Positions 1 through 64,000 of a stretch of 64,000 nucleotides of DNA are shown here, piece by piece (position 1 is the first letter of the stretch; every line of letters begins with the position of its first letter). The stretch is from Azonexaceae bacterium (GTDB lineage Bacteria; Pseudomonadota; Gammaproteobacteria; Burkholderiales; Rhodocyclaceae): the NCBI GenBank assembly GCA_013335535.1, contig JAAXVL010000010.1:1-64000 (forward strand). Reading direction: 5' to 3'. The position numbers and the translations under genes were made by a program. The notes below the pieces were generated by a model. The model did no database searches, was not told the origin of the DNA, and was given only the letters and a program-made list of their open reading frames with translations.

Positions 1-120
1 TTCATCGAGGCCGGTGGCGATGCTGATCATCTGGTCGAGGGTCATCAGGTGACGCTTGGGGTGCATGCCATCCCGCAGGGTCATGTCGTGGACGGTGACA
101 GTCTTGCCGCGTAAAGTCAT
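1..120 (-). CDS. mhpE: 4-hydroxy-2-oxovalerate aldolase, N-terminal fragment
   Basis: The gene runs off the left edge; only its first 40 codons are present. They read [20 protein letters not shown] followed by [11 protein letters not shown], the conserved N-terminus of the DmpG/BphI/MhpE aldolase, with the metal-binding LRDG motif at about residues 15-18. The family cleaves 4-hydroxy-2-oxovalerate to pyruvate and acetaldehyde and works as a complex with the acylating acetaldehyde dehydrogenase, whose gene lies 12 bases upstream. The start is set by AAGGAG about 7 bases before the ATG. It is the last gene visible in the mhp-like operon read leftwards. Confidence 0.9.
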
Positions 121-132
121 ATTCGGTTCTCC

Positions 133-1044
133 TTAGGCGGTGAGCGGCTCAAGCTTGAGCGCTCCGCTGATGATTTCTTCGGCGAACATTTCCGCCGTAC
201 GGGCCGCCGCAGCGGTCATGATGTCGAGGTTGCCGGCGTAGGTCGGCAGGTAGTCGCCGAGGCCTTCGACTTCGAGGAAGACGGAGACGCGGTTGCCATC
301 GAAGACGGGGCCGTTGACCAGGCGGTAGCCGGGCACGTATTTCTGGACTTCGGCGATCATGGTCATGATCGAGTCGGTGATGCGGGCCTGGTTCGGGGTG
401 TCTTCGGTCAGGCAGTGCACGGTGTCGCGCATCATGAGCGGGGGTTCGGCCGGGTTAATGATGATGATCGCCTTGCCCTTCTGTGCGCCGCCGACCTTCT
501 CGATGGCGCCAGAGGTGGTGCGGGTGAATTCGTCGATGTTCTTGCGGGTGCCGGGGCCGGCGCTCTTTGAAGAAATGGTGGCGACGATCTCGCCGTACTT
601 GACCTTCTGGACGCGGGAGATGGCGGCAACCATGGGAATGGTGGCCTGGCCACCGCAGGTGACCATGTTGACGTTCATCTCGCCCTGGCCGACCAGGGTC
701 TTGAGATTGACCGGCGGCACGCAGAACGGGCCGATGGCGGCGGGCGTCAGGTCGATCATCAGGACGCCGAGTTCGTTGAGCTTGCGGCTGTTCTCGGCAT
801 GTACATAAGCCGAGGTCGCATCGAAGGCGATCTGGACGCCGTCGGCCAGGACGTGCGGCAGCAGGCCGTCGACGCCTTCGGCGGTGACTTTCAGGCCCAT
901 CTCGGCGGCGCGCTTGAGGCCTTCCGATTCAGGGTCGATGCCGACCATCCAGGCCGGTTCGAGGAAGGGGCTGCGTTGCAGTTTGGCCAGCAGGTCGGTG
1001 CCGATGTTGCCGGGGCCGATCAGGGCGCATTTGATTTTTTTCAT
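133..1044 (-). CDS. mhpF: Acetaldehyde dehydrogenase (acylating), MhpF/DmpF type
   Basis: Predicted 303-residue enzyme that oxidises acetaldehyde to acetyl-CoA with NAD+ and CoA, channelled from the neighbouring aldolase. The N-terminus carries a Rossmann nucleotide-binding motif ([13 protein letters not shown], residues about 6-18). The segment [13 protein letters not shown] contains the active-site cysteine (C-GGQ-T), and an [16 protein letters not shown] motif follows; both are characteristic of the family. Two ATGs compete, at 1050 and 1044. GGAG sits 8 bases from the second but only 2 from the first, so 1044 is chosen. Length matches the family (about 300-316 aa). Operon position is between the hydratase and aldolase genes. 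Confidence 0.95.
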
Positions 1045-1070
1045 GTTCATTCTCCGTGGGGATATTTGAT

Positions 1071-1862
1071 TCAGGCGAACAGCGCGCTGACCGTGCCCAG
1101 GCCGGCAATGCGGACGTCGAAGCGGTCGGCTTCGGTGACAGCGACCATCGGGCCGAGGGCGCCGGTAAGGACGATGTCGCCGGCCTGTAGCGGACGGCCG
1201 CAGCGGACCATGACATCGGCCAGCCAGATCGCCGCGTTGAGCGGGCTGCCCAGGCAGGCCCGGCCATTGCCGCGCGAGACGATTTCCTCGCCGCGCTTCA
1301 TTTCCATGGCGCATGCGGTGAGATCGACATCGCTCAGCTTCACCGGCCTGCCGCCAAGGACAAAGAGACCGCTGGAGGCGTTGTCGGCTACCGTATCGAG
1401 GAAGCGGATGTTCCAGTTCTCGATGCGGCTGTCGACGATCTCGATGGCCGGCAGCGCGTACTCCGTGGCGCCGATGATGTCGGCGTAGGTGTGGCGCTCG
1501 TGCGTCAGGTCGCGACCGATGACCAGCGCCACTTCGGCTTCCACCTTGGGCTGGATCAGACGGGACAGGGCGACCAGTTCGCCATCGCCCACCGCCATGT
1601 CGGCGAAGAGCATGCCGAAGTCAGGCTGATCGACACCGAGCTGGGCCTGCACGGCCAACGAGGTCAGGCCGATCTTGCGACCGACCAGGCGGCGGCCTTC
1701 GGCCAGCCAGGCCTGGGTGTTGATCTCCTGGACGGCATAGGCGCCATCCTGGGTGGTCAGCGCCAGGCGATCGCGCAGCGGTGCGATGGTCTGGCCGCCG
1801 GCCACCGCTATCTTGAGCAGTGCGGCGGCGGCTTCGGAACTAAGCAGCGCGGCGGCGCCCAT
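1071..1862 (-). CDS. mhpD: 2-oxopent-4-enoate (2-keto-4-pentenoate) hydratase
   Basis: A 263-residue member of the DmpE/MhpD/BphH hydratase family (fumarylacetoacetase-like fold), which hydrates 2-hydroxypenta-2,4-dienoate to 4-hydroxy-2-oxovalerate. Visible family signatures are [17 protein letters not shown] (about 60-76), [10 protein letters not shown] and the [13 protein letters not shown] segment holding acidic metal ligands. The start codon overlaps the stop of the upstream binding-protein gene by one base (TAATG), indicating translational coupling. It supplies the substrate of the aldolase two genes downstream. The hydrolase (MhpC) expected between ring cleavage and this step is not seen next to it. 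Confidence 0.93.
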
Positions 1863-2995
1863 TACTTGACCAGCTTCCAGTGATTGTTTTCAACCTTGAT
1901 GAGGACGATGGCGCTGGCGTCGTAGCCGGCGTGATCGGCAGCAGCCATGGAGTAAACACCATTGGTACCGACCAGCTTGTTGCTCTTCTCGATGCCGTCG
2001 CGCAAGGCGGCGCGGAATTCCGGCGTGCCGGCCTTGGTCTTGCCCTTCTGGGCGCCGACGATGGCATTCTGGAGGAGCAACCAGGCATCCCAGGAGGCGC
2101 CGGCAAAGGTCGAGCGGGAGTCCGGGCCATTCTTGGCTTCGAGTTCCTTGACGAAGGCGACGGCATTCTTCTTGGCCGGATGGCTGTCCGGCAGTTGCTC
2201 GGCAACCAGCACCGGGCCGACCGGGATCAGCGCACCTTCGACCGACTTGCCGCCGACACGCAGGAATTCCTTGCTGGTCACACCGTGCGACTGGTAAATC
2301 TTGCCCCTGTAGCCACGTTCGCGCAGGGTGATCTGCGGCATGGCGGCCGGTGTGCCGGAAGCGCCGACGAAGACGACATCCGGCTTGGCCGACAGCACCT
2401 TGAGCACCTGGGCCTGAACGCTCGGGTCGGCGCGGCCGTAACGCTCGCTGGCGACGATGCTGAGCTTGCCTTCGGCGGCCTTGGTCAGCGCCTTCAACAG
2501 CAGTTCGCCCCAGGAATCGGAGAAACCGATGAAGCCGACGGTCTTGGCTCCGCCCTCGACCATGTCGGTGACGATGCGATTGACCATGAGATCGGCCGAC
2601 GGCTCGCTGCGGAAGATGTAGCCGCGCTTGTCGCCGGAGACATCGAGCGGGGCGACCGAGATCATCGGCGTCTTTTCCGTGTTGGCGACGTCGGCCATGG
2701 CGGTGGCGGTGCTGATCAGGTTGGGGCCGAGGATGGCGTCAACCTTGTCTTCGGAAATCAGCTTGCGCACGTTCTTGACGGCATTGGTCGGGTCGGTGCC
2801 ATCATCGAGCAGGATGAAATTGATCTTCTCGCCGCCGACCGTGCTCGGGAACAGGGCGATGGCTTTCTTGGTCTCGGCGCCGAGGGCGGCGGCCGGACCG
2901 GTCAGGGAGGCGATGACGCCGACGTTGATGTCGGCAAGGGCCGGGGCGGCGGCCAGGGCGGCGATGGTCAGGGCAAGCAGCTTGTTCGGTTTCAT
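1862..2995 (-). CDS. ABC-type substrate-binding protein (LivK / type I periplasmic fold)
   Basis: Predicted 377-residue secreted protein: a signal peptide ([21 protein letters not shown]) is followed at once by [18 protein letters not shown], the usual start of a type I periplasmic binding domain of the branched-chain amino acid/aromatic uptake class. It resembles LivK-like receptors embedded in aromatic catabolic operons. No permease or ATPase gene is adjacent, so it either borrows a transporter elsewhere or its partners lie outside the window. GAGGAGA 6 bases before the ATG at 2995 fixes the start; a longer in-frame reading from 3034 lacks this. Being inside the operon suggests the pathway substrate or an analogue is its ligand (inference). 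Confidence 0.85.
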
Positions 2996-3040
2996 TTTAT
3001 TGTCTCCTCGTTGGGGTAGCGGATACATCGTCATTGCGGC

Positions 3041-3592
3041 TTATTGCGGAATGCGGCGGAAGGCGCCGTTCAGGTAGATCAGGGCTTCGCCATCGTTGCG
3101 TTCGCATGTGGCGAGCACTTCGCACAGGAAGGCGTTGTGCGTGCTTTCGTCAAAGACCTTGATTACGCGGCAGTCGAAATTGGCCAGCGCGCCATCCAGC
3201 GTCGGCGCTCCGGTTACCAGTTCGCGCCAGCCGCCGTACTGGAAACGGGCATCGCCATGCACCTCCTTGATCATGCCGGCGAAGGCCTTGGCGACCTCCT
3301 CCTGCTCGCCGGCCAGGACGTTGATACAGAGGGCGCCGCTGTTCAGGACGACTTCGCTGGCCGCGACGTTCTTGTTGACGAAGACGACCAGGCGGGGCGG
3401 GTCGGCCGTCACCGAACAGACGGCGGTAGCGGTCAGGCCGGCCCGAGTCTCGCCATCGCGGGCGGTGATGATGGTGACGCCGACGGCGAAGTGGCGCATG
3501 CCATAGCGGTGGTCGTCCGCGCTCACGGTCGGCAAGGCGGCCAGTTTGGCGTCGGGCTGCCAGTCGAGCAGCTGGTTGATTTTCTGGTTCAT
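3041..3592 (-). CDS. Flavin reductase component of two-component monooxygenase
   Basis: A 183-residue protein of the flavin-reductase-like (FMN-binding split barrel) family. The motifs FAVGVTIITA, GLTATAVCSVTADPPRLVVFVNK and GALCINVL are typical of HpaC/HsaB-type reductases that deliver reduced FMN or FAD to a partner oxygenase. The partner is almost certainly the acyl-CoA-dehydrogenase-fold oxygenase whose gene ends 10 bases upstream. The start at 3592 opens MNQKINQLLDW; upstream in-frame codons are proline/arginine-rich and unlike the family. Cytoplasmic; it would use NADH (inference from family). Confidence 0.88.
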   Translation of the reverse strand: MNQKINQLLDWQPDAKLAALPTVSADDHRYGMRHFAVGVTIITARDGETRAGLTATAVCSVTADPPRLVVFVNKNVAASEVVLNSGALCINVLAGEQEEVAKAFAGMIKEVHGDARFQYGGWRELVTGAPTLDGALANFDCRVIKVFDESTHNAFLCEVLATCERNDGEALIYLNGAFRRIPQ

Positions 3593-3602
3593 CGCCCCGG
3601 CC

Positions 3603-4826
3603 TCACTGGTACTGCGCGGTCGCCGCCGGCTTGGCGCCAAACGGATTGGGTTGCGGCAGCGGGTTGCCGAGCAGGTGGCCGCCGAGGAGGTCGCCGATGT
3701 TGTCCTGGTTCTGCGTGATGTGGTTGGCGCCGACCAGGATGTCGCGCATCTGGCGCTGCATCGGGCAGTTCATCCAGACGCCGCGGGTCGAGGTCTTCTT
3801 GAAGATCATGTGGGCAGCCTCGAAGCACTCGCCGCCGGTGAACTGGTTGGTGGCAAAGTGGCGGATGCGGGCCTCGAGTGGAACGAGCTGGCCCTTGGAC
3901 GCATAGCGCCAGGCTTCCTCGGTGTTCTGGATGACGCGGGCCGAGGCACCGACGATCTTGGCGTAGGCTTCGCCGAGCTTGCCCTTGATGAAGGGGTCGT
4001 TCACCGCAGCGCCGACGGCCTGGTTGATGTTCTGGCGCGGCACCATGTGCTCGATGTAGAGATCGGCCATGCCGCGCGCCATGCCGATGATGACTGACGA
4101 GACGGCAGCGTAGAAGACGTAGAAGAACGGCATCTTGTAGAGGTTCTCGACGTGACCGTGCGAGTCGTCGCCGTAGGCGCCGATGACGTGGCTGCGATAG
4201 TCAGGCACGAAGACGTTCTTGAGGACCAGCTTCTTGCTGCCGGTGCCGGCCAGGCCGACCACGAACCAGTCGTCGACGATGGTGAAGTCGTTGCGCTGGA
4301 TCCAGAAGGAACGGAAAACGAGTTCGCCGTTTTCCTCGACCCGGCCGCCGACAAAGGCGCCCCCGGCGGCGTGATCGCAGCCGCTGGAAGTCAGCCATTC
4401 GCCGTTCAGCGTGTAACCGCCTTCGGACTTCGCCACCGTGCCGAAAGGTGCATAGGAAGAGGAAACCAGCTGGGTATTGTCATCGCCCCACAACTCGTCG
4501 CCGACCTGGGTCGGCAGCAGGCCAATTTCAAACGGATGGACGCCAAGCACCATGACGTTCCAGGCGCTGGACGGGCAGCCACGGGCCAGTTCCATGAGGA
4601 CGCGGTTCAGCACGTTGGGATTCATCTCGTAGCCGCCCCAGCGCTTCGGCTGGAGAATCTTGAAGAAGCCGGCATCCTTGAAGGCCAGGATGGTTTCCGT
4701 CGGCACCATGCGGGCCTTTTCGCATTCCTCGGCACGGGCGCGCAGCATGGGAATCAGGTCGTGGGCACGCTGGACGATTTCGTCCTCGGTCGGGATCTGG
4801 ACTTCAAACTTTTCGATCTTGCTCAT
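3603..4826 (-). CDS. Flavin-dependent monooxygenase, oxygenase component (HsaA/HpaH-like, acyl-CoA dehydrogenase fold)
   Basis: A 407-residue class D flavoprotein hydroxylase. It has acyl-CoA dehydrogenase-like architecture: an N-terminal helical domain (to about 115), a central beta domain (GGYTLNGEWLTSSGCDHA about 137-152) and a C-terminal helical bundle ending QNQDNIGDLLGGHLLG. These features fit HsaA, HpaH/C2-type and similar two-component hydroxylases rather than true dehydrogenases. Located directly after the extradiol dioxygenase gene and before its flavin reductase, it probably ortho-hydroxylates a phenolic substrate to the catechol cleaved by MhpB. In the E. coli mhp pathway this step uses the single-component MhpA, which is absent here. 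AGGAG precedes the ATG. The exact substrate is not shown by the sequence. Confidence 0.85.
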   Translation of the reverse strand: MSKIEKFEVQIPTEDEIVQRAHDLIPMLRARAEECEKARMVPTETILAFKDAGFFKILQPKRWGGYEMNPNVLNRVLMELARGCPSSAWNVMVLGVHPFEIGLLPTQVGDELWGDDNTQLVSSSYAPFGTVAKSEGGYTLNGEWLTSSGCDHAAGGAFVGGRVEENGELVFRSFWIQRNDFTIVDDWFVVGLAGTGSKKLVLKNVFVPDYRSHVIGAYGDDSHGHVENLYKMPFFYVFYAAVSSVIIGMARGMADLYIEHMVPRQNINQAVGAAVNDPFIKGKLGEAYAKIVGASARVIQNTEEAWRYASKGQLVPLEARIRHFATNQFTGGECFEAAHMIFKKTSTRGVWMNCPMQRQMRDILVGANHITQNQDNIGDLLGGHLLGNPLPQPNPFGAKPAATAQYQ

Positions 4827-4859
4827 GTTGGGACTCCTAATATTGGAAAAAATGTCTGT

Positions 4860-5801
4860 TTAAGCTTTGGTTTCGGCGCTGATCACGCCGTAGCCGGCAA
4901 TCCACTCGTTGATCGGACGGTAGTAGTCCTGGCGAGCGTTGTAGGAACCCGCGGCGCCCAGGGCCGAGAAAGCGGCGACCCAGGTGCGGATCTCGTGCGT
5001 CGAGCGGCCCGCGGCGCGGGAGATTTCCTCGATCTTGAAGTTGTCTATTTCAGCCAGGCGGCCTTCCACTAGCAGGTCCATGAAAGCCAGATCCCATTCG
5101 GTATTGAGCGGCGTCAGGGGGCATTCCGGTGTGCCGAAGATCTTGCCGGTGGCGAGGGTGCGTGCCTGGCGGGCGGCGCGGAATTCGGGCGTCGGGTTGC
5201 GGCCGGCAATCAGGAAGTTGGCGACGTCTTCCGGCGCATCGGCCAGCAGGGGTACCGGTGGCTCATGCGAGAGGCCGCCGGTGCCGAGGATCAGCACGCG
5301 CTTGTTGAGCTTGGCGACAAACTGTCCAACCGCTTCGCCGAGCTTGCGAATGCGGCGATAGGGGCCGAAGGGCGGCGCCACCGAGTTGATGATGATGGGA
5401 ATCACCGGGTAGCGGGTCAGGCTGCCAGTCAGTTCTTCCAACGTCTGGGTGCAGCCGTGGTCGACCTGCAGGCGGTGCGAAATCGCGATATCGAGGTCGC
5501 TGTCCAGGATGAACTTCGCCATTTCCAGGGCCAGGTCCTTGTCCACCGAAAGCGGGCCGGGCAAGGTCTGGTAGTCGGCGACCGAGTCGGCAGCCGTGGC
5601 GATGACGAAGGGCGGCATCAGGTCGTAGAACAGGCCGTTGTAGTGGTCCGGCGCGAAGACGACGATCAGCTCGGGATCGAAGGCCTCGACTTCAGCCCGC
5701 GACTTGGCGAGAATGGCATCGACTTCCCGGACGACGTCGGCACCGGGATCGTTGAGGCCACGCAGCGGGGTGTGCGACAGGCATTTCAGCTTGATGCTCA
5801 T
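4860..5801 (-). CDS. mhpB: 2,3-dihydroxyphenylpropionate 1,2-dioxygenase-like extradiol dioxygenase
   Basis: A 313-residue LigB-superfamily (class III) extradiol ring-cleavage dioxygenase. CLSHTPLRG at residues 7-15 carries the N-terminal histidine; FAPDHYNGLFYDLMPPF (about 48-64), VDHGCTQTLEELTG and GGLSHEPPVP are the conserved Fe(II) and active-site segments of MhpB. The C-terminus (STHEIRTWVAAFSALGA and YYRPINEWIAGYG) also closely matches E. coli MhpB as I recall it. It cleaves 2,3-dihydroxyphenylpropionate or a close analogue with Fe(II). It is the first full-length gene of the operon; AGGAG lies 6 bases before the ATG. Confidence 0.92.
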   Translation of the reverse strand: MSIKLKCLSHTPLRGLNDPGADVVREVDAILAKSRAEVEAFDPELIVVFAPDHYNGLFYDLMPPFVIATAADSVADYQTLPGPLSVDKDLALEMAKFILDSDLDIAISHRLQVDHGCTQTLEELTGSLTRYPVIPIIINSVAPPFGPYRRIRKLGEAVGQFVAKLNKRVLILGTGGLSHEPPVPLLADAPEDVANFLIAGRNPTPEFRAARQARTLATGKIFGTPECPLTPLNTEWDLAFMDLLVEGRLAEIDNFKIEEISRAAGRSTHEIRTWVAAFSALGAAGSYNARQDYYRPINEWIAGYGVISAETKA

Positions 5802-5901
5802 GAATGCTCCTAATTTGCGGATTCAGGCAAGCCGCTCCCGTCGGGAAGCCTTATGTTCCCGAGCGCAAGGGCCGAATTGTTTGGTTTCGAAGGACCGGGA
5901 C

Positions 5902-5955
5902 TTATTGCCCGCGTCGTGCCAGGGGTTGGCCGGTGTCCAGTTCGCGATCAATCAT
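5902..5955 (-). CDS. Possible 17-residue leader ORF upstream of mhpB
   Basis: A short reading frame MIDRELDTGQPLARRGQ with GGAG placed 6 bases before its ATG, located between the divergent promoter region and mhpB (82 bases downstream). No homology is recognised. The spacer between it and mhpB can fold (CGCTCGGGAA against TTCCCGACGGGAGCG, about 5832-5864). It could be a leader peptide, a vestige of a removed gene, or noise. Confidence 0.3.
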   Translation of the reverse strand: MIDRELDTGQPLARRGQ

Positions 5956-6029
5956 TTTTGTCTCCGTGTCGTTTTAGTTGGTGAAGCCATTCTAGGGAGA
6001 TGCAAGAGGCAATGAAAATTTATCTCCCG

Positions 6030-6053
6030 AATGTTCACTAAATGCACAACATT
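6030..6053. promoter_or_regulatory. Candidate MhpR operator in the divergent mhpR-mhpB promoter region
   Basis: An inverted repeat AATGTT-N12-AACATT sits 37 bases upstream of the mhpR start, inside an AT-rich tract that is the likeliest promoter site for both directions. IclR-family activators such as MhpR bind imperfect palindromes in the intergenic region of divergently transcribed targets. Assignment is inference; no -35/-10 pair was assigned with confidence. Confidence 0.4.
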
Positions 6054-6089
6054 GTTTTTAAAATAAATTATCTGTAAAAATCGGAGAAA

Positions 6090-6908
6090 ATGATGCGTCC
6101 GTCGAGCGGAGCCACCTACCCGCATGTACAGGGTCTGAGTCGCGGGCTGGCCATCCTGCATGCCATCAATCTCTCGCCGGAAGGCTGGGCGAGCATCGCC
6201 GGCCTGAGCGCCACCACCGGCCTGCACCGGACGACCGTGCGCCGCCTGCTCGAGACACTGCAGGCCGAAGGCTATGTCCGACGCAGCGTTTCCGACGACA
6301 GCTACCGCCTGAACCAGAAGATCCGCCAGCTCAGCGATGGCTTTACAGATGACGAATGGATCTCGGAAATCGCCAACCCGGTGCTCGGCGAATTGCTGCA
6401 AAAGGTCGTCTGGCCTTCCGACCTGTGCACACTCGACGGCGACAGCATGCTGGTTCGCGAAACGACGCATCGCTTCAGCCCCCTTTCCTTCCATCGGGCG
6501 ATGATCCGCCAGCGCATGCCGGTTTTATTCACCTCGGCCGGCCGGGCCTATCTGGCCTACTGCAGCGACGAGGAACGCCAGCAGGTGCTGCGCCTGTTGG
6601 TCGCCGGCAACGACGAACAGGCAAACTTCGCCCGCAATCGCGTCCTGGTCGATCAGATGCTGGAAAAGGTACGGCGCCAGGGCTATTCGGGCAACGAAGG
6701 CGAATGGAATCAGCAGGCGAAGATCGCCGCCATCGCCATGCCGGTGCGCCACAAAGGGAATGTGCTGGCTTCGATCAACGTTGTTTTCCTCAAGAAGGCC
6801 ATGTTCGTTGCCGAGGCCGCCGAACGCTACCTTCCCGACCTGAAGGCAGCCGTGGAGAAGATCGAGAAACGGTTGGACGAAAGCGATGTCCTGCTTGCGA
6901 TGAAATAG
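6090..6908 (+). CDS. mhpR: IclR-family transcriptional activator, MhpR type
   Basis: A 272-residue regulator. The N-terminal winged helix carries LHRTTVRRLLETLQAEGYVR at about residues 48-67, followed by DDSYRLNQKIRQLSDGF; both are nearly identical in pattern to E. coli MhpR. The C-terminal IclR effector domain follows (VVWPSDLCTLDGDSMLVRET, about 107-126; LSFHRAMIRQRMPVLFTSAGR). It is divergent from the mhpB operon, the expected arrangement for an inducer-dependent activator of phenylpropionate degradation. GGAG is 3 bases before the first ATG and 6 before the adjacent second ATG (6093), so the true start could be either. Confidence 0.9.
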   Translation: MMRPSSGATYPHVQGLSRGLAILHAINLSPEGWASIAGLSATTGLHRTTVRRLLETLQAEGYVRRSVSDDSYRLNQKIRQLSDGFTDDEWISEIANPVLGELLQKVVWPSDLCTLDGDSMLVRETTHRFSPLSFHRAMIRQRMPVLFTSAGRAYLAYCSDEERQQVLRLLVAGNDEQANFARNRVLVDQMLEKVRRQGYSGNEGEWNQQAKIAAIAMPVRHKGNVLASINVVFLKKAMFVAEAAERYLPDLKAAVEKIEKRLDESDVLLAMK

Positions 6909-7365
6909 TTCGCAGCACAACCCCACATCGCAAGGGGGGACCTAGCTATTGCCCGAGGAAAACCTAGCTGAAATTTCCTACCGTTATCGCTATAAGTTCA
7001 ATAACTTAGAATTCCTGAGGGTGTCCGGCTTTAGTCTTGATACTGCTCCTGATCATCTGCAATACGACGTATCGCAGGTGAGACGATTAATAATTTTGAC
7101 TGCCCGTTTGCTGCGCTGAGTGACCGATGCGCAAGAGATACCGGACGTTTAACTACGGAAGGTTTTAGCGGCGGCAGCTGCCGTTCCGCTCGAACTGGTC
7201 AAGTTGATGATTTCGTCCGATCAGATCGGATGCGATTCAGTGGTCAACGCAGCGCGATTTCGCAAACCCATCTGTTCCTATAAAAAACAATCAAATCTGA
7301 ATCTGCTCCTGTTTTTGCCGCAATGATCTACTCCCCACTCGTCATCATCGAGTGGGAAAAGTCGC
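6909..7365. other. Intergenic region between mhpR and ccoG
   Basis: A 457-base spacer with no convincing gene and AT-richer than its flanks. It must hold the ccoG promoter. I see no clear TTGAT-N4-ATCAA (FNR/Anr) box. The only well-formed element is the hairpin at 7334-7356. Confidence 0.6.
7334..7356 (+). promoter_or_regulatory. Hairpin overlapping the ccoG ribosome-binding region
   Basis: CCCACTCG-TCATCAT-CGAGTGGG is a perfect 8-bp stem with a 7-base loop, ending 9 bases before the ccoG ATG. Its 3' arm (GAGTGGG) contains the only Shine-Dalgarno-like purines near the start, so in mRNA it could mask the ribosome-binding site. Confidence 0.5.
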
Positions 7366-8730
7366 ATGAGCCAGGTCGTCAGCAAGGTACGCGCCGCCAA
7401 ACTGGAGTTGTACCGCAAGCAGGGAAAAATCCACGCCAAGGCCGTTGATGGGCGTTTCAACCGGCTGCGCTGGCTCATGGTGTGGCTCACGCAAGGCATT
7501 TTCTACGGCCTGTGCTGGCTGACCTGGGATGTTTCCGGTCAACTGCGCCAGGCCGTGTTGTTCGACATCGCCCATGAAAAGCTCTACCTGTTCGGCCTCG
7601 TCCTCTGGCCGCAGGACGCCCTGCTGCTCGCCCTGGTGCTGCTCATCGCGGCGACCGGGCTGTTCCTCGTCACGGCGCTGGCCGGCCGGCTGTTCTGCGG
7701 TTTCGCCTGCCCGCAAACGGTGTACACCAGCATTTTCACGTGGATCGAAAACCGGATCGAAGGCGACCACCTGGCGCGCCTGCAACTCGATCAAGGGCCC
7801 TGGACGGCGCAAAAGGTGCTGACCAAAGGCAGCAAGCACCTGATCTGGTTGCTGATCGCCAGCTGGACGGCAATCACCTTCGTCGGCTACTTCACGCCGA
7901 TCCGCGAACTGCTACCGAACATTCCGGGCTGGAACGTCGGGCCGTGGGAAGGCTTCTGGCTGATCTTCTACGCCGCCTTCACCTACGTTCAGGCCGGGCT
8001 GGCGCGCGAAGCCGTCTGCCAGCACATGTGCCCGTACTCGCGCTTCCAGGGCGTCATGTTCGACCCGGCAACGCGCTCGGTCAGCTACGATCAGGCACGC
8101 GGCGAACCGCGTCGGGCTAGCGGCGATGCCAAGGCCGGCGATTGCATCGATTGCGGCATCTGCGTCCAGGTCTGCCCGACCGGCATCGACATCCGCGACG
8201 GCCTGCAATACGAGTGCATCAACTGCGGCCTGTGCATCGACGCCTGCGATCAGGTCATGACGCGCATCGGCAGTCCGACCGAGCTCATCCGCTTTGCGCC
8301 GATGACCGCGACGAACACGGCCTGGCACCGACGCCCGCGCGTATTGAGCTATGCCCTGCTCCTGCTGGTGCTCGTCGCGCTGGGCGTGTGGACGGTGGAC
8401 CAGCGTTCGCTGCTGCGCGTCGATATCCTGCGTGACCGCAATGTGCTTTCCCGTGAAACGGCCGATGGCCGCATCGAAAACGCCTACCAGTTGCAGGTCA
8501 TGAACCTGACCGAAACGGCCCAGCACTATGGTGTCCGTCTAGACGGCGACAGCCCGGTCGAGATCGTTGGCAAGCCGACGATCACGGTCGAAGCCGGCAG
8601 CATAGCCCCGCTGCAAGTCACGCTATCGGCTGACGCTTCTGCACTGCCACGGGGATCGCATGCTGTCGCCTTCCATGTGTTTTCCGGAGAAATGCGGACC
8701 CGCGAGAGCAGCACCTTCCGAATGCCCTGA
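7366..8730 (+). CDS. ccoG: Cytochrome c oxidase accessory protein CcoG (RdxA/FixG family)
   Basis: A 454-residue membrane iron-sulfur protein needed for assembly or copper supply of cbb3-type oxidase. Transmembrane stretches occur near residues 36-55, 76-105, 160-175, 195-210 and 325-345. A CGFACPQTVY motif follows the second. Two ferredoxin-like 4Fe-4S clusters are at CIDCGICVQVCP (about 261-272) and CINCGLCIDACD (about 284-295). The C-terminal periplasmic domain (from about 350) is the Ig-like FixG/CcoG tail. Length fits the family (about 450-480). The ccoNOP and ccoS/I genes are not adjacent. Confidence 0.95.
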   Translation: MSQVVSKVRAAKLELYRKQGKIHAKAVDGRFNRLRWLMVWLTQGIFYGLCWLTWDVSGQLRQAVLFDIAHEKLYLFGLVLWPQDALLLALVLLIAATGLFLVTALAGRLFCGFACPQTVYTSIFTWIENRIEGDHLARLQLDQGPWTAQKVLTKGSKHLIWLLIASWTAITFVGYFTPIRELLPNIPGWNVGPWEGFWLIFYAAFTYVQAGLAREAVCQHMCPYSRFQGVMFDPATRSVSYDQARGEPRRASGDAKAGDCIDCGICVQVCPTGIDIRDGLQYECINCGLCIDACDQVMTRIGSPTELIRFAPMTATNTAWHRRPRVLSYALLLLVLVALGVWTVDQRSLLRVDILRDRNVLSRETADGRIENAYQLQVMNLTETAQHYGVRLDGDSPVEIVGKPTITVEAGSIAPLQVTLSADASALPRGSHAVAFHVFSGEMRTRESSTFRMP

Positions 8731-8731
8731 G

Positions 8732-8800
8732 ATGGCACCGCTCAACCCGTCGCTCAAGCACCTGCGGCGGGAAATTGCCCGGCGCGAGCAACAGCACTAA
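8732..8800 (+). CDS. Possible 22-residue ORF after ccoG
   Basis: Frame [21 protein letters not shown] plus H begins one base after the ccoG stop and overlaps the convergent def stop. It is basic and helical in character with no clear ribosome-binding site other than possible coupling to ccoG. It may be spurious. Confidence 0.25.
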
Positions 8801-9321
8801 GCGGCCAGTTCGGGGAACAGCACCTCGGTAAAACCGAAGCGGGAAAAATCGCGGATCCGCGATGGAAACAGGCGGCCTATCAGGTGATCGCATTCGTGCT
8901 GGACGACCCGGGCGTGAAAGCCGTCGACCGTCCGGTCGATGGCGTTGCCATCCAGGTCGAAACCGCGATAGCGAATCCGGGCGTGGCGCGGCACTTCACC
9001 GCGCAGTCCGGGGACCGATAGACAGCCTTCCCAGCCGCTGACCTCATCGTCACCCAGCGCCTCGATCTGCGGGTTGATCAACACGGTAAACGGGACGGCT
9101 TCGGCCTCGGGATAGCGCTCGCTTTTCTCGAAACCGAAGATCACCACCTGCAGCGACACGCCGATCTGCGGTGCAGCAATGCCGACGCCGCCGGCCTGGG
9201 CCATGGTGTCGCGCAGGTCGTCGATCAGCTGCCGCAACTCGCTCGTCGCGAAGGCGGTGACCGGCGCGGCCGGGGTCATCAGACGGGGATCGCCCATGCG
9301 CAGGAGGGTTCTGAAGGCCAT
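8797..9321 (-). CDS. def: Peptide deformylase
   Basis: A 174-residue metalloenzyme removing the formyl group from nascent N-terminal methionine. All three family motifs are present: [10 protein letters not shown] (about 46-55), EGCLSVPG with the metal-ligand cysteine (about 98-105) and QHECDHL with the HExxH metal site (about 141-147). The ATG at 9321 ([14 protein letters not shown]) matches family N-termini; a GTG at 9333 would add four residues, and neither has a strong Shine-Dalgarno. It is monocistronic rather than next to fmt, so it may be a second deformylase copy; that cannot be judged from this window. Confidence 0.93.
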
Positions 9322-9472
9322 ATCAAAAAACACTATTCATCAAACCGGAAGACGACAAAAGATATAACAAGAAAGTCCTTCGCAGGCTCACGGCCCGGAA
9401 ATATTCTGCATCTCGTTGCACCGCAGCAAATTTCATAAAAACTTTCCCGAACCGACTGCAAGGAGTATTCCC

Positions 9473-10003
9473 ATGAGCCTGACCCCGTACCTTGAACATC
9501 TCTCGGCATCGCACGAAGCCAGCATTGATGAACTGCAAACCGCCATCGAAACCGTGCTGAGCAGCGCCGGCAAACTGTCCCGCCATCACCTCGACCACTT
9601 GCGCAGTCTGCTTTCAGCGCAGGCCGGCACCGACCTCAGCCGCCTTTCGGCCGACTTGGCTCAGCCGGCCATTGAGCGCAACCTCGCCTATTTCCGCGGC
9701 CTCTACGACATTTCGTCGGAAGCCCTGAGCGCCTTCACGACCTTGGGCGAGCAGCAGCACGAACGCCTCCAGCGCTCGATCAGCGCCAGCCTCGACAGCT
9801 ACGCCAAGTCCAATGCGCATCACGACGCTGCCGTTGCCGCCGTTCGTTCTGCCGTCTCCGCGGCCAACACCGTCTTTTCCAACGCCAACAAAGCCGCCCG
9901 TCAGGTCGTCGAAATCACCGATGCGAGCGTCAATGCCACCACCTCGGCCACGGCCCGCGCCGCATCAGCCGCTGTCGCCCAGCATCGCAAGAAGGCCGCT
10001 TAA
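9473..10003 (+). CDS. Phasin family protein
   Basis: A 176-residue alpha-helical, alanine-rich protein with the phasin pattern: an amphipathic N-terminal helix, LAYFRGLYDISSEALSAFT (about 78-96), and an alanine/serine-rich C-terminus ending AVAQHRKKAA. Phasins coat polyhydroxyalkanoate granules and limit their size. AAGGAG 7 bases upstream fixes the ATG at 9473. It is followed by a strong stem (10014-10043), suggesting a monocistronic unit. Confidence 0.82.
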   Translation: MSLTPYLEHLSASHEASIDELQTAIETVLSSAGKLSRHHLDHLRSLLSAQAGTDLSRLSADLAQPAIERNLAYFRGLYDISSEALSAFTTLGEQQHERLQRSISASLDSYAKSNAHHDAAVAAVRSAVSAANTVFSNANKAARQVVEITDASVNATTSATARAASAAVAQHRKKAA

Positions 10004-10013
10004 GCCTGGGCCA

Positions 10014-10043
10014 GACGGGGAGTTCGCGCCGGAACTCCCCGTC
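10014..10043 (+). terminator. Strong stem-loop after the phasin gene
   Basis: GACGGGGAGTT-N8-AACTCCCCGTC is a perfect 11-bp stem 10 bases past the stop codon. It is followed by AAAACACA rather than a U-tract, so it may act as an mRNA-stabilising stem as much as a classic terminator. Confidence 0.5.
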
Positions 10044-10050
10044 AAAACAC

Positions 10051-10080
10051 ATAAGCTCATAACAATCGCTTCGTTCCATC
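10051..10080 (+). promoter_or_regulatory. Shared ATAAGC-ATAA-AAT-TCGTT motif, copy 1
   Basis: ATAAGCTCATAACAATCGCT plus TCGTTCC aligns without gaps to the motifs at 10700 and 18743. It lies about 90 bases upstream of the serine hydrolase gene. It resembles the extended AT-rich sites upstream of sulfur-starvation genes in Betaproteobacteria (CysB-type control), which is inference. Confidence 0.45.
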
Positions 10081-10167
10081 TGCCGCTTTCCGGGACAAAA
10101 ATAATGCCGAAAGCCGGTCGAATGACTCGTCCGGAACAAACCCAGGCACGGCATAGCGGAAGCAGAC

Positions 10168-10692
10168 ATGGCCAAGACTCTCATCGTACCGGGGCTGCGC
10201 AACAGCGGCCCGACCCACTGGCAAAGCTGGTTTGAAACCCGCCTGCCCGATACCCGTCGCGTTGAGCAGGACAACTGGGAACGCACCTGCCTGTCCGACT
10301 GGGCGGCGCGCGTGCGTGAGGAAATCGACGCCGCCGGTGAAGCCGTCTGGATCGTCGCCCACAGCTTTGGTTGTCTGGCCACGGTGACTGCCGCCTTCGA
10401 GCGCCAGGACCGCATCCTCGGCGCCCTGCTCGTCGCTCCGGCCGATCCGCACCGCTTTGGCGAACCGACCATCCTGCTCGAAGAAAAATTGCAGTTTCCC
10501 AGCCTCGTCGTCGCCAGCACCACCGACCCCTGGGTTAAGGCCAGCGCCGCCGAATACTGGGCTGGGCAATGGGGCAGCGAGCATCTCAACATCGGAGAAG
10601 CTGGCCATATCAACGTCGACTCCGGACACGGCCCCTGGCCGGATGGCCTTCAGCTGTTCGAGCAATTACGCGCTGGAAAACCTCATAGATGA
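10168..10692 (+). CDS. RBBP9/YdeN-family alpha/beta hydrolase
   Basis: A 174-residue small serine hydrolase. MAKTLIVPGLRNSGPTHWQS at the N-terminus is the hallmark of the RBBP9/YdeN family. The nucleophile serine sits in AHSFGC (about residues 69-74), an aspartate in TTDPWVK (about 118-124), and the catalytic histidine in GEAGHINVDSGHGPWPDG (about 141-158). Cytoplasmic, natural substrate unknown. It lies between two copies of the ATAAGC-type motif and upstream of sbp, so co-regulation with sulfate uptake is possible (inference). Confidence 0.85.
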   Translation: MAKTLIVPGLRNSGPTHWQSWFETRLPDTRRVEQDNWERTCLSDWAARVREEIDAAGEAVWIVAHSFGCLATVTAAFERQDRILGALLVAPADPHRFGEPTILLEEKLQFPSLVVASTTDPWVKASAAEYWAGQWGSEHLNIGEAGHINVDSGHGPWPDGLQLFEQLRAGKPHR

Positions 10693-10699
10693 AAAGCTG

Positions 10700-10730
10700 A
10701 TAAGCAATTAAGAATTCATTCTTTTTGATT
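10700..10730 (+). promoter_or_regulatory. Shared ATAAGC-type motif, copy 2 (upstream of sbp)
   Basis: ATAAGCAATTAAGAATTCAT followed by TCTTTTTGATT, 52 bases before the sbp start. It aligns with copies 1 and 3 (consensus ATAAGC-n2-ATAAgAAT-n4-TCgTT). Sulfate-binding protein genes are classic CysB targets, which makes a sulfur-starvation site the leading idea. Confidence 0.5.
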
Positions 10731-10781
10731 GTTTAGGAACTCCCTACACTGGCCACATCAAATCTTTTGGCGGAGTTTCAC

Positions 10782-11777
10782 ATGTTCAAATTTGGCCTGT
10801 TTTTCGGGTTGACCGTGGCAATCGGCCTGGGTAGTGCCTTTGGCCAGACGACGCTGCTCAACGTCTCCTACGACCCGACCCGCGAGCTGTACAAGGATTT
10901 CAACGGTGCCTTCAACAAGCACTGGCAAGCCAAGACCGGCCAGGTCGTGCAGGTTCGCCAATCGCACGGCGGTTCCGGCAAGCAGGCCCGTTCGGTGGCC
11001 GACGGACTCGAAGCCGATGTCGTGACGCTGGCCCTGGGCTACGACATCGATGCCCTGGCCGAGCGCAAGCTGATCCCGACCGACTGGCAGAAGCGCTTCC
11101 CGAACAATTCCTCGCCCTACACCTCGACCATCGTCTTCCTCGTCCGCAAGGGCAACCCGAAGGCCATCAAGGACTGGGGCGACCTGGCCAAGCCGGGCAT
11201 CGGTGTCATCACGCCGAACCCGAAGACCTCCGGTGGCGCGCGCTGGAATTACCTGGCCGCCTGGGCCTGGGCGCTCAAGCAACCCGGCGGCAACGAGCAG
11301 AAGGCAAAGGAACTGCTGAGCGCCATCTTCAAGAACGTGCCGGTGCTTGATTCCGGCGCCCGCGGCTCGACGACCACTTTCGTCGAACGCGGCCTGGGCG
11401 ACGTGCTGATCGCCTGGGAAAACGAAGCCATCCTCGCGGTCAATGAACTGGGCAAGGACAAGTTCGACATCGTCGTGCCCAGCCTATCCATCCTCGCCGA
11501 ACCACCGGTGGCCGTGGTCGACAAGGTGGTCGAGAAGCGCGGCACCCGACTGACGGCGCAGGCTTATCTGGATTATCTGTATTCCGAGGAAGGTCAGGAG
11601 ATCGCCGCCAAGCACTACTACCGGCCGAGCAACGCCAAGGTCGCCGCCAAGTACGCCAAGGTGTTTCCCAAGCTCAAGCTGGTCACCATCGACGACACCT
11701 TCGGCGGCTGGCAGAAAGCCCAGAAGCTGCACTTCGCCGATGGTGGCACCTTCGACCAGATTTACCTGAGGAAATAG
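10782..11777 (+). CDS. sbp: Periplasmic sulfate/thiosulfate-binding protein
   Basis: A 331-residue secreted receptor of the Sbp/CysP family. A signal peptide ends near GSAFG, followed by [17 protein letters not shown] (about 25-41), the sulfate-binding protein signature. [13 protein letters not shown] (about 64-76) is the oxyanion-binding loop, and the C-terminal [20 protein letters not shown] is typical. GGAG 6 bases before the ATG. No cysTWA genes follow; instead a small ArsR regulator does. The signal-peptide coding region (10787-10820) carries a degenerate copy of the dispersed CCACGGTCAACC repeat. Confidence 0.92.
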
Positions 11778-11779
11778 GC

Positions 11780-12076
11780 ATGGGCGAATTCATCCTCAAC
11801 GAACGCGAAATCGAACAGACGGCCAGCCGCATCAAGGCCGTCTCCCACCCTCTCCGGCTGGCCATGGTTTGCCTGCTGGCCCAGGGCGAACAGTCGGTCA
11901 ACGACATCTGCGCGCAACTGGGCACCACGCAACCCAACATATCGCAGCATCTCTCCCAGCTACATAACCAGGGCCTCCTCAAGTCACGCAAGGAGGCCAA
12001 CCGCGTTTACTACGCCATCGCCGACCAGCGACTGAGCGACATCATCGGCATGCTGCAGGAAATCTACTGCCCCTGA
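11780..12076 (+). CDS. ArsR/SmtB-family regulator with BigR/SqrR-like cysteines
   Basis: A 98-residue winged-helix repressor: IKAVSHPLRLAMVCLLAQGE (about 18-37), recognition helix TTQPNISQHLSQLHNQGLLK (about 49-68), and the wing EANRVYYAIAD. Cysteines are at residues 31, 44 and 97. One in alpha-2 and one in the last helix (C31 and C97) fits the dithiol arrangement of persulfide/redox sensors of the BigR/SqrR/YgaV group, whereas arsenic-type CVC motifs are absent. The start is 2 bases after the sbp stop with AGGAAATAGG as ribosome-binding site, so it is co-transcribed with sbp. A role in sensing reactive sulfur is inference. Confidence 0.82.
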   Translation: MGEFILNEREIEQTASRIKAVSHPLRLAMVCLLAQGEQSVNDICAQLGTTQPNISQHLSQLHNQGLLKSRKEANRVYYAIADQRLSDIIGMLQEIYCP

Positions 12077-12081
12077 CGCGG

Positions 12082-12112
12082 CTGCCCATTCTTTGGGCAG
12101 AGCAAACTTTTC
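12082..12112 (+). terminator. Terminator after the sbp-arsR unit
   Basis: CTGCCCA-TTCTT-TGGGCAG stem-loop directly after the arsR stop codon, followed by AGCAAACTTTT. A plausible intrinsic terminator with a weak U-tract. Confidence 0.6.
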
Positions 12113-12150
12113 CCTTGCCAGACAAGCCGTTGGCAAAACTACCCCAGCGC

Positions 12151-12185
12151 TGCCCCCAGACTTATCCACAGATTCTGGGGAAAAC
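12151..12185 (+). repeat. DnaA-box-containing intergenic repeat, copy 1
   Basis: TGCCCCCAGACTTATCCACA then GATTCTGGGGAAAAC. It contains a perfect consensus DnaA box TTATCCACA (12162-12170) in the loop of a CCCCAGA/TCTGGGG stem. A second copy with the same first 22 bases lies at 25760-25794. Confidence 0.7.
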
Positions 12186-12193
12186 CCTTGGTG

Positions 12194-12252
12194 TGCGGCA
12201 ATTTGCCGCATATACCGATCGGCGTATATGCAGAGAAGAACTTGTTAGTTCT
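12194..12252. promoter_or_regulatory. Three consecutive inverted repeats upstream of the ssuA-like gene
   Basis: TGCGGCAA-T-TTGCCGCA (12194-12210) overlaps GCATATAC-N8-GTATATGC (12208-12231) and is followed by AGAACT-TGTT-AGTTCT (12237-12252). They lie 65-123 bases before the binding-protein gene and look like operator sites; the cognate regulator is unknown, though the adjacent ArsR protein is a candidate. Confidence 0.5.
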
Positions 12253-12316
12253 GTCTGAACGCCACGATGGGCAAACTTGATTCCGACAATTTTCAACACG
12301 GATTCAGGAGAACCCC

Positions 12317-13339
12317 ATGAAGCTCAGCACCCCGATCAAGGCCTTGGTCGCCGCCCTCGCCATCGCCGGCAGCATCGGCAATGTCCTTGCCGATGCCATC
12401 AAAGTCGGCTATCTGCCGGTCACCGGCCACGCCAAATTCTTCGTCGCCAAGGAACAGGGCCTGTTCGCCAAGGAAGGCCTCGACGTCGAACTGATCGAAT
12501 TCCAGAACTCCGCTGATGGCTTGAATGCCGTCGTCGCCGGCAAGCTCGACGTCGGCGCTTTCGGTACCACCGCCCCGGTCGCCCACATTTCCAAGGGGGC
12601 CAAGCTGAAGATCATCGGCGGCATCATGGGCGGCGACGCCGCATTGATCGCCACGCCGGCCAATGCCGGCAAGATCGCCAACGTTTCCGACCTCAAGGGC
12701 AAGAAAGTCGCTACCGTGCGCATGGCGTCGGGCGACGCCGTCCTGCGTGGCGCACTGAAGGACAAAGGCATCAACTGGAAGACCGACCTCCAGATTTTCG
12801 AACTGAAGAACCCGGCAGCCGTCATCGAAGCCGTCAAATCCGGCCAGGTCGATGCCGGCCTGGTCTGGGGGCCGCATGACCTGCGCGCCGAAGACCAGGG
12901 GCTGAAGGTCGTCATCCACTCCACCGACCTGCAACCGGGCCACCCGTGCTGCCGCCTGGTCGTCACCGAGGCCGCGCTGAAGGATCGGGTCAAATGGGAA
13001 AAGTTCGTGCGCGCCATCCTGAAGGCCGAGAAGTTTGCCGCCGAGAACAAGAAGGAAACCATCGAGTCCATCGCCAAGTACGTCAAGATCGACCAGCAAC
13101 TGCTGTGGCGCGGTTACTACTCGCCGTACCTGGACCAGTCCTCTGACCCGGATGCCAAGGGCGTCAAGCACTTCGCCGACGTCATGGTGAACAGCGAGTT
13201 CATCACCGCCAAGCCGGACCTCGACGGCGCCATCGACGGCCGCGTCTACCAGAAGGTGCTGAACGACCTGGCCAAGGAAAACCCGAAGGATGCCTTCTGG
13301 AAGAAGCTCCAGAAGGACTACAAGCAGAAGAACGCGTAA
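12317..13339 (+). CDS. ABC substrate-binding protein, nitrate/sulfonate/taurine class (SsuA/NrtA-like)
   Basis: A 340-residue secreted receptor: signal peptide to about residue 25 ([10 protein letters not shown]), then [20 protein letters not shown], the start of the NMT1/SsuA-like fold. [20 protein letters not shown] (about 76-95) and [14 protein letters not shown] (about 175-188) line the ligand cleft in this family. It is the first gene of a three-gene transporter (overlapping ATPase start, then permease). Aliphatic sulfonates, taurine, nitrate or an aromatic acid are all possible ligands; sulfur-themed neighbours favour a sulfonate (inference). Confidence 0.85.
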
Positions 13340-14124
13340 TGAGCCACGGCCTCTACCTGGAAGGCGTCGATTTTTCCTATGACGCCAGCCACATCCTGGC
13401 CGGGATCGACCTGTCGATTCCGGCCGGGCAGTTCGTCACCCTGCTCGGCGCCAGCGGCTCGGGCAAATCGACCCTGCTCCGCCTGATCGCCGGCCTGCAA
13501 TTCCCGCAGCGCGGACGGCTGGCATGGGATGGCAAGCCGATCACCGGGCCGGGCCTCGATCGTGGCGTGGTCTTTCAGGACTACGCTCTCTTCCCCTGGC
13601 TGTCGGTGGTCGACAACATTGCCATCGCCATCGGCAAGGCTCGCCCGGAAACGCGCAAGGCGGAACGACGTGCCGAGGCCGCTGAATACCTGAAGAAAGT
13701 CGGGCTGGAAGCGGCCATCGGCAAATTTCCGTTCGAACTCTCCGGCGGCATGCGCCAACGGGCGGCCATCGCCCGCGCCCTGGCCCTCGGTTCGCCCCTG
13801 TTGCTGATGGACGAGCCGTTCGGTGCGCTTGACCCGGTCAATCGTGCCCGCCTGCAGGATCTTGTGCTGGAAATCTGGGAAGCAGCCTCGCCGCGGAAGA
13901 CCATCGTCTTCGTCACCCATGACGTCGACGAAGCGCTCTACCTCGGCGACCGCGTCGTTATTCTCGGCTCGACGCCGGGCCGGGTGATTGCCGACCTGCC
14001 GGTCGAATTCCCGCGCCACCGGGACCGCCGCGCCCTGTTCAACAGTGATGCCTTCCATGAACTGCGTGAATCCATCGCCGAAACGCTGGCGGCCGACACC
14101 CTGCGTCAGCTGATCGCCGCGTGA
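13339..14124 (+). CDS. ABC transporter ATP-binding protein (SsuB/TauB-like)
   Basis: A 261-residue nucleotide-binding subunit with Walker [10 protein letters not shown] (about 33-41), Q-loop [11 protein letters not shown], signature LSGGMRQR (about 134-141), Walker [13 protein letters not shown] (about 154-165) and the H-loop [10 protein letters not shown]. The start overlaps the binding-protein stop (TAATG). It powers the importer encoded with the genes on either side. Confidence 0.92.
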
Positions 14125-14135
14125 AAGAAGAAGCC

Positions 14136-14972
14136 ATGTCCGAAACACTTGCCCTCGAAACCCGCGAGGTGTCCGTCACGCCCGCGCCGCATGTTGCCAG
14201 CGAACCCGCCTCCGGGGCATTCGCAAATGGGGTTGTCCGCCTGCTCGAAGCCTCGCTGATCTGGATCGTCCTGCTCGGCGGCTGGTTCCTCGCCGCCGAA
14301 TACGCGCCGCTCGGCGACAACCCGCTGATCCCGCACCCGCTGGTTACCGCCCGCGCCCTGTGGGAATCGCTGCCGGAGTTGTGGGTCGGCACCTTGTCGT
14401 CCTTCTCCATCCTGATTCCCGGCTTCCTGCTCGCCACCGCGCTCGGCATCGTCTCCGGCCTGAGCATCGGCACCTCACCGCGACTGCAGCGGGCGCTCTT
14501 CCCGTTCGCCCGCGTCGCCGCGCCGGTGCCGCCGACGGTGTATATCCCCTACGCCATCGCCGTGCTGCCCACCTTCAAGCTGTCGGCCATTTTCGTGGTC
14601 TTCATTGGCGCCTTCTGGCCCATCTTCCAGAATGCCGCGGCCGGCGCTCACGCGCTCGAGGAGCGCTACCGCGACAACGCCCGCATCCTAGGCCTGAGCG
14701 GCTTCGAGTACCACTGGCGCGTCGTCTTCCCGGCTGCCTTGCCGCACATCTTCTCCGGCATGGCCGTCGGCCTGGGCTTCTCGTTCATCCTGCTCACCGT
14801 CGCCGAACTCTTCGGCGCCAACGCCGGCCTCGGCCGCTTCGTCCAGTACTACGCCGACTTCGCCGACTACCCGAAGATGGTCGCCGGCATTCTCTACACC
14901 GGCCTGGTCACCTTCCTGGCCATGACCGGGCTCGAGAAGATCAAGCGTCGCGCCCTGTTCTGGCAGCGTTAA
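14136..14972 (+). CDS. ABC transporter permease (SsuC/TauC-like)
   Basis: A 278-residue inner-membrane subunit with about six transmembrane helices. The coupling-helix (EAA) region reads GAHALEERYRDNARILGLSG (about 169-188), followed by WRVVFPAALPHIFSGMAVGL, typical of the nitrate/sulfonate/taurine permease family. The ATG at 14136 has AAGAAG upstream; a GTG at 14121 overlapping the ATPase stop would add five residues. Last gene of the transporter; a GC-rich stem-loop follows. Confidence 0.9.
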   Translation: MSETLALETREVSVTPAPHVASEPASGAFANGVVRLLEASLIWIVLLGGWFLAAEYAPLGDNPLIPHPLVTARALWESLPELWVGTLSSFSILIPGFLLATALGIVSGLSIGTSPRLQRALFPFARVAAPVPPTVYIPYAIAVLPTFKLSAIFVVFIGAFWPIFQNAAAGAHALEERYRDNARILGLSGFEYHWRVVFPAALPHIFSGMAVGLGFSFILLTVAELFGANAGLGRFVQYYADFADYPKMVAGILYTGLVTFLAMTGLEKIKRRALFWQR

Positions 14973-14982
14973 GCCGTTGCCG

Positions 14983-15006
14983 CCGCCCGGTTCCGGCCGG
15001 GCGGCA
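14983..15006 (+). terminator. GC-rich stem-loop after the ABC transporter
   Basis: GCCGCCCGG-TTCCGG-CCGGGCGGC, a perfect 9-bp stem shortly after the permease stop, followed by AAAACC and no U-tract. It probably ends or stabilises the transporter transcript. Confidence 0.5.
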
Positions 15007-15028
15007 AAACCAAACCAGCAGACCCCCC

Positions 15029-16108
15029 ATGTTTCGCCATTTCATTTTTAGCCTTTTTTTCCTGTTGACCGTGGGATTGGCCCCGACGAGCCACGCCGCG
15101 CTGTTCACCGGCACGACCAGCGACCTGCAGGCCGAAGCCAAGGCGGCGGCCCGCCAGCACAAGCTGCTCGCCGTCTTCCTGAGCATGCCCGACTGCCCCG
15201 GCTGCCTCGACATGGAACGCCACGTCCATCCCGACCCGGCCACCGAAAACGCCTTCGGCAAGCGCTTCCGCACCGTGCAACTGGACATCCTTAGGCACGA
15301 GCCGCTGATCGATGCCAAGGGCCAGACCACCACGCCGGCCCAGCTCGCCCAGCGTCTGCGCGCCATCGCCACGCCGTCCTACGTCTTCTTCGACGCTCAG
15401 GGCCAGTTGCTCTACCGCTACACCGGCACGCTCGACAAGGCCGCCTTCCGCCAGCTCGGCGACTACGTGACCAAGGGTGAATACGAAAATCGCCCGTTCA
15501 CGCCCGCCATCCGGGCAGGCAAGCAGGCCGGCGAATCCAGCCTTCGCCTGAATGCCGAAGCGCTCGCCAGCACGGTGCCGATCCGTCCCGACTTCACCCT
15601 CGCCGCCACGGATGGCAAGACCTACCGCGTCGCCGACTTTCGCGGCGTCGCCCTCGCCCTGGCGGTCGGCTACACGCAATGCCCCGATGTCTGCCCGACG
15701 ACGCTGGCCGAGTTGAAGGCGGCCGTCGAAGCCCTGCCGACCGACCTGCGAAAACAGGTACAAGTCCTCTTCGTCACCCTAGACCCCGAGCGCGATAGCC
15801 TCGCCCTGCTCGCCGAGTACGCCGAGCACTTCCGCCCGCTCGGCGGCCGGCCCATCCTCGGCCTGCGCGGCGACGCCAAACAGACCGCCGACTTCATCCG
15901 CCAGCTGCAACTGGTCGCCGACAAGCAGCCCTCCGCCTCGATGGGCTACACGCTCGACCACACCGCCGGCGTCTTCCTCTTCGCCCCGGATGGCCGCCTG
16001 CTCGGCCTGTCGCCCTACGGCCAGCCGGTCAAGGACCTGGCCGCCGACCTCAAGACCATCGCCGCCGACGCCCGCGCGTCGTCCGCCCACCACCTTGCCA
16101 AACATTGA
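15029..16108 (+). CDS. Periplasmic thioredoxin-like / SCO1-SenC fusion protein
   Basis: A 359-residue secreted protein. A signal peptide (to about residue 24, ending SHAA) is followed by a thioredoxin-like domain with CPGC (SMPDCPGCLDMERH, about 54-67) and FDAQGQLLYRYTG. From about 185 a SCO1/SenC domain follows: PDFTLAATDGKTYRVADFRG, the copper-binding TQCPDVCPTT (about 217-226), LFVTLDPERDS, and a distal histidine in YTLDHTAGVFLF. SCO proteins deliver copper to, or reduce cysteines in, the CuA site of cytochrome oxidase. Joining a disulfide-handling domain to a SCO domain in one chain would couple reduction with metallation (inference). The signal-peptide coding region holds a degenerate dispersed repeat (15041-15074). 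Confidence 0.85.
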   Translation: MFRHFIFSLFFLLTVGLAPTSHAALFTGTTSDLQAEAKAAARQHKLLAVFLSMPDCPGCLDMERHVHPDPATENAFGKRFRTVQLDILRHEPLIDAKGQTTTPAQLAQRLRAIATPSYVFFDAQGQLLYRYTGTLDKAAFRQLGDYVTKGEYENRPFTPAIRAGKQAGESSLRLNAEALASTVPIRPDFTLAATDGKTYRVADFRGVALALAVGYTQCPDVCPTTLAELKAAVEALPTDLRKQVQVLFVTLDPERDSLALLAEYAEHFRPLGGRPILGLRGDAKQTADFIRQLQLVADKQPSASMGYTLDHTAGVFLFAPDGRLLGLSPYGQPVKDLAADLKTIAADARASSAHHLAKH

Positions 16109-16124
16109 ACGAGAAACCCCGCAC

Positions 16125-17117
16125 ATGCCCGGTAACAAACTCATCACGCTCGCCGAAGCCGTCGGCCGCTACACTCGCGACGGCGTCCAGTACGCCAGCG
16201 GCGCCGCCCTGCCCGTCGGCTCCGACGCCGTCGTCTTTGGCCGCGAACTGCTGCGCCAGAAGCGCAAGAACCTGCACGCCATCTTCCATTGCAACACCCA
16301 GCAACTGAACCTGCTGGCCGGCGCCGGCGCGGTCGACAAGGCCGAATGCGGTTTCTCCGGCCTGGAGGTTTTCGGCTTCGCCAACGGCCTACGCCGCGCC
16401 GTTGAAAGCGGGCAGACCGCCCTCGAAGACTATTCCAACCTGGCCATGGCCCTGCGCCTGCTCGGCGGCGCCATGAACTGGCCCTTCGTCCCGGCCACCG
16501 TCAATATCGGCTCCGACATCCAGCACCGCAGCGCCTTCGCCCCCGACGAGTACCCGGCCACGCGCAAGATCCCGACCGTCACCGACCCGTTCTCGGGCCA
16601 GGAAATCGGCGCCTTCAGCCCGCTCAAGCCCGATGTCGCGGCGATCCACGTGTCGCTGGCCGACCCGCTCGGCAACGCCATCATGCTCGGCACCGAATGG
16701 AGCCGTTTCGAGCTGTCCCGCGCCGCCAGGAAGGTGATCCTGATCGCCGACGCCATCGTCGACACCGACTGCATGCGCCAGTACCCCAACCTCGTACGCA
16801 TCCCCGACATCGTCGTCGAAGCCGTGGTTTACCACCCCTTCGCCGCCTGGCCGCAAAGCTCGCCCGGCCTCTACGACGTCGATGAAGCGCACATGAAATT
16901 CATGAACAAATCCCTGTCGACCGTGGAGGGCACGGCGAATTACGTGCTCGACTACGTTGAAAGCTACAACGACATCGACAGCTACCTCGACCTCATCGGC
17001 CGCGACAACATCGAACGCCTGTCCAACAGCGCCACCAGCTTCCTGCTCGACCCCTACCGCAAATGGATCAAGACGCCCGCCGAAATTGCCGCACTGACCG
17101 CGGAGGTGACAGCATGA
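16125..17117 (+). CDS. CoA-transferase family protein, subunit A (GctA/IpdA-like)
   Basis: A 330-residue family I CoA-transferase alpha-type subunit. Recognisable segments are LAEAVGRYTRDGVQYASGAALPVGSDAV near the N-terminus, an LKPDVAAIHVSLADPLGNAI stretch (about 167-186) and PDIVVEAVVYHPFAAWPQSS near 228-247. It overlaps its partner subunit by four bases (ATGA), as in GctAB and IpdAB. The family includes glutaconate and 3-oxoacid CoA-transferases and the IpdAB ring-opening hydrolases of steroid degradation. With an enoyl-CoA hydratase and an acyl-CoA ligase downstream, a role in a CoA-linked degradation pathway is likely; substrate unresolved. Confidence 0.82.
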   Translation: MPGNKLITLAEAVGRYTRDGVQYASGAALPVGSDAVVFGRELLRQKRKNLHAIFHCNTQQLNLLAGAGAVDKAECGFSGLEVFGFANGLRRAVESGQTALEDYSNLAMALRLLGGAMNWPFVPATVNIGSDIQHRSAFAPDEYPATRKIPTVTDPFSGQEIGAFSPLKPDVAAIHVSLADPLGNAIMLGTEWSRFELSRAARKVILIADAIVDTDCMRQYPNLVRIPDIVVEAVVYHPFAAWPQSSPGLYDVDEAHMKFMNKSLSTVEGTANYVLDYVESYNDIDSYLDLIGRDNIERLSNSATSFLLDPYRKWIKTPAEIAALTAEVTA

Positions 17118-17902
17118 GCACGCTGCCATACTCCCGCCAGGAAATGATGGCCATCGCCACCGGCCGCGAACTGCGCGACGGCGAACTCGCCATCTTCGGC
17201 GTCGGCCTCTCCATGCTCGCCGGCTACTTCGCCCAGGCCCACCACGCGCCCAATATCCGCGCCATGACCGAAGGCGGCGTCTATGGCGCCACTCCCGTCG
17301 GCGGCCTGCCCTGGGGCATCGAGTGCAACCGCATTTCGGCCAACGCGACGAGCTTCACCAACGCCATCGACGCCCTCGGCTTCCTTGTCGCCTCTGGTCG
17401 CTGCGACGTCGGCATCATCGGCGCCGCGCAGGTCGACAAATTCGGCAACGTGAACACCACGGGCATCTGGGACGGCGAAATCGGCGAAACCTACCGCCTG
17501 CCGAAAACCCGCCTGACCGGCGCCGGCGGCGCCAACGACATCGCCTGCGGCGCCGGCCGCGTCGTCATCATGGTCACGCACGAACCGAAGCGTTTCGCCG
17601 ACAAGGTCAGCTACATCAGCTCGCCGGGCTATCTCGACGGCGGCAATGCCCGCGACCAGTTCGGCTTCGTCGGCGGCGGCCCCTCGGCCATCGTCACCAC
17701 CCTCGGCATCCTGCGCCCCGACCCGGTCAGCAAGGAATTCATCCTCGACGCCTACTACGCCTTCTCCAGCGTCGACGAAATCCGCGCCGCCACCGGCTGG
17801 GATCTCAAGGTCTCGCCGACCGTCCATGTCGTCCCCGAGCCGAGCCTGGAAGAGCTTGCAGCCCTGCGCCGCGTCGATGAAACCGGCGCCCTGCGCATAT
17901 AA
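17114..17902 (+). CDS. CoA-transferase family protein, subunit B (GctB/IpdB-like)
   Basis: A 262-residue beta-type subunit: LAIFGVGLSMLAGYFAQAHH (about 25-44), MTEGGVYGATPVGGLPWGIE (about 51-70), and an AQVDKFGNVNTTGIWDG stretch near 108. Glu53 in TEGG sits where the covalent catalytic glutamate of glutaconate CoA-transferase beta subunits lies (about residue 54 from memory), so true CoA-transferase activity is possible. If that glutamate does not align, a hydrolase role like IpdAB is more likely. Translation is coupled to subunit A by a 4-base overlap. Confidence 0.82.
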   Translation: MSTLPYSRQEMMAIATGRELRDGELAIFGVGLSMLAGYFAQAHHAPNIRAMTEGGVYGATPVGGLPWGIECNRISANATSFTNAIDALGFLVASGRCDVGIIGAAQVDKFGNVNTTGIWDGEIGETYRLPKTRLTGAGGANDIACGAGRVVIMVTHEPKRFADKVSYISSPGYLDGGNARDQFGFVGGGPSAIVTTLGILRPDPVSKEFILDAYYAFSSVDEIRAATGWDLKVSPTVHVVPEPSLEELAALRRVDETGALRI

Positions 17903-17922
17903 CCTCACGAACAAGGAATACC

Positions 17923-18720
17923 ATGACTCACACCACCACCGACGCCCCGCTGGTCCTGCGCCACGACGACAACGGCGTCACCACCCTGACCCTGAACCGC
18001 CCACAAGCCCGCAACGCCCTGTCGCAAGGCATGCTGCGCGCCCTGCTCGACGCCTTTGCCGCCATCGCCGCCGACGACAGCGTGCGCGTCGTCATCCTCG
18101 CCGGTGCCGGCCCGGCCTTCTGCGCCGGCCACGACCTCAAGGAAATCCGCGCCGCCGGCTATGCCCGCGACTACACCGAAAAGCTCTTCGCCGACTGCGC
18201 CGAACTCATGCAAGCCATCGTCAAGCTGCCCAAGGTCGTCATCGCCCGCGTCCATGGCATCGCCACCGCCGCCGGCGCCCAGCTCGTCGCCAGCGCCGAC
18301 CTCGCCATCGCCACGCTCGATTCGCGCTTCGCGACGCCCGGCGTCAATATCGGCCTGTTCTGCTCGACACCGATGGTCGCCCTGTCGCGCAACGTCGCCC
18401 ACAAGCACGCCCTGCAAATGCTGCTCACCGGCGACCTGATCGATGCCCAGACGGCATTGCGCTTCGGCCTGGTCAACGAACTGGTTCCGGCCGAGCAACT
18501 CGAAGCGGCGACCCGCGATCTCGCTTCCAAAATTGCCTCAAAATCCCTGTTGACCGTGGCAATCGGCAAGGAAGCCTTCTACCGTCAGGCCGAACTACCG
18601 CTGGCCGATGCCTACGCCTACACACGCGACGTCATGGTCGCCAACCTCGAAGCGCAGGACGCCCAGGAAGGCATCAACGCCTTCATCGACAAGCGCCCGC
18701 CGGTCTGGTGCGGCCAATAA
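17923..18720 (+). CDS. Enoyl-CoA hydratase/isomerase family protein
   Basis: A 265-residue crotonase-fold protein. The core motifs are LTLNRPQARNALS (about 24-36), the oxyanion-hole segment AGAGPAFCAGHDLKEI (about 61-76) and IATAAGAQLVASADLAIAT (about 108-126). It hydrates or otherwise remodels an acyl-CoA. The C-terminal part KIASKSLLTVAIGKEAFYR is where a degenerate dispersed-repeat-like sequence lies at DNA level (18526-18563), probably convergence because this protein segment is conserved in the family. It lies 20 bases after the CoA-transferase pair and is likely co-transcribed. Confidence 0.85.
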   Translation: MTHTTTDAPLVLRHDDNGVTTLTLNRPQARNALSQGMLRALLDAFAAIAADDSVRVVILAGAGPAFCAGHDLKEIRAAGYARDYTEKLFADCAELMQAIVKLPKVVIARVHGIATAAGAQLVASADLAIATLDSRFATPGVNIGLFCSTPMVALSRNVAHKHALQMLLTGDLIDAQTALRFGLVNELVPAEQLEAATRDLASKIASKSLLTVAIGKEAFYRQAELPLADAYAYTRDVMVANLEAQDAQEGINAFIDKRPPVWCGQ

Positions 18721-18742
18721 GGCGGCACCCCGCGTCACAGGC

Positions 18743-18773
18743 ATAAGCACATAAGAATTGCGTCGTTTTCCGG
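18743..18773 (+). promoter_or_regulatory. Shared ATAAGC-type motif, copy 3
   Basis: ATAAGCACATAAGAATTGCG then TCGTTTTCCGG, 50-80 bases upstream of the acyl-CoA ligase gene. It is the best match to the consensus shared with 10051 and 10700, suggesting common regulation with sbp. Confidence 0.45.
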
Positions 18774-18822
18774 CTGCCGGTGGCGCCGGAAAATGCACGC
18801 AAACAATCCGGGAACAGCCCCC

Positions 18823-20166
18823 ATGACCACAGCCTCGAACACCACCGACCGCCCATATTGGGACGAAAAGCTCGAAACCCAATCGCGCGCCGACTGGGAT
18901 GCCCTCAAGCTCGACCTGCTCAAGAAGCACCTGCACCACGCCTACGCCAACTCGCCGTACTACAAGGCCAGCTTCGACGCGGCCGGCGTGCATCCGGACG
19001 ACGTCAAGTCGCTGGCCGACATCCGCCGCTTTCCGTTCATCGAGAAGAAAGTGCTGCGCGAACGCCAGGAAGCCCTGCCGCCCTTCGGCGATCTGGTCGC
19101 CGTGCCCGAGCGCGACATCGTCTACATCTCCGCCTCCAGCGGCTCGACTGGCGTACCCACTGCCTCCCCCTTCACGGCACAAGACTTTGACGACTGGATG
19201 GACTACGAAGCCCGCCAGTTCTGGTCATCCGGCCTGCGCCCGGAAGATCGCTACTGCCACTCGCTGAATTTCTCGCTCTTCGTCGGCGGTCCCTGCGTGC
19301 TCGGTGCCCAGAAACTCGGCGCCCTGTCCATCCATGCCGGCACCGTGCCCTCCGAACGCCTGCTCGCCATCGCCAAACAGTTCCAGGCCACCGCCATCTG
19401 GACAACGCCGTCCTACGCCTGGTATCTCGGCGAAACGGCGGTCAAGGAAGGCATTGACCCGAAGAAGGATCTGGCCATCAAGCGCATCTTTGTCGCCGGC
19501 GAACCCGGCGGCTCGATCCCCGAAACCCGCCAGCGCATCGAAGCGCTGTGGGGCGCCAAGGTTTACGACTACTACGGCCTCTCCGACATCTTCGGCTCCT
19601 GCGCCGGCATGTGCGAGGAACAGCACGGCCTGCACTGGGCCGAGGACCACATCCTCGTCGAAGTGCTCGACCCGGAAACCCAGGAACCGGTAGCCGAAGG
19701 CGAACGCGGCGAACTCGTCCTGACCACGCTGAAAAAAGCAGCGCGGCCGATGATCCGCTTCCGCACCGGCGACATCGTCAGTTTCACAAACGAACCCTGC
19801 ACCTGCGGGCGCACCTCGCAGCGCATGCTCGGCACGCACGGCCGGCTCGACGACATGCTCATCATCAAGGGCGTGAATATCTTCCCGAGCGACATCGAAG
19901 CCATCGCCCGCAAGGACCACGACCTGACCGGCGAATACAAGCTCATCGTCGAGCGCGACAACCACCTCGACATCCTGACCGTCGAGATCGAGCGCGCCGC
20001 CGCCGACGCCTCACGGGACGCCGAACTCGCCCACCGCTTCGCCGGCCACCTCAAATCCATTACTGGCGTCAGCGCCCGCATCGTGATCCTGCCGCCGGAC
20101 ACCTTGCCGCGCGCCACGCACAAGGCGAAACGGGTCGAGGACAGACGCAGCGGCGTCTGGGGCTAA
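18823..20166 (+). CDS. Phenylacetate-CoA ligase-like AMP-forming acyl-CoA ligase
   Basis: A 447-residue PaaK-type adenylate-forming enzyme: N-terminal YWDEKLETQSRADWDALK, the ATP-binding loop YISASSGSTGVPT (about 104-116), YDYYGLSDIFGSCAGMC (about 247-263), the hinge motif FRTGDIVSF and GRLDDMLIIKGVNIFPSDIE (about 340-359), and a C-terminal lysine-containing domain. It activates an aromatic or other carboxylic acid to its CoA thioester. The ATG at 18823 has GGGAA upstream; an ATG at 18793 would add ten residues. Clustering with the CoA-transferase-like pair and hydratase suggests one catabolic module whose entry step this enzyme provides. Confidence 0.85.
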   Translation: MTTASNTTDRPYWDEKLETQSRADWDALKLDLLKKHLHHAYANSPYYKASFDAAGVHPDDVKSLADIRRFPFIEKKVLRERQEALPPFGDLVAVPERDIVYISASSGSTGVPTASPFTAQDFDDWMDYEARQFWSSGLRPEDRYCHSLNFSLFVGGPCVLGAQKLGALSIHAGTVPSERLLAIAKQFQATAIWTTPSYAWYLGETAVKEGIDPKKDLAIKRIFVAGEPGGSIPETRQRIEALWGAKVYDYYGLSDIFGSCAGMCEEQHGLHWAEDHILVEVLDPETQEPVAEGERGELVLTTLKKAARPMIRFRTGDIVSFTNEPCTCGRTSQRMLGTHGRLDDMLIIKGVNIFPSDIEAIARKDHDLTGEYKLIVERDNHLDILTVEIERAAADASRDAELAHRFAGHLKSITGVSARIVILPPDTLPRATHKAKRVEDRRSGVWG

Positions 20167-20175
20167 GAAAACAGG

Positions 20176-20205
20176 AAGCCCGGCATTTCCGGGCTTTATT
20201 TTTAC
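20176..20205 (+). terminator. Intrinsic terminator after the acyl-CoA ligase gene
   Basis: AAGCCCGG-CATTT-CCGGGCTT followed by TATTTTTA: a perfect 8-bp GC-rich stem with U-tract, 10 bases past the stop codon. Confidence 0.88.
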
Positions 20206-20235
20206 ATTGGCTTAGGGCTGAAAACGCCCCTTAGC

Positions 20236-20326
20236 GGTAGTTGGTAGCTTGGGAAAGCGGACGTTCAGGAAAGGGGTGCAGAGCTAACTTGCCGGCGGAG
20301 CGTCCCGCTTGGCCGAAGAGTTAGGC
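20236..20326 (-). other. attC-like recombination site at the 3' end of the HEPN-motif gene
   Basis: Read on the minus strand, GCCTAAC (RYYYAAC box) overlaps the gene's stop codon. It is followed by TCTTCGGC and CAAGCGGGACG, then about 40 bases later the complementary arm CGTCCGCTT. The two inner arms pair with one unpaired G, an attC hallmark, and the spacing from outer box to inner arm (8 bases) equals that in the aadA-type attC I remember. The distal GTTRRRY box is not recognisable where expected (TACCAAC), so the site is degenerate or was cut by integration. Confidence 0.5.
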
Positions 20327-20920
20327 CTTCTCATTTTGCTCCCTCTCCAATTGGAGTTTCATTCGGCGCATTGCGGCATGATTGACATACACTCCAGCAC
20401 TCATTTGCTCCATAAAAAGCTCTCTTATTCCTCCGGGGTACCGGATTTTCAAATTTAATTCCGCGATGCGGGTGCCAATATCAGCAAGCGCTCCGTCCTC
20501 AAATTTTGTATGAATAATTTGATCGTCTTTTACTCTGAAGGTAGAGATCACTTTCGGCTCACTCACCGTAAAGTCCCACATGCCATGCACAATTGAGTTA
20601 CGAGCTTCCTTTAGCTCCAATATTATTTCGTAAGATTCAGTGAGAATTTTCTTCCGAGTGTCTTCAGCTGTATCTACTACACGCTCCTTCCAAAGCTCCA
20701 AAACCTCGGAAAAATTTCGATTTCTCATTGCACGGGGCAGCTGATTTACATGAATATCGGAGCCAAAACTCTCCAGAGCTTGAGAAAACACACCAGCTTC
20801 TAAAGCCCCCCACTGGGCAACGATATCGCCAATAATCCAGCACTCTTCATGAGTAAGTCCTGCATCCCAGCACTCTTTAATGTCTTTGTTATTACTCATG
20901 TCAAAGCCCTCGCACCTAAC
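20240..20920 (-). mobile_element. Possible single integron-type gene cassette carrying the HEPN-motif gene
   Basis: GTTAGGT (GTTRRRY) at 20914-20920, only 14 bases from the ATG, marks a cassette-like 5' boundary, and an attC-like element covers the stop codon. The gene inside is clearly AT-richer than both neighbours and has no relation to them. No integrase gene is in the window, so this would be a cassette at a secondary site or the remnant of an array. Confidence 0.45.
20321..20899 (-). CDS. Hypothetical protein with HEPN-type R-x4-H motif
   Basis: A 192-residue, mostly helical cytoplasmic protein without recognised full-length homology. EARNSIVHGMW (about 98-108) contains R-N-x3-H (R100 to H105), the catalytic signature of HEPN ribonucleases: arginine, polar residue, three residues, histidine. 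Its base composition is markedly lower in GC than flanking genes, implying transfer. No MNT nucleotidyltransferase antitoxin is adjacent. Candidate roles are a toxin or defence RNase carried on a mobile cassette; assignment rests on one motif only. Confidence 0.7.
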   Translation of the reverse strand: MSNNKDIKECWDAGLTHEECWIIGDIVAQWGALEAGVFSQALESFGSDIHVNQLPRAMRNRNFSEVLELWKERVVDTAEDTRKKILTESYEIILELKEARNSIVHGMWDFTVSEPKVISTFRVKDDQIIHTKFEDGALADIGTRIAELNLKIRYPGGIRELFMEQMSAGVYVNHAAMRRMKLQLEREQNEKA

Positions 20921-21130
20921 AGGGAAAATACGGACGCAGGGGTACGAATAACAGTTGATATTGCTGACGCTGCAATTGTTGCCCTAACCCATGACTTTCA
21001 GTCATTTTGAATATTAGCCACCAGTATAACCACTTCAATATGCGGGATTACTGCCGTTGGGCAATGTCTGCTTTGGCTAGGGACAACCAAGCGTCCGATT
21101 GTGGCCGAAAACTGCCAACACAAACCCGAG

Positions 21131-21628
21131 CTACCCACCCAACTCCATCACCATCTCATGCCAAACCATCCCGCCGTGGTCCGATGGCGACGGCTGCACA
21201 TAGCGGTAGCCGAATTTCCGATAGAGGTCGATGTGCAGCTCCCGGCACATGAGGTGGATGCTGCGCTTGCCGGCCTTTGCTGCCTGTTCGACGAAGTGGC
21301 GCATTAGCACTGTCGAGTAGCCCTGCCCCTGGTGTTCCGGGGCAATGACGACGGACATGATGACGACGTTGGGTGCGGTCGGGTTGTGGCCGACTAGTTC
21401 CTTGAAGGCTTCGTCGGCCATGACGACTTCGTCGGCGCAGCCGCTGTTGATGAAGCCGATGACCTCGCCGGTGCGCTCCAGCACGACGAAGCCTTGCGGG
21501 TACTGGCGGATGCGCGTGGCGATCTTTTCCCGGGTGGCGGCTTCGTCGCCTTCGTAGGCGGTGCGCTCGATCTCGTAGCAACGATCGAGGTCGCGCGCTT
21601 CGACCTGGCGCAAACTCAGCTCGCTCAT
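21131..21628 (-). CDS. GNAT family N-acetyltransferase
   Basis: A 165-residue acetyltransferase: LRQVEARDLDRCYEIERTAY at the N-terminus and the acetyl-CoA-binding motif A VVIAPEHQGQGYSTVLMRHF (about 90-109) with the Q/R-x-x-G-x-G/A pattern, then LYRKFGYRYVQPS. It resembles the arylalkylamine-type acetyltransferase subgroup; substrate unknown. The gene ends a three-gene minus-strand run with the hydrolase and sulfhydrylase genes, 11 bases after the hydrolase stop. Confidence 0.85.
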   Translation of the reverse strand: MSELSLRQVEARDLDRCYEIERTAYEGDEAATREKIATRIRQYPQGFVVLERTGEVIGFINSGCADEVVMADEAFKELVGHNPTAPNVVIMSVVIAPEHQGQGYSTVLMRHFVEQAAKAGKRSIHLMCRELHIDLYRKFGYRYVQPSPSDHGGMVWHEMVMELGG

Positions 21629-21639
21629 GGCCCTGCCGT

Positions 21640-22449
21640 TCAGGGCTTGGCCAGGAAGGCGATTAGCGCGTCGAGCACGGCGTCGGGGCGTTCGGCCATC
21701 AGGGCGTGGCCGCTGCCCTCGATGCTCGCCAGCCGGGCGCCGGGAATGGCGGCTTGGACGGCCTTGGCGACCTTGGGCGATGTCATCTTGTCCTGCGTGC
21801 CGGCGATGACAAGCGTCGGCGCCGTGATGGCCGACAGGCTTTCCAGCGGCCGCGTGTAGGCGTTGCAGGCCGTAAGGTCGACGTGGAAGACGCCGGGTTT
21901 CTGGCGGGCCATGAGGCGCTCGTTGACGCCGAGCAGCCACAGGCCGGGCACGGTATTGCCGCCGATCTGCCCAGTTGCCGAGTAGGACCAGGTGTTGATC
22001 ATGGCGGCGGCCTTCGGTTCGTTGTCGCGCGCGGCATCGAGCAGGACCGGCGCGACCGGCATGGGCAACGAGGTGCCGATGAGCACGGCTTGTTTGACGC
22101 GCGCCGCGTGGCTGACGGCCAGTTCGAGCGTGACCAGAGAACCCATGCTGTGGCCGATGATGCTGGCCTGGGCGACACCGAGTACATCGAGCAAGGCGAC
22201 GATCCAGTCGGCGATGGCTTCGACCGAAGCGAGCGGCTCGCCGGCGCTCTGGCCATGTCCCGGCAGATCGGGCGCCAGTACGGAAAAGCCGTGATGGGCG
22301 AACCAGCGGCTTTGCAGCGTCCAGCAGGAATGGTCCTGCTGTGCGCCGTGGATAAAGACGACGACCGGCTGGCTGCCGACCGCTTCCGGCGCCAATTTCT
22401 TGCCGCCGGTGTAAATGTAGGTGGAGTGTCCCTTGACCGTGATCTGCAT
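21640..22449 (-). CDS. Alpha/beta hydrolase
   Basis: A 269-residue alpha/beta-hydrolase-fold protein: oxyanion motif FIHGAQQDHSCW (about 32-43), nucleophile elbow IGHSMGSLV (about 98-106), acid in GTQDKMTSP and histidine in EGSGHALMAERP. C-C bond hydrolases such as MhpC share this fold, but the HGAQQD motif and the distance from the mhp operon argue against calling it MhpC. It lies between GNAT and sulfhydrylase genes with 3- and 11-base gaps, so it is co-transcribed. Confidence 0.82.
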   Translation of the reverse strand: MQITVKGHSTYIYTGGKKLAPEAVGSQPVVVFIHGAQQDHSCWTLQSRWFAHHGFSVLAPDLPGHGQSAGEPLASVEAIADWIVALLDVLGVAQASIIGHSMGSLVTLELAVSHAARVKQAVLIGTSLPMPVAPVLLDAARDNEPKAAAMINTWSYSATGQIGGNTVPGLWLLGVNERLMARQKPGVFHVDLTACNAYTRPLESLSAITAPTLVIAGTQDKMTSPKVAKAVQAAIPGARLASIEGSGHALMAERPDAVLDALIAFLAKP

Positions 22450-22452
22450 GGC

Positions 22453-23742
22453 TCAGGCCCTCGCGGCGGCAGCGAGGCCGCGGTTGATGTCCTCGATCAG
22501 GTCGCTCGGGTCTTCGAGGCCGATGGACAGGCGGATGGTGCCGGGGTGGATGCCGGCGGCGACCAGCGCTTCGTCGGACATGCGGAAGTGCGTTGTCGAG
22601 GCGGGATGGATGACCAGCGACTTGGCATCGCCGACATTCGCGAGGTGTGAGAAGACCTTGAGCGCCTCGATGAATTTGCGCCCGGCCGCCCGGCCGCCGC
22701 TCAGGTTGAAGGTGAAGACCGAACTGGCGCCCTTGGGCAGCAGCTTTTGCGCCAGCGCGTGGTCCGGATGCTCAGGCAGATCGGGGTGATTGACGGCATC
22801 GACCGTGGTGCCGACCTGCTTGGCCAGATGGGCGATCACGGCGCGGGTGTTGTCGATATGGCGTGCCATGCGCAGCGGCAGAGTTTCAAGCCCCTGCAGG
22901 ATCTGGAAGGCGTTGAACGGGCTCAGGCAGGCGCCGAAGTCGCGCACGCCTTCGCGCCGGGCGCGCAGCAGGAAAGCGGCGACGGTGGATTCCTCGGTGA
23001 AGACCATGTCGTGGAAGCCTTCGTACGGCTCAGACAGGGTCGGGAAATTGCCGCTCTTGGCCCAATCGAAAGCACCGGAATCGACAACCACACCGCCGAT
23101 CACCGTGCCGTGGCCAGAGAGAAACTTGGTCGCGGAATGGAAGACGAGGTCTGCACCGTGATCGAAGGGTTTCAACAAATAAGGCGTCGTGAAGGTCGAA
23201 TCGACCAGCAACGGCAGGCCGTGTTCGTGGGCCAGCGCCGAGACGCGCTGGATGTCGAGGACGTCGAGACCGGGGTTGCCCAGTGTTTCGCCAAAGAAAA
23301 GCCGGGTTTCCGGACGGATGGCGTTCTTCCAGGCATCGATGTCGCGCGGATCAACGAAAGTGGTGGTGATGCCAAAACGCGGCAGCGTGTATTCGAGCAG
23401 GTTGTGCGAACCGCCGTAGAGCGAGCGGCTGGCGACGATGTGGCCGCCGGCACCCATCAGCGTGGTAATGGCCAGATGCAGCGCGGCTTGTCCGGAGGCC
23501 ACGGCAATCGCCCCGACGCCGCCTTCGAGCGCGGCCATGCGCTCTTCGAACACGGCATTGGTCGGGTTGGAAATGCGCGAATAGACATGACCGCCGCGCT
23601 CCATGTTGAACAGCGCCGCCGCCTGGTCGGCATCCTTGAAGACGTAGGACGAACTCAGGTAGATCGGCTGGGCGCGGGCGCCGTACTGGCTATCCGGCAC
23701 CTGGCCGGCATGCAGGGAAAGGGTGTCGAAGCGGTAGGTCAT
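22453..23742 (-). CDS. O-acetylhomoserine sulfhydrylase-like PLP enzyme (paralogue 1)
   Basis: A 429-residue member of the Cys/Met-metabolism PLP family: FDTLSLHAGQVPD at the N-terminus, YSRISNPT (about 60-67), and the PLP lysine in VFHSATKFLSGHGTVIGG (about 195-212). The overall pattern is MetY (O-acetylhomoserine plus sulfide to homocysteine). It diverges from a second paralogue region at 24408. An alternative ATG at 23748 adds MV; neither start has a clear ribosome-binding site. Leads a minus-strand operon with the hydrolase and GNAT genes. Confidence 0.87.
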   Translation of the reverse strand: MTYRFDTLSLHAGQVPDSQYGARAQPIYLSSSYVFKDADQAAALFNMERGGHVYSRISNPTNAVFEERMAALEGGVGAIAVASGQAALHLAITTLMGAGGHIVASRSLYGGSHNLLEYTLPRFGITTTFVDPRDIDAWKNAIRPETRLFFGETLGNPGLDVLDIQRVSALAHEHGLPLLVDSTFTTPYLLKPFDHGADLVFHSATKFLSGHGTVIGGVVVDSGAFDWAKSGNFPTLSEPYEGFHDMVFTEESTVAAFLLRARREGVRDFGACLSPFNAFQILQGLETLPLRMARHIDNTRAVIAHLAKQVGTTVDAVNHPDLPEHPDHALAQKLLPKGASSVFTFNLSGGRAAGRKFIEALKVFSHLANVGDAKSLVIHPASTTHFRMSDEALVAAGIHPGTIRLSIGLEDPSDLIEDINRGLAAAARA

Positions 23743-23877
23743 GACCATGGGGTGCGTTAACGGTAAGCACCGGATGCTACGCATCCCGCCCGGCGCCTGC
23801 AAATCAGGTTTTCTGCTTTGCATATGCCGATCACGCAGATGACCGCCGGCAACCATCTGCGCAAACGCTATATGCTT

Positions 23878-23896
23878 CTAACGATTTGATCGTTAG
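23878..23896. promoter_or_regulatory. Perfect palindrome in the divergent sulfhydrylase promoter region
   Basis: CTAACGAT-TTG-ATCGTTAG, an 8-bp perfect inverted repeat, lies 31 bases upstream of the CoA-binding-protein gene and between two divergently transcribed methionine-pathway units. It looks like an operator; no known methionine box was matched. Confidence 0.5.
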
Positions 23897-23927
23897 CTGA
23901 CGCCGATCCATGGCTAGAATAGCCGCC

Positions 23928-24398
23928 ATGAGCGATATCAACACCCTGCGCCGCGTGCTGCGCGAAAGCCGCACCCTGGCCATCGTCGGCCTTTCTGCCG
24001 ACTGGTTCAGGCCGTCCAATTTCGCCGCCAAGTACATGCAGGCGCACGGTTACCGGATCATTCCGGTCAATCCGAAATACGACGAAATCCTTGGCGAGAA
24101 GTGCTATCCCAATCTGGCCGCCATCCCGGAGCCGGTCGATATGGTGGACGTCTTCCGCAAACCGGCCGATGCCCCGGCCATTGCCAAGGAAGCCGTGGCC
24201 ATCGGCGCGAAAACGCTGTGGCTGCAGATCGGCGTGATCAGCGACGAGGCTTTGAAAATTGCCCAAAATTCCGGGTTGACCGTGGTAATGGACCGCTGCG
24301 TCAAGATCGAATACGCCCGCCTGTTCGGCGGACTCAACTGGTTCGGCGTCAATACCAAACTCATTTCCTCCCGTCGGCCAACCTGGCTGCCCCACTGA
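23928..24398 (+). CDS. CoA-binding (YccU-like) domain protein
   Basis: A 156-residue Rossmann-fold CoA_binding_2 protein: TLAIVGLSADWFRPSNFAAK (about 17-36), GYRIIPVNPKYDEILGEKCY, and MDRCVKIEYARL near the C-terminus are conserved in YccU-like proteins. Function unknown. It lies 9 bases before the MetY gene and is presumably co-transcribed. ATG at 23928 is preferred over an in-frame upstream start that has no support. Confidence 0.85.
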   Translation: MSDINTLRRVLRESRTLAIVGLSADWFRPSNFAAKYMQAHGYRIIPVNPKYDEILGEKCYPNLAAIPEPVDMVDVFRKPADAPAIAKEAVAIGAKTLWLQIGVISDEALKIAQNSGLTVVMDRCVKIEYARLFGGLNWFGVNTKLISSRRPTWLPH

Positions 24399-24407
24399 AA
24401 GATTCCC

Positions 24408-25688
24408 ATGGCTGATCACGAATACGGGTTCGACACCCTCTGCCTGCACGCCGGCCAGATCCCCGATGCCGCCACCGGCAGCCGCGCCGTACCCATCTAC
24501 CAAACGACCTCTTACGTCTTCGACAGCCCGGACCACGCGGCCAGCCTGTTCAACCTGCAGACCTTCGGCAACGTCTATTCGCGGCTTTCCAACCCGACGG
24601 TAGCCGTGCTCGAAGAGCGCATCGCGGCCATCGAGAACGGCCGTGCCGCCGTCGCCACCGGCAGCGGCATGGCGGCCCAGATGATCGCCCTGCTCAACAT
24701 CTGCGAAGCCGGCGACGAGATCGTTGCGGCACGCACCCTGTACGGCGGCACGCATACCCAGCTCGACGTCAATTTCCGCAAGCTCGGCATCAACACCCTC
24801 TTCGTCGATTCGGACGATCCGGAGAACTTCGCCCGCGCCATCACGCCGAAGACCAAGTTGATCTACGCGGAAACGATGGGCAACCCATCGCTCAACGTGC
24901 TCGATATCGAAGCCGTGGCACGAATCGCCAATCAGGCCGGCCTGCCGCTCTTCATCGACAACACCTTCGCCAGCCCCTTCCTGTGCCAGCCCTTCAAGTG
25001 GGGCGCCGCCATTTCGCTGCACTCGGCGACCAAGTTCATCGGCGGCCACGGCACGACGATGGGCGGGATCATCGTCGAATCAGGCAAGTTCCCGTGGGAC
25101 AACGGCAAGTTCGCAACGATGACCGATCCCTCGCCGGGCTATCACGGCGTGCGCTTCTACGAGACCTTCGGCGACTTCGGCTTCACGATGAAATGCCGCA
25201 TGGAAGGCCTGCGCACCTTCGGCCCGGCGCTCTCGCCGCTCAACGCCTTCCTGCTCCTGCAAGGCGTCGAAACCCTGCCCCTGCGCATGGAACGTCATTG
25301 CAGCAACGCACTGGCCGTTGCCCGCTTCCTGCAGGATCACCCGAAGGTAGCCTGGGTCAACTACCCGGGGCTGGAGAACAACCGCTACTACGATCTGGCG
25401 CAGAAATACCTGCCGAAAGGTGCCGGCGCCGTGCTCAGTTTCGGCATCAAGGGCGGCGCGGCGGCCGGGCAGAAGTTCATCGACAGCGTCGAGTTCCTCT
25501 CGCACCTGGCCAATATCGGCGACGCCAAGACGCTGGTCATCCACCCGGCGTCCACCACCCATCGCCAGCTCTCCGAGGAACAACAAGTGGCGGCCGGCGT
25601 GCCACCCGATCTGATCCGGCTATCGGTCGGCTTGGAAACGCTAGCCGACATTCTCTGGGATATCGACCAGGCGCTTGCCAAGAGCTGA
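24408..25688 (+). CDS. O-acetylhomoserine aminocarboxypropyltransferase (MetY-like, paralogue 2)
   Basis: A 426-residue PLP enzyme: [35 protein letters not shown] (about 62-81), the PLP lysine in [18 protein letters not shown] (about 204-221), and FEFSG-free MetY-type C-terminus [17 protein letters not shown]. It makes homocysteine from O-acetylhomoserine and sulfide. Having two divergent paralogues 700 bases apart suggests distinct sulfur sources or expression conditions (inference). Confidence 0.9.
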
Positions 25689-25759
25689 TGCTGCCTGTTT
25701 ATTAGGCAATCGATGTAAATCGTTTCTGCAACAGCAGGTTAGGACACCAACCCCGTACC

Positions 25760-25794
25760 TGCCCCCAGACTTATCCACAGGAAATGGGGATAAC
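25760..25794 (+). repeat. DnaA-box-containing intergenic repeat, copy 2
   Basis: TGCCCCCAGACTTATCCACA then GGAAATGGGGATAAC, containing TTATCCACA at 25771-25779. The first 22 bases are identical to the copy at 12151, and flanking CCCC/GGGG arms are conserved, although it follows an unrelated gene. Confidence 0.7.
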
Positions 25795-25843
25795 GAATCG
25801 TCGCCCGGCGCTTCCGCCACAAGGATTTCGGCGGATCGCCCGG

Positions 25844-26677
25844 CTACCGGTTCGGCAAAGAAAAAGGCCAGACGAAGGGTGCCCCCACCGCGCAAATTTC
25901 GCTGTCCCGCATGGCTGCGCTCATCTTTTCGGCGAAGGCAGCCACCGGCACCCCGATGGTCATGACCTTCTGCCCGATTGTGAAGCGCTCGACGACGATT
26001 CCCGCCGCTATCGCCTGATTTTCATCGTCGAGCAGCATTGGGCCACCCGACATTCCGGACCTGACGGCACAGTCGGCGATCAGAATCCCTTTGAGCGCCG
26101 TACCGCCGTGGGGGCTCGACCCGTTTCGGCAATGCTCCTGGGCAAACAGTCCTTGCCGCACTTGCCCGAGAGGATACCCGACCACGGTGTACGCGGCATC
26201 GGCCGGTGTTACTGCCTCCGGATAGAGCAGTCTGATCGGTTCAATGCCGGAAAGCGCGCGGTCAAGCTCGATCAACACCCAGTCGTTCGGGATCCGTTTC
26301 TGATCGAATCCGAATGGCGCCGCTTCCATGATGAAATCCTGGCTGGCGGCGACCACCCGCCCTGTCACCGGCAGTGCCCTATCCGCGGATGTTCCCCCCG
26401 GAAAGAAACGGACCTCGGCACCGAGCTGGACCTGCTCGCCGGCCTTGGCCAGCACGTGCCCCGCCGTCAGAACATGGCACGAACTGACGAGAAAGCCGCT
26501 CGCCATCGACAGCGTCGCACCATGGCCGGAAAACACCTTGCCGACTGCGGCCAACCTGCCGGCCAGTGCGCTGTCCGCTTCGACCCGTTTCAAATCACCG
26601 TCCTGGGCCGACGAAGCCGTCAGTGCAACGAAAAGCCCGAAGGCGCCGATCAAGGCACGGCAGCGTCCGCCATTCAT
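25844..26677 (-). CDS. Secreted trypsin-like serine protease
   Basis: A 277-residue exported S1-type (chymotrypsin-fold) protease. A signal peptide (to about residue 23, ending TASSA) precedes the catalytic triad: His in SCHVLTAGHVL (about 69-79), an Asp near PNDWVLIELD (about 122-131) and Ser in RSGMSGGPML (about 203-212). Cysteines in SCH and ADCAVRSG may form a disulfide. The start at 26677 gives a clean signal peptide; a start at 26716 adds 13 residues. There is no PDZ domain, so it is not a full DegP/HtrA. Monocistronic. Confidence 0.82.
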   Translation of the reverse strand: MNGGRCRALIGAFGLFVALTASSAQDGDLKRVEADSALAGRLAAVGKVFSGHGATLSMASGFLVSSCHVLTAGHVLAKAGEQVQLGAEVRFFPGGTSADRALPVTGRVVAASQDFIMEAAPFGFDQKRIPNDWVLIELDRALSGIEPIRLLYPEAVTPADAAYTVVGYPLGQVRQGLFAQEHCRNGSSPHGGTALKGILIADCAVRSGMSGGPMLLDDENQAIAAGIVVERFTIGQKVMTIGVPVAAFAEKMSAAMRDSEICAVGAPFVWPFSLPNR

Positions 26678-26782
26678 CAAGCTCGTATTTCCTCGGAGAT
26701 TTTGGCCAGTGGTCATAACTGCCGATGGTAGACCATCGTGCCTGGAGCCGAACAAGAGGTCCGGCACGAATAATGAAGGACG

Positions 26783-26813
26783 AAAAAAAGCCGACGTTGC
26801 CGTCGGCTTTTTG
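26783..26813 (-). terminator. Intrinsic terminator of the encapsulin operon
   Basis: On the minus strand, AAAGCCGACG-GCAA-CGTCGGCTTT followed by TTTT, 20 bases after the cysteine desulfurase stop codon: a perfect 10-bp stem with U-tract. Confidence 0.9.
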
Positions 26814-26831
26814 GTTGCGGCTGGAAACGGC

Positions 26832-28694
26832 CTACGCTGCGACCTTGCCCTTGCCGCGCGCCAGACGGCGTACGACGGCGAGCATGCGGTCGATTTCCTC
26901 GCAGGTGTTGTAGAACGCCAGCGAAGGACGAACGGTCGCTTCAACGCCGAAGCGCCGCAGGATCGGCTGGGCACAGTGGTGGCCGGAGCGCACGGCGATG
27001 CCTTCCTCGTTGAGCGCCCTGCCTACCTCTTCCGTCGTGTAACCGGCCAGCACGAAGGAAGCCACGCTCGCCTTGTCCGCCGCCGTGCCGATCAGGCGCA
27101 CGCCCGGAATCGAGGACAGGCCGCGCGTTGCATAGACCAGCAGGTCATGCTCGTAGCGGGCGATGTTCTCGATGCCAATGCGATCCACGTAGTCGAGCGC
27201 CGCACCCAGACCCACCGCGTCGGCGATGTTGCCCGTACCGGCTTCGAACTTGTTCGGGGCCGGCTGGAACAGCGTCTTCTCGAAGGTGACGTCGGCGATC
27301 ATGTTGCCACCGCCCTGCCAGGGCGGCATCTGCTCGAGTAGCGCCTTCTTGCCGTAGACCACGCCGATGCCGGTCGGACCAAAGATCTTGTGGCCCGAGA
27401 AGACAAAGAAGTCGGCATCGAGCGCCTGCACATTGACGCGCAGATGGGAAACCGATTGTGCGCCATCGACCAGCACCTTGGCGCCGGCCGCGTGGGCCAT
27501 GTCGATGACCTGCTTGATCGGCGTCACCGTGCCCAACGCGTTCGAGACTTGCGTCACGGAAACGAGCTTGGTTTTCGGGTTGAGCAGCTTCTGCAGTTCG
27601 TCGAGCTTGAGCTGGCCGCTGTCGTCGACCGGGATGACGCGAATCTTCGCCCCGGTTTGCTGGGCAAGCTGCTGCCAAGGCACGATGTTGGCGTGGTGTT
27701 CGAGCAGCGAAACAACGATCTCGTCGCCCTCGCCGATGTTCTGGACGCCCCAGGTCTTGGCGACCAGGTTGATGGCTTCCGTTGCACCACGGACGAAGAT
27801 GATCTCGTCGGCCGAACCGGCGCCGAGGAAACGCTGCACCTTCTGCCGCGCCGCCTCGTAGGCGTCGGTCGCCCGCGCCGCCAGTTCATGCGCCGCACGG
27901 TGAATGTTGGAATTCTCGTGGGCGTAGAAATAGGCCAGGCGGTCGATCACCGATTGTGGCTTTTGCGTCGTCGCGGCGTTGTCGAACCAGACCAGCGGCT
28001 TGCCGTTAACCCGTTCATTGAGGATCGGGAAATCACGGCGCACGGCGTTGACGTCGAAGGCCGGCCTGGCTGTCGGGCCGGCTTCCGGCACCTTGGCTGA
28101 ATCGAGAAAATAGAAATTGGCCGTTTTTTCCGGTTGACCGTGGGAGGCAAGCGGCTGGCGATCAGAGGCGAGTTCAGCCAGCAACACCTTCAACTCGCCT
28201 TCGCCGGGCAGCCCGAAAGGCTGCGCGACGACACGGTTTTCCGGTTTGGCCGGGATTCCACCCGATTGCGTGTACGGGCTGGCCTCACCGAGGAAGTAGT
28301 ACGGCGAACCCGGCGGGGAAACCGGCAACGAATCGCCTAAAGCGCTCGGTGGCTGCGGTGGCGTGACGCTCGGCAATGAAGCCGCGTAAGCCTCCGGAAC
28401 GCCGAACTCGGCGCCACCGCTACCCAATGGATCGACCGGATCCGGTGCCACCGGCACCGGCGCGACGCTCGGCCCGGACTGGATCAGGCTCGGTTCCGGC
28501 GACGGCGCGCTGCCAGCCCCAAGCGAAATAGGCTGGGCCGACTCGGCAAAGTTGAGCGACGGTTCAGGCGCGCCCGGCAAGCGCCGGAAGAATTCCGATG
28601 CAAGCCGTCCAAGCGTGGCCTCGTCAGGAAGTCCGGGCGCCGATGAAGCGCTCAACCCCTCAACGCCATTACTTGTAGGTGTCGGTATATTCAT
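26832..28694 (-). CDS. Family 2A encapsulin cargo: SufS-like cysteine desulfurase with targeting extension
   Basis: A 620-residue protein. Residues 1 to about 210 are a disordered proline/serine/glycine-rich extension. It has an LGRLASEFFRRLPG helix motif (28-41) and two related motifs SPYYFLGEASP (130-140) and NFYFLDSAKVP (193-203). From about 213 it is a class II SufS-type desulfurase: PLP lysine 436 in FSGHKIFGPTG, catalytic Cys574 in RSGHHCAQP. In family 2A systems such an extension loads the enzyme into the encapsulin shell, whose gene overlaps this start by 26 bases. The enzyme releases sulfane sulfur from cysteine, which the shell stores. The start at 28694 is preferred over the longer frame. 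A dispersed repeat (28104-28143) encodes residues about 184-197. Confidence 0.93.
   Translation of the reverse strand: MNIPTPTSNGVEGLSASSAPGLPDEATLGRLASEFFRRLPGAPEPSLNFAESAQPISLGAGSAPSPEPSLIQSGPSVAPVPVAPDPVDPLGSGGAEFGVPEAYAASLPSVTPPQPPSALGDSLPVSPPGSPYYFLGEASPYTQSGGIPAKPENRVVAQPFGLPGEGELKVLLAELASDRQPLASHGQPEKTANFYFLDSAKVPEAGPTARPAFDVNAVRRDFPILNERVNGKPLVWFDNAATTQKPQSVIDRLAYFYAHENSNIHRAAHELAARATDAYEAARQKVQRFLGAGSADEIIFVRGATEAINLVAKTWGVQNIGEGDEIVVSLLEHHANIVPWQQLAQQTGAKIRVIPVDDSGQLKLDELQKLLNPKTKLVSVTQVSNALGTVTPIKQVIDMAHAAGAKVLVDGAQSVSHLRVNVQALDADFFVFSGHKIFGPTGIGVVYGKKALLEQMPPWQGGGNMIADVTFEKTLFQPAPNKFEAGTGNIADAVGLGAALDYVDRIGIENIARYEHDLLVYATRGLSSIPGVRLIGTAADKASVASFVLAGYTTEEVGRALNEEGIAVRSGHHCAQPILRRFGVEATVRPSLAFYNTCEEIDRMLAVVRRLARGKGKVAA
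28104..28143 (-). repeat. Dispersed repeat, in-frame copy inside the cysteine desulfurase gene
   Basis: On the minus strand, CCCACGGTCAACCGGAAAAA then ACGGCCAATTTC. It translates to SHGQPEKTANF, joining the linker to the second FYFL motif of the cargo-targeting extension. A strong match to the intergenic copies at 38241, 38598, 41702, 54226 and 61165. Confidence 0.8.
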
Positions 28695-29595
28695 GGTACT
28701 TGCCGACTTCCACATCTTCGAGGACTGCAATCGCATCCGGCACCAGGATGGCCAGCGAGCAATACAGCGAAATCAGGTAGGACGCGATGGCGTTGCGGTT
28801 GATGCCCATGAAGCGCACCGACAGGCCCGGCGACTGTTCGCCAGCCAAACCCGGCTGGAACAGGCCGACCACACCTTGGCGCTTTTCGCCAACGCGGAGC
28901 AGGATGATGCTGGTCTTGCCGCCATCGACCGGCAGCTTGTCCGACGGAATCAGCGGAATGCCGCGCCAGGTCAGGAACTGGGCACCGAACAGCGAAACGG
29001 TCGGGGGCGGCACGCCACGGCGGGTGCATTCACGGCCGAAAGCAGCGATAGCCAGCGGGTGGGCGAGGAAGAAGGCCGGTTCTTTCCAGACCTTGGTCAG
29101 CAGGTCGTCAAGATCGTCCGGCGTCGGGGCACCGGTCAACGTCGAGATGCGCTGCTCGTCGGCGATGTTGGCGAGCAGGCCGTAATCCGGGTTGTTGATG
29201 AGTTCGGATTCCTGACGTTCCTTGATGGTTTCGATGGTCAGGCGCAGCTGTTCCTTGATCTGGTCGTGCGGGCTGCTGTACAGATCGGAAATGCGGGTAT
29301 GCACGTCAAGGATGGTGTTGACGGCATTGAGGAAGTATTCGCGCGGCTGCTCGTCGTAATCGACGAAGGTGTTCGGCAGTTCGGACTCGTCGCGCTGCGA
29401 GCACGCCACGCGGACTTCGGCCGGGTTCTTGACCTGATTCAGGCGGTAGATACCGGCTTCAACCGGCAACCATTGCAGCAGATGCACCAGCCAGCGCGGG
29501 CTGATGGTCGACAGTTGTGCGGTGGTCTTCGTCGCATTGGCTAGTTGCCGGGCGGCGACATCGCTCAGGGCGGTCGCTTCGGGGTGTTGTGCCAT
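28669..29595 (-). CDS. Family 2A encapsulin shell protein (SrpI-like)
   Basis: A 308-residue HK97-fold shell protein. TALSDVAARQLANATKTT and STISPRWLVHLLQWLPVEAG (about 29-48) followed by IYRLNQVKN are the signature of the SrpI group (family 2A). YDEQPREYFLNAVNTILDVH, AFGRECTRRGVPPP and the C-terminal LEDVEVGKYHEYTDTYK also fit. It self-assembles into an icosahedral nanocompartment enclosing the cysteine desulfurase encoded next. AAGGAG precedes the ATG. Cytoplasmic; expression is expected to follow sulfur status, as srpGHI does in cyanobacteria. Confidence 0.95.
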   Translation of the reverse strand: MAQHPEATALSDVAARQLANATKTTAQLSTISPRWLVHLLQWLPVEAGIYRLNQVKNPAEVRVACSQRDESELPNTFVDYDEQPREYFLNAVNTILDVHTRISDLYSSPHDQIKEQLRLTIETIKERQESELINNPDYGLLANIADEQRISTLTGAPTPDDLDDLLTKVWKEPAFFLAHPLAIAAFGRECTRRGVPPPTVSLFGAQFLTWRGIPLIPSDKLPVDGGKTSIILLRVGEKRQGVVGLFQPGLAGEQSPGLSVRFMGINRNAIASYLISLYCSLAILVPDAIAVLEDVEVGKYHEYTDTYK

Positions 29596-29679
29596 GTGGA
29601 GCTCTCCTTAGATCAAAAATGAAAATGCTTATAAGAAAATCAGTCAGGCATTGTCGAAAGGCGGCGCTCCCGCTTCAAC

Positions 29680-29692
29680 ATGCTATAGCCAT
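29680..29692. promoter_or_regulatory. ATGCTATAGCCAT operator candidate upstream of encapsulin
   Basis: A palindromic GCTATAGC core 85 bases before the encapsulin start, in the 108-base gap that separates the encapsulin-desulfurase pair from the XRE gene. The same core occurs as TGGCTATAGCCA (32591-32602) upstream of the first gene of the operon, making a shared operator for the XRE protein plausible. Confidence 0.5.
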
Positions 29693-29703
29693 CAAAACGG
29701 GAT

Positions 29704-29931
29704 TCAGGCCGCCTGCTGCTCGCAGTGCGCCAGCAAGCCGGACAAGGAAATATCGAGGGCGGAGGCCAATTTCTGCGCCGTGGCCAAAGACGGCATGACC
29801 CGTCCCCGCTCGACCTCACCGAGGTAGGAGCGATTCAGATCAGCCTTTTCCGCCAGCAATTCCTGCGACCAGCCATGGCTCTCGCGGAAGTGCCGGACAG
29901 CCAGGCCAAAATTCTGAATGAACTCGGTCAT
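29704..29931 (-). CDS. XRE-family helix-turn-helix regulator
   Basis: A 75-residue Cro/CI-type DNA-binding protein: FGLAVRHFRESHGWSQELLA (about 8-27), recognition helix NRSYLGEVERGRVMPSL (about 33-49), then ATAQKLASALDISLSGLL. It has no effector domain; a single cysteine (C70) is near the C-terminus. It overlaps the serine acetyltransferase stop by 4 bases (ATGA), so it is made with the cysteine enzymes and sits just before the encapsulin gene. It is the obvious candidate regulator of the operon and of the GCTATAGC sites (inference). Confidence 0.85.
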   Translation of the reverse strand: MTEFIQNFGLAVRHFRESHGWSQELLAEKADLNRSYLGEVERGRVMPSLATAQKLASALDISLSGLLAHCEQQAA

Positions 29932-30893
29932 TGGCTGATCTTGCCGGCCCCGCCGGGCTCCTGCTTGACGCTCGCCTGCGAAACATTGCTGCCAGGCGGA
30001 ACACTTTTAGTTAGCCAGACATTGCCGCCAATACTCGAACCGCGACCAATCGTGATGCGCCCGAGGATGGTCGCACCGGCATAGACGACCACCTCGTCTT
30101 CAAGAATCGGATGCCGCGGCGCGCCCTTCTCGAGCGCCCCGCTTTCGTCCTGCGTAAAACGCTTGGCGCCCAGCGTGACAGCCTGATAGAGGCGGACACG
30201 TCGACCGATGATGGTCGTTTCACCGATGACGACGCCCGTTCCGTGGTCGATGAAAAAACCCGGGCCGATCTGCGCGCCGGGGTGAATGTCGATGCCGGTA
30301 ATCGAGTGAGCGATCTCCGAAATGATGCGGGCGACCAGCGGCACACCCAGCGCGTACAAGGCATGGGCCAGCCGGTAATAGATCACCGCCAGGATGCCCG
30401 GATAGCAGAGCAGCACCTCGTCGACGCTGCGCGCGGCAGGATCGCCGAGATAGGCGGCTTCGACGTCAGCATCGAGCAGACCGCGCAAGGTCGGCAACTG
30501 CCGGGCAAAGGTCTTGACGATCTCGGCGGCCTGCGCCTCGACATCGTTTTTTTCCTCGCAAGCCAGACGGCTGTTGTAGCCCAGTTCCAGCTGAACCTGC
30601 TGAAACAGCGAATTCAGCGCCGTGTCCAGCGTATGGCCGACATAGAAATCCTCGCCTTCCTGATGCAGATCGGAAGGCCCCAGGCGCATCGGGAACAGCA
30701 CGCCGCACAGCGACTCGGCAATCTCTTTCAATGCCTCACGGGACGGGAATTCGCGGACCGCAAATTCGAGGCTCCGCTGCCGCTGCGCCCGCCATGAATC
30801 GCGGGCCGCATGCAGTTCGGCGACGATTTCCTTGACGCCCCAGCCGCCAACCTGCTCATAGGCCAGGGATGAGTTGGCGACCGGGTGTCTCAT
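29928..30893 (-). CDS. Serine O-acetyltransferase (EpsC/SrpH type)
   Basis: A 321-residue long-form serine acetyltransferase. The N-terminal helical domain (to about 170) is followed by a left-handed beta-helix with hexapeptide repeats: [20 protein letters not shown] (about 199-218), [20 protein letters not shown], and a C-terminal [20 protein letters not shown]. It makes O-acetylserine from serine and acetyl-CoA. Length and N-terminus fit the EpsC/SrpH subgroup rather than E. coli CysE. Four-base overlaps with cysK upstream and the XRE gene downstream show tight coupling. Confidence 0.92.
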
Positions 30894-31864
30894 GCAGCCA
30901 GCCCGGCTTCGTTGAACAGGCCTTCGAACAGGATGGAGCTGAGATAACGCTCACCGGAATCGGGCAGGATGACGACGATGGTCTTGCCGGCGTTTTCCGG
31001 CTTCTGGGCGAGACGGGCGGCAGCAGCCACGGCGGCGCCGCTGGAAATACCGGAGATGATGCCCTCTTCCTTGGCCAGGCGACGGGCGTAAAGGACGGCA
31101 TCCTCGTTGGAAACCTGCTCGACGGCATCGACCAGCGCCAGATCGAGCACACCCGGCACGAAACCGGCACCGATACCCTGGATCTTGTGCGGACCGGGCT
31201 TGATCGGCTCTCCTGCCTTGGCCTGGGTCAGGACCGGGCTGGCCGTCGGCTCGACAGCCACCGACTGGATGGCCTTGCCCTTGGTGTTCTTGATGTAGCG
31301 CGAAACGCCGGTAATCGTGCCGCCAGTACCGACGCCAGAGACAAAGATATCAACGGCACCGTCGGTGTCGTCCCAGATTTCCGGGCCCGTCGTCAGTTCG
31401 TGGATGGCCGGATTGGCCGGGTTCTTGAACTGCTGCAGCAGCACGTACTTGGCATCGGAAGCGGCGATTTCTTCGGCCTTGGCGATGGCACCCCCCATGC
31501 CCTTGGCACCTTCGGTCAACACCAGCTTGGCGCCGAAAGCCGTCAGCAGTTTGCGCCGTTCGATACTCATCGTTTCCGGCATGGTCAGGGTCAGTGGAAT
31601 GCCCTTGGCGGCGGCAACGAAGGCCAGCGCGATGCCGGTATTACCGGAGGTTGGCTCGACCAGTTCCTTGCCGGCGCCAAGCAGGCCGCGTTTTTCAGCG
31701 TCGTTGATGAGCGCCGCACCAATCCGGCACTTGACCGAATAGGCCGGGTTACGGCCTTCGATCTTGGCCAGCACAGTGGCCTTGGCGCCATCGATGACAC
31801 GATTGAGCTTGATCAGCGGGGTACGGCCGATCGACTGCGAGTTATCTGCAAAAATCTTTGACAT
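30890..31864 (-). CDS. cysK: Cysteine synthase A (O-acetylserine sulfhydrylase, SrpG-like)
   Basis: A 324-residue PLP enzyme: [12 protein letters not shown] at the N-terminus, PLP lysine in [11 protein letters not shown] (about 39-49), the phosphate/substrate loop [11 protein letters not shown] (about 70-80), and [16 protein letters not shown] (about 176-191). It joins O-acetylserine and sulfide to make cysteine, the substrate of the encapsulated desulfurase two transcription units downstream. The stop overlaps the serine acetyltransferase start, and the enzyme pair probably forms the cysteine synthase complex. Confidence 0.95.
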
Positions 31865-31891
31865 GCTGTTTTCTCCCTGAAAGTTGATGAA

Positions 31892-32422
31892 TCAATCCTG
31901 AATCCACGGCAGGCCGGCGTTACGCCAGCCATTGAAGGCGCCGCGACGCTGCAGCTCATCAAGGTCGCCCTCGAAGCCTTCGAGAATGTTGAAAACGTTG
32001 GTAAATCCACCCTTGGCCGCAGCTTCGGCCGCCGCGGCCGAACGTTTGCCGCTGCGACAGAGCAGCAGGACAACATCGTTCTTGCCAGCCTTGGCTTCCA
32101 GTTCCTTGACGAAGCGCGGATTACGCGACAGCGACAGCCCGGTCATCCAGGCCACGTGTTTGGTTTCCGGCACATGTCCGACGAACTTGCGTTCTTCCGC
32201 CGTGCGCACATCGATCAAGACCGCTTCGCCGGACTGGACGAGCGACCAGGCATCGTGCGGCGACACGCTGCCGGCATAAGGCAGGTTGTCGGCTGCCGCC
32301 TGCTGGCGCGCCTGTTCGAGGATCGGCGAAGCTGCGCTGCTCTCGGCACCATCGGCAAAAGCCGGCGCTACGTGGGCAGACGATTGAGTGTCGGTAACTG
32401 CGTCGATTACTGCATCGGTCAT
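31892..32422 (-). CDS. Rhodanese-domain sulfurtransferase
   Basis: A 176-residue single-domain rhodanese. After a variable N-terminus, VSPHDAWSLVQSGEAVLIDV and RTAEERKFVGHVPETKHVAW lead to the active-site loop LLCRSGKRSAAAAE with catalytic cysteine (about residue 132). It carries persulfide sulfur between donors and acceptors. As first gene of the cysteine/encapsulin operon it could move sulfane sulfur to or from the stored pool (inference). AAAGGA precedes the ATG at 32422. Similar rhodaneses are common partners of family 2A loci. Confidence 0.88.
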   Translation of the reverse strand: MTDAVIDAVTDTQSSAHVAPAFADGAESSAASPILEQARQQAAADNLPYAGSVSPHDAWSLVQSGEAVLIDVRTAEERKFVGHVPETKHVAWMTGLSLSRNPRFVKELEAKAGKNDVVLLLCRSGKRSAAAAEAAAKGGFTNVFNILEGFEGDLDELQRRGAFNGWRNAGLPWIQD

Positions 32423-32886
32423 GGCGATTCCTTTCGCTTTCAGCCAACCGGCGCGGGCCGGCTTTTTGTTGGGTGCCGTCGTCACTGAAAAAGCTCAGTG
32501 ATGTCTGTAGCCACCAATCTATGCCTGCCCATTCATGCCAAGAACGAATAAAAATTCAGATCGATATAAGCAACACCGTAATAAGGATGTTGGCTATAGC
32601 CACCACAGCCGGACCTTTCCAGCCGCAGCGGATGTCGTCATTTCAATGAGGCAGGCGTGTGCGTACAACGAATCGCTTCTTCGATGCTTATGCCGGCGGA
32701 ACGGCATATCGAAATAACCGGAAATTCCTTGTCGACCGTGGGATTCACCCCGAGAATGTGCCGACACCGCCGGATTTAATCGATAACTTGCCAGGGCGGA
32801 CGACAAATTCTGGCTAAAGCGTCGCTCGCTCCAGCACTCCCCGGGAGCCGGCCTCGCCGGACTCACAGGGGAGCAAGGAGTTGACC
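32423..32886. other. Intergenic region upstream of the encapsulin operon
   Basis: A 464-base spacer separating the operon from a divergent small gene. It holds the palindrome at 32591-32602, an AT-rich tract (32530-32600) likely to contain promoters, a degenerate dispersed-repeat half (CTTGTCGACCGTGGGATT near 32732) and a GC-rich stem (about 32835-32875) ahead of the small gene. No convincing coding region is seen. Confidence 0.6.
32591..32602. promoter_or_regulatory. TGGCTATAGCCA operator candidate upstream of the rhodanese-cysK operon
   Basis: A perfect 12-base palindrome 169 bases before the first gene of the encapsulin operon. Its GCTATAGC core recurs at 29680-29692, upstream of encapsulin, and I did not notice it elsewhere in the window. 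Confidence 0.5.
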
Positions 32887-33084
32887 ATGGTTCTGACCCT
32901 CGAATTGCCGATCCGCCCGGCCACCCTCGACCGCTTTTTCAACGATCCGCGCGCCGGCTACGAAAGCCGCTTTGGTGCGTTGCCGGCTTGGCTCGATGAG
33001 CTTTCAGCAGGCGAGGCGCGTTCCCTGCTGCGTCATGCCTTGCGACGTGGCGCTCCGCTGGCGCCGGCTGACTTGCCGTATTAA
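32887..33084 (+). CDS. Small hypothetical protein (65 aa)
   Basis: A 65-residue protein beginning MVLTLELPIRPATLDRFFND, with AAGGAG 6 bases before the ATG and an intrinsic terminator 22 bases after the stop, so a genuine gene is likely. It contains RFGALPAWLDELSAGEARSL and ends APADLPY; no signal peptide or membrane segment. Not recognised. Confidence 0.65.
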   Translation: MVLTLELPIRPATLDRFFNDPRAGYESRFGALPAWLDELSAGEARSLLRHALRRGAPLAPADLPY

Positions 33085-33105
33085 GGAAATAGCTGCCCGC
33101 AGTGG

Positions 33106-33136
33106 AAAGGCGTGCCGCTTTGGCGGTACGCCTTTT
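33106..33136. terminator. Bidirectional terminator between convergent small genes
   Basis: AAAGGCGTGCCGC-TTTG-GCGGTACGCCTTT, followed by TT on the plus strand, between the 65-aa gene and the DUF2325 gene. Confidence 0.85.
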
Positions 33137-33144
33137 TCATTGCC

Positions 33145-33423
33145 TCAAGCCAATCCGGCCAGGGCACCGCTCAATTGCCCGACGCTGCGCTTGCTGAAGA
33201 CGACGGGGACGTCCATGGCATCGGCCACTCGCCGAATCTTGCGGGCCAGACCGTGGTTGATCTGATCAACCATCACCACGACCACCCGCGTATCGACCGG
33301 GATGCTGCGATGACATTCACCGGGCTTGCGGCCGCTCCAGTGCCGTACCGGCTGATAGCCCTGCCCGGCCAGATAGTCGCGAAACGAATCGACCCGGTCA
33401 CCACCCACGATCAATGCAGCCAT
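33145..33423 (-). CDS. DUF2325 domain protein
   Basis: A 92-residue protein beginning MAALIVGGDRVDSFRDYLAG with HWSGRKPGECHRSIP (about 28-42) and VVVVMVDQINHGLARKIRRV, the pattern of DUF2325 proteins. AGGAGG lies directly upstream. Function is unknown; the family often sits near metal, redox or dinitrogen/sulfur genes. The conserved His and Cys may bind something, but nothing further can be said. Confidence 0.8.
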   Translation of the reverse strand: MAALIVGGDRVDSFRDYLAGQGYQPVRHWSGRKPGECHRSIPVDTRVVVVMVDQINHGLARKIRRVADAMDVPVVFSKRSVGQLSGALAGLA

Positions 33424-33593
33424 GACGCACCTCCTGTCTGATTACAGCCTCAATCTAGACAGGGTGGTACGGATGCGAAACGACTTCGTTCTTCCTTGCT
33501 AATCGCCGCTCATGGCATAAGCATTTGCCGAAAATCAGCAGCGCTTGAGGCGGCAGCCCCCGCTCACGCGAGGACTCCGGGAAGTGGTGCAGT

Positions 33594-35798
33594 CTATGTA
33601 ACGATTCCTGCCGCCTTGGCCCGCGCCCGGTGCAGCTTCGTGTAGCTGTCGATCAAGCGCTGATGCCGGTCGAGCCCTTCCAGCTTCATGCTCGTCGGCG
33701 TCAAGCCGAAGAAGCGCACGCTGCCATCGACGGAACCCAGCACGGCATCCATGCGTGGATCGCCGAACATGCGGCGGAAGTTGGCTTCGTAATCGTCCAG
33801 TTCCAGTTCGTCGTCGAGCAGCACTTCCAGCACGACGTTCAGGGCCTGATAGAACAAGCCGCGCTCGGCCGTGTTTTCGTTGTATTGCAGGTAAGCCTCG
33901 ACCTGTTCCTTGGCCGCCTCGAATTGCTGCAGGGCGAGATTGATCAGCAGCTTCAACTCCAGAATCGTCAGCTGACCCCAGACTGTATTCTCGTCAAACT
34001 CGACACCGATCAGGGTAATGATGTCGTTGTAATCGTCTAGTTCGCTGTCTTCCAGTCGTTCGAGCAGCGCTTCCAGCGCAGCGTCATCGAGACTGTGGAG
34101 GTTCAGGATGTCTTCCCGGAAGGCCAGCGCCTTGTTGGTGTTATCCCAGATCAGGTCCTCGATCGGGTAAACCTCGGAGTACCCCGGCACCAGGATGCGG
34201 CAGGCGGTGGCCCCAAGCTGGTCGTAGACCGCCATGTAAACCTCTTTGCCCATCTCGTCGAGAATGCCGAGCAAGGCAGCGGCTTCGTCGGCGTTGGATT
34301 CTTCCCCCTGTCCGGAAAAATCCCACTCGACGAACTCGTAATCGGCTTTGGCGCTGAAGAAGCGCCATGAGACAACGCCGCTGGAGTCGATGAAGTGCTC
34401 GACGAAGTTGTTGGGCTCGGTGACGGCATTGCTCTCGAAGGTCGGCCGCGGCAGATCGTTGAGGCCTTCGAAACTACGTCCCTGTAGCAGCTCTGTGAGG
34501 CTGCGTTCGAGCGCCACTTCCAGGCTCGGGTGCGCGCCGAACGAGGCGAAGACGCCGCCGGTGCGCGGATTCATCAGCGTGACGCACATCACCGGAAACT
34601 CGCCGCCCAGCGAGGCATCCTTGACCAACACCGGGAAGCCCTGATTTTCCAGTTCCGCAATACCGGCCAGAATGCCCGGATATTTCGCCAGCACTTCGGC
34701 CGGCACATCGGGCAGCGCGATTTCGCCTTCGAGGATTTCGCGTTTCACCGCCCGCTCGAAAATTTCCGACAGGCACTGCACCTGCGCCTCGGGCAGCGTG
34801 TTGCCGGCGCTCATGCCGTTGCTCAGGAAGAGGTTGTCGATCAGGTTGGTCGGGAAATACACCGTCTCGCCGTCCGACTGACGGACATAGGGCAGCGTGC
34901 AAATGCCGCGTTCGGTGTTGCCGGAATTGGTGTCATAAAGGTGTGAGGCGCGCAGCTCGCCGTCCGGGTTGTAGATATCCAGACAGTAGTCGTCGAGCAA
35001 GCCCTTGGGCAGCGCGTCCTTCTTCCCCGGCTTGAACCAGCGCTCGTCCGGGTAATGCACGAAGGGCGCGTTGGCGATGTCCGGCCCCCAATAATTGTCG
35101 TTATAGAAATGGTTGCAGCTGGCCCGCTCGATGTATTCGCCCAGCGCCGAGGCCAGGGCGCTTTCCTTGGTCGCGCCCTTGCCGTTGGTGAAGCACATCG
35201 GCGAGTGCGCATCGCGGATATGCAGCGACCAGACGTTGGGTACCAGATTGCGCCACGAGGCGATTTCGATCTTGATCCCCAGGCCAGCCAGGAAGCCCGA
35301 CATGTTGGCAATGGTCTGTTCCAGCGGCAGATCCTTGCCGACGATATAGGTGCTGGTGTCCGCATCCGGCTTCAGCGTCAGCAAGGCCTGAGCATCGGCA
35401 TCAAGGTTGTCGACTTCCTCGATGACAAACTCCGGCCCGGTCTGCACGACCTTCTTGACGGTACAGCGGTCGATCGAACGCAGGATGCCCTGCCGGTCCT
35501 TGGCAGAAATATCCGCCGGCAACTCGACCTGGATCTTGAAAATCTGCTGGTAGCGGTTTTCGGGATCGACGATGTTGTTCTGCGACAGGCGAATGTTTTC
35601 GGTCGGAATGTTGCGCGTGTCGCAATACAACTTGACGAAGTAGGCCGCACACAAGGCCGACGAGGCGAGAAAGTAATCGAACGGCCCCGGCGCCGAGCCA
35701 TCGCCCTTGTAGCGAATGGGCTGATCGGCGATGACCGTGAAGTCGTCGAATTTGGCCTCGAGACGAAGCTTGTCGAGAAAATTGACCTTGATTTCCAT
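33594..35798 (-). CDS. OsmC-YcaO fusion protein
   Basis: A 734-residue two-domain protein. Residues 1 to about 140 form an OsmC/Ohr-like domain (GSAPGPFDYFLASSALCAAY about 33-52, with a cysteine in SSALC and CTVKK later). Residues from about 150 to 560 form a YcaO domain (GKGATKESALASALGEYIER about 207-226 and AHPSLEVALERSLTELLQGR, segments that build the ATP site), and a helical acidic tail follows. YcaO proteins activate amide backbones with ATP; E. coli YcaO assists RimO-dependent beta-methylthiolation of ribosomal protein S12. No peptide-modification partner or precursor peptide is adjacent. GGAA precedes the ATG. Confidence 0.88.
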   Translation of the reverse strand: MEIKVNFLDKLRLEAKFDDFTVIADQPIRYKGDGSAPGPFDYFLASSALCAAYFVKLYCDTRNIPTENIRLSQNNIVDPENRYQQIFKIQVELPADISAKDRQGILRSIDRCTVKKVVQTGPEFVIEEVDNLDADAQALLTLKPDADTSTYIVGKDLPLEQTIANMSGFLAGLGIKIEIASWRNLVPNVWSLHIRDAHSPMCFTNGKGATKESALASALGEYIERASCNHFYNDNYWGPDIANAPFVHYPDERWFKPGKKDALPKGLLDDYCLDIYNPDGELRASHLYDTNSGNTERGICTLPYVRQSDGETVYFPTNLIDNLFLSNGMSAGNTLPEAQVQCLSEIFERAVKREILEGEIALPDVPAEVLAKYPGILAGIAELENQGFPVLVKDASLGGEFPVMCVTLMNPRTGGVFASFGAHPSLEVALERSLTELLQGRSFEGLNDLPRPTFESNAVTEPNNFVEHFIDSSGVVSWRFFSAKADYEFVEWDFSGQGEESNADEAAALLGILDEMGKEVYMAVYDQLGATACRILVPGYSEVYPIEDLIWDNTNKALAFREDILNLHSLDDAALEALLERLEDSELDDYNDIITLIGVEFDENTVWGQLTILELKLLINLALQQFEAAKEQVEAYLQYNENTAERGLFYQALNVVLEVLLDDELELDDYEANFRRMFGDPRMDAVLGSVDGSVRFFGLTPTSMKLEGLDRHQRLIDSYTKLHRARAKAAGIVT

Positions 35799-35912
35799 GC
35801 GGGAATTCCAAAAATGGCGTTCAAAACGAATTGGCCGCCATTATCCGGTTTTCCCGGTGCTAAAACCGTGATTCCCTACTCGGCAACCACCTGTGGCGCT
35901 ACGCTGAAGACC

Positions 35913-35936
35913 TAAAAAATAGGGCAGCAAGCTGCC
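35913..35936 (-). terminator. Terminator downstream of the 149-aa secreted protein gene
   Basis: On the minus strand, GGCAGC-TT-GCTGCC followed by CTATTTTTTAGG. A second stem, GCCGTT-c-AGCCTTG-CCT-CAAGGCT-tt-AACGGC (35944-35975), stands directly before it, so the gene ends in two consecutive hairpins. Confidence 0.75.
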
Positions 35937-35987
35937 GCCTATCGCCGTTCAGCCTTGCCTCAAGGCTTTAACGGCGGTTCTCGTCGC

Positions 35988-36437
35988 TTAATAAAGCGTC
36001 GTACATCGCGACCCGCGCAACGGAACCAGCACACTTGCCGGCCACTGACCTCTCGCTCCGCAGGTGTCTGACGACAGACCTTGCGGGTTGATCAGGTAAC
36101 CCTTGCCCGTTCTTCTGATGGATAGCGCTGACTTCTCGCCAGCATCGTCAGTCGCCACCAGGACCGTGGTCGTCGCGCCCGAAGTGCTCCACCTGGCATT
36201 CGGGGTGCTCTGGTCAAACGCGGCGCTACAGGAATAGCCAGTTTTCGTTGAATAGACCACGGTAGTGCTCTCCATCGTGAGCGCCGTGATGCCCGTAGCC
36301 GAGCGACGAAGTTTCACGCTCATCTGGAGGGCGCCCTCCTGGCCGAAGCGATGCTCACTCTGACACGACAACTCGTCGGCTTGGGCCGCGCTGAGGGAGA
36401 AAGCTGCCAAAAGCAGCGAGGCCAATGAAAATCTCAT
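35988..36437 (-). CDS. Secreted hypothetical protein (149 aa)
   Basis: A 149-residue exported protein: signal peptide MRFSLASLLLAAFSLSAAQA, then DELSCQSEHRFGQEGALQMS. The mature part is beta-rich with four or five cysteines (SCQ, YSCSAAF, DTCGAR, SRCTTLY) that probably form disulfides. No family recognised. Start at 36437 chosen because it yields a complete signal peptide; an upstream in-frame start would bury it. Confidence 0.7.
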   Translation of the reverse strand: MRFSLASLLLAAFSLSAAQADELSCQSEHRFGQEGALQMSVKLRRSATGITALTMESTTVVYSTKTGYSCSAAFDQSTPNARWSTSGATTTVLVATDDAGEKSALSIRRTGKGYLINPQGLSSDTCGARGQWPASVLVPLRGSRCTTLY

Positions 36438-36506
36438 CGATGGCCAGATCGGATCAAAAATGGGGAGATTTCGATACTTGGCTGGCCACATGTCCCTGCT
36501 TGTCCT

Positions 36507-37283
36507 TCATTTCCCGTAAAAGTATTGATGAACTGCGGTCATCGCCCTGAATATCGGCTCCTTGCGAGCGAGCTGGAGGCTTTTCCGCTTGGCGGCGAAT
36601 TCCTCGGCGCTCATGCCTTGCGAGTCGAACGACGTCGAGAAGATGATGGGAACATCCTCGGCACATGCGGGCAGGGTCTTGGTCCGCTCTTTCGCCAGGT
36701 TTTTGACGGGCTCCGGCACGAAAGGCATGAAGTCAGCCGGCGCATGGAAGCGGGCAACGACTTCGACCACCTGTTCGGCCGCCTCCTTGATCGACTTGCC
36801 ACCAATCGATTTCGCGACACAGCCGGCCGGCTCCTCCCAGTCTGGCTCCGGGCGGTGCGGGCGCAACAGGTTGGCCACACTGAGCCGACCATCCGTGCCG
36901 GTACAGGTTCGGTCCGGAAAGAAGAGCGTTCCCGCCTGCATGTCGAAAACATGGAGCCCCTGGTCGAATGCGGCATGAACGATGAACCAGAGAAGCTCGT
37001 GATCAAGGCAGCTGCCATGAACACCGATCGTGTAGATGGCGTTTTCCGTCCGTCCATCGATCGGACTGTCCGTCCATACGCCCTGATCCGAATCGTCGCC
37101 GGTATCCTCCATCGAGTCCAGATCGGGGTATTGCGCCGTGAGCGCCTGCGCAAACGCGACATACTTCGGATTCAATCCTGGCTGGATACCGGAGGCGACC
37201 CGAATGAAATTCGCAGCCTGTTCGGGGGTCCGGGGAATGGGGGCTGCCTTGGGATGTTCCCAGACGTGAAAAATGTAGCTCAC
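36507..37283 (-). CDS. Hypothetical protein (258 aa)
   Basis: A 258-residue soluble protein without signal peptide, beginning MSYIFHVWEHPKAAPIPRTP. The region FDQGLHVFDMQAGTLFFPDR (about 107-126) resembles small uncharacterised proteins found near polymorphic-toxin immunity genes, but the similarity is too weak for a call. It lies 36 bases downstream of the LRR protein gene on the same strand, probably in one unit. Confidence 0.7.
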   Translation of the reverse strand: MSYIFHVWEHPKAAPIPRTPEQAANFIRVASGIQPGLNPKYVAFAQALTAQYPDLDSMEDTGDDSDQGVWTDSPIDGRTENAIYTIGVHGSCLDHELLWFIVHAAFDQGLHVFDMQAGTLFFPDRTCTGTDGRLSVANLLRPHRPEPDWEEPAGCVAKSIGGKSIKEAAEQVVEVVARFHAPADFMPFVPEPVKNLAKERTKTLPACAEDVPIIFSTSFDSQGMSAEEFAAKRKSLQLARKEPIFRAMTAVHQYFYGK

Positions 37284-37319
37284 TTTTCAATCTCCATGAT
37301 GTTTGCTGAAAATCCGGGA

Positions 37320-38219
37320 TCAATGCGCCTCTGACGCGATCGAGCCAGCGTTCCTGGACAGTTGAACGAGCGCGTCGTAGCGCTGGCAGTGCGTGGCGAG
37401 CGCTTTGGCATCGCAGGTCGGGCATAGGTTTTTGCTGCCATGCCCGAGCAACGAGAGGAGGCTTTCAGTTCGGCACTTTTTGCAGCGAAGTCCAAATCCG
37501 GAAAGACTGTAGTAAGGCTCTAGATCGGCGGCAAGTTGCGGCAGCCTGGCCCTCAGGAAGGCATATTCCTCGAGCGCATAGTAGTTGGGCAGGTTGATCT
37601 CGCTCAGGGCGCGCAGCTTTTCCAGCGGGCGGAGTGCGCCGTCGCGAACCTTCAGGCTGGAAAGATCGAGCCATTTCAGCTCGCCCAGCGCAGCCAGTGG
37701 AGCCAGCGTGTCAAGTTCCGGCTTTCCCCAGATGCCACCGGAAAACCCGAAGCCTTCAAGCTGCGTCAGCTTGGCAATCGGTTCAAGGTCATGAATCCGC
37801 TTGAGGTTCTCGAGGGTCAGCCATTTCAGCTGCCTGAGCGAACCAAGCTCGGCGATGGATTGAATCTGGGCCGAACCACCAAGATGCAGATGGGTGAGAT
37901 GCGCGGCGCCCAACAAGGCCTCAAGTGATTTGATCGAACTCCACTTGACCCAAAGATCCGTCAGGCCAGGCATGCTGGCGGCCGCATCGAAGAGGCGTTG
38001 CGGTACCTGGGAGCGAAACCAGACTCGCCTGACCTTGCCCAGGGAAGGCAGAAATTCGCACCAGCGCTGAACCAGCCTGGATTGCGCACTCGCCGGCAAG
38101 TCCGTTTGCGTGCAGGCGATTGAAATCGAATCGGCGCCATCGTACTGCTCCGGTTCGCGGATCGTCTTCGGTTCGGTAGCGCGAATCTGTAACCAATAGG
38201 AGCGTGTGTCGCGGTTCAT
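37320..38219 (-). CDS. Leucine-rich-repeat protein with C-terminal zinc-ribbon-like cysteines
   Basis: A 299-residue protein. Residues about 95-235 hold six or so leucine-rich repeats (LTDLWVKWSSIKSLEALLGA, LTHLHLGGSAQIQSIAELGS, LKWLTLENLKRIHDLEPIAK, LKWLDLSSLKVRDGALRPLE). The C-terminus has CKKC and CPTC about 20 residues apart (near 254 and 273), a plausible zinc ribbon. No signal peptide or membrane anchor, so a cytoplasmic protein-protein interaction role is likely. It forms a pair with the 258-aa gene. Start at 38219 (MNRDTRSYW). Confidence 0.75.
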   Translation of the reverse strand: MNRDTRSYWLQIRATEPKTIREPEQYDGADSISIACTQTDLPASAQSRLVQRWCEFLPSLGKVRRVWFRSQVPQRLFDAAASMPGLTDLWVKWSSIKSLEALLGAAHLTHLHLGGSAQIQSIAELGSLRQLKWLTLENLKRIHDLEPIAKLTQLEGFGFSGGIWGKPELDTLAPLAALGELKWLDLSSLKVRDGALRPLEKLRALSEINLPNYYALEEYAFLRARLPQLAADLEPYYSLSGFGLRCKKCRTESLLSLLGHGSKNLCPTCDAKALATHCQRYDALVQLSRNAGSIASEAH

Positions 38220-38240
38220 GACGATTCCACCATGCGGCAG

Positions 38241-38281
38241 GTTTGCAATTTGGGCAAAATTTCCGGTTGACCGTGGCAATG
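38241..38281 (-). repeat. Dispersed repeat, intergenic copy
   Basis: Minus strand: GCCACGGTCAACCGGAAATT then TTGCCCAAATTGCAAAC. Same core and AT tail as the other copies; lies just upstream of the LRR gene. Confidence 0.8.
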
Positions 38282-38410
38282 ACGATAACGGCCACCTGCG
38301 CAAATTATGATGTACGAATCATGCATTTTGGAAGCGAATCGTCAGCACTGGCTGACGGATGCATGATCGGCTTCCGGTGCCACTCCCTCTCGACCAGCGA
38401 TTCCGGCGAC

Positions 38411-38442
38411 AAAAAAAGGCCCACCGCGAAGCGCGGCGGGCC
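38411..38442 (-). terminator. Intrinsic terminator for the sigma-54 activator transcript
   Basis: Minus strand: GGCCCGCCGCG-CTT-CGCGGTGGGCC followed by seven T. Stem of about 11 bp with one mismatch, about 200 bases after the regulator stop codon. Confidence 0.85.
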
Positions 38443-38597
38443 TAAACGCAAGTGCGTTGGAGAGAGAGATGAGACGACGTGTTACATGAAACATGCGAGC
38501 ACGGAAACGAAGATACGGCAGGGCAAGCGGCGCACGAACGAATTACTTTGAATAAGCTAACAAGTGCCTGGTGGTGACCTTATTCCGTTCCGGCACT

Positions 38598-38637
38598 GCC
38601 ACGGTCAACCGGAAAAATGGCCCAAAATTGAAATCAG
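38598..38637 (+). repeat. Dispersed repeat, intergenic copy
   Basis: GCCACGGTCAACCGGAAAAA then TGGCCCAAAATTGAAATCAG. One of the best copies; lies 10 bases beyond the sigma-54 activator stop codon, facing the copy at 38241. Confidence 0.85.
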
Positions 38638-38646
38638 CCCCCGGCC

Positions 38647-39780
<1,134 letters not shown>

Positions 39781-40157
39781 GGCTCTTCTCTCTAAATGGG
39801 CGTTCGTTTTTTCCACTCCGGAAGCCGGACCCCGGACAAGCCCTGCCTGTCCCCGACTTAGTGGATTTGCATGCAGGTTAGCAATCCGCCCGGTCAGGCC
39901 AAACAACCGATTTCTGATAAGTATTTTCAACTTGTCATTTTTTCGGCTCGCCAGCGCCTTCGCCTGCTGCAAACGCAGCACGACAAGAGGCCATTTGCTG
40001 CCAGGCGAGCAGTGCCTGGCCGGCCAAAACAGCCCCGCCTGCAGCAGCCATCGGCAAAACCTTTTGCTTTCATGGTCTTGGCGCAGCTGGGCCGACAAGC
40101 CCGCCCTGGCATGGCTCCTGCGAATGAGCCTGGTTTGCCCGAAACCGCCGCCCATTG
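39781..40157. other. Divergent regulatory region between the sigma-54 activator and outer membrane factor genes
   Basis: 377 bases without a convincing gene. It contains an inverted repeat GCCAGGC-N7-GCCTGGC (40000-40020) about 90 bases upstream of a -24/-12 promoter (40107-40121), the usual distance for an enhancer site, and an AT-rich stretch with ATAAGT (39918-39950) that may hold the promoter of the activator gene. Confidence 0.6.
40107..40121 (+). promoter_or_regulatory. Sigma-54 (-24/-12) promoter of the outer membrane factor gene
   Basis: TGGCATGGCTCCTGC: the GG and GC elements are exactly 10 bases apart and match TGGCAYG-N4-TTGC at all but one core position. Predicted transcription start is about 20 bases before the ATG at 40158. 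Confidence 0.7.
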
Positions 40158-41621
40158 ATGAAACACCCGAAAACCCGCTCCCCGCTCGCCTGCACTCCCC
40201 TCGCCCTGACCATCGCCCTGACCCTTGGCGGCTGCGCACTGGGCCCGGATTTCGTGCGCCCAAGCATCAGCATCCCCGCCGAATTCCGAGAAGCTGCCGG
40301 CTGGAAGCAGGCCACGCCGGCCGATACCGTCAGCCACGCAGCATGGTGGGAACGCTACGGCGACGCGACGCTGAACGATCTGGCCCGGCGGGTCGACATC
40401 TCCAACCAGAACGTCGCCCAGGCGAACGCCCAATACCGTGCTGCCGCCGCGGCGCTCAGCGCCAGCCGCGCTGCCGGGCTGCCCAACCTCGGTGCCAGCG
40501 CCGGCCTGACGCGCAGCGAAGGCGTGACCGGCGCCACATCGACCACCTTCAACCCGCCGCGCACCATCGAGCGCATCGGCCTCAACAGCAGTTGGGAAAT
40601 CGACCTCTGGGGCCGCCTCGGGCGCAGCGTCGAAGCCGCCCGCGGTTCGCTCGCGGCCAGCGCCGCCGACCTCGCCGCGGCCCGCCTGAGCACGCAAGCC
40701 ACGCTGGCCCAGGCTTATTTCCAGCTGCGCATCAACGACGCCCAGCAACGCGTCCTGCAGCGCGCCATCACCGCCCAGCGCCGCTCGCACCAGATCACCT
40801 TCAACCGTCGCGAAGCCGGCATCGTCACCTCGGCCGATCTGGCCCAGGCCGAAGCCCAGCTCAAGACCACCGAAGCCCAGGCAATCGACCTCGGCGTCCA
40901 GCGCGCCCAGCTCGAACACCTGATCGCCCAGCTCATCGGCGAAATCCCCGGCCAGTTCCGGATCGCCATCGTCGACACGGTGCCAGCCCTGCCAGCGCAG
41001 CCGGTCGGCATTCCGTCCACCCTGCTCGAAGGTCGCCCCGACATTGCCGCCGCCGAACGCCGCGTTGCCGCTGCCAACGCCCAGATCGGTGTCGCCCAGG
41101 CCGCCTTCTTCCCCAACCTGACGCTCAGCGCCAGCGGTGGCTTCCAGAACGCCGGCCTGGGCGACCTCGTCACCTGGCCGCATCGCTTCTGGTCGCTCGG
41201 CCCGGCCATCGCGCTCAGCCTGTTCGACGGTGGCGCCCGCTCGGCCGCCAAGGAACAAGCCATCGCCAACTACGACCGCACCGTCGCCGGCTACCGCCAG
41301 AGCGTGCTGACGGCCTTCCAGGAAGTCGAAGACAACCTCGCGACCCTGCGCATCCTCGAAGAGGAAAGCGCCGTCCAGGCCCAGGCCCGGCGCGCCGCCA
41401 ACGAGTTCGAGCGCCTCACCAACAACCAGTACATGGCCGGCACCGTCAGCTTCCTCAATGTCGCCACGGCGCAAACCGCCTCGCTGAGCGCCGAGCGCAC
41501 CAGCCTCGACCTGCTCGGCCGGCAGCTCACAGCCAGCGTCGCGCTCAACAAGGCGCTCGGTGGCAACGACTGGACACTGGCCGGCGAAACGCTGGCCCGC
41601 CAGCAGAAAGCCGCCCCGTAA
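40158..41621 (+). CDS. RND-type outer membrane factor lipoprotein (NodT/OprM family)
   Basis: A 487-residue efflux outer-membrane channel. Signal peptide with lipobox LTLGGCALGPDFVRP (Cys about residue 25), then WWERYGDATLNDLARR and two internally similar helical halves ending SWEIDLWGRLGRSVEAARGS (about 148-167) and LSLFDGGARSAAKEQAIANY (about 354-373), as in NodT/OprM. It would form the outer-membrane duct of a tripartite pump, yet no membrane-fusion or inner-membrane RND gene adjoins it. A -24/-12 promoter lies just upstream. The true start may be the ATG at 40158; a TTG one codon earlier is possible. Confidence 0.9.
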   Translation: MKHPKTRSPLACTPLALTIALTLGGCALGPDFVRPSISIPAEFREAAGWKQATPADTVSHAAWWERYGDATLNDLARRVDISNQNVAQANAQYRAAAAALSASRAAGLPNLGASAGLTRSEGVTGATSTTFNPPRTIERIGLNSSWEIDLWGRLGRSVEAARGSLAASAADLAAARLSTQATLAQAYFQLRINDAQQRVLQRAITAQRRSHQITFNRREAGIVTSADLAQAEAQLKTTEAQAIDLGVQRAQLEHLIAQLIGEIPGQFRIAIVDTVPALPAQPVGIPSTLLEGRPDIAAAERRVAAANAQIGVAQAAFFPNLTLSASGGFQNAGLGDLVTWPHRFWSLGPAIALSLFDGGARSAAKEQAIANYDRTVAGYRQSVLTAFQEVEDNLATLRILEEESAVQAQARRAANEFERLTNNQYMAGTVSFLNVATAQTASLSAERTSLDLLGRQLTASVALNKALGGNDWTLAGETLARQQKAAP

Positions 41622-41657
41622 TCGGTGCTGCGTGGCCAGCAGCCGTGCCCCGCTGAC

Positions 41658-41673
41658 TGTTGCCCGGGCAACA
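41658..41673. promoter_or_regulatory. Candidate enhancer palindrome TGTTGCCCGGGCAACA
   Basis: A perfect 16-base palindrome 114 bases upstream of the -24 element at 41772. The same half-sites (TGTTGCC and GGCAACA) flank the hairpin at 44459-44497 upstream of another -24/-12 promoter. Confidence 0.5.
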
Positions 41674-41701
41674 ACGGCGCTAGCAGGCCGCACAGCCAAA
41701 T

Positions 41702-41739
41702 CTCACGGTCAACCGGAAAAAAGGCCGAAATTTCAAATC
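41702..41739 (+). repeat. Dispersed repeat, intergenic copy
   Basis: CTCACGGTCAACCGGAAAAA then AGGCCGAAATTTCAAATC, between the outer membrane factor and the rhodanese-like gene, immediately upstream of a -24/-12 promoter. Confidence 0.82.
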
Positions 41740-41771
41740 CCTGAAGCCAACCGCCATCGCCTGGCACAGCC

Positions 41772-41787
41772 TGGCCTGATGGTTGCT
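41772..41787 (+). promoter_or_regulatory. Sigma-54 (-24/-12) promoter of the rhodanese-like/S41 unit
   Basis: TGGCCTGATGGTTGCT: correct 10-base spacing between GG and GC and a full TTGCT -12 element. About 90 bases upstream of the GTG start at 41878. Confidence 0.65.
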
Positions 41788-41877
41788 GAATCCAGCATCG
41801 AGCCGACGACAGCCCGCCAAATTCAGCAGCGGTCGTCGTATCCATTTCAACCACGCCATCTCAGGAAAAAACTCACC

Positions 41878-42318
41878 GTGAACATCGTCAGATCCTTCGT
41901 TTTCCTCGCCGCCAGCCTCGTCGCCTCGGCCTCCTTCGCCCAGCAGGCCGCCTATCAGCCGCCACCCTGGACCTACCAGACCAAGCAACTGAACCGCGCC
42001 GAAATCGACGCCCTGCTCGCCAAACCGCAACAGGTCGTCGTCCTCGACGTGCGTCGCCCCGACGAACTGATCAGCAAGGGCGCCTTCCCGGTCTATCTCA
42101 ACATCCAGACCAAGGAAGTAGAACAGAACCTCGGCTACATCCCCAAGGACCGCACTATCATCACCGTCTCCAACCGCGCCCACCGGGCCGGTGCCGTCGG
42201 CGATCTCCTGACCGCCAAGGGCTTCAAGGTGGCCGGTGCCGCCGGCTCTCTGGATTACGAAGACCAGGGCGGCAAGGTCGCCCGCATCCAGCCGCCCGCC
42301 CCCAAGCCGGCCAACTGA
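41878..42318 (+). CDS. Periplasmic rhodanese-like protein lacking the catalytic cysteine
   Basis: A 146-residue exported protein with signal peptide (to about residue 22, SASFA) and a rhodanese-like domain: LNRAEIDALLAKPQQVVVLD, VRRPDELISKGAFPVYLNIQ, and the active-site loop TIITVSNRAHRAGAVGDLL. Where active rhodaneses have C-x4-R, this protein reads S-N-R-A-H-R, so the catalytic cysteine is replaced and a binding or structural role is more likely. GTG start at 41878 with AGGA upstream. Followed by a protease gene after 99 bases, possibly co-transcribed. Confidence 0.75.
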   Translation: MNIVRSFVFLAASLVASASFAQQAAYQPPPWTYQTKQLNRAEIDALLAKPQQVVVLDVRRPDELISKGAFPVYLNIQTKEVEQNLGYIPKDRTIITVSNRAHRAGAVGDLLTAKGFKVAGAAGSLDYEDQGGKVARIQPPAPKPAN

Positions 42319-42417
42319 TCCATCGTTTCGGAGCCGGGCTTGCCAGCCCGGCGCGCCAACCGGACAATCGCAGTCACCCTGCCGGCCGGTTTTCCGCCGG
42401 CCCCCGTCGGAGAATCC

Positions 42418-44454
42418 ATGCTGAAAAAAACCTGTTGGCTACTGCTCGCCGCCGCCCTCAACGCGTCGGCCGCCGAACTCGCGCCCCAGCCCTGGCACCA
42501 GAGCGCCGCGCGCGCCAGCGCCGCCTTGGTCGGCCATTACCATTACCAGCCGCAAGTCCTCGACGACACCCTGTCAGCGGCCATCTTCGACCGCTACCTC
42601 AAGCTGCTCGATGGCGAAAAATTCTTCTTCACGCAAGTCGATATCGACGCCCTGGCCGAGTATCGCCACCAGATCGACGACGCCCTGCTGACCCCGGACC
42701 TCAAGGCGCCGTTCGCCATCTTCAACCGCTACCAGCAGCGCATGGGCGAACGTTTTGCCCACGCCCGCAGCCTTCTGAAAGACGGCTTCACTTTCGACAG
42801 TGACGAACGCTTCACCTACGTCCGCGACAAGGCCGAATGGGCGCCCAACGACGACGCCCTGCGCGATCTCTGGCGCCAGCGCGTCAAGAACGACTGGCTG
42901 CGTCTCAAGCTGGCCGGCAAGGCCGACACCGAAATCCGCACGACGCTCGACAAGCGCTACGAGCAGTCGATCAAGCGCCTCGACCGGCTGAAAAGCGACG
43001 ACGCCTTCCAGACCTTCATGAACGCCTACACGATGACCATCGAGCCGCACACCGGCTACCTTGGCCCGCGTGCTTCGGCCGACTTCGACATCTCGATGCG
43101 CCTCTCGCTCACCGGCATCGGTGCGACGCTCTGGGAAAAGAACGACTACACGGTCATTCGCGAACTGACGCCAGGCAGCCCGGCCGCCCTCTCCGGCCTG
43201 TTGCACCCGGGCGACCGCATCGTCGGCGTGGCACAAGGTGCCAAGGCACCCTTCGTCGACATTATCGGCTGGCGCCTCGACGACACCGTATCGCTCATCC
43301 GCGGCGAGGCCGACAGCGTCGTCCGCCTCGACATCCTGCCGGCCAGCGCAGGCGCCGAGGGCAAGCACCACGAGGTCAAGCTCGTCCGCAAGAAGATCGA
43401 CCTCGCCCAGCAGGCGGCCAAGAAGACCGTGCTCGATGTGGCTGATGGCGCCGCCGCGCGCAAGGTCGGCATCATCACGCTGCCCACCTTCTACGAAGAT
43501 TTCTCCGGCCGCCACCAGGGTGACCCGGCGGCCCGCAGCGCCTCGCGCGATGTCGCCCGCCTGCTCGACGAATTGCGTCAGGCCAAGGTCGATGGCGTCC
43601 TCATCGATCTGCGGCGCAACGGCGGCGGTTCGCTCAAGGAAGCCATTGCCCTCTCCGGCCTGTTCATCGACACCGGCCCGGTCGTCATGGAACGCGATGC
43701 ACGCGGGCGCATCTACGTCGACGGCGACACCGCCCCCGGCGCCGCCTGGAACGGCCCGCTCGGCGTCCTGATCGACGGCGAATCGGCCTCGGCCTCGGAA
43801 ATCTTCGCTGCCGCCATGCAGGACTACGGTCGCGGCATCGTCATCGGCGAGCAAAGCTATGGCAAGGGCACCGTCCAGTCCGTCATCGACCTCAACCGCG
43901 TCGTGCCCGAGGAAAAAGCCAAGCTCGGCGAACTGCGCCTGACCATCGCCCAGTTCTTTCGCATCAACGGCAGTACCACGCAACTGCGCGGCGTCGAACC
44001 CGACATCGCCTTCCCGGCCAGCAACGACCCGACGCTGACCGGCGAGGCGAGCAACGACAACGCCCTGCCCTGGACGCGCATTCGCGCCAGCGACTTCGAA
44101 CGGACCGGCGAAATCGGCGAAACCCTGAGCGAGATCAAACGTCGCCACGAGGCCCGCGCCGCCAACGACCCGGCCTTCCGCAAGCTGGCCGAGAGCGCCG
44201 CCGAACTGCTGCGCATCCGCCAGCAGACCAGCGTCTCGCTCAACGAAGCCCAGCGCCGGCGCGACAACGAACGCCAGGAAAAACTGCTGGCCGACGCCGG
44301 CCGACCGGACGACGGACTGCTCGACAGCGAGCGCGACGAAAAATTCGTGCGCAAGGAAGCCGATACCGACAAGGACATCCGCCTCCTCGAAGCCGCCCGC
44401 ATCGTCGCCGACGAAGCGGCTCTGGTCGCCCGCCGCCCGCCCGGCGGCGCGTGA
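42418..44454 (+). CDS. prc: Tail-specific (C-terminal processing) protease, S41 family
   Basis: A 678-residue periplasmic protease: short signal peptide (to about residue 18), N-terminal helical domain, PDZ domain around 222-300 (LTGIGATLWEKNDYTVIREL), and the S41 catalytic core. VDGVLIDLRRNGGGSLKEAI (about 392-411) leads to the catalytic serine in GESASASEIFAAAM and the lysine in SYGKGTVQSV about 25 residues later. Length and the C-terminal domain match Prc/Tsp rather than short CtpA. It trims or degrades periplasmic and cell-wall-linked proteins. GGAG 5 bases before ATG 42418. Confidence 0.92.
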   Translation: MLKKTCWLLLAAALNASAAELAPQPWHQSAARASAALVGHYHYQPQVLDDTLSAAIFDRYLKLLDGEKFFFTQVDIDALAEYRHQIDDALLTPDLKAPFAIFNRYQQRMGERFAHARSLLKDGFTFDSDERFTYVRDKAEWAPNDDALRDLWRQRVKNDWLRLKLAGKADTEIRTTLDKRYEQSIKRLDRLKSDDAFQTFMNAYTMTIEPHTGYLGPRASADFDISMRLSLTGIGATLWEKNDYTVIRELTPGSPAALSGLLHPGDRIVGVAQGAKAPFVDIIGWRLDDTVSLIRGEADSVVRLDILPASAGAEGKHHEVKLVRKKIDLAQQAAKKTVLDVADGAAARKVGIITLPTFYEDFSGRHQGDPAARSASRDVARLLDELRQAKVDGVLIDLRRNGGGSLKEAIALSGLFIDTGPVVMERDARGRIYVDGDTAPGAAWNGPLGVLIDGESASASEIFAAAMQDYGRGIVIGEQSYGKGTVQSVIDLNRVVPEEKAKLGELRLTIAQFFRINGSTTQLRGVEPDIAFPASNDPTLTGEASNDNALPWTRIRASDFERTGEIGETLSEIKRRHEARAANDPAFRKLAESAAELLRIRQQTSVSLNEAQRRRDNERQEKLLADAGRPDDGLLDSERDEKFVRKEADTDKDIRLLEAARIVADEAALVARRPPGGA

Positions 44455-44458
44455 TCGA

Positions 44459-44497
44459 CTGTTGCCGGCGCAGCAATCGCTGCTCCGCCGGCAACAG
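44459..44497. promoter_or_regulatory. Long stem-loop with TGTTGCC/GGCAACA half-sites
   Basis: CTGTTGCCGGCG and CGCCGGCAACAG flank an inner GCAGC-AATC-GCTGC stem; 12-bp outer stem. Placed right after the protease stop and 96-134 bases before a -24/-12 promoter, so it may serve as terminator, enhancer site or both. Confidence 0.5.
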
Positions 44498-44592
44498 CCC
44501 AAAGCGGCGGCTAGCCACCCCGACATTCCCCCGCTCCCCGCCAGCCCGCTCTCCACCGTGATCTGACCGGGCAGACCAGGCACCCCGGCCGC

Positions 44593-44608
44593 TGGCACAC
44601 CTCCTGCA
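44593..44608 (+). promoter_or_regulatory. Sigma-54 (-24/-12) promoter of the metallo-beta-lactamase-fold gene
   Basis: TGGCACACCTCCTGCA: GG and GC 10 bases apart with TGGCAC and TGCA intact. Predicted start of transcription about 38 bases before the ATG at 44651. Confidence 0.72.
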
Positions 44609-44650
44609 CAACAGATGGACATTCTCATCCGTCCACTTTCAGGAGGTTTC

Positions 44651-46117
44651 ATGCGTCGCCCGACGACACCCCGACTGGCCCTGTTGGCCACCCTGCTCAC
44701 CACCGCCTTCGCCGCCCACGCCGCCTCCCTGCAGGAAGCCGCCGCCAGGCTGGCAGTCGACAAGACCCAGGCCATCGAATTCGCCGCTACCGGCCACTGG
44801 TTCCAGTTCGGCCAGGCACCCAACGTCAAGCAGCCCTGGCCGCGTTTCGATGTCCAGAAATACGTCGCCGACATCGACTACGCCAAGGGCGCCGCCCGCG
44901 TCCAGATCACCCGCCTGCAGGCCGACGACCCGCAGCGCCGGCGCCCGGCCCCGAGCACGCAATGGCTCGACCAGTACGTCAACGGCAAGCAAGCCTGGAA
45001 CCTGCCCCCGGTCAGCCAGCCGCAAACCGCCACGCCGCAGCCCGCCGCCGTCGAGGAACGTCAGGCCGAGATCATCTCCACGCCGCAAGGCTTCATCAAG
45101 GCCGCGCTGGCCAACCAGGCCACCAGCAAGCCGCTGAAAAACGGCGTCGAACTGCGCTTCACGGTCGACGGCAAATACCTGTATGTCGGCACCCTGAACG
45201 CCGCCAACGAAGTCGAAAAGATCAGCACCTGGATCGATAACCCGGTGCTTGGCGACACGCTACTGGAAACCGAATTCACCAAATACAAGGATTTCGGCAA
45301 CCTCCGCTTCCCGAGCGAGATCGTTCGCCTGCAAGGCGGCCACCCCGTCCTCGCGCTGCAGGTCAATGAAGTCAAGGTCAATCCCAGCATCGATCTGACG
45401 CCGCCCGACAGCGTCAAGAATGCCCAATCTGCGGCCATCACCGTCACCGCCGACAAACTGGCCGATGGCGTCTTCTACCTCACCGGCGGCACGCACCACA
45501 GCGTCGCCATCGAGCAGAACGACCACATCATCCTCGTCGAGGCACCGCTCAACGAGGCCCGCTCGCAGGCGCTCATCGCCAAGGTCGGCGAACTCTTCCC
45601 CGGCAAGCCGATCAATTACCTCGTCAATACGCACGTGCATTTCGACCATTCCGGCGGCCTGCGCACCTTCGTCGATGCCGGCGCCACCATCGTCACCCAC
45701 AAGCTGAACGCACCGTACTACCAGAAGATCTGGGCCAATCCGCACACGCTCAACCCGGACGCCCTGGCCCGCTCGAAGAAGACGCCGCGCATCGAAACCT
45801 TCGGCGACAAGCTTGTGCTCGGAGACAGCCACAAGGTCGAAATCCACAACATCGTCGACAGCGGCCACAACGACGGTTTTGCGCTGATCTATCTGCCCGC
45901 CGCGAAAATCCTCATCGAAGCCGACGCCTACACCCCAGCCGCCGCCAGCGCCCCGCTCCCGGCCTCTCCCAACCCGTACAGCGTCAACCTGTACAACAAC
46001 ATCCAGCGCCTGAAGCTCGACGTCGACAAAATCGCCGCCCTGCACGGCCCGCGTGTCGTTACCCTCAACGACCTGCGGGCGGCGATTGGGCTGGGAACGG
46101 TGGCCAGCGCGAAGTAA
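44651..46117 (+). CDS. Secreted metallo-beta-lactamase-fold hydrolase
   Basis: A 488-residue exported protein: signal peptide (to about residue 25, FAAHAA), an N-terminal domain to about 260 of unknown function, and a C-terminal metallo-beta-lactamase domain. The metal motif is HVHFDHSGG (about 332-340), with DSGHNDG (about 404-410) and a later acidic ligand LIEADAYTP. Substrate unknown. AGGAGG before the ATG and a -24/-12 promoter upstream place it in the candidate SfnR-like regulon. A strong terminator follows. Confidence 0.82.
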   Translation: MRRPTTPRLALLATLLTTAFAAHAASLQEAAARLAVDKTQAIEFAATGHWFQFGQAPNVKQPWPRFDVQKYVADIDYAKGAARVQITRLQADDPQRRRPAPSTQWLDQYVNGKQAWNLPPVSQPQTATPQPAAVEERQAEIISTPQGFIKAALANQATSKPLKNGVELRFTVDGKYLYVGTLNAANEVEKISTWIDNPVLGDTLLETEFTKYKDFGNLRFPSEIVRLQGGHPVLALQVNEVKVNPSIDLTPPDSVKNAQSAAITVTADKLADGVFYLTGGTHHSVAIEQNDHIILVEAPLNEARSQALIAKVGELFPGKPINYLVNTHVHFDHSGGLRTFVDAGATIVTHKLNAPYYQKIWANPHTLNPDALARSKKTPRIETFGDKLVLGDSHKVEIHNIVDSGHNDGFALIYLPAAKILIEADAYTPAAASAPLPASPNPYSVNLYNNIQRLKLDVDKIAALHGPRVVTLNDLRAAIGLGTVASAK

Positions 46118-46138
46118 TTTCCTGTCACCTGAAACAAA

Positions 46139-46166
46139 GAAGCCGGCTTCAGGGCCGGCTTCTTTT
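46139..46166 (+). terminator. Intrinsic terminator after the metallo-beta-lactamase-fold gene
   Basis: GAAGCCGGC-TTCAGG-GCCGGCTTC followed by TTTT; perfect 9-bp stem 20 bases past the stop codon. Confidence 0.88.
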
Positions 46167-46178
46167 GGGGGAAAAGAT

Positions 46179-46397
46179 TCAACTCGATTTCAGACACCAA
46201 TCTGACGACGTACCGTCATCCTCGGATTCTGTCATCTGTTGGGGAGTGTCAAACCCAGCATCCTGCAACGGTATTTCGGATATAGGTGTGGATTGCTCGG
46301 TCTTGAGCGCTTGCGTGCGCTCAGTGCCTTTAGTGCGCTCCCGGCCGCGCTTGAAAACTGCTTCAACGCAACCGGACTTGATAGTGAGTTTGCTCAT
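46179..46397 (-). CDS. Possible small hypothetical protein (72 aa)
   Basis: A 72-residue reading frame starting MSKLTIKSGCVEAVFKRGRE, 11 bases after the stop of the preceding minus-strand gene. It is hydrophilic, Ser/Thr/Glu-rich, without recognised domain and without a good ribosome-binding site, but the tight spacing suggests a two-gene unit. Confidence 0.45.
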   Translation of the reverse strand: MSKLTIKSGCVEAVFKRGRERTKGTERTQALKTEQSTPISEIPLQDAGFDTPQQMTESEDDGTSSDWCLKSS

Positions 46398-46408
46398 TTC
46401 GAGGGTAG

Positions 46409-46681
46409 TCAGGGCAGCTCAACGATACAGAAATAATCTGGCTCGCCGAATAACATGCTCACGAAAACCCGGCCAGGGTTACACAGCAGGCATTCACGGA
46501 TGTCTTCAGCACCGACGGGCAACTCATCTACCCCTAGCTCGAAGACCTGATTGCCCTCGCTGACGAGGCCGCTTAGCAGGTCGTCAGCATTCAAGCAGTT
46601 ATCGGCTTCCGTATGGACAGTCCCATAGGTGTATTGCTCAGGCTTGTCATGACTAGGGACGAGCGCAGCGAGATAGAACAT
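46409..46681 (-). CDS. Hypothetical protein (90 aa)
   Basis: A 90-residue acidic soluble protein beginning MFYLAALVPSHDKPEQYTYG, ending CIVELP. AAGGA precedes the ATG. Base composition is lower in GC than in the preceding operons, marking the start of an accessory block that extends to about 53.5 kb. Not recognised. Confidence 0.6.
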   Translation of the reverse strand: MFYLAALVPSHDKPEQYTYGTVHTEADNCLNADDLLSGLVSEGNQVFELGVDELPVGAEDIRECLLCNPGRVFVSMLFGEPDYFCIVELP

Positions 46682-46790
46682 GATGACGTCCTTGGGTGGG
46701 GAGCGAAGACTATAAGCAAGTTCTCGACACCTTGGCAAATGAGACAATTAGCGCAATGAATTGCGAATTGAACTGCCAGGGGGATGGATT

Positions 46791-47402
46791 TTGGATGCAG
46801 TAGCTGTAATCGACTTTGAAACGACCGGTTTGTCCCCCGCGCAGGGTGACCGAGCGACTGAAATAGCGGCCGTCATCCTCGAAAACGGCAAGGTCGTGGA
46901 CCGTTACCAGAGCTTGATGAACGCCGGTGTGCGCATTCCTTCGTTCATTGAAGCGCTCACTGGAATTTCAAACGCGATGATTCGCCAGGCCCCACCAGCG
47001 GCCACCGTCATGCGAGAAGTGTCCGACTTCGTTGGCGACATTCCTCTCGTTGCACACAATGCCTCGTTCGACTGCAAATTCTGGGATGCGGAGGTGGCGC
47101 GCATCAACCTCACCAGGCGGCAGGAATTTGCATGCTCGTTGCTGCTTGCAAGGCGACTCCTCCCCCTGGCGCCAAGCCACAAACTCGGCGCGCTCGTGGA
47201 ATTCGCCAACCTCCCTGTCGCAGGTCGTGCTCACCGGGCGTTAGCCGATGCCGAGATGGCCGCCAGCCTTTTGACGCACCTGGCCGATCAGTTGCGGAGC
47301 AGGTATGGGATTCGTCAGGTGACGCATGAACTGCTGCGCAAGATTCAAGGCGTTCCCAAGGCAAAGGTCGAACAGGTCCTGGCAAAACATCAACACTCTT
47401 AG
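46791..47402 (+). CDS. DnaQ-like 3'-5' exonuclease (DEDDh)
   Basis: About 203 residues with the exonuclease motifs: ExoI VIDFETTGLSP (Asp and Glu), ExoII VAHNASFDCKFWD, ExoIII AHRALADAEMAASLL with the DEDDh histidine. It would degrade or proofread single-stranded DNA or RNA; no polymerase partner is nearby. The in-frame starts are TTG codons at 46791 (AGGGGG 7 bases upstream) and 46761; I prefer the former. Its stop is 9 bases before the GST gene. Confidence 0.85.
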   Translation: MDAVAVIDFETTGLSPAQGDRATEIAAVILENGKVVDRYQSLMNAGVRIPSFIEALTGISNAMIRQAPPAATVMREVSDFVGDIPLVAHNASFDCKFWDAEVARINLTRRQEFACSLLLARRLLPLAPSHKLGALVEFANLPVAGRAHRALADAEMAASLLTHLADQLRSRYGIRQVTHELLRKIQGVPKAKVEQVLAKHQHS

Positions 47403-47411
47403 TCGCTGAGC

Positions 47412-48053
47412 ATGCAAAAACCACTGCTCTACACCTACCGCCGATGCCCATACGCAATGCGAGCACGAATGGCACTCCTGGTCGCTCAGATGGATTTCGA
47501 TGCACACGAGGTGTCGCTGCGAGACAAGCCTGCGGAGATGCTGACCCGCTCACCAAAGGGCTCAGTTCCCGTCATGCTGCTGCCCGATGGCAGCGTATTG
47601 GAACAAAGTTGGGACATCATGCGCTGGGCGCTGTATCAGGACGCAACCAGGAACTGGTGGGAGCCGGCTCAATCGCCTGAAAAACTGGACTGGCTGGCCC
47701 GGAACGACGGCGTATTCAAACACCATCTCGACCGGTACAAATACCCGGAGCGTTACAACGAGACGGATAGAGATGGACATCGTGAAAATGCGCTCACAAT
47801 ATTTCTCAGGCCGCTAAACGATCGGCTGGAGCAGAGCAGCTTCCTAGGCGAAAGCGAGCCCTGTGCAACCGACCTTGCACTCTTTCCATTCGTGCGGCAA
47901 TTCGCCGCCGTAGCGCCAGAGTGGTTTGAAGTGCAGCACCTACCCGCGCTTCAGGCATGGCTGGCTTACTGGCTTTCAAGCCCTTTGTTTCTGCACTGCA
48001 TGTACAAACTACCCGGCCAAACGACTGTGCCATTTCCATCGCTAAGGCAATAG
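47412..48053 (+). CDS. Glutathione S-transferase family protein
   Basis: A 213-residue GST-like protein. The N-terminal thioredoxin fold has YTYRRCPYAMRARMALL (about 8-24) with a CPYA active-site motif as in cysteine-GSTs and glutaredoxin-like GSTs, and PKGSVPVMLLPDGSVLEQSW (about 48-67) with the conserved cis-proline. A helical C-terminal domain follows (CATDLALFPFVRQFA). Substrate unknown; probably co-transcribed with the exonuclease gene. Confidence 0.85.
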   Translation: MQKPLLYTYRRCPYAMRARMALLVAQMDFDAHEVSLRDKPAEMLTRSPKGSVPVMLLPDGSVLEQSWDIMRWALYQDATRNWWEPAQSPEKLDWLARNDGVFKHHLDRYKYPERYNETDRDGHRENALTIFLRPLNDRLEQSSFLGESEPCATDLALFPFVRQFAAVAPEWFEVQHLPALQAWLAYWLSSPLFLHCMYKLPGQTTVPFPSLRQ

Positions 48054-48097
48054 AAGTCGCTGGTATCCTTACGGCCCCGCGCAACACAGTTCACTTA

Positions 48098-48463
48098 ATG
48101 ACCGATTCAATAGTCACCTGGATTGCAGTTCAGTCACCAGATGTACGAGCCGAGCTAGAGAATCTCATCGATTACCGCCCGGAGCCTGAGTTCATACTAT
48201 TGCTATCGGAATTGTTGCCGGTCGTCCCGCGTCCTGGACTCGTCGACCTCTATTACGACATCTGGTACTGCATTCCGAGTCGATTAGCTCTGAGAATCGC
48301 CTTGAAGCAGATACATATCCAAGACGAACTGGCGCAGTACCTGGTTCTTGCTGAGCGTGTGCTGATTGATGCCGCTGCGTGTACAGCATTTGAGAGCCAG
48401 TTGTCTGACGCAGACGATGTTGAAGAGGTTGTTTTCTGGCTGAAGCGTCGGTCTGGGCGCTAA
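48098..48463 (+). CDS. Hypothetical protein (121 aa)
   Basis: A 121-residue acidic, leucine-rich protein from MTDSIVTWIAVQSPDVRAEL, mainly helical, ending VVFWLKRRSGR. An upstream in-frame extension overlaps the GST gene and is less likely. No domain recognised. AT-richer than the core genome. Confidence 0.5.
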   Translation: MTDSIVTWIAVQSPDVRAELENLIDYRPEPEFILLLSELLPVVPRPGLVDLYYDIWYCIPSRLALRIALKQIHIQDELAQYLVLAERVLIDAAACTAFESQLSDADDVEEVVFWLKRRSGR

Positions 48464-48558
48464 GTTAGCTGCAGCCCGGCCACTTCAGTTTTAGGCCAAA
48501 AACACCTCCATTATGGCGAACACCAGGAGGCTGGCGGTGGCCGCTTGCTAGCGTTTCG

Positions 48559-48726
48559 CTACATCCACCAAGGGTCTGACCCCGTATCTTCATCGTCATC
48601 CATGTCGATCCCGTCTTCTTCACGCTCATCATGAACAGGGTGATCCGGTTTATGGGGATGGTGAACAGGCTCTTTGGGGTTAGGGGAATCGGGCTCTATG
48701 GGCTGACGTCCAGGCGGGGTCGGCAT
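48559..48726 (-). CDS. Small proline/histidine/acidic-rich protein (55 aa)
   Basis: A 55-residue protein with AAGGA 6 bases before its ATG. It begins MPTPPGRQPIEPDSPNPKEP, continues with a His-Pro-rich stretch (HHPHKPDHPVHDE) and ends in an acidic run with DPWWM. It is almost certainly unstructured; the histidines could bind metal. No homologue recognised. Confidence 0.6.
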   Translation of the reverse strand: MPTPPGRQPIEPDSPNPKEPVHHPHKPDHPVHDEREEDGIDMDDDEDTGSDPWWM

Positions 48727-48916
48727 AAACATTCCTTACTACAATTGTTCGACTTCATTGGGCAGCTATCCGTGCACAAGGTTGCACCCCATTGAACATG
48801 CAATTCAACGGCGAAAATGATCGTTGGCGTTCTGCTTTCAGGTGAAGAATACCCACATGGCTACCATTGCCAGCTGAGTGAAGAATCAGACTTCGATCAA
48901 CAATCGAGGAGTCTGG

Positions 48917-50146
48917 TCAGCTTTCGGAGTTCAATAGCCGGTTGAGCGGAGGCTTGGTAACGGCAGCCTCCTTGATCGGCAAGTTTACCAATGCAGCAAT
49001 GACCGCCAAAGTGATGTCGGCGTACCACATCCAGGAGAAATCACCGAACCGGGAAATCGTGACACCACCCAGCCAGGCACCAAGAAAGCCCCCAATCTGG
49101 TGCGATAACAAAGTCAGTCCAAATAGCGTGGCCAGGTAGCGAGTACCGAATAGCTTTCCGACTATCGCGGCGGTTGGCGGCACCGTCGCCAGCCAAGTAA
49201 AGCCCAGCCCCGCAGCAAACAGGTAGTAGGTCAAGTCGGTGCGCGGCATCCACAAATACCAGACAATCAACAAGGCTCGTGAGCCATACATTGCTGCCAA
49301 CACATACTTGCTGCGGTAGCGGGTGACACATGAACCCGCATATAGACTGCCGAAAACATTCGCCAAGCCGATGATAGCCAGCGACCAACTGGCCACACTG
49401 GGCGGCAATCCGCATAGATTGACCTCGCCAGGCAGGTGCGTCACCAGAAATGCGATATGAAATCCGCAGGTGAAGAAGCCCGCGTGCAGCAGCCAGTAAC
49501 TCGGGTTCTTCAAGGCCGCCAAGACTGCCGCTCCAAGACGCGAATCATCAGCATGTTGAGGCAATGTCGAACTTGGTCCGGTCAATTTCCCAATCAGCGG
49601 CAGTGTTGCCAGTGCCGCGATGGCCATCGCCCACATGGCACCCATCCAGCCAATTGACTGAATCAGTCTTTGCAGCAGGGGCGCGAAGATGAACTGCCCG
49701 AATGAGCCGCCGGCATTGATGACACCAGAGGCGCTTCCACGTGCTTCGAACGGCAGGCGTTGGGCAGCGGCACCAATCAGGACAGAGAAACTACCAGCTC
49801 CGGACCCCATCGAAGCCAGGACGCCAAGGGCAATCGCCAGGCCGAAACCATTCTGGATAAAAGGCGTAATGGCACAGCCAATGGCGAGTGTAATCAATGC
49901 TGCCATCAACACAGTCCGTGCGCCGTAGCGGTCGGCCACTGCTCCGGCAACAGGCTGGATTGCGCCCCAGGTAAACTGACCAATCGCCAGGGCCAGACTG
50001 ATGGTTGCGATGTCCATGCCGGTCGAGCTGCTGATTGGGCTGATGAACAACCCAAACGACTGTCGGGTTCCCATGGTGACCATGAGAATGCCTGCCGCGG
50101 CAAGGGTTACTGAGAGAATATCGGGACGCCGAATGCTGTGGAACAT
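48917..50146 (-). CDS. Major facilitator superfamily transporter
   Basis: A 409-residue inner-membrane transporter with 12 predicted helices: GTRQSFGLFISPISSSTGMD near the N-terminus and VAGAVADRYGARTVLMAALI (about 66-85), the MFS loop motif between helices 2 and 3. It resembles OFA/NreB-unrelated MFS carriers for organic acids or aromatic compounds, but the substrate cannot be read from the sequence. It starts 9 bases after the panB remnant's stop. Confidence 0.88.
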   Translation of the reverse strand: MFHSIRRPDILSVTLAAAGILMVTMGTRQSFGLFISPISSSTGMDIATISLALAIGQFTWGAIQPVAGAVADRYGARTVLMAALITLAIGCAITPFIQNGFGLAIALGVLASMGSGAGSFSVLIGAAAQRLPFEARGSASGVINAGGSFGQFIFAPLLQRLIQSIGWMGAMWAMAIAALATLPLIGKLTGPSSTLPQHADDSRLGAAVLAALKNPSYWLLHAGFFTCGFHIAFLVTHLPGEVNLCGLPPSVASWSLAIIGLANVFGSLYAGSCVTRYRSKYVLAAMYGSRALLIVWYLWMPRTDLTYYLFAAGLGFTWLATVPPTAAIVGKLFGTRYLATLFGLTLLSHQIGGFLGAWLGGVTISRFGDFSWMWYADITLAVIAALVNLPIKEAAVTKPPLNRLLNSES

Positions 50147-50155
50147 GATGAGTGC

Positions 50156-50353
50156 TCAGAAATAATGCCCGGATTCGGGAAAGGAGCCGATTTTTAAGGC
50201 CTCAACATAGGCGCGAACAACGCCCTCCCTAGCCGGCTCGCCAGTCATGAAGTTGCGCAGGAGGTGTGCGTTCATGCCACGAAATACACCCGGCATGTCG
50301 ATACCGCTGATATCGACAGGAGCAGCGGAACGGGCCTCGTAGCAGGTCAGCAT
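50156..50353 (-). pseudogene. panB (ketopantoate hydroxymethyltransferase) remnant with internal deletion
   Basis: A 65-codon frame whose start MLTCYEARSAAPVDISGIDM resembles the PanB N-terminal MLTCYDxSFA...GVDM segment. Its end, NFMTGEPAREGVVRAYVEAL then KIGSFPESGHYF, matches the PanB C-terminus (NF...VRxYxxxVxSGxFPxxxHSF). Some 200 residues of the catalytic barrel are missing while the frame stays open. It is therefore a relic, or a very short derived protein. Confidence 0.55.
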
Positions 50354-50454
50354 GGCAGTTTTTCAGCAGTGTTCTTCAAATTCCGAAGTGTCGGCAGGCT
50401 CACCTGCTTGCACCGCGAGGGAACCAGGATTACTTGCAGATAACCTGCCATCAC

Positions 50455-50898
50455 CTATTTCTCCGACTTGCCATGCATGACCATGATGGTCTGCTGCATC
50501 AACGCACAGAGGGTCTCCTTCCCCTCCTTGATGGCGAAGACTTCGGCCTTGGTCACAATCAGGGTGCGTCCGGAACGAACAACCTGGCCTCGCGCAATCA
50601 GCTTCTCCCCATCAGCCGGTGCAAGCAGGTTCATCTTGTATTCGACGGTTAGTACAGACGCCGTGGCCGGGACCATCGTCATCGCAGCGTAGCCGGCCGA
50701 CGAATCGGCAATCATCCCCACCACGCCACCGTGAACGAAACCATGTTGCTGCTCGATGCCACCCCAGTGCGGGACATGAATTTCTGTCATGCCATGCTCG
50801 ACCACCGGCATGGAAGCTTTTATCAGGTGCATCGCGCTTTGCCTGTCAAAGCTGGTCAAGACGCTTGCCGCAAAGTCTGGATTGGAAATATGGGCCAT
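50455..50898 (-). CDS. PaaI-family hotdog thioesterase
   Basis: A 147-residue single-hotdog protein: HGFVHGGVVGMIADSSAGYA (about 52-71) is the PaaI-type catalytic loop with Gly and Asp, and VLTVEYKMNLLAPADGEKLI follows. It hydrolyses acyl- or aryl-CoA thioesters. AGGAG precedes the ATG. Divergent from a LysR gene, which may control it (inference). Confidence 0.85.
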   Translation of the reverse strand: MAHISNPDFAASVLTSFDRQSAMHLIKASMPVVEHGMTEIHVPHWGGIEQQHGFVHGGVVGMIADSSAGYAAMTMVPATASVLTVEYKMNLLAPADGEKLIARGQVVRSGRTLIVTKAEVFAIKEGKETLCALMQQTIMVMHGKSEK

Positions 50899-51067
50899 CG
50901 ATTGTGTCTCCTCTTCATGATTTTGGCGGTACTCAGCGAAACGTTATCGTGCAGAACACATGCGTAATTTTCATGTGTCGTTCTGACGGAGTTCCATTTA
51001 TCCCATTAAAATCGACAACCTGTGGTTGCTCAAGTGAGTTTTTCGTCACCAGACATGAGGAAATGTA

Positions 51068-51988
51068 ATGTCAATCAATCTTGCGCGAATTCCTTCGGTT
51101 GACCTCCTGCGAGGCTTCGTCGCTGTCGGGCGCCGCATGAGCATTACCCTTGCGGCTGGCGATCTGTTCCTCACCCAATCTGCGGTCAGCCGCCAGATAC
51201 ACAGCCTCGAGATGGCTCTGGGTATAAAGCTGTTCGAACGCTCCCATCGCTCCATTCGCTTCACCGCCGAGGGTGAGCGGCTATATCTGGCAGCCGATAG
51301 CGCGATGCAGCTCTTGCAGGATGCCCTGGGTGCCTTGGAGGATAATTTGCGCCGACGCCCCGTGACCATTACCGCTAGCATCGGCTTCGTTGGCCTTTGG
51401 CTGTTACCTAGACTCGGGGCGTTTCAGGCCCAGCATCCGGAAATCGAAGTACGTCTCTCAGCGAATAATCAGATTGTGGACGTACGCAAGGATGGTTTGG
51501 ACATCGCCATTCGTTACGGACAGGAATCCGGTATGCCGGCTGGTGCCAAGCGCTTGTTCGGTGAAACCATCTTTCCGGTCGCCCACCCAAGCCTCGGGCT
51601 GACTTGCCTCGACAGTCCAACCTTGATTGAACAATCCACCCTGCTTGAATTCGAGGGCGACCCGTCTGCCTGGTGGCAGTGGGACAGCTGGCTTGAATCC
51701 CAAGGCTGGGCTGGTGCGAAACCCAAAGGCATTCTTCGCTTCAACCTGTATGACCAACTGATCCACGCCACAATCGCAGGACAAGGCATTGCGCTAGGGC
51801 GTGGCCAATTGATTTCCCCCATGCTTGCCGATGGCCGACTGGTTGCCCTGCCAACGCCACGTCCGGGTCCCAAGTCCAACAAGGTGTACAGCATCATCCA
51901 GCGCGACCCAGCGCCCAGTCGCCAGGTACAAATGCTGATTGACTGGATACAGGCGGAAGCACGCGTTACGGACTCGGCTCCTGAGTAA
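51068..51988 (+). CDS. LysR-family regulator (GcvA-like)
   Basis: A 306-residue LTTR. The N-terminal winged HTH reads PSVDLLRGFVAVGRRMSITL then AAGDLFLTQSAVSRQIHSLE (about 9-48), with KLFERSHRSIRFTAEGE of the linker. The C-terminal effector domain holds IAIRYGQESG and FPVAHPSLGL. Divergent from the thioesterase and facing the hydrolase gene, whose 3' end it overlaps by 23 bases. Confidence 0.88.
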   Translation: MSINLARIPSVDLLRGFVAVGRRMSITLAAGDLFLTQSAVSRQIHSLEMALGIKLFERSHRSIRFTAEGERLYLAADSAMQLLQDALGALEDNLRRRPVTITASIGFVGLWLLPRLGAFQAQHPEIEVRLSANNQIVDVRKDGLDIAIRYGQESGMPAGAKRLFGETIFPVAHPSLGLTCLDSPTLIEQSTLLEFEGDPSAWWQWDSWLESQGWAGAKPKGILRFNLYDQLIHATIAGQGIALGRGQLISPMLADGRLVALPTPRPGPKSNKVYSIIQRDPAPSRQVQMLIDWIQAEARVTDSAPE

Positions 51989-52922
51989 TGACCTGGCCGG
52001 GGACCTCGTCGGTCACCCGGGCATCCCGCAACCAGGCCAAAGGTATGCGCCACAGAGAGTCCGCATAGCGCGCATTGAAAAAGGCAAAGTGCCCAATGGA
52101 AGGCTGCCCGATGGCGTCAGGCTCGATTCGCAGATGGGTGGATGTGCTGTTCTTGTAGTAACCGAGGAGCCGATGTATAGCCGGGATGGTTCCAAATTCG
52201 TCATCGGCCATCGACAGCGCCAAGGTCGGCGCAGTGACCCGGGCAAAGGTTTGCACCAGATTCTTTCGCTCCTCTTTCGAAAGAGCTTGGGGGCCGGATT
52301 TGTACATATCCTCGAATCGCGGCTCAGGTGAGACCCAGTCGCGAACTACACCACTTGGTGTGTCTTCCAGCCAACCCAGCCGCTTTCCAGGGAAATAGCC
52401 AAAGATGGCCGTCAGGGTGGGCATCACGATATGCCAGCGCAGGTACATGGCAATACGCTTGTGCTTCGCGTAGTCCCGCCAGTAGGCAAATTGGGAGCCC
52501 ATCGTAAAAATCCTCTGGATAACGTGGTTTGAAGGCGCCATGCCCACCAGGAATCCACCCACGCTGTGGGCGGCAATATGTATGGCGTGCCCCTTGAAGC
52601 ACGTACCGGCAAATCGCAGAACCCCCTCGAAGTCCTTGCTCCCCCAGTCGAGCCAGTTTGCATTGAATCCCCGCATGCTCTCCGGTTTCGACCCACCGAT
52701 TCCCCGGTAGTCATAGGTGATGACGTTGAAACCGTGGGCGTGAAGGAAGTCAGCAAAGCGACTGTAGTAACGGCTCTGTACCGAGGTTGCCGGATTGATG
52801 ATGACAACCGGTGGCGGGCTTCCACCTTCTTTCAGTTCATGCACCCAGACATGGGCACGCAACGGAAAGCCATCGACGGCAGGGATCTCTATCTTTAGTG
52901 GCTTGGAAAGTTTGGATGTCAT
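51966..52922 (-). CDS. Alpha/beta hydrolase
   Basis: A 318-residue alpha/beta hydrolase: VVIINPATSVQSRYYSRFAD (about 39-58) carries the oxyanion-hole region, TYDYRGIGGSKPESM follows, and IAAHSVGGFLVG (about 115-126) the nucleophile serine. A histidine in SIGHFAFFNARY (about 280-291) completes the triad. It looks like the esterase/lipase-type proteins often found beside aromatic or lipid catabolism genes; substrate unknown. Confidence 0.83.
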   Translation of the reverse strand: MTSKLSKPLKIEIPAVDGFPLRAHVWVHELKEGGSPPPVVIINPATSVQSRYYSRFADFLHAHGFNVITYDYRGIGGSKPESMRGFNANWLDWGSKDFEGVLRFAGTCFKGHAIHIAAHSVGGFLVGMAPSNHVIQRIFTMGSQFAYWRDYAKHKRIAMYLRWHIVMPTLTAIFGYFPGKRLGWLEDTPSGVVRDWVSPEPRFEDMYKSGPQALSKEERKNLVQTFARVTAPTLALSMADDEFGTIPAIHRLLGYYKNSTSTHLRIEPDAIGQPSIGHFAFFNARYADSLWRIPLAWLRDARVTDEVPGQVITQEPSP

Positions 52923-53057
52923 GTCGATTTCTGAGGTATCAGTCGATTACATCAGAAGCCTACGATTGATGTCCTGCGCGCTCAATTGAGATATTTGCTG
53001 CCTTGCATTCCGAATTGGCATGCATTGACGGGAATGTCGTGATTGCAACGCTCGCCC

Positions 53058-53498
53058 TCATGCCACCGAACTCAGGGTATCGGTAATGGTGACGTCGGCG
53101 ATCCAAGCCTGTCGCCGCCGCTCTAGTCTCGCGTCCAGACCCTCTCCCTCGAAATCAACTTGAGCGCGCTGAAGAAAGCCGGGCGAGAGGCCTTGCAACA
53201 CGTTGACGTTCACTGCCGCAAAAAGATTTCCATCTATCAGGCTGGTCACGAATGGAACATCTCCGCATTGCTTGCAGATATGAAACTCGGCGGTTTCAGT
53301 TGCGAAGGTATGTCTCTCGAGCCATTCGCGGTTTTGGATTTGAACTGCCAATTTTGCGTCGGCAAACGATGTCCAGACGCATTTGTGAACGGAACAGAAG
53401 GAGCAGACGCATGCCCGAGCGGGTACCCCAGTCGGCCCAGGCGAGCATTCGAGATTGAAAGATATGTTGCCGCATTGGCAGTGGCCGGAAATCTGCAT
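53058..53498 (-). CDS. GFA/CENP-V family zinc-binding protein
   Basis: A 146-residue member of the glutathione-dependent formaldehyde-activating family: MQISGHCQCGNISFNLECSP at the start (CQCG), CVCSFCSVHKCVW (about 31-43) and ICKQCGDVPF (about 74-83) provide zinc cysteines. AAGGAGAG precedes the ATG at 53498. The family may bind glutathione adducts, but the catalytic claim for formaldehyde is uncertain. Last gene of the accessory block. Confidence 0.82.
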   Translation of the reverse strand: MQISGHCQCGNISFNLECSPGPTGVPARACVCSFCSVHKCVWTSFADAKLAVQIQNREWLERHTFATETAEFHICKQCGDVPFVTSLIDGNLFAAVNVNVLQGLSPGFLQRAQVDFEGEGLDARLERRRQAWIADVTITDTLSSVA

Positions 53499-53708
53499 GT
53501 GCTCTCCTTTTGCCACAAGTTTAACAAGGAGACTTGCCTTGAAAACCTCCCTTGAAATTTTGAAAATGCTTGCACGTTTCAACTTGAAAACGTCCTGATC
53601 ACAACGCTCTGGCCTTTCGGCCGATTTCAGGGTTGAAGCGCCTCGCGAGCATCGGCGATTTCGAACCACCGACAGGCGTCTTCTGGCCGAACCCCGCCGT
53701 AAACGACT

Positions 53709-53744
53709 TTGCCGACTGAAACACCTTGGCATTTCAGTCGGCAA
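53709..53744. other. Large perfect inverted repeat downstream of the cytochrome c-prime gene
   Basis: TTGCCGACTGAAA-N10-TTTCAGTCGGCAA, 13-bp perfect stem, 36-71 bases after the stop of the minus-strand operon. No U-tract on either strand. The 281-base gap (53499-53779) contains no gene. Confidence 0.6.
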
Positions 53745-53779
53745 TCAGGTGAGCTATTCGCGGGAAACCCCGCCCGAGC

Positions 53780-54241
53780 TTATTGCACCCGGAAGTCGTC
53801 GTGGCAGGACTTGCAGTGGCGCGTCAGGTTTCCAAACTGGGTGCGGGTGGCTTCCTTGTCGCCGGTGGCGGCGACTTTGACGAGTTCGTTGGCGTCCTTG
53901 CGGAAGCCGGTGATGACCTCGCTCAGCTTGGCGGCCTGGGCGGGATCGACGGCTTCGGGTTTGGCCTTGCTGTCGTGGAAGCCGATGCCCTTGTCGGTGC
54001 CCGGAGCGAAGAAGGGGTTGAGGCCGGCGTTGGCGACGGACTGGATGACCGTCGCGGCGGCGAGCACCTGCTCCTTGTCGTACTGGCCGTCGAGCAGCGC
54101 CTTGACTTTACCGCAGTGCCAGCCGATGACGCGGAAGGAGGCCTGGCGGATCTTGATCAGATCTTCCGGCTTGGCCTGGGCGTAGGCGGTGGCGGTGACA
54201 ACGAGGGCGAGAAAGGGGAGCAGCGCGATTTTAAATTTCAT
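53780..54241 (-). CDS. Cytochrome c-prime family protein
   Basis: A 153-residue exported four-helix-bundle cytochrome: signal peptide ending TATAYAQA, RQASFRVIGWHCGKVKALLD, and a C-terminal heme motif RHCKSCHDDFRVQ (CxxCH near residue 145), as in cytochrome c-prime/c556. It is the last gene of the DUF1501/DUF1549 operon. Its ribosome-binding region and start codon lie inside a dispersed repeat. Confidence 0.88.
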   Translation of the reverse strand: MKFKIALLPFLALVVTATAYAQAKPEDLIKIRQASFRVIGWHCGKVKALLDGQYDKEQVLAAATVIQSVANAGLNPFFAPGTDKGIGFHDSKAKPEAVDPAQAAKLSEVITGFRKDANELVKVAATGDKEATRTQFGNLTRHCKSCHDDFRVQ

Positions 54242-54263
54242 GGATTTTTCCGGTTGACCGTGG
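54226..54263 (-). repeat. Dispersed repeat covering the start of the cytochrome c-prime gene
   Basis: Minus strand: CCACGGTCAACCGGAAAAAT then CCATGAAATTTAAAATC. The repeat spans from the intergenic gap across the ATG into the first codons (MKFKI), and supplies the GGAAAAA that must act as Shine-Dalgarno. Confidence 0.8.
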
Positions 54264-54273
54264 AAAGGAGAAT

Positions 54274-54861
54274 TCAGCGGCTGGCAGCCAGCCCCTGAAC
54301 GAGGGTGAGCGCCTTGTCGACGTTTTCGGTGGGCGAAACCCCACCGACCACGCCGACAACGCGCCCGTCACTGCCGACCACGAAGGTGGTGCGTTCGGCA
54401 AAGTCGTGGTCGATGTCGTTGCCGCGCGTGTCCTTGCGCCCGGCGACGGCACTCCGGACATTGACGCCGTAGGACTTGGCGATCTTGCCGTCGGCATCCG
54501 AAGCGACGGCAATCTTGCCGGCGCAGAAGTCGGGATCGGCCGAGAAGCTCTTGAGGCGGGCAATGCTGTCGAACGAGACGCCGACGACCTGCGCGCCAGC
54601 GGCCTTGAAGCGCTCGTTCTTCTCGGCGAAGGTATGGGCCTGGATGTTGCAGCCGTTGGTGTAGGCCGAGGGGTAGAAGTACACGACGACCGGGCCTTTC
54701 TTGAGGTTGTCGCGCAAACCAAAGGTGAAGGCGTTGCCGTTGAGTGCCGCTGCGGCCTGGAAATCCGGCGCGCTGTCACCTTCGTTCAAGGCCAGCGCCG
54801 GGCCGGCGAGGACCATGCCGAGCAGGCCGGCGGTCAGGCTGCGTTTGATGGCGTTTTTCAT
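54274..54861 (-). CDS. Periplasmic peroxiredoxin (AhpC/TSA, PrxQ-like)
   Basis: A 195-residue exported thiol peroxidase: signal peptide to about residue 24, then NEGDSAPDFQAA and YFYPSAYTNGCNIQAHTFAE (about 61-80) with peroxidatic cysteine in the T-x-x-C position (YTNGC), followed by VVGVSFDSIARLKSF. A second cysteine (PDFCAGK) may resolve the sulfenate. It reduces peroxide formed in the periplasm, fitting an operon full of heme proteins. Confidence 0.88.
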   Translation of the reverse strand: MKNAIKRSLTAGLLGMVLAGPALALNEGDSAPDFQAAAALNGNAFTFGLRDNLKKGPVVVYFYPSAYTNGCNIQAHTFAEKNERFKAAGAQVVGVSFDSIARLKSFSADPDFCAGKIAVASDADGKIAKSYGVNVRSAVAGRKDTRGNDIDHDFAERTTFVVGSDGRVVGVVGGVSPTENVDKALTLVQGLAASR

Positions 54862-54894
54862 GTTGGGTCTCCTGGGGAAAAGGCACATTGGGGG

Positions 54895-55557
54895 TCACAG
54901 TCCGGCGACGTAAGCCGCCAGCTGATCGATATCCTTGTCGGACAGTTGCCGGGTGATGGCGTTCATGACGCCGCCCTGGCTGTTCTTGCGTTCGCCTGTC
55001 CGCCATTCGGTGAGCTGCTTCGCGACATAACGACGGTGCTGACCGGCCAGCCGCGGATAGGCGGCGTCGCCCGCCTGCTGGCCCTGCCCCGCTTCGCCGT
55101 GGCAACCGACGCAGGCGGGAATACCGCGCGCCGCGTCGCCCTGGGTGAACAGCCGGCGGCCATGCTCTGCTTCGCCATCCTTTTCGCCGACCACATTCTG
55201 GCTGGCGAAATAGGCCAGGATGTCGGCCGCATCGCGGTCGTTTAGGCTGCGCGCCATGATGAACATGCTGTCGTTCTGACGCGCCCCGCTGCGAAAGTCG
55301 CGAATCTGCTTCAGCAGATATGCTGGCAGCTGCCCGGCCAGACGCGGAAACTTGCCAATGTTGCCGATGCCGTCTTCGATATCGTTGGCGTTGCCGTCAT
55401 GGCCGTGGCACTCCTGGCAACGCTCGTCCTCCGCCTTGAGCTTGCCGGCAACCGGATCGCCCTTGAACGCAGCGGCGCTCCGGCTGCCTTGCTGGGCGAA
55501 GACCGGCGCAGTCAGCGTGACGGCCAGCGCCGCCATGATCAGGGTCTGAAGCCGCAT
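54895..55557 (-). CDS. Diheme cytochrome c4-type protein
   Basis: A 220-residue exported protein with two class I cytochrome domains: heme motifs ERCQECHGHDGNAND (about 46-60) and PACVGCHGEAGQGQ (about 147-160), each followed by a YPRLAGQ/FPRLAGQ motif and a methionine region (MFIMARSL, GGVMNAITRQL). The pattern fits cytochrome c4, an electron carrier to terminal oxidases. Signal peptide to about residue 21. Confidence 0.92.
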   Translation of the reverse strand: MRLQTLIMAALAVTLTAPVFAQQGSRSAAAFKGDPVAGKLKAEDERCQECHGHDGNANDIEDGIGNIGKFPRLAGQLPAYLLKQIRDFRSGARQNDSMFIMARSLNDRDAADILAYFASQNVVGEKDGEAEHGRRLFTQGDAARGIPACVGCHGEAGQGQQAGDAAYPRLAGQHRRYVAKQLTEWRTGERKNSQGGVMNAITRQLSDKDIDQLAAYVAGL

Positions 55558-55563
55558 GCCGCC

Positions 55564-55944
55564 TCAGGATTTCTTGTAGAAGTTGTGGCACGACTTGCAA
55601 GCTCGCGACAGATCGGACGCCATGACATTGGCGCCATCGAAATCCTTGCTGGCCACCGACTTGTCGATATCGGCAATGAGTTGCCGGCTCTTTTTAGTGA
55701 TGTCCAGGGCATCCTGAGCATCGCCCTTGGTCGCGTAGAAGGCCTCGACCTGTGCGAACATCTCGGACAACTCCTTGGTATCGATGGAGACGCCCTTGGT
55801 GTCCTTGATCGCGATGTGGTTGGCGAGGCTCTTGTTGCTGTCCTCGACGCTTCTCATGAAATCGTCGTCGATCTCGATCTGGGCGGAAATGACGCTGCCG
55901 GCTACGGCCAGCAGGGTCGCCCCCAGAATGACTAACTTGCGCAT
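55564..55944 (-). CDS. Small c-prime-like monoheme cytochrome
   Basis: A 126-residue exported protein: signal peptide to about residue 20, helical bundle, and a C-terminal heme motif SRACKSCHNFYKKS (CxxCH). Resembles c-prime-type cytochromes, shorter than the family's usual 150. Six bases separate its stop from the diheme cytochrome start. Start at 55944 gives the signal peptide. Confidence 0.85.
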   Translation of the reverse strand: MRKLVILGATLLAVAGSVISAQIEIDDDFMRSVEDSNKSLANHIAIKDTKGVSIDTKELSEMFAQVEAFYATKGDAQDALDITKKSRQLIADIDKSVASKDFDGANVMASDLSRACKSCHNFYKKS

Positions 55945-55960
55945 TGCAACTCCTTGATAA

Positions 55961-56884
55961 TCAGCGCGGGGTTTTAAGGTCGGCGTACAGCGACTTGAGG
56001 AAGCGCTCGGCGCTTTGGGCGCCTTGCGGCACGCTGGCATCGAAATCGGCGGTCGGCCTAGCGGCGATCACCTCGTCGACGCTCTTGCCCTGCGCTACCA
56101 GCGGCGCCACGCGGTCGCGAATGGCGATCAGCTGGTCACGATGAAGAATCAGCGCAGCCTTGTCGCTGACCGCGCCGTGGCCCGGCACGATTTTCGTTTT
56201 CGGGCCGGCCAGCGCGATGGTTGCGTTGAGGCCGTCGATGGTCCCCTGCACGCTGCCGCCATTGGCCAGGTCGATGACCGGGTAGCCGACGCTTCGGAAA
56301 TAGTCGCCAACCACCAGAATATCGCGTTGCAGGAAATGGACGAGCACGTCGCCATCGGTATGGGCGCGCGGGATGCTGGTGACGCGAATGGTCTCGCCAT
56401 TCAGGTGAAAGCTCACCGGGCCGTCGAAGGTGACCACCGGCAGCGCGGCGGCTGGCGCCGGTGCGGGCTTGGTGCCGTCGGGACGGGCGACCGGATTCTG
56501 CAGGCCGGCACGCACGCGATCGTGGGCAAAAATGGTCGCGCCAAGGGCGGCGAAATTGGCATTGCCGCCGGTGTGGTCACCATGAAGATGGGTGTTGACG
56601 ACGAAGCGGATCGGCTTGTCGGAGAAGCTACGAATCGCCGCGACCAGTTTCTCGGTCAGCGGGGCGAACTGCGTATCGACCACGAAAACGCCGTCGTTGC
56701 CGGCCAGCACGCTGACCGTGCCGCCCTGCCCGTCGAGGGTATAAAAATTGTCGGCGAGCTTGTTGGTCTTGATCTCGACCTTGCTGTAATCGGTGGCCTG
56801 CTGGGCGTATGCCGCGGGGGCCATGAGTGCTCCGGCAACCGTAAAGGCCAGGGCCAGCGCGAGGGTCAGGGTAGTTTGTTTCAT
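55961..56884 (-). CDS. Periplasmic metallo-beta-lactamase-fold hydrolase
   Basis: A 307-residue exported protein: signal peptide to about residue 27, then the metallo-beta-lactamase motif NTHLHGDHTGGNANF (about 97-111), a later metal histidine in PRAHTDGDVLVHF (about 173-185) and PGHGAVSD. It resembles SoxH-like and subclass-B3-like hydrolases. Placed between DUF1501 and cytochrome genes, it probably acts on the same periplasmic substrate set (inference). Confidence 0.87.
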   Translation of the reverse strand: MKQTTLTLALALAFTVAGALMAPAAYAQQATDYSKVEIKTNKLADNFYTLDGQGGTVSVLAGNDGVFVVDTQFAPLTEKLVAAIRSFSDKPIRFVVNTHLHGDHTGGNANFAALGATIFAHDRVRAGLQNPVARPDGTKPAPAPAAALPVVTFDGPVSFHLNGETIRVTSIPRAHTDGDVLVHFLQRDILVVGDYFRSVGYPVIDLANGGSVQGTIDGLNATIALAGPKTKIVPGHGAVSDKAALILHRDQLIAIRDRVAPLVAQGKSVDEVIAARPTADFDASVPQGAQSAERFLKSLYADLKTPR

Positions 56885-56957
56885 TTTTTCTTCTTCACAT
56901 GACGCGGCGACCGCCCGTCATCCGGGAAGCCGCCGCGGCGTGGTGGTTACGGGTTGA

Positions 56958-58412
56958 TCAGGCGATCAGCTCCTTGATGACCTTGCCGTAGACCACGGTC
57001 GGACGTTCGGAACGGCCGTTGTTGAGGAAGGTCGTCTTGAGATGGTCGAGGCCGAGCAAATGCAACACGGTGGCGTGCACGTCATAGGTATCGACTGCCA
57101 GATCCTTGTCGGCGATCTGCAGGCCGATGTCGTCAGTCGCGCCATAGGTGGTGCCAGCCTTGACGCCGCCGCCCGCCATCCACTGGGTGTAGCCCCACGG
57201 GTTGTGATCGCGGCCGCTGCCGGATTCGCCCCACGAGGTACGGCCGAATTCCGATGCCCAGACGATCAGCGTGGTGTCGAGCAGGCCACGCGCCTTGAGG
57301 TCGGCGAGCAGGCCGGCAATCGGTTTGTCGACCATGCGGGCCTGAACACCGTGGTTGCCGTCGAGGTCGTTGTGGGCGTCCCAGCTGCGACGCTCCTGGT
57401 CGGAAATATTCTCCGGGTGACCGGAGACGACCTGAATGAAGCGGACACCACGTTCGACCAGGCGACGAGCGCGCAGCAGCACTTCGCCGTAGCTCTGGCT
57501 GGTCTTGTCGTCGATGCCGTACAGCTTCTTGGTCGCTTCCGATTCCTGGCTGAGATCGACGGCTTCCGGCGCGGCACGCTGCATGCGGTCGGCCAGTTCG
57601 TAGGATTGCAGGCGGGCACGCAGTTCGGTGTCTTCCGGACGGCGGGCGGCACCGATGTTGTTGAGCGTCTTGAGCAGGTCGAGCGAACCGCGTTGCTGGG
57701 CGGCGGTGCGCAGGTCCGGACGGTCGAGGTAAAGGATCGGTGAATCGCCCGGACGGAACGGCGTGCCCTGATAGACGGCGGGAAGGAAGCCGGAGCTCCA
57801 GTTGACCGAACCGGCCTGCGGTTCGCGGTCGCCGTTGTAAAGCACGACATAGGACGGCAGGTTGGGATTGTTCGAACCGAGCGCCCAGTTGACCCATGCG
57901 CCGAGCGACGGACGACCCGGATTCACGTCACCGGTGTTGAGCTTGAGAATCGAGATGTCGTGCGTCGCGCCAACGGTGACGCTGGACTTGATGAAGGCCA
58001 TCTTATCGGCGTGCTCGGCCAGGTTGGGCAGCAGGTTGGAGAACCATGCACCGCTTTCGCCATGCTGCTTCCAGGTCCGCTGGTTGGACACATAGAGCTT
58101 GCCGACACCGCCCTGGGTACTGGTCTTGATACCCTTGAGGAAGGAGGCTGGCACTGGCTGGCCGGCCAGCTTGACGAGCTCCGGCTTGTAGTCGAAGAGG
58201 TCGAGGGTCGAAGGCGCACCGTTCTGGTGGAGCCAGATCACCGACTTGATCTTGCTCGGGAAATGCGGTGCCTTGGGGGCCAGCGGGTCGGCCAGTTCGG
58301 CGGCGAGCGCCGAGCCGATGAAGCCGACGCCGGGGATGAACCCGGCTGCGGCAGCCGCGCCGCCCAGGCCGAGGCTGGTCTGGATCAGAAATTTACGACG
58401 ATTGATGGACAT
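56958..58412 (-). CDS. DUF1501 protein (Tat-exported, sulfatase/alkaline phosphatase-like fold)
   Basis: A 484-residue protein with a twin-arginine signal (NRRKFLIQTSLGLGGAAAAA, about 4-23). DUF1501 belongs to the alkaline phosphatase-like superfamily. Typical segments here are SVIWLHQNGAPSTLDLFDYK (about 58-77) and LIVWASEFGRTSWGESGSGR then DHNPWGYTQW near 390-420. It is paired with a DUF1549/DUF1553 gene, the arrangement common in Planctomycetes. A sulfatase-like role is plausible by fold but unproven; the formylglycine C/S-x-P-x-R motif was not seen. Confidence 0.87.
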   Translation of the reverse strand: MSINRRKFLIQTSLGLGGAAAAAGFIPGVGFIGSALAAELADPLAPKAPHFPSKIKSVIWLHQNGAPSTLDLFDYKPELVKLAGQPVPASFLKGIKTSTQGGVGKLYVSNQRTWKQHGESGAWFSNLLPNLAEHADKMAFIKSSVTVGATHDISILKLNTGDVNPGRPSLGAWVNWALGSNNPNLPSYVVLYNGDREPQAGSVNWSSGFLPAVYQGTPFRPGDSPILYLDRPDLRTAAQQRGSLDLLKTLNNIGAARRPEDTELRARLQSYELADRMQRAAPEAVDLSQESEATKKLYGIDDKTSQSYGEVLLRARRLVERGVRFIQVVSGHPENISDQERRSWDAHNDLDGNHGVQARMVDKPIAGLLADLKARGLLDTTLIVWASEFGRTSWGESGSGRDHNPWGYTQWMAGGGVKAGTTYGATDDIGLQIADKDLAVDTYDVHATVLHLLGLDHLKTTFLNNGRSERPTVVYGKVIKELIA

Positions 58413-58444
58413 GTTTTTTTCCTTGTTCGTGGTCTGTTGGAGCG

Positions 58445-60793
58445 TTAGAAGCGATAGGCGAAGTCGTTGGAGTTGGCCACGGCGTGCACCAGATCGACGA
58501 AGGCTGCGGCGCGCACCGGGTTGAGGCCGGCCGGATCCTTGACACCAATGGGCACGGCGGCCTGGAAGGTGCCGCCACCCGCCAGCTTCTGCTGGACCGT
58601 AGCTTCGCCCTTGACCAGGAAGTCCTTGAGCGCTGCCTTCTCTTCCTTGCTCGGTTCGCGCGAGAAGAGGATCTGGTACAGGCGGCTGATCTGGGCCGAT
58701 TCGTCCTTGCCGGCTTCATTGATGACGCGACCGGCCAGCGCTTGCGACCAATTGACGATGATGTCGCTGTTGAACAGGGTCAGCGCCTGCAACGGCGTCG
58801 TCGTCACGTCACGCTTGTGGTGGGCCTGCGACGGGTTGGCCGGGTCGAAGTTCTGGAGCAGCGGATACGGCAGGCTGCGGCGGCTGAAAATGTAGACGCT
58901 GCGGCGGTTCCAGTCGTCCTTGTCCTTCGAGATGGTCCATGCGCGGTTGCCGTCAAAGTCGGCCGGGCCAAGATTCTGGGTGCTGGCGACCGGCGGGAAG
59001 ACGGACGGACCGCCGACCACGTCGTTGAGCTGACCGGAGGCGTAGAGTAGCGCATCACGGATTTCCTCGGCTTCCAGACGCTTGCGCGGATAGACGGCGA
59101 GCAGCTTGTTCTGCGGATCGACCTTGGCCACTTCCGGACGTTCGGCAGAAGACTGACGATAAACGCTGGAAAGCAGAATGTCGCGATGCAGCTTCTTGAT
59201 GCTCCAGCCCTTCTCGACGAAATTGGCCGCCAGGTAATCAAGCAGTTCAGCATTGGTCGGCTTGTCGCCGGCACGGCCGAAATCGCTCAGGCTCGGGACG
59301 ATACCCTTGTCGAAATACTGGCTCCACACGCGGTTCACATAAACACGGGCGGTCAGCGGGTTGGTCGGGCTGGCCAGCCAGCCAGCCAGGGCCGAGCGGC
59401 GACCGGACGAATTGGCCGTCGGCTTGATCTCGACCTTGTCGCCGCCCCAGAGCGTCGGGATGGCGGGCTGGACTTCCTCGAGCGGACGCTCGTGGATACC
59501 GGCGAAGCGGACGAAGGTCGGCGGCGAATCGGTGTGACCCAGTTCGGTCGCCGTCGTGTAGAACTGCGAACCGCCATTCGGACGCTGGTCGTCAAACTTG
59601 CGCAGTTCCTTCTGCAGGCGGTCGTATTCCTTCCAGGCCGCAACCTTGTCCGGCGAGTGATCCTCGCGCTCCTTGCTTTCGGCGGCGAGGCGCAGGTAGC
59701 CGGCAACGCCGTCGCCAGTCTCGGCAACGACCGTCTTGTGGCGGTGGTTAACCCAGCGGTCCAGCGCGTTCCAGTCCTTTTCGGCCTTGAAAATCGAGTC
59801 GCGGCTGTCGGTCAGGTAGCGTTCCTTCTGGTATTTGACGCCGACTTCGCGGTACTGGTCGAGGATCTGCTTCTGGGCATCGCGAACGCCCTTGGTCACT
59901 TCCTGATAACGCGCGCGCTGTTCGGCAAACTTCTTGTCCCAGGCGCTTTCCGTGCCCTTGGCCAGCGGCGTGCGCCAGTCGAAGGAGGTGTTGGCGAAGA
60001 AGGCCTGCAGCGAGAAGTAATCCTTCTGCGTCAGCTTGTCCGACTTGTGGTTGTGGCAGCGAGCGCAACCAGTGGTCGAGGCGAGGAAGGTTTCGCCGAT
60101 GTTGTCGGTGATGTCGGTCGTGATCTGGTATTTGCGTTGCACCAGATCGCGGGAATTGGAGTTGTCAGGGTAGTTGGCCAGGTAGCCGGTGGCGATCTTG
60201 GCCTCCTGGCTGTTCGGGTAGAGCTCATCGCCGGCCAGCTGCTCCTTGATGAAGCGGTCGTACGGCTTGTCCTGGTTGAAGGCGGTGATGACGTAATCGC
60301 GGTAACGCCAGCTATTGGCGCGCGTCTGGTCGTTCTGGAAGCCGGAGCTGTCGGCGTAGCGGGCCAGGTCGAGCCAGCGGCGGCCCTGGCGTTCGCCGTA
60401 ATGATGCGAGGCGAGCAGACGGTCGACGAGCTTCTCGTAGGCATCCGGCGACTTGTCGTTCACAAAGGTCTTGACCTCTTCCGGCGTCGGCAGCAACCCC
60501 CAGGCATCGAGCGTGGCGCGGCGGATGAAGGTGGCGCGGTCGGCATCACCGGACGGCTTGAGGCTGTTGGCTTCCAGTTGCGCCAGGATGAAGGCGTCGA
60601 TCGGTGTGCGCACCCAGCCCTTGTTGGCGACGGCTGGCACGGCAGGCTTCTGGACGACCTCGTAGGGAGACCATTTCCTGGCCGCCTTGGCGACGACCGC
60701 CTCCGGGCTGGCGCTCTTGTCGGCATCGGCCGCGATCGCAAACACGCTCGTGAAGCACGAGAGCACCGCGAGATATGCAATTTTCTTCTTCAT
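58445..60793 (-). CDS. DUF1549-DUF1553 protein with c-type heme motif
   Basis: A 782-residue exported protein (signal peptide to about residue 22). The DUF1549 part carries FIRRATLDAWGLLPTPEEVK (about 88-107), RWLDLARYADSSGFQNDQTR and a CxxCH heme motif TGCARCHNHKSDKLTQKDYF (about 241-260). The DUF1553 part carries NPLTARVYVNRVWSQYFDKG and IKKLHRDILLSSVYRQSS. Such proteins abound in Planctomycetes, usually next to DUF1501 proteins, with unknown reactions. First gene of a seven-gene operon, 89 bases downstream of a -24/-12 promoter. Confidence 0.88.
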   Translation of the reverse strand: MKKKIAYLAVLSCFTSVFAIAADADKSASPEAVVAKAARKWSPYEVVQKPAVPAVANKGWVRTPIDAFILAQLEANSLKPSGDADRATFIRRATLDAWGLLPTPEEVKTFVNDKSPDAYEKLVDRLLASHHYGERQGRRWLDLARYADSSGFQNDQTRANSWRYRDYVITAFNQDKPYDRFIKEQLAGDELYPNSQEAKIATGYLANYPDNSNSRDLVQRKYQITTDITDNIGETFLASTTGCARCHNHKSDKLTQKDYFSLQAFFANTSFDWRTPLAKGTESAWDKKFAEQRARYQEVTKGVRDAQKQILDQYREVGVKYQKERYLTDSRDSIFKAEKDWNALDRWVNHRHKTVVAETGDGVAGYLRLAAESKEREDHSPDKVAAWKEYDRLQKELRKFDDQRPNGGSQFYTTATELGHTDSPPTFVRFAGIHERPLEEVQPAIPTLWGGDKVEIKPTANSSGRRSALAGWLASPTNPLTARVYVNRVWSQYFDKGIVPSLSDFGRAGDKPTNAELLDYLAANFVEKGWSIKKLHRDILLSSVYRQSSAERPEVAKVDPQNKLLAVYPRKRLEAEEIRDALLYASGQLNDVVGGPSVFPPVASTQNLGPADFDGNRAWTISKDKDDWNRRSVYIFSRRSLPYPLLQNFDPANPSQAHHKRDVTTTPLQALTLFNSDIIVNWSQALAGRVINEAGKDESAQISRLYQILFSREPSKEEKAALKDFLVKGEATVQQKLAGGGTFQAAVPIGVKDPAGLNPVRAAAFVDLVHAVANSNDFAYRF

Positions 60794-60881
60794 GAACCAC
60801 TCCAAACGAGATATCAAAAAACCACCCCAAGGCCACCCGGCACCTGACAGGCGGCCCGGATGATCGGCTGGCATCTGTTCA

Positions 60882-60896
60882 GCAACCGTCATGCCA
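60882..60896 (-). promoter_or_regulatory. Sigma-54 (-24/-12) promoter of the DUF1501/DUF1549 operon
   Basis: Minus strand TGGCATGACGGTTGC, followed by T: exact 10-base spacing and full TTGC -12 element. 89 bases before the DUF1549 ATG. Confidence 0.75.
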
Positions 60897-61346
60897 CGTC
60901 GAAAATCGATGCCGAACCAGCATGGAAATCCGGCAAAAAAATATTCCAACAAATTGATTAAATTGAATTAAATATTTCGGCGCAGCTAATCGATGGCAAC
61001 ACCCTGGCGACCGGGCGCTCGGCACCGGGCTGCTTGTACGGCAACAGCAATCACCCGCTTCTGCTTCCCGGGAAACACCTGAGTTGCATTTGCCAGCACC
61101 CCGCCGCGCCATGAAAGCGGCAGCGCACAAACCGCGGAACCCCACGCTGCCCGGGCTGCAAAAACAGATTTGGAATTTGGCCGACATTTCCGGTTGACCG
61201 TGGAAGCCCTGCCCGCAGCCGCCCGCTCAATTACCGAAGCCCGGACAGCCATTCCCTGCTGCATACGAAGCAGCGCTGTCTCGTGCGGTGCACCAACCCG
61301 TCCATGCCAAAACCCAATAACCACAATAAATCAGTGGTTTATTGCT
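60897..61346. other. Divergent regulatory region between the DUF1549 operon and the porin
   Basis: About 450 bases between two divergent -24/-12 promoters. It contains an imperfect palindrome TGCTTGTACGGCAACAGCA (61031-61049), whose right half matches the TGTTGCC/GGCAACA sites seen near 41658 and 44459, an AT-rich tract at 60940-60980, and a dispersed repeat (61165-61203). No gene seen. Confidence 0.6.
61165..61203 (-). repeat. Dispersed repeat, intergenic copy
   Basis: Minus strand: CCACGGTCAACCGGAAATGT then CGGCCAAATTCCAAATCTG; one of the best copies, in the divergent promoter region. Confidence 0.83.
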
Positions 61347-61361
61347 TGGCACGGTCTGTGC
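61347..61361 (+). promoter_or_regulatory. Sigma-54 (-24/-12) promoter of the porin gene
   Basis: TGGCACGGTCTGTGC: matches TGGCACG-N4-TTGC with one difference and correct spacing. About 100 bases before the porin start. The strongest of the five sites in the -24 half. Confidence 0.78.
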
Positions 61362-61461
61362 CATTGGACTACCAGCAACCAGGCGCATTTTTTGAGCGCC
61401 GGCGAGCAAGACGATCAACAGGGCGGCATGCCGTCACATCAATGACCGGGAGTAACACGTA

Positions 61462-62958
61462 GTGAACCATCCAAGAAAAACAGTGCTGGCTGTCGCCATC
61501 GGGGCAGCCCTTTTGAGCCTGGCGGGTAGCGCCAGTGCCGCAGCCCCCAGTAACGAAGAGCTTCTCAAGCAACTTTCCGCGCTCAAGGCCACCGTCGAAT
61601 CCCTGCAGAAGCAGGTCAGGGAACAGGGCGACGCCCTCGAAAAGACTCGCGAGAATATTCCCCAGGGCGCCGAAATCGCCACCACGCAGGACGTCGAAGG
61701 GGTGCGTTCGCAACTGGAGGATTACAAGTACGACTCGGCGCGCAACCGCGAATACAAGACGGCGCTCTCCTCGCGCGGCCTGACCATCGGCGGGACGCTG
61801 ACCGGCAGTTACGCCAGTTCGACCGAGGCCAGTGCTTCTACCGCCAATAACCCGCGTGGTGAAGCGGCGGAAACCTCCTTCGGCGTCGCTGCGACGCTGT
61901 CCTTCGCCGGCAACCTCTATCGCGACTACGCCGAGGGACGCAATCTGGACTACCGCCTGGCCTTCGCCTACAGCAATCCAAAACTGGCCAATAACGGTTC
62001 AACCAACACCTCAGGCCAGGGCGACAGCGTCGTGCGCATGACCGACGCCTACATCCAGTACAAGGTGTTGCCCGACACCGGCGCGCTGGAAGAACCAAAG
62101 CTGACGGCCACCTTCGGCCAGCAGAAGATCCCGTTCGGTCTTGAAGGTCAGGTTTCCGATGAACTGAAGCCGACCGTGTCGACCGCCCAGTTCCTCGGTG
62201 AATCGGCGCTCAAGAACATCGGCCAGCGCCAGATCGGCCTGATCTTCCGCGGCGATCTGTGGCCGAACGCCGACTACGGCTTCAACTATCGTGCCCCCAT
62301 CGTCGAGTACGCCTTCGGCGTCGTGAATGGCAATGGCGCCAACACGGCCGACGACAATTCCCGCAAGGACTATCTGGGCCGCATCACCTTCACGGTTCCC
62401 ATTGACTACAACAGCTGGTTCCGCGAACTGAAATTCGGCCTGTCGTATTACGACGGCCGCAAGATCCTGACCAATAACGCCGCGACTCCCGGCCTGGTCA
62501 TCGATGCCGGCAAATCGGTTCGCCGCGGCCTCGACATTTCGTACAACCACAACCCGATCGGGATTACCTACGAACTGGCGGATGGTGCCGACGACGAACT
62601 GCTGACCGCCGCCCAGGCTGTCACCAACAAGAACACCAAGCGCGTCAGCAGGCGCGGCCAGGTCCTGACCCTGTTCTACAACTTCGGCGACATTGCCCAG
62701 TGGTCGAAGAACCTCAACCGCGTCGGCAAGTTCGACGATTACTGGCCGACCACCTCGCAGGTCTATTACCGCTACGACACCTGGGATCAGAACCGTGCTG
62801 TCAGCGGCGACACGAGCCTGAAGCAGACCATCGGCTACAACCTGTTCTTCGCCGAAACCACCAAATTCCAGATCGGCGCAACCCGGACGCAATACGACAA
62901 GGGTCTGGCCAAGCCGAATGCGTGGGATATCACCGCCCAATTCCAGTACGGCTTCTGA
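61462..62958 (+). CDS. Outer membrane porin with N-terminal coiled coil
   Basis: A 498-residue exported protein: signal peptide to about residue 26 (SLAGSASAA), a coiled-coil stretch NEELLKQLSALKATVESLQK then QVREQGDALEKTREN (about 31-65), and a beta-barrel with alternating aromatic strands ending in ITAQFQYGF, the terminal phenylalanine recognised by BAM. Resembles DcaP/OprP-type porins that carry a coiled-coil domain. GTG start at 61462, GGGAG 9 bases upstream. Lies before a binding-protein gene, so it may admit that ligand. Confidence 0.85.
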   Translation: MNHPRKTVLAVAIGAALLSLAGSASAAAPSNEELLKQLSALKATVESLQKQVREQGDALEKTRENIPQGAEIATTQDVEGVRSQLEDYKYDSARNREYKTALSSRGLTIGGTLTGSYASSTEASASTANNPRGEAAETSFGVAATLSFAGNLYRDYAEGRNLDYRLAFAYSNPKLANNGSTNTSGQGDSVVRMTDAYIQYKVLPDTGALEEPKLTATFGQQKIPFGLEGQVSDELKPTVSTAQFLGESALKNIGQRQIGLIFRGDLWPNADYGFNYRAPIVEYAFGVVNGNGANTADDNSRKDYLGRITFTVPIDYNSWFRELKFGLSYYDGRKILTNNAATPGLVIDAGKSVRRGLDISYNHNPIGITYELADGADDELLTAAQAVTNKNTKRVSRRGQVLTLFYNFGDIAQWSKNLNRVGKFDDYWPTTSQVYYRYDTWDQNRAVSGDTSLKQTIGYNLFFAETTKFQIGATRTQYDKGLAKPNAWDITAQFQYGF

Positions 62959-62985
62959 CCCGCCCGCACCAACCGAAAGCACATC

Positions 62986-64000
62986 ATGAAAAAATTCGTA
63001 TCACTCATTGCCACCGCCCTGATCGCCGTCGGCCTGCCGCTGGCGGCCCAGGCGCAGGAAAACCCCAAAACCATCCGCATCGCCTTCTCGAGTGCCGGCG
63101 TCGGCGGCAAGCCGGCCGCTGCCTCCGGCCTGCTGGCCACGGCCCACCAGCGCGGCATCCTCGAAAAGGAATTCGCCAAGGACGGCATCAAGGTCGAATG
63201 GACTTTCTTCGTCGGCGCGGGCCCGGCCACTAACGAGGCGCTGGCCCTCAAAAAAATCGACTTCGCGACGCAGGGCGACCTGCCACTCGTCGTCGCCCGC
63301 GCCAACGGCCTGCGCACCCGCATCCTGCTCACCGACTCGCGCTTCAGCCGCAACTACGTCGTCGTGCCGACCGCCTCGACCATCCAGACGCTCGAAGACC
63401 TGCGTGGCAAGAAGATCACCGTGCAGAAGGGCACCGCCGGCCAACTGACCCTCAACCGCCTGCTCACTCAGGTCGGCCTGAAAGAGAGCGATCTCAAGGT
63501 CATCGACATGATCAGCGATTCGCAAAAGGCCGCGCTGTCGACCGGCGACGTCGATGCCGCCATCCAGTCGTCGACCGACCTCGTCGTCCGTGGTCTGGTT
63601 CGTCGTATCTACAAGATCGAAGACCCGAAACTGCAGGCGCCGTCGCAAGTCTGGGTGGCCGAGGAATTCGAAGCCAAGTATCCGCACATCGTCCAGCGCT
63701 TCGTCACCGCCCTGCTCCGCGAATCGGTCTGGGCCGTCGATGAGAAGAACCGCGACGAGCTGTTCCGCCTGTGGTCGAAAACCGGCAATCCGTATTCCGA
63801 CTATAAGGAAGACTTCAAGGGCTGGGCGCTGCGTGACCGCCTGAATCCGCTGATCGACGAGTACTACACGAGCAGCCTCAACAAATCGATCGCCGAAGTG
63901 AAGCAATTCCGCTTCGTCCGCCGCGATGTGACGGCCGATGGCTGGATCGAGCCGAAGTACCAGCAGGCCGCCCTCAAGGAACTGAAACTCGAAGGCTTTT
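62986..64000 (+). CDS. ABC substrate-binding protein, sulfonate/nitrate/taurine class (truncated by window edge)
   Basis: At least 338 residues, open at the right edge. Signal peptide MKKFVSLIATALIAVGLPLA (ending AAQAQ), then TIRIAFSSAGVGGKPAAASG, and the NMT1/SsuA-like core with LKKIDFATQGDLPLVVARAN (about 84-103) and DLRGKKITVQKGTAGQLTLN. It is not closely similar to the binding protein at 12317. With the porin 27 bases upstream it forms an outer membrane-periplasm uptake route; permease and ATPase genes are expected to the right. Confidence 0.87.
   Translation, partial: MKKFVSLIATALIAVGLPLAAQAQENPKTIRIAFSSAGVGGKPAAASGLLATAHQRGILEKEFAKDGIKVEWTFFVGAGPATNEALALKKIDFATQGDLPLVVARANGLRTRILLTDSRFSRNYVVVPTASTIQTLEDLRGKKITVQKGTAGQLTLNRLLTQVGLKESDLKVIDMISDSQKAALSTGDVDAAIQSSTDLVVRGLVRRIYKIEDPKLQAPSQVWVAEEFEAKYPHIVQRFVTALLRESVWAVDEKNRDELFRLWSKTGNPYSDYKEDFKGWALRDRLNPLIDEYYTSSLNKSIAEVKQFRFVRRDVTADGWIEPKYQQAALKELKLEGF

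Follow-up and report, generated by a model that had tools for sequence, protein, structure and literature searches.

Sulfate-ester uptake in Pseudomonas putida is the task of AtsRBC/SftP. Organosulfur use under the control of SfnR and sigma-54 has been described for sfnFG and msuEDC (Endoh 2003; Endoh 2005; Lundgren 2019; all cited in PMC13352529). Planctomycete-type pairs of PSCyt2/PSD1 and DUF1501 proteins are reported in the accessible parts of PMC5615132 to have sulfatases as frequent neighbours and to be without an assigned function; the accessible parts of PMC2754498 and PMC5615132 likewise assign DUF1501 and DUF1549/DUF1553 proteins no reaction. A search of a limited literature collection found no published function for either family.

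The window analysed here is the whole stretch of 64,000 nucleotides at positions 1 to 64,000 of contig JAAXVL010000010.1 of an Azonexaceae bacterium (GCA_013335535.1). Gene calling was mechanical, and the signal peptides of exported proteins were judged by eye only. The seven minus-strand genes of the preliminary description are present between 53780 and 60793 as open reading frames with the Pfam domains described. They encode a cytochrome c' (53780..54241; PF01322), an exported AhpC/TSA peroxiredoxin (54274..54861; PF00578), a diheme cytochrome c with two CxxCH motifs (54895..55557; PF00034), a small exported protein with a C-terminal CxxCH and no Pfam match, termed cyt3 (55564..55944), a metallo-beta-lactamase-fold protein (55961..56884; PF00753), a DUF1501 protein with a twin-arginine start (56958..58412; PF07394, 442.7 bits), and a PSCyt2+PSD1 (DUF1549/DUF1553) protein in which both Pfam domains (PF07583, PF07587) and one CxxCH are present (58445..60793). 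Inferred starts are given for the peroxiredoxin, cyt3 and DUF1549 genes, those of the latter two having been revised to near 55944 and 60793. On the plus strand lie genes for a porin-like outer membrane protein, named by eye from its sequence and without Pfam match (61462..62958), and an SsuA-like binding protein of the NMT1 family (PF09084; 62986..64000, continuing to contig position 64050, 50 bases beyond the window), after which two permeases and an ATPase reach 66.6 kb. The binding protein passes the Pfam NMT1 cut-off and scores 138 bits against the cut-off of 163.5 for NCBIfam TIGR01728; it was therefore rejected as SsuA proper. Its relatives have flavin monooxygenases alongside in two of four stretches and TauD-type genes in three of the four.

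The preliminary description had placed the system at 53780-64000. Its genes are real, but the system spans 38.6-64 kb of the window and then continues to 82.5 kb of the contig. The additional genes in the window encode an SfnR-like sigma-54 activator without receiver domain (38647..39780, minus strand; Pfam Sigma54_activat and HTH_8) and, on the plus strand, an outer membrane efflux protein, OEP (40155..41621; PF02321), an exported rhodanese-like protein (41878..42318), and an exported metallo-beta-lactamase-fold protein, MBL2 (44651..46117; Pfam Lactamase_B), which co-occurs with DUF1501; the starts of the activator, rhodanese-like and MBL2 genes are again inferred ones. The rhodanese-like protein scores 20.1 with Pfam Rhodanese, slightly under the cut-off of 22.2, and is 54-58% identical to a rhodanese family that 33 of 80 loci contain. 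A further operon, SGL-DLH-b561-c'-PepSY-RND, is located at contig 82.5-73.1 kb and is adjoined by a sulfate importer. Aromatic catabolic genes are present in the same window.

The preliminary description had made its case depend on the seven genes being conserved together. This holds for five of them, the genes for the peroxiredoxin, diheme cytochrome c, cyt3, DUF1501 and DUF1549/DUF1553 proteins, which are co-linear in 56 of 66 beta- and gammaproteobacterial loci. Cultured carriers in the set include Methylobacillus arboreus, Cellvibrio mixtus, a Duganella and a Zoogloea strain. The metallo-beta-lactamase at 55961 reaches more than 150 bits in only one of 80 loci and was rejected as a core part, being a local addition, and cytochrome c' occurs in 41 of the 80. 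These 80 loci, the best of 388 relatives, have common ancestry, and their counts are therefore not independent. At least 7,999 DUF1501 relatives were scored. In a sample of 250 genomes from the order, DUF1501 was found in four, two of them from one genus, and all four carry MBL2 (at least 59%) and the activator. The proposed link to uptake was borne out, as the porin gene is divergent from and adjoins the DUF1549 gene in 17 of the 18 porin-holding loci. Five gammaproteobacterial loci have a TonB receptor, an arylsulfotransferase and a sulfatase in the divergent operon instead of the porin and importer. One ordinary sulfatase-family gene exists in the genome under study, outside the island.

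The activator noted earlier is 58-62% identical to activators that neighbour DUF1501 clusters or msuE/sfnG, in searches with 38716-39795 as query, which omits the last ~23 residues. A palindrome, TGYTG-N6-CARCA, was derived from the upstream regions of the DUF1549 and porin genes, so the counts for these two are training counts; among relatives, it is found in exact form upstream of the DUF1549/DUF1553 gene in 45 of 88 cases (reversed control, 1). It also precedes the rhodanese gene in 14 of 33 cases and MBL2 in 5 of 15 (reversed control 0 for both), and likewise the OEP gene in locus L005. Exact copies are rare before SGL (1/25 loci) and RND (2/13), and were not found before DLH (0/14), PepSY (0/12; reversed control 1) or neighbouring sulfatases (0/6). 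The TonB-receptor counts often rest on the same intergenic DNA. The same palindrome precedes msuE-sfnG-sfnB in Burkholderia pyrrocinia and msuE in Pseudomonas aeruginosa, together with sigma-54 sites of 18-19 bits, and the activators next to these operons are 58-60% identical to that of the window.

Within the window, exact candidate sites are situated between the activator and efflux genes (39965..39980, with a one-mismatch second site at 39996), as a pair at 41626 and 41658 (41626..41673), the second of which matches, letter for letter, the site preceding msuE in locus L101, and before MBL2 (44460..44475, with a one-mismatch second site at 44481). The DUF1549 and porin promoters have one-mismatch palindromes only, at 61031 and 61257 in the divergent intergenic region (61031..61272). 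Sigma-54-type sites are found on the plus strand before the efflux gene (40106..40122; 11.8 bits), the rhodanese-like gene (41771..41787; 13.1 bits), MBL2 (44592..44608; 16.0 bits) and the porin-importer operon (61346..61362; 13.7 bits), and on the minus strand before the DUF1549-DUF1501 operon (60881..60897; 15.0 bits). The canonical -24/-12 promoters reported for both directions are indeed present and conserved, but the site at 61346 is near-consensus, with GTGC at -12, rather than perfect. Sites of at least 12 bits precede the DUF1549 gene in 65 of 89 places, the porin gene in 14 of 18 and DUF1501 in 0 of 90. The palindrome alone was rejected as a regulon finder because the genome holds 34 exact copies and 37 of the reversed pattern, hence no enrichment. 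It is informative only in combination with a sigma-54 site, which lies 40-220 bp from the exact palindrome in all five island cases and in 2 of 29 elsewhere in the genome. The sulfate-binding protein, NMT1-type importer and cysteine genes of the window were dismissed as regulon members, with no palindrome in the seven other stretches checked.

The usual desulfonating enzymes of SfnR-type regulons, members of the SsuD, MsuD, SfnG and TauD families, were not found in the genome; the sole luciferase-family (PF00296) match is MsnO8, and TauD gave no match. Sulfur control of the island is well supported at the sequence level, because an SfnR-type activator, a site common to msuE/sfnG operons and sigma-54 sites occur together in a genome in which these enzymes were not found. 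The organosulfur theme of the preliminary description thus stands as far as control is concerned, but its sulfonates rest solely on the class of a binding protein that falls below the SsuA cut-off. At a weaker grade, sulfate esters or sulfonates are the most likely substrate class.

The predicted DUF1501 model (pLDDT 68) has the alkaline-phosphatase/sulfatase fold and would place the protein in that superfamily. Compared with its members (sulfatases, PafA, ENPPs and LtaS), the window protein is cysteine-free: the formylglycine cysteine of sulfatases is absent, as is one of their metal ligands, and SEFG stands where neighbouring sulfatases carry SDNG. Cysteine of any kind occurs in 7 of 41 aligned rows and a loose [CS]x[PA]xR anywhere in 2 of 41. 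An ordinary formylglycine sulfatase, with its motif and D-N ligands, was rejected on these grounds. A PDB sequence search with DUF1501 returned two weak matches, a designed protein (0.0022) and a sulfatase (0.023). For the DUF1549/DUF1553 protein, whose CxxCH is kept in 41 of 41 aligned rows, the PDB sequence search gave nothing at E 0.1, and a whole-chain Foldseek search with the predicted model (pLDDT 81), which may miss a known domain, was negative at E 0.001. The process had been called oxidative; hemes and a peroxiredoxin are present but do not tell which way electrons flow, and the modelled DUF1501 fold rather favours a hydrolase or transferase.

We consider it somewhat better than an even chance that the island serves to scavenge sulfur in the periplasm from organosulfur compounds, of which sulfate esters are the most likely; the SfnR-type activator is the predicted switch, and the exported DUF1549/DUF1553 protein (predicted heme) and DUF1501 protein are the likely agents of sulfur release. 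Upon sulfur limitation, the activator would bind paired TGYTG-N6-CARCA sites and fire six promoters, those of the efflux gene, the rhodanese gene, MBL2, the DUF1549-DUF1501 operon, the porin-importer operon and the SGL-DLH-b561-c'-PepSY-RND operon. The porin, or in relatives the TonB receptor, would admit the substrate, and DUF1501 and MBL2, joined in some relatives by a sulfatase and an arylsulfotransferase, may split off the sulfo group or transfer it. Through the hemes, the organic part would exchange electrons with the respiratory chain; peroxide would be cleared by the peroxiredoxin and organic waste exported by the RND pump. Either the SsuA-like or the neighbouring sulfate importer may bring in the sulfur-bearing product. 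A bolder version is offered tentatively and is, as a whole, rather doubtful: DUF1501, as a cysteine-free sulfohydrolase or sulfotransferase of the alkaline-phosphatase superfamily, might form a redox complex with the heme protein of the DUF1549/DUF1553 type and strip organosulfur in the periplasm, with no need of a flavin monooxygenase, a TauD-type dioxygenase or a formylglycine sulfatase; the many planctomycete copies would be relatives that act on sulfated glycans.

Oxidation may instead come first: the DUF1549/DUF1553 heme protein would oxidise a sulfonate, thioether or sulfo-sugar, exported SGL/DLH would open the lactone, electrons would leave through the cytochromes, and the product would be imported and desulfonated in the cytoplasm, with DUF1501 as an accessory. 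The conserved hemes, the SsuA-like importer and the occurrence of SGL in 25 of 80 loci and of DLH in 14 are consistent with this order, and a lactonase of this class may act on sulfo-gluconolactone. We regard it as unlikely, since SGL and DLH are non-core, the genome yields none of the four desulfonating families for the cytoplasmic finish, and arylsulfotransferase and sulfatase neighbours suggest sulfate esters. Slightly less likely still is a reading in which the activator, though related to SfnR, answers to another signal, and the island oxidises glycans or aromatic compounds and has no more than the DNA site in common with the SfnR regulon. Five plasmid loci with DUF1501-DUF1553 outside the subfamily point that way, three being near glycan genes (pectinolytic or other; fucose transport) and none with a sulfatase seen nearby, as do SfnR-like activators in 14 of 246 order-sample genomes without DUF1501 and the aromatic catabolic genes of the window. 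Against it are the letter identity with the msuE site, the sulfur-type importer, sulfatase and arylsulfotransferase neighbours, and the presence of the activator in each of the four genomes of 250 that hold DUF1501. That unrelated exported genes came to lie together by chance, for which the local metallo-beta-lactamase at 55961 and the patchy presence in the genus (2 of 36 same-genus genomes, own genome included) might speak, is hardly credible, as it is contradicted by the five-gene order in 56 loci, the shared palindrome sites and the co-occurrence.

With periplasmic scavenging as the preferred reading, one DUF1501 plus DUF1549/DUF1553 subfamily can be given a predicted regulon and fold class as well as fixed partners, along with a few candidate sulfur sources. 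If the sulfur role is true, an exported, heme-linked branch joins organosulfur scavenging, and the DNA motif becomes usable to seek SfnR regulons in other genomes.

The island shares its domains with planctomycete-type PSCyt2/PSD1 and DUF1501 pairs, and its gene order with a Singulisphaera plasmid. It differs in belonging to a single close subfamily whose cytochrome and peroxiredoxin partners are fixed and which has a predicted SfnR-type switch; the Singulisphaera stretch shows neither the partners nor the switch. Likened by description, AtsRBC/SftP of Pseudomonas putida resembles it in the SsuA-like binding protein with two permease units and in the TonB receptor as the other option, whereas the genome of the island has no TauD-family (AtsK-type) dioxygenase. 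With the SfnR/sigma-54 organosulfur regulon it has in common a related activator and the same palindrome and sigma-54 sites as before msuE and msuE-sfnG-sfnB. In contrast to the known targets of that regulon, which are cytoplasmic flavin monooxygenases, the candidate targets in the island are exported heme, hydrolase-fold and uptake proteins.

The window, which belongs to a genome of 4.25 Mb, contains, as in the preliminary description of 53780-64000, the seven minus-strand genes together with the porin-like and binding-protein genes divergent from them; two starts were corrected, that of cyt3 to near 55944 and that of the DUF1549/DUF1553 gene (58445-60793, minus strand) to near 60793. The metallo-beta-lactamase at 55961 was rejected as a conserved member and is a local addition, being present in 1 of 80 loci (the best 80 of 388 DUF1501 relatives found by scanning one genome per species). 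The window DUF1501 is 97% identical to a Ferribacterium limneticum protein. Past the end of the window, genes for two permeases and an ATPase come after the binding protein and extend to 66.6 kb. Between these importer genes and the RND operon lies a stretch of the same contig (L003 6817-10922, contig 66.8-70.9 kb) with a DUF4118 histidine kinase and, named by eye, a response regulator and a Kup-like potassium transporter.

The same best 80 of 388 loci served for comparison, with carriers including Zoogloea, Massilia, Duganella, Aquabacterium, Gallionella, Cellvibrio and Methylococcales, among others. Flanking DNA was sufficient in 66 loci, and in 56 of these the core five genes share one strand, DUF1549/1553 standing upstream of DUF1501 and cyt3, the diheme cytochrome and the peroxiredoxin downstream; nine of the ten exceptions are without one core gene nearby and one is without three. 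Cytochrome c' is present in 41/80. An exported family without a Pfam match, weakly similar only to the LenA/LenB endostatin-like family, adjoins the cluster in 33/80 loci (e.g. L045 15010-15732). A tandem second DUF1549-DUF1501 pair is observed in Zoogloea-type loci L010-L015, where cyt3 adjoins the second copy, and in Methylobacillus L082. A DUF1501 orthologue was found in 3 of 60 relatives, two of the three among 36 same-genus genomes (own genome included), and in ten more the matches are partial, with E no better than 7e-9. The system is an accessory one of patchy distribution.

Seeking, within the window, families that neighbour DUF1501 elsewhere identified a companion block at 38.6-46.1 kb, comprising a sigma-54 activator (38647-39780, minus strand), a rhodanese-like protein and a second metallo-beta-lactamase-fold protein, MBL2 (44651-46117, plus strand). 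In an order sample of 250 genomes, 4 hold DUF1501 (E <= 1e-60) and 8 hold MBL2, namely the same 4 at identities of at least 59% and another 4 at 39-44%. SfnR-like activators (E <= 1e-105) are found in 18 genomes, among them all 4 with DUF1501, for which a hand calculation ignoring kinship gives a chance of ~2 in 100,000. Three of the 60 relatives, the ones that have DUF1501, carry MBL2 at close to full length, in one of them as two adjoining pieces; a fourth holds an MBL2 stretch of 46 residues at 80% identity, and 12 others have weak matches only. That short stretch (L119, G017:C8:934203-934340), in a genome without a DUF1501 orthologue, resembles the remnant of an island that has been lost.

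A sigma-54-type site of at least 12 bits precedes the DUF1549 gene in 65/89 places and is likewise present before 14/18 porin genes, compared with 0/90 for DUF1501, 0/43 for cytochrome c' and 5/74 for the diheme cytochrome. In the DNA preceding these sites, the dyad TGYTG-N6-CARCA stood out. Its exact form precedes the DUF1549 gene in 45/88 cases (reversed control 1) and the porin in 11/18 (0), both being counts from the regions used to derive it, and also rhodanese in 14/33, MBL2 in 5/15 and the TonB receptor in 31/54 (each with a reversed control of 0). The downstream core genes gave 0/88 (DUF1501), 0/64 (cyt3), 1/75 (diheme cytochrome) and 1/78 (peroxiredoxin); the remaining counts are cytochrome c' 1/42, activator 1/15, SGL 1/25, DLH 0/14 and PepSY 0/12 (reversed control 1), RND 2/13 and sulfatase 0/6. 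Other open frames gave 40/596 (reversed control 3); these 40 include TonB genes from six loci and, in L073, a cysteine-synthase-like gene, but also short frames sharing DUF1549 or receptor intergenic DNA. The window holds four exact dyads against 0.22 expected, four being reached in 0 of 100 shuffles, and all lie within the companion block; its DUF1549 and porin promoters carry dyads with one mismatch.

The dyad alone is not enriched in the genome, since 34 exact copies compare with 37 of the reversed pattern. Five of the 34 are on the window's contig, between 39.9 and 82.7 kb, and each has a sigma-54-type site of at least 11 bits on the correct side, 98-164 bp away, as well as a second dyad close by with at most one mismatch. 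Of the other 29, two have such a sigma-54 site, one has a second dyad, none has both, and 28 lie inside open frames of at least 150 codons; simulated sequences (100) gave on average 0.02 combined sites, with a maximum of 1. The fifth dyad heads a minus-strand run from contig 82.5 down to 73.1 kb, encoding SGL, DLH (with a twin-arginine start), cytochrome b561, cytochrome c', PepSY, an RND pump and an adaptor; a sulfate importer adjoins this run, and SGL, DLH, b561, c', PepSY and RND genes likewise adjoin DUF1501 in other genomes. The genome gave no TauD matches, and its single luciferase-family match is of the MsnO8 kind. Given these matches and the pairing of the dyads with sigma-54 sites, the island (38.6 kb to contig 82.5 kb) is the only set of likely SfnR targets found in this genome. 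Its one sulfatase-family gene is on another contig.

Elsewhere in the window, a sulfur amino acid gene run at 22453-35798 (Cys/Met-type PLP enzyme, O-acetylhomoserine sulfhydrylase, class-V aminotransferase/desulfurase-like protein, hexapeptide-repeat protein, cysteine-synthase-like PALP protein and OsmC-YcaO fusion) contains no exact dyads. A sulfate-binding protein and a second NMT1/SsuA-like importer (binding protein, ATPase, permease) are at 10767-14972, with no palindrome near them in the stretches checked. Aromatic catabolism genes occupy 133-5801 and 15990-20166 (acetaldehyde dehydrogenase, HsaA-like monooxygenase, 3-carboxyethylcatechol dioxygenase, CoA transferase subunits, PaaK-like ligase).

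The porin, found in 18 loci, adjoins and diverges from the DUF1549 gene in 17, at a distance of 307-1145 bp. By mechanical gene calling, the 61 long loci divide into 14 with the porin and the binding protein, 34 with a TonB receptor and 13 with neither of these modules; no locus combines the two. The divergent operon consists of TonB receptor, arylsulfotransferase and sulfatase in five loci (L054, L056, L061, L062, L065), and an arylsulfotransferase also occurs in L081 and a sulfatase in L016. Pfam assigned one of the sulfatases (PF00884) and two of the arylsulfotransferases (PF05935, PF14269); the remaining ones were assigned by clustering.

A general sulfur role of the DUF1501/DUF1553 families is countered by five plasmid loci with pairs outside the subfamily, whose annotated stretches contain no sulfatase. 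Three have pectinolytic genes, genes for other glycans or fucose transport in their vicinity, one adjoins SusC/SusD-type uptake genes and a SUMF1-family gene, and one, planctomycete, lies among unrelated genes. This planctomycete locus, on a 54-kb Singulisphaera plasmid (L125), carries two tandem DUF1549/1553-DUF1501 pairs and a further DUF1501 gene. PMC5615132 describes planctomycete-type cytochromes of freshwater Verrucomicrobia as often sharing a neighbourhood with sulfatase genes and states that nothing is known of their functions; a passage in PMC2754498 puts the copy number of each domain in Rhodopirellula baltica at 41. For the present subfamily, sulfur scavenging by exported enzymes is the reading to which regulation, neighbours and fold jointly point. 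In its simplest form, a sulfo group would be released or transferred from sulfate esters and the hemes would serve as redox partners; the substrate, the catalytic residue and the path of the electrons are what we infer.

Apart from the genome's own copy, the binding protein has one orthologue (84%), the next matches being at 32-37% identity. Plasmid relatives of it at ~40% come from four stretches; their neighbours are luciferase-type flavin monooxygenases together with acyl-CoA dehydrogenase family genes in L102 and L103, and TauD/TfdA genes in L103, L104 and L105. The nearest plasmid relatives of the activator show 58-60% identity; the one in Burkholderia pyrrocinia adjoins sfnG, msuE and an SfnB gene, and that in Pseudomonas aeruginosa is at the end of an msuE-ssuD operon. 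Within the 17 kb of L100, exact dyads occur at two places only, both between msuE and the regulator, and the 11-kb stretch L101 has a single one, before msuE. The sigma-54 sites that follow score 18.0 and 18.9 bits, and the msuE dyad of L101 is letter-identical to the window site at 41658.
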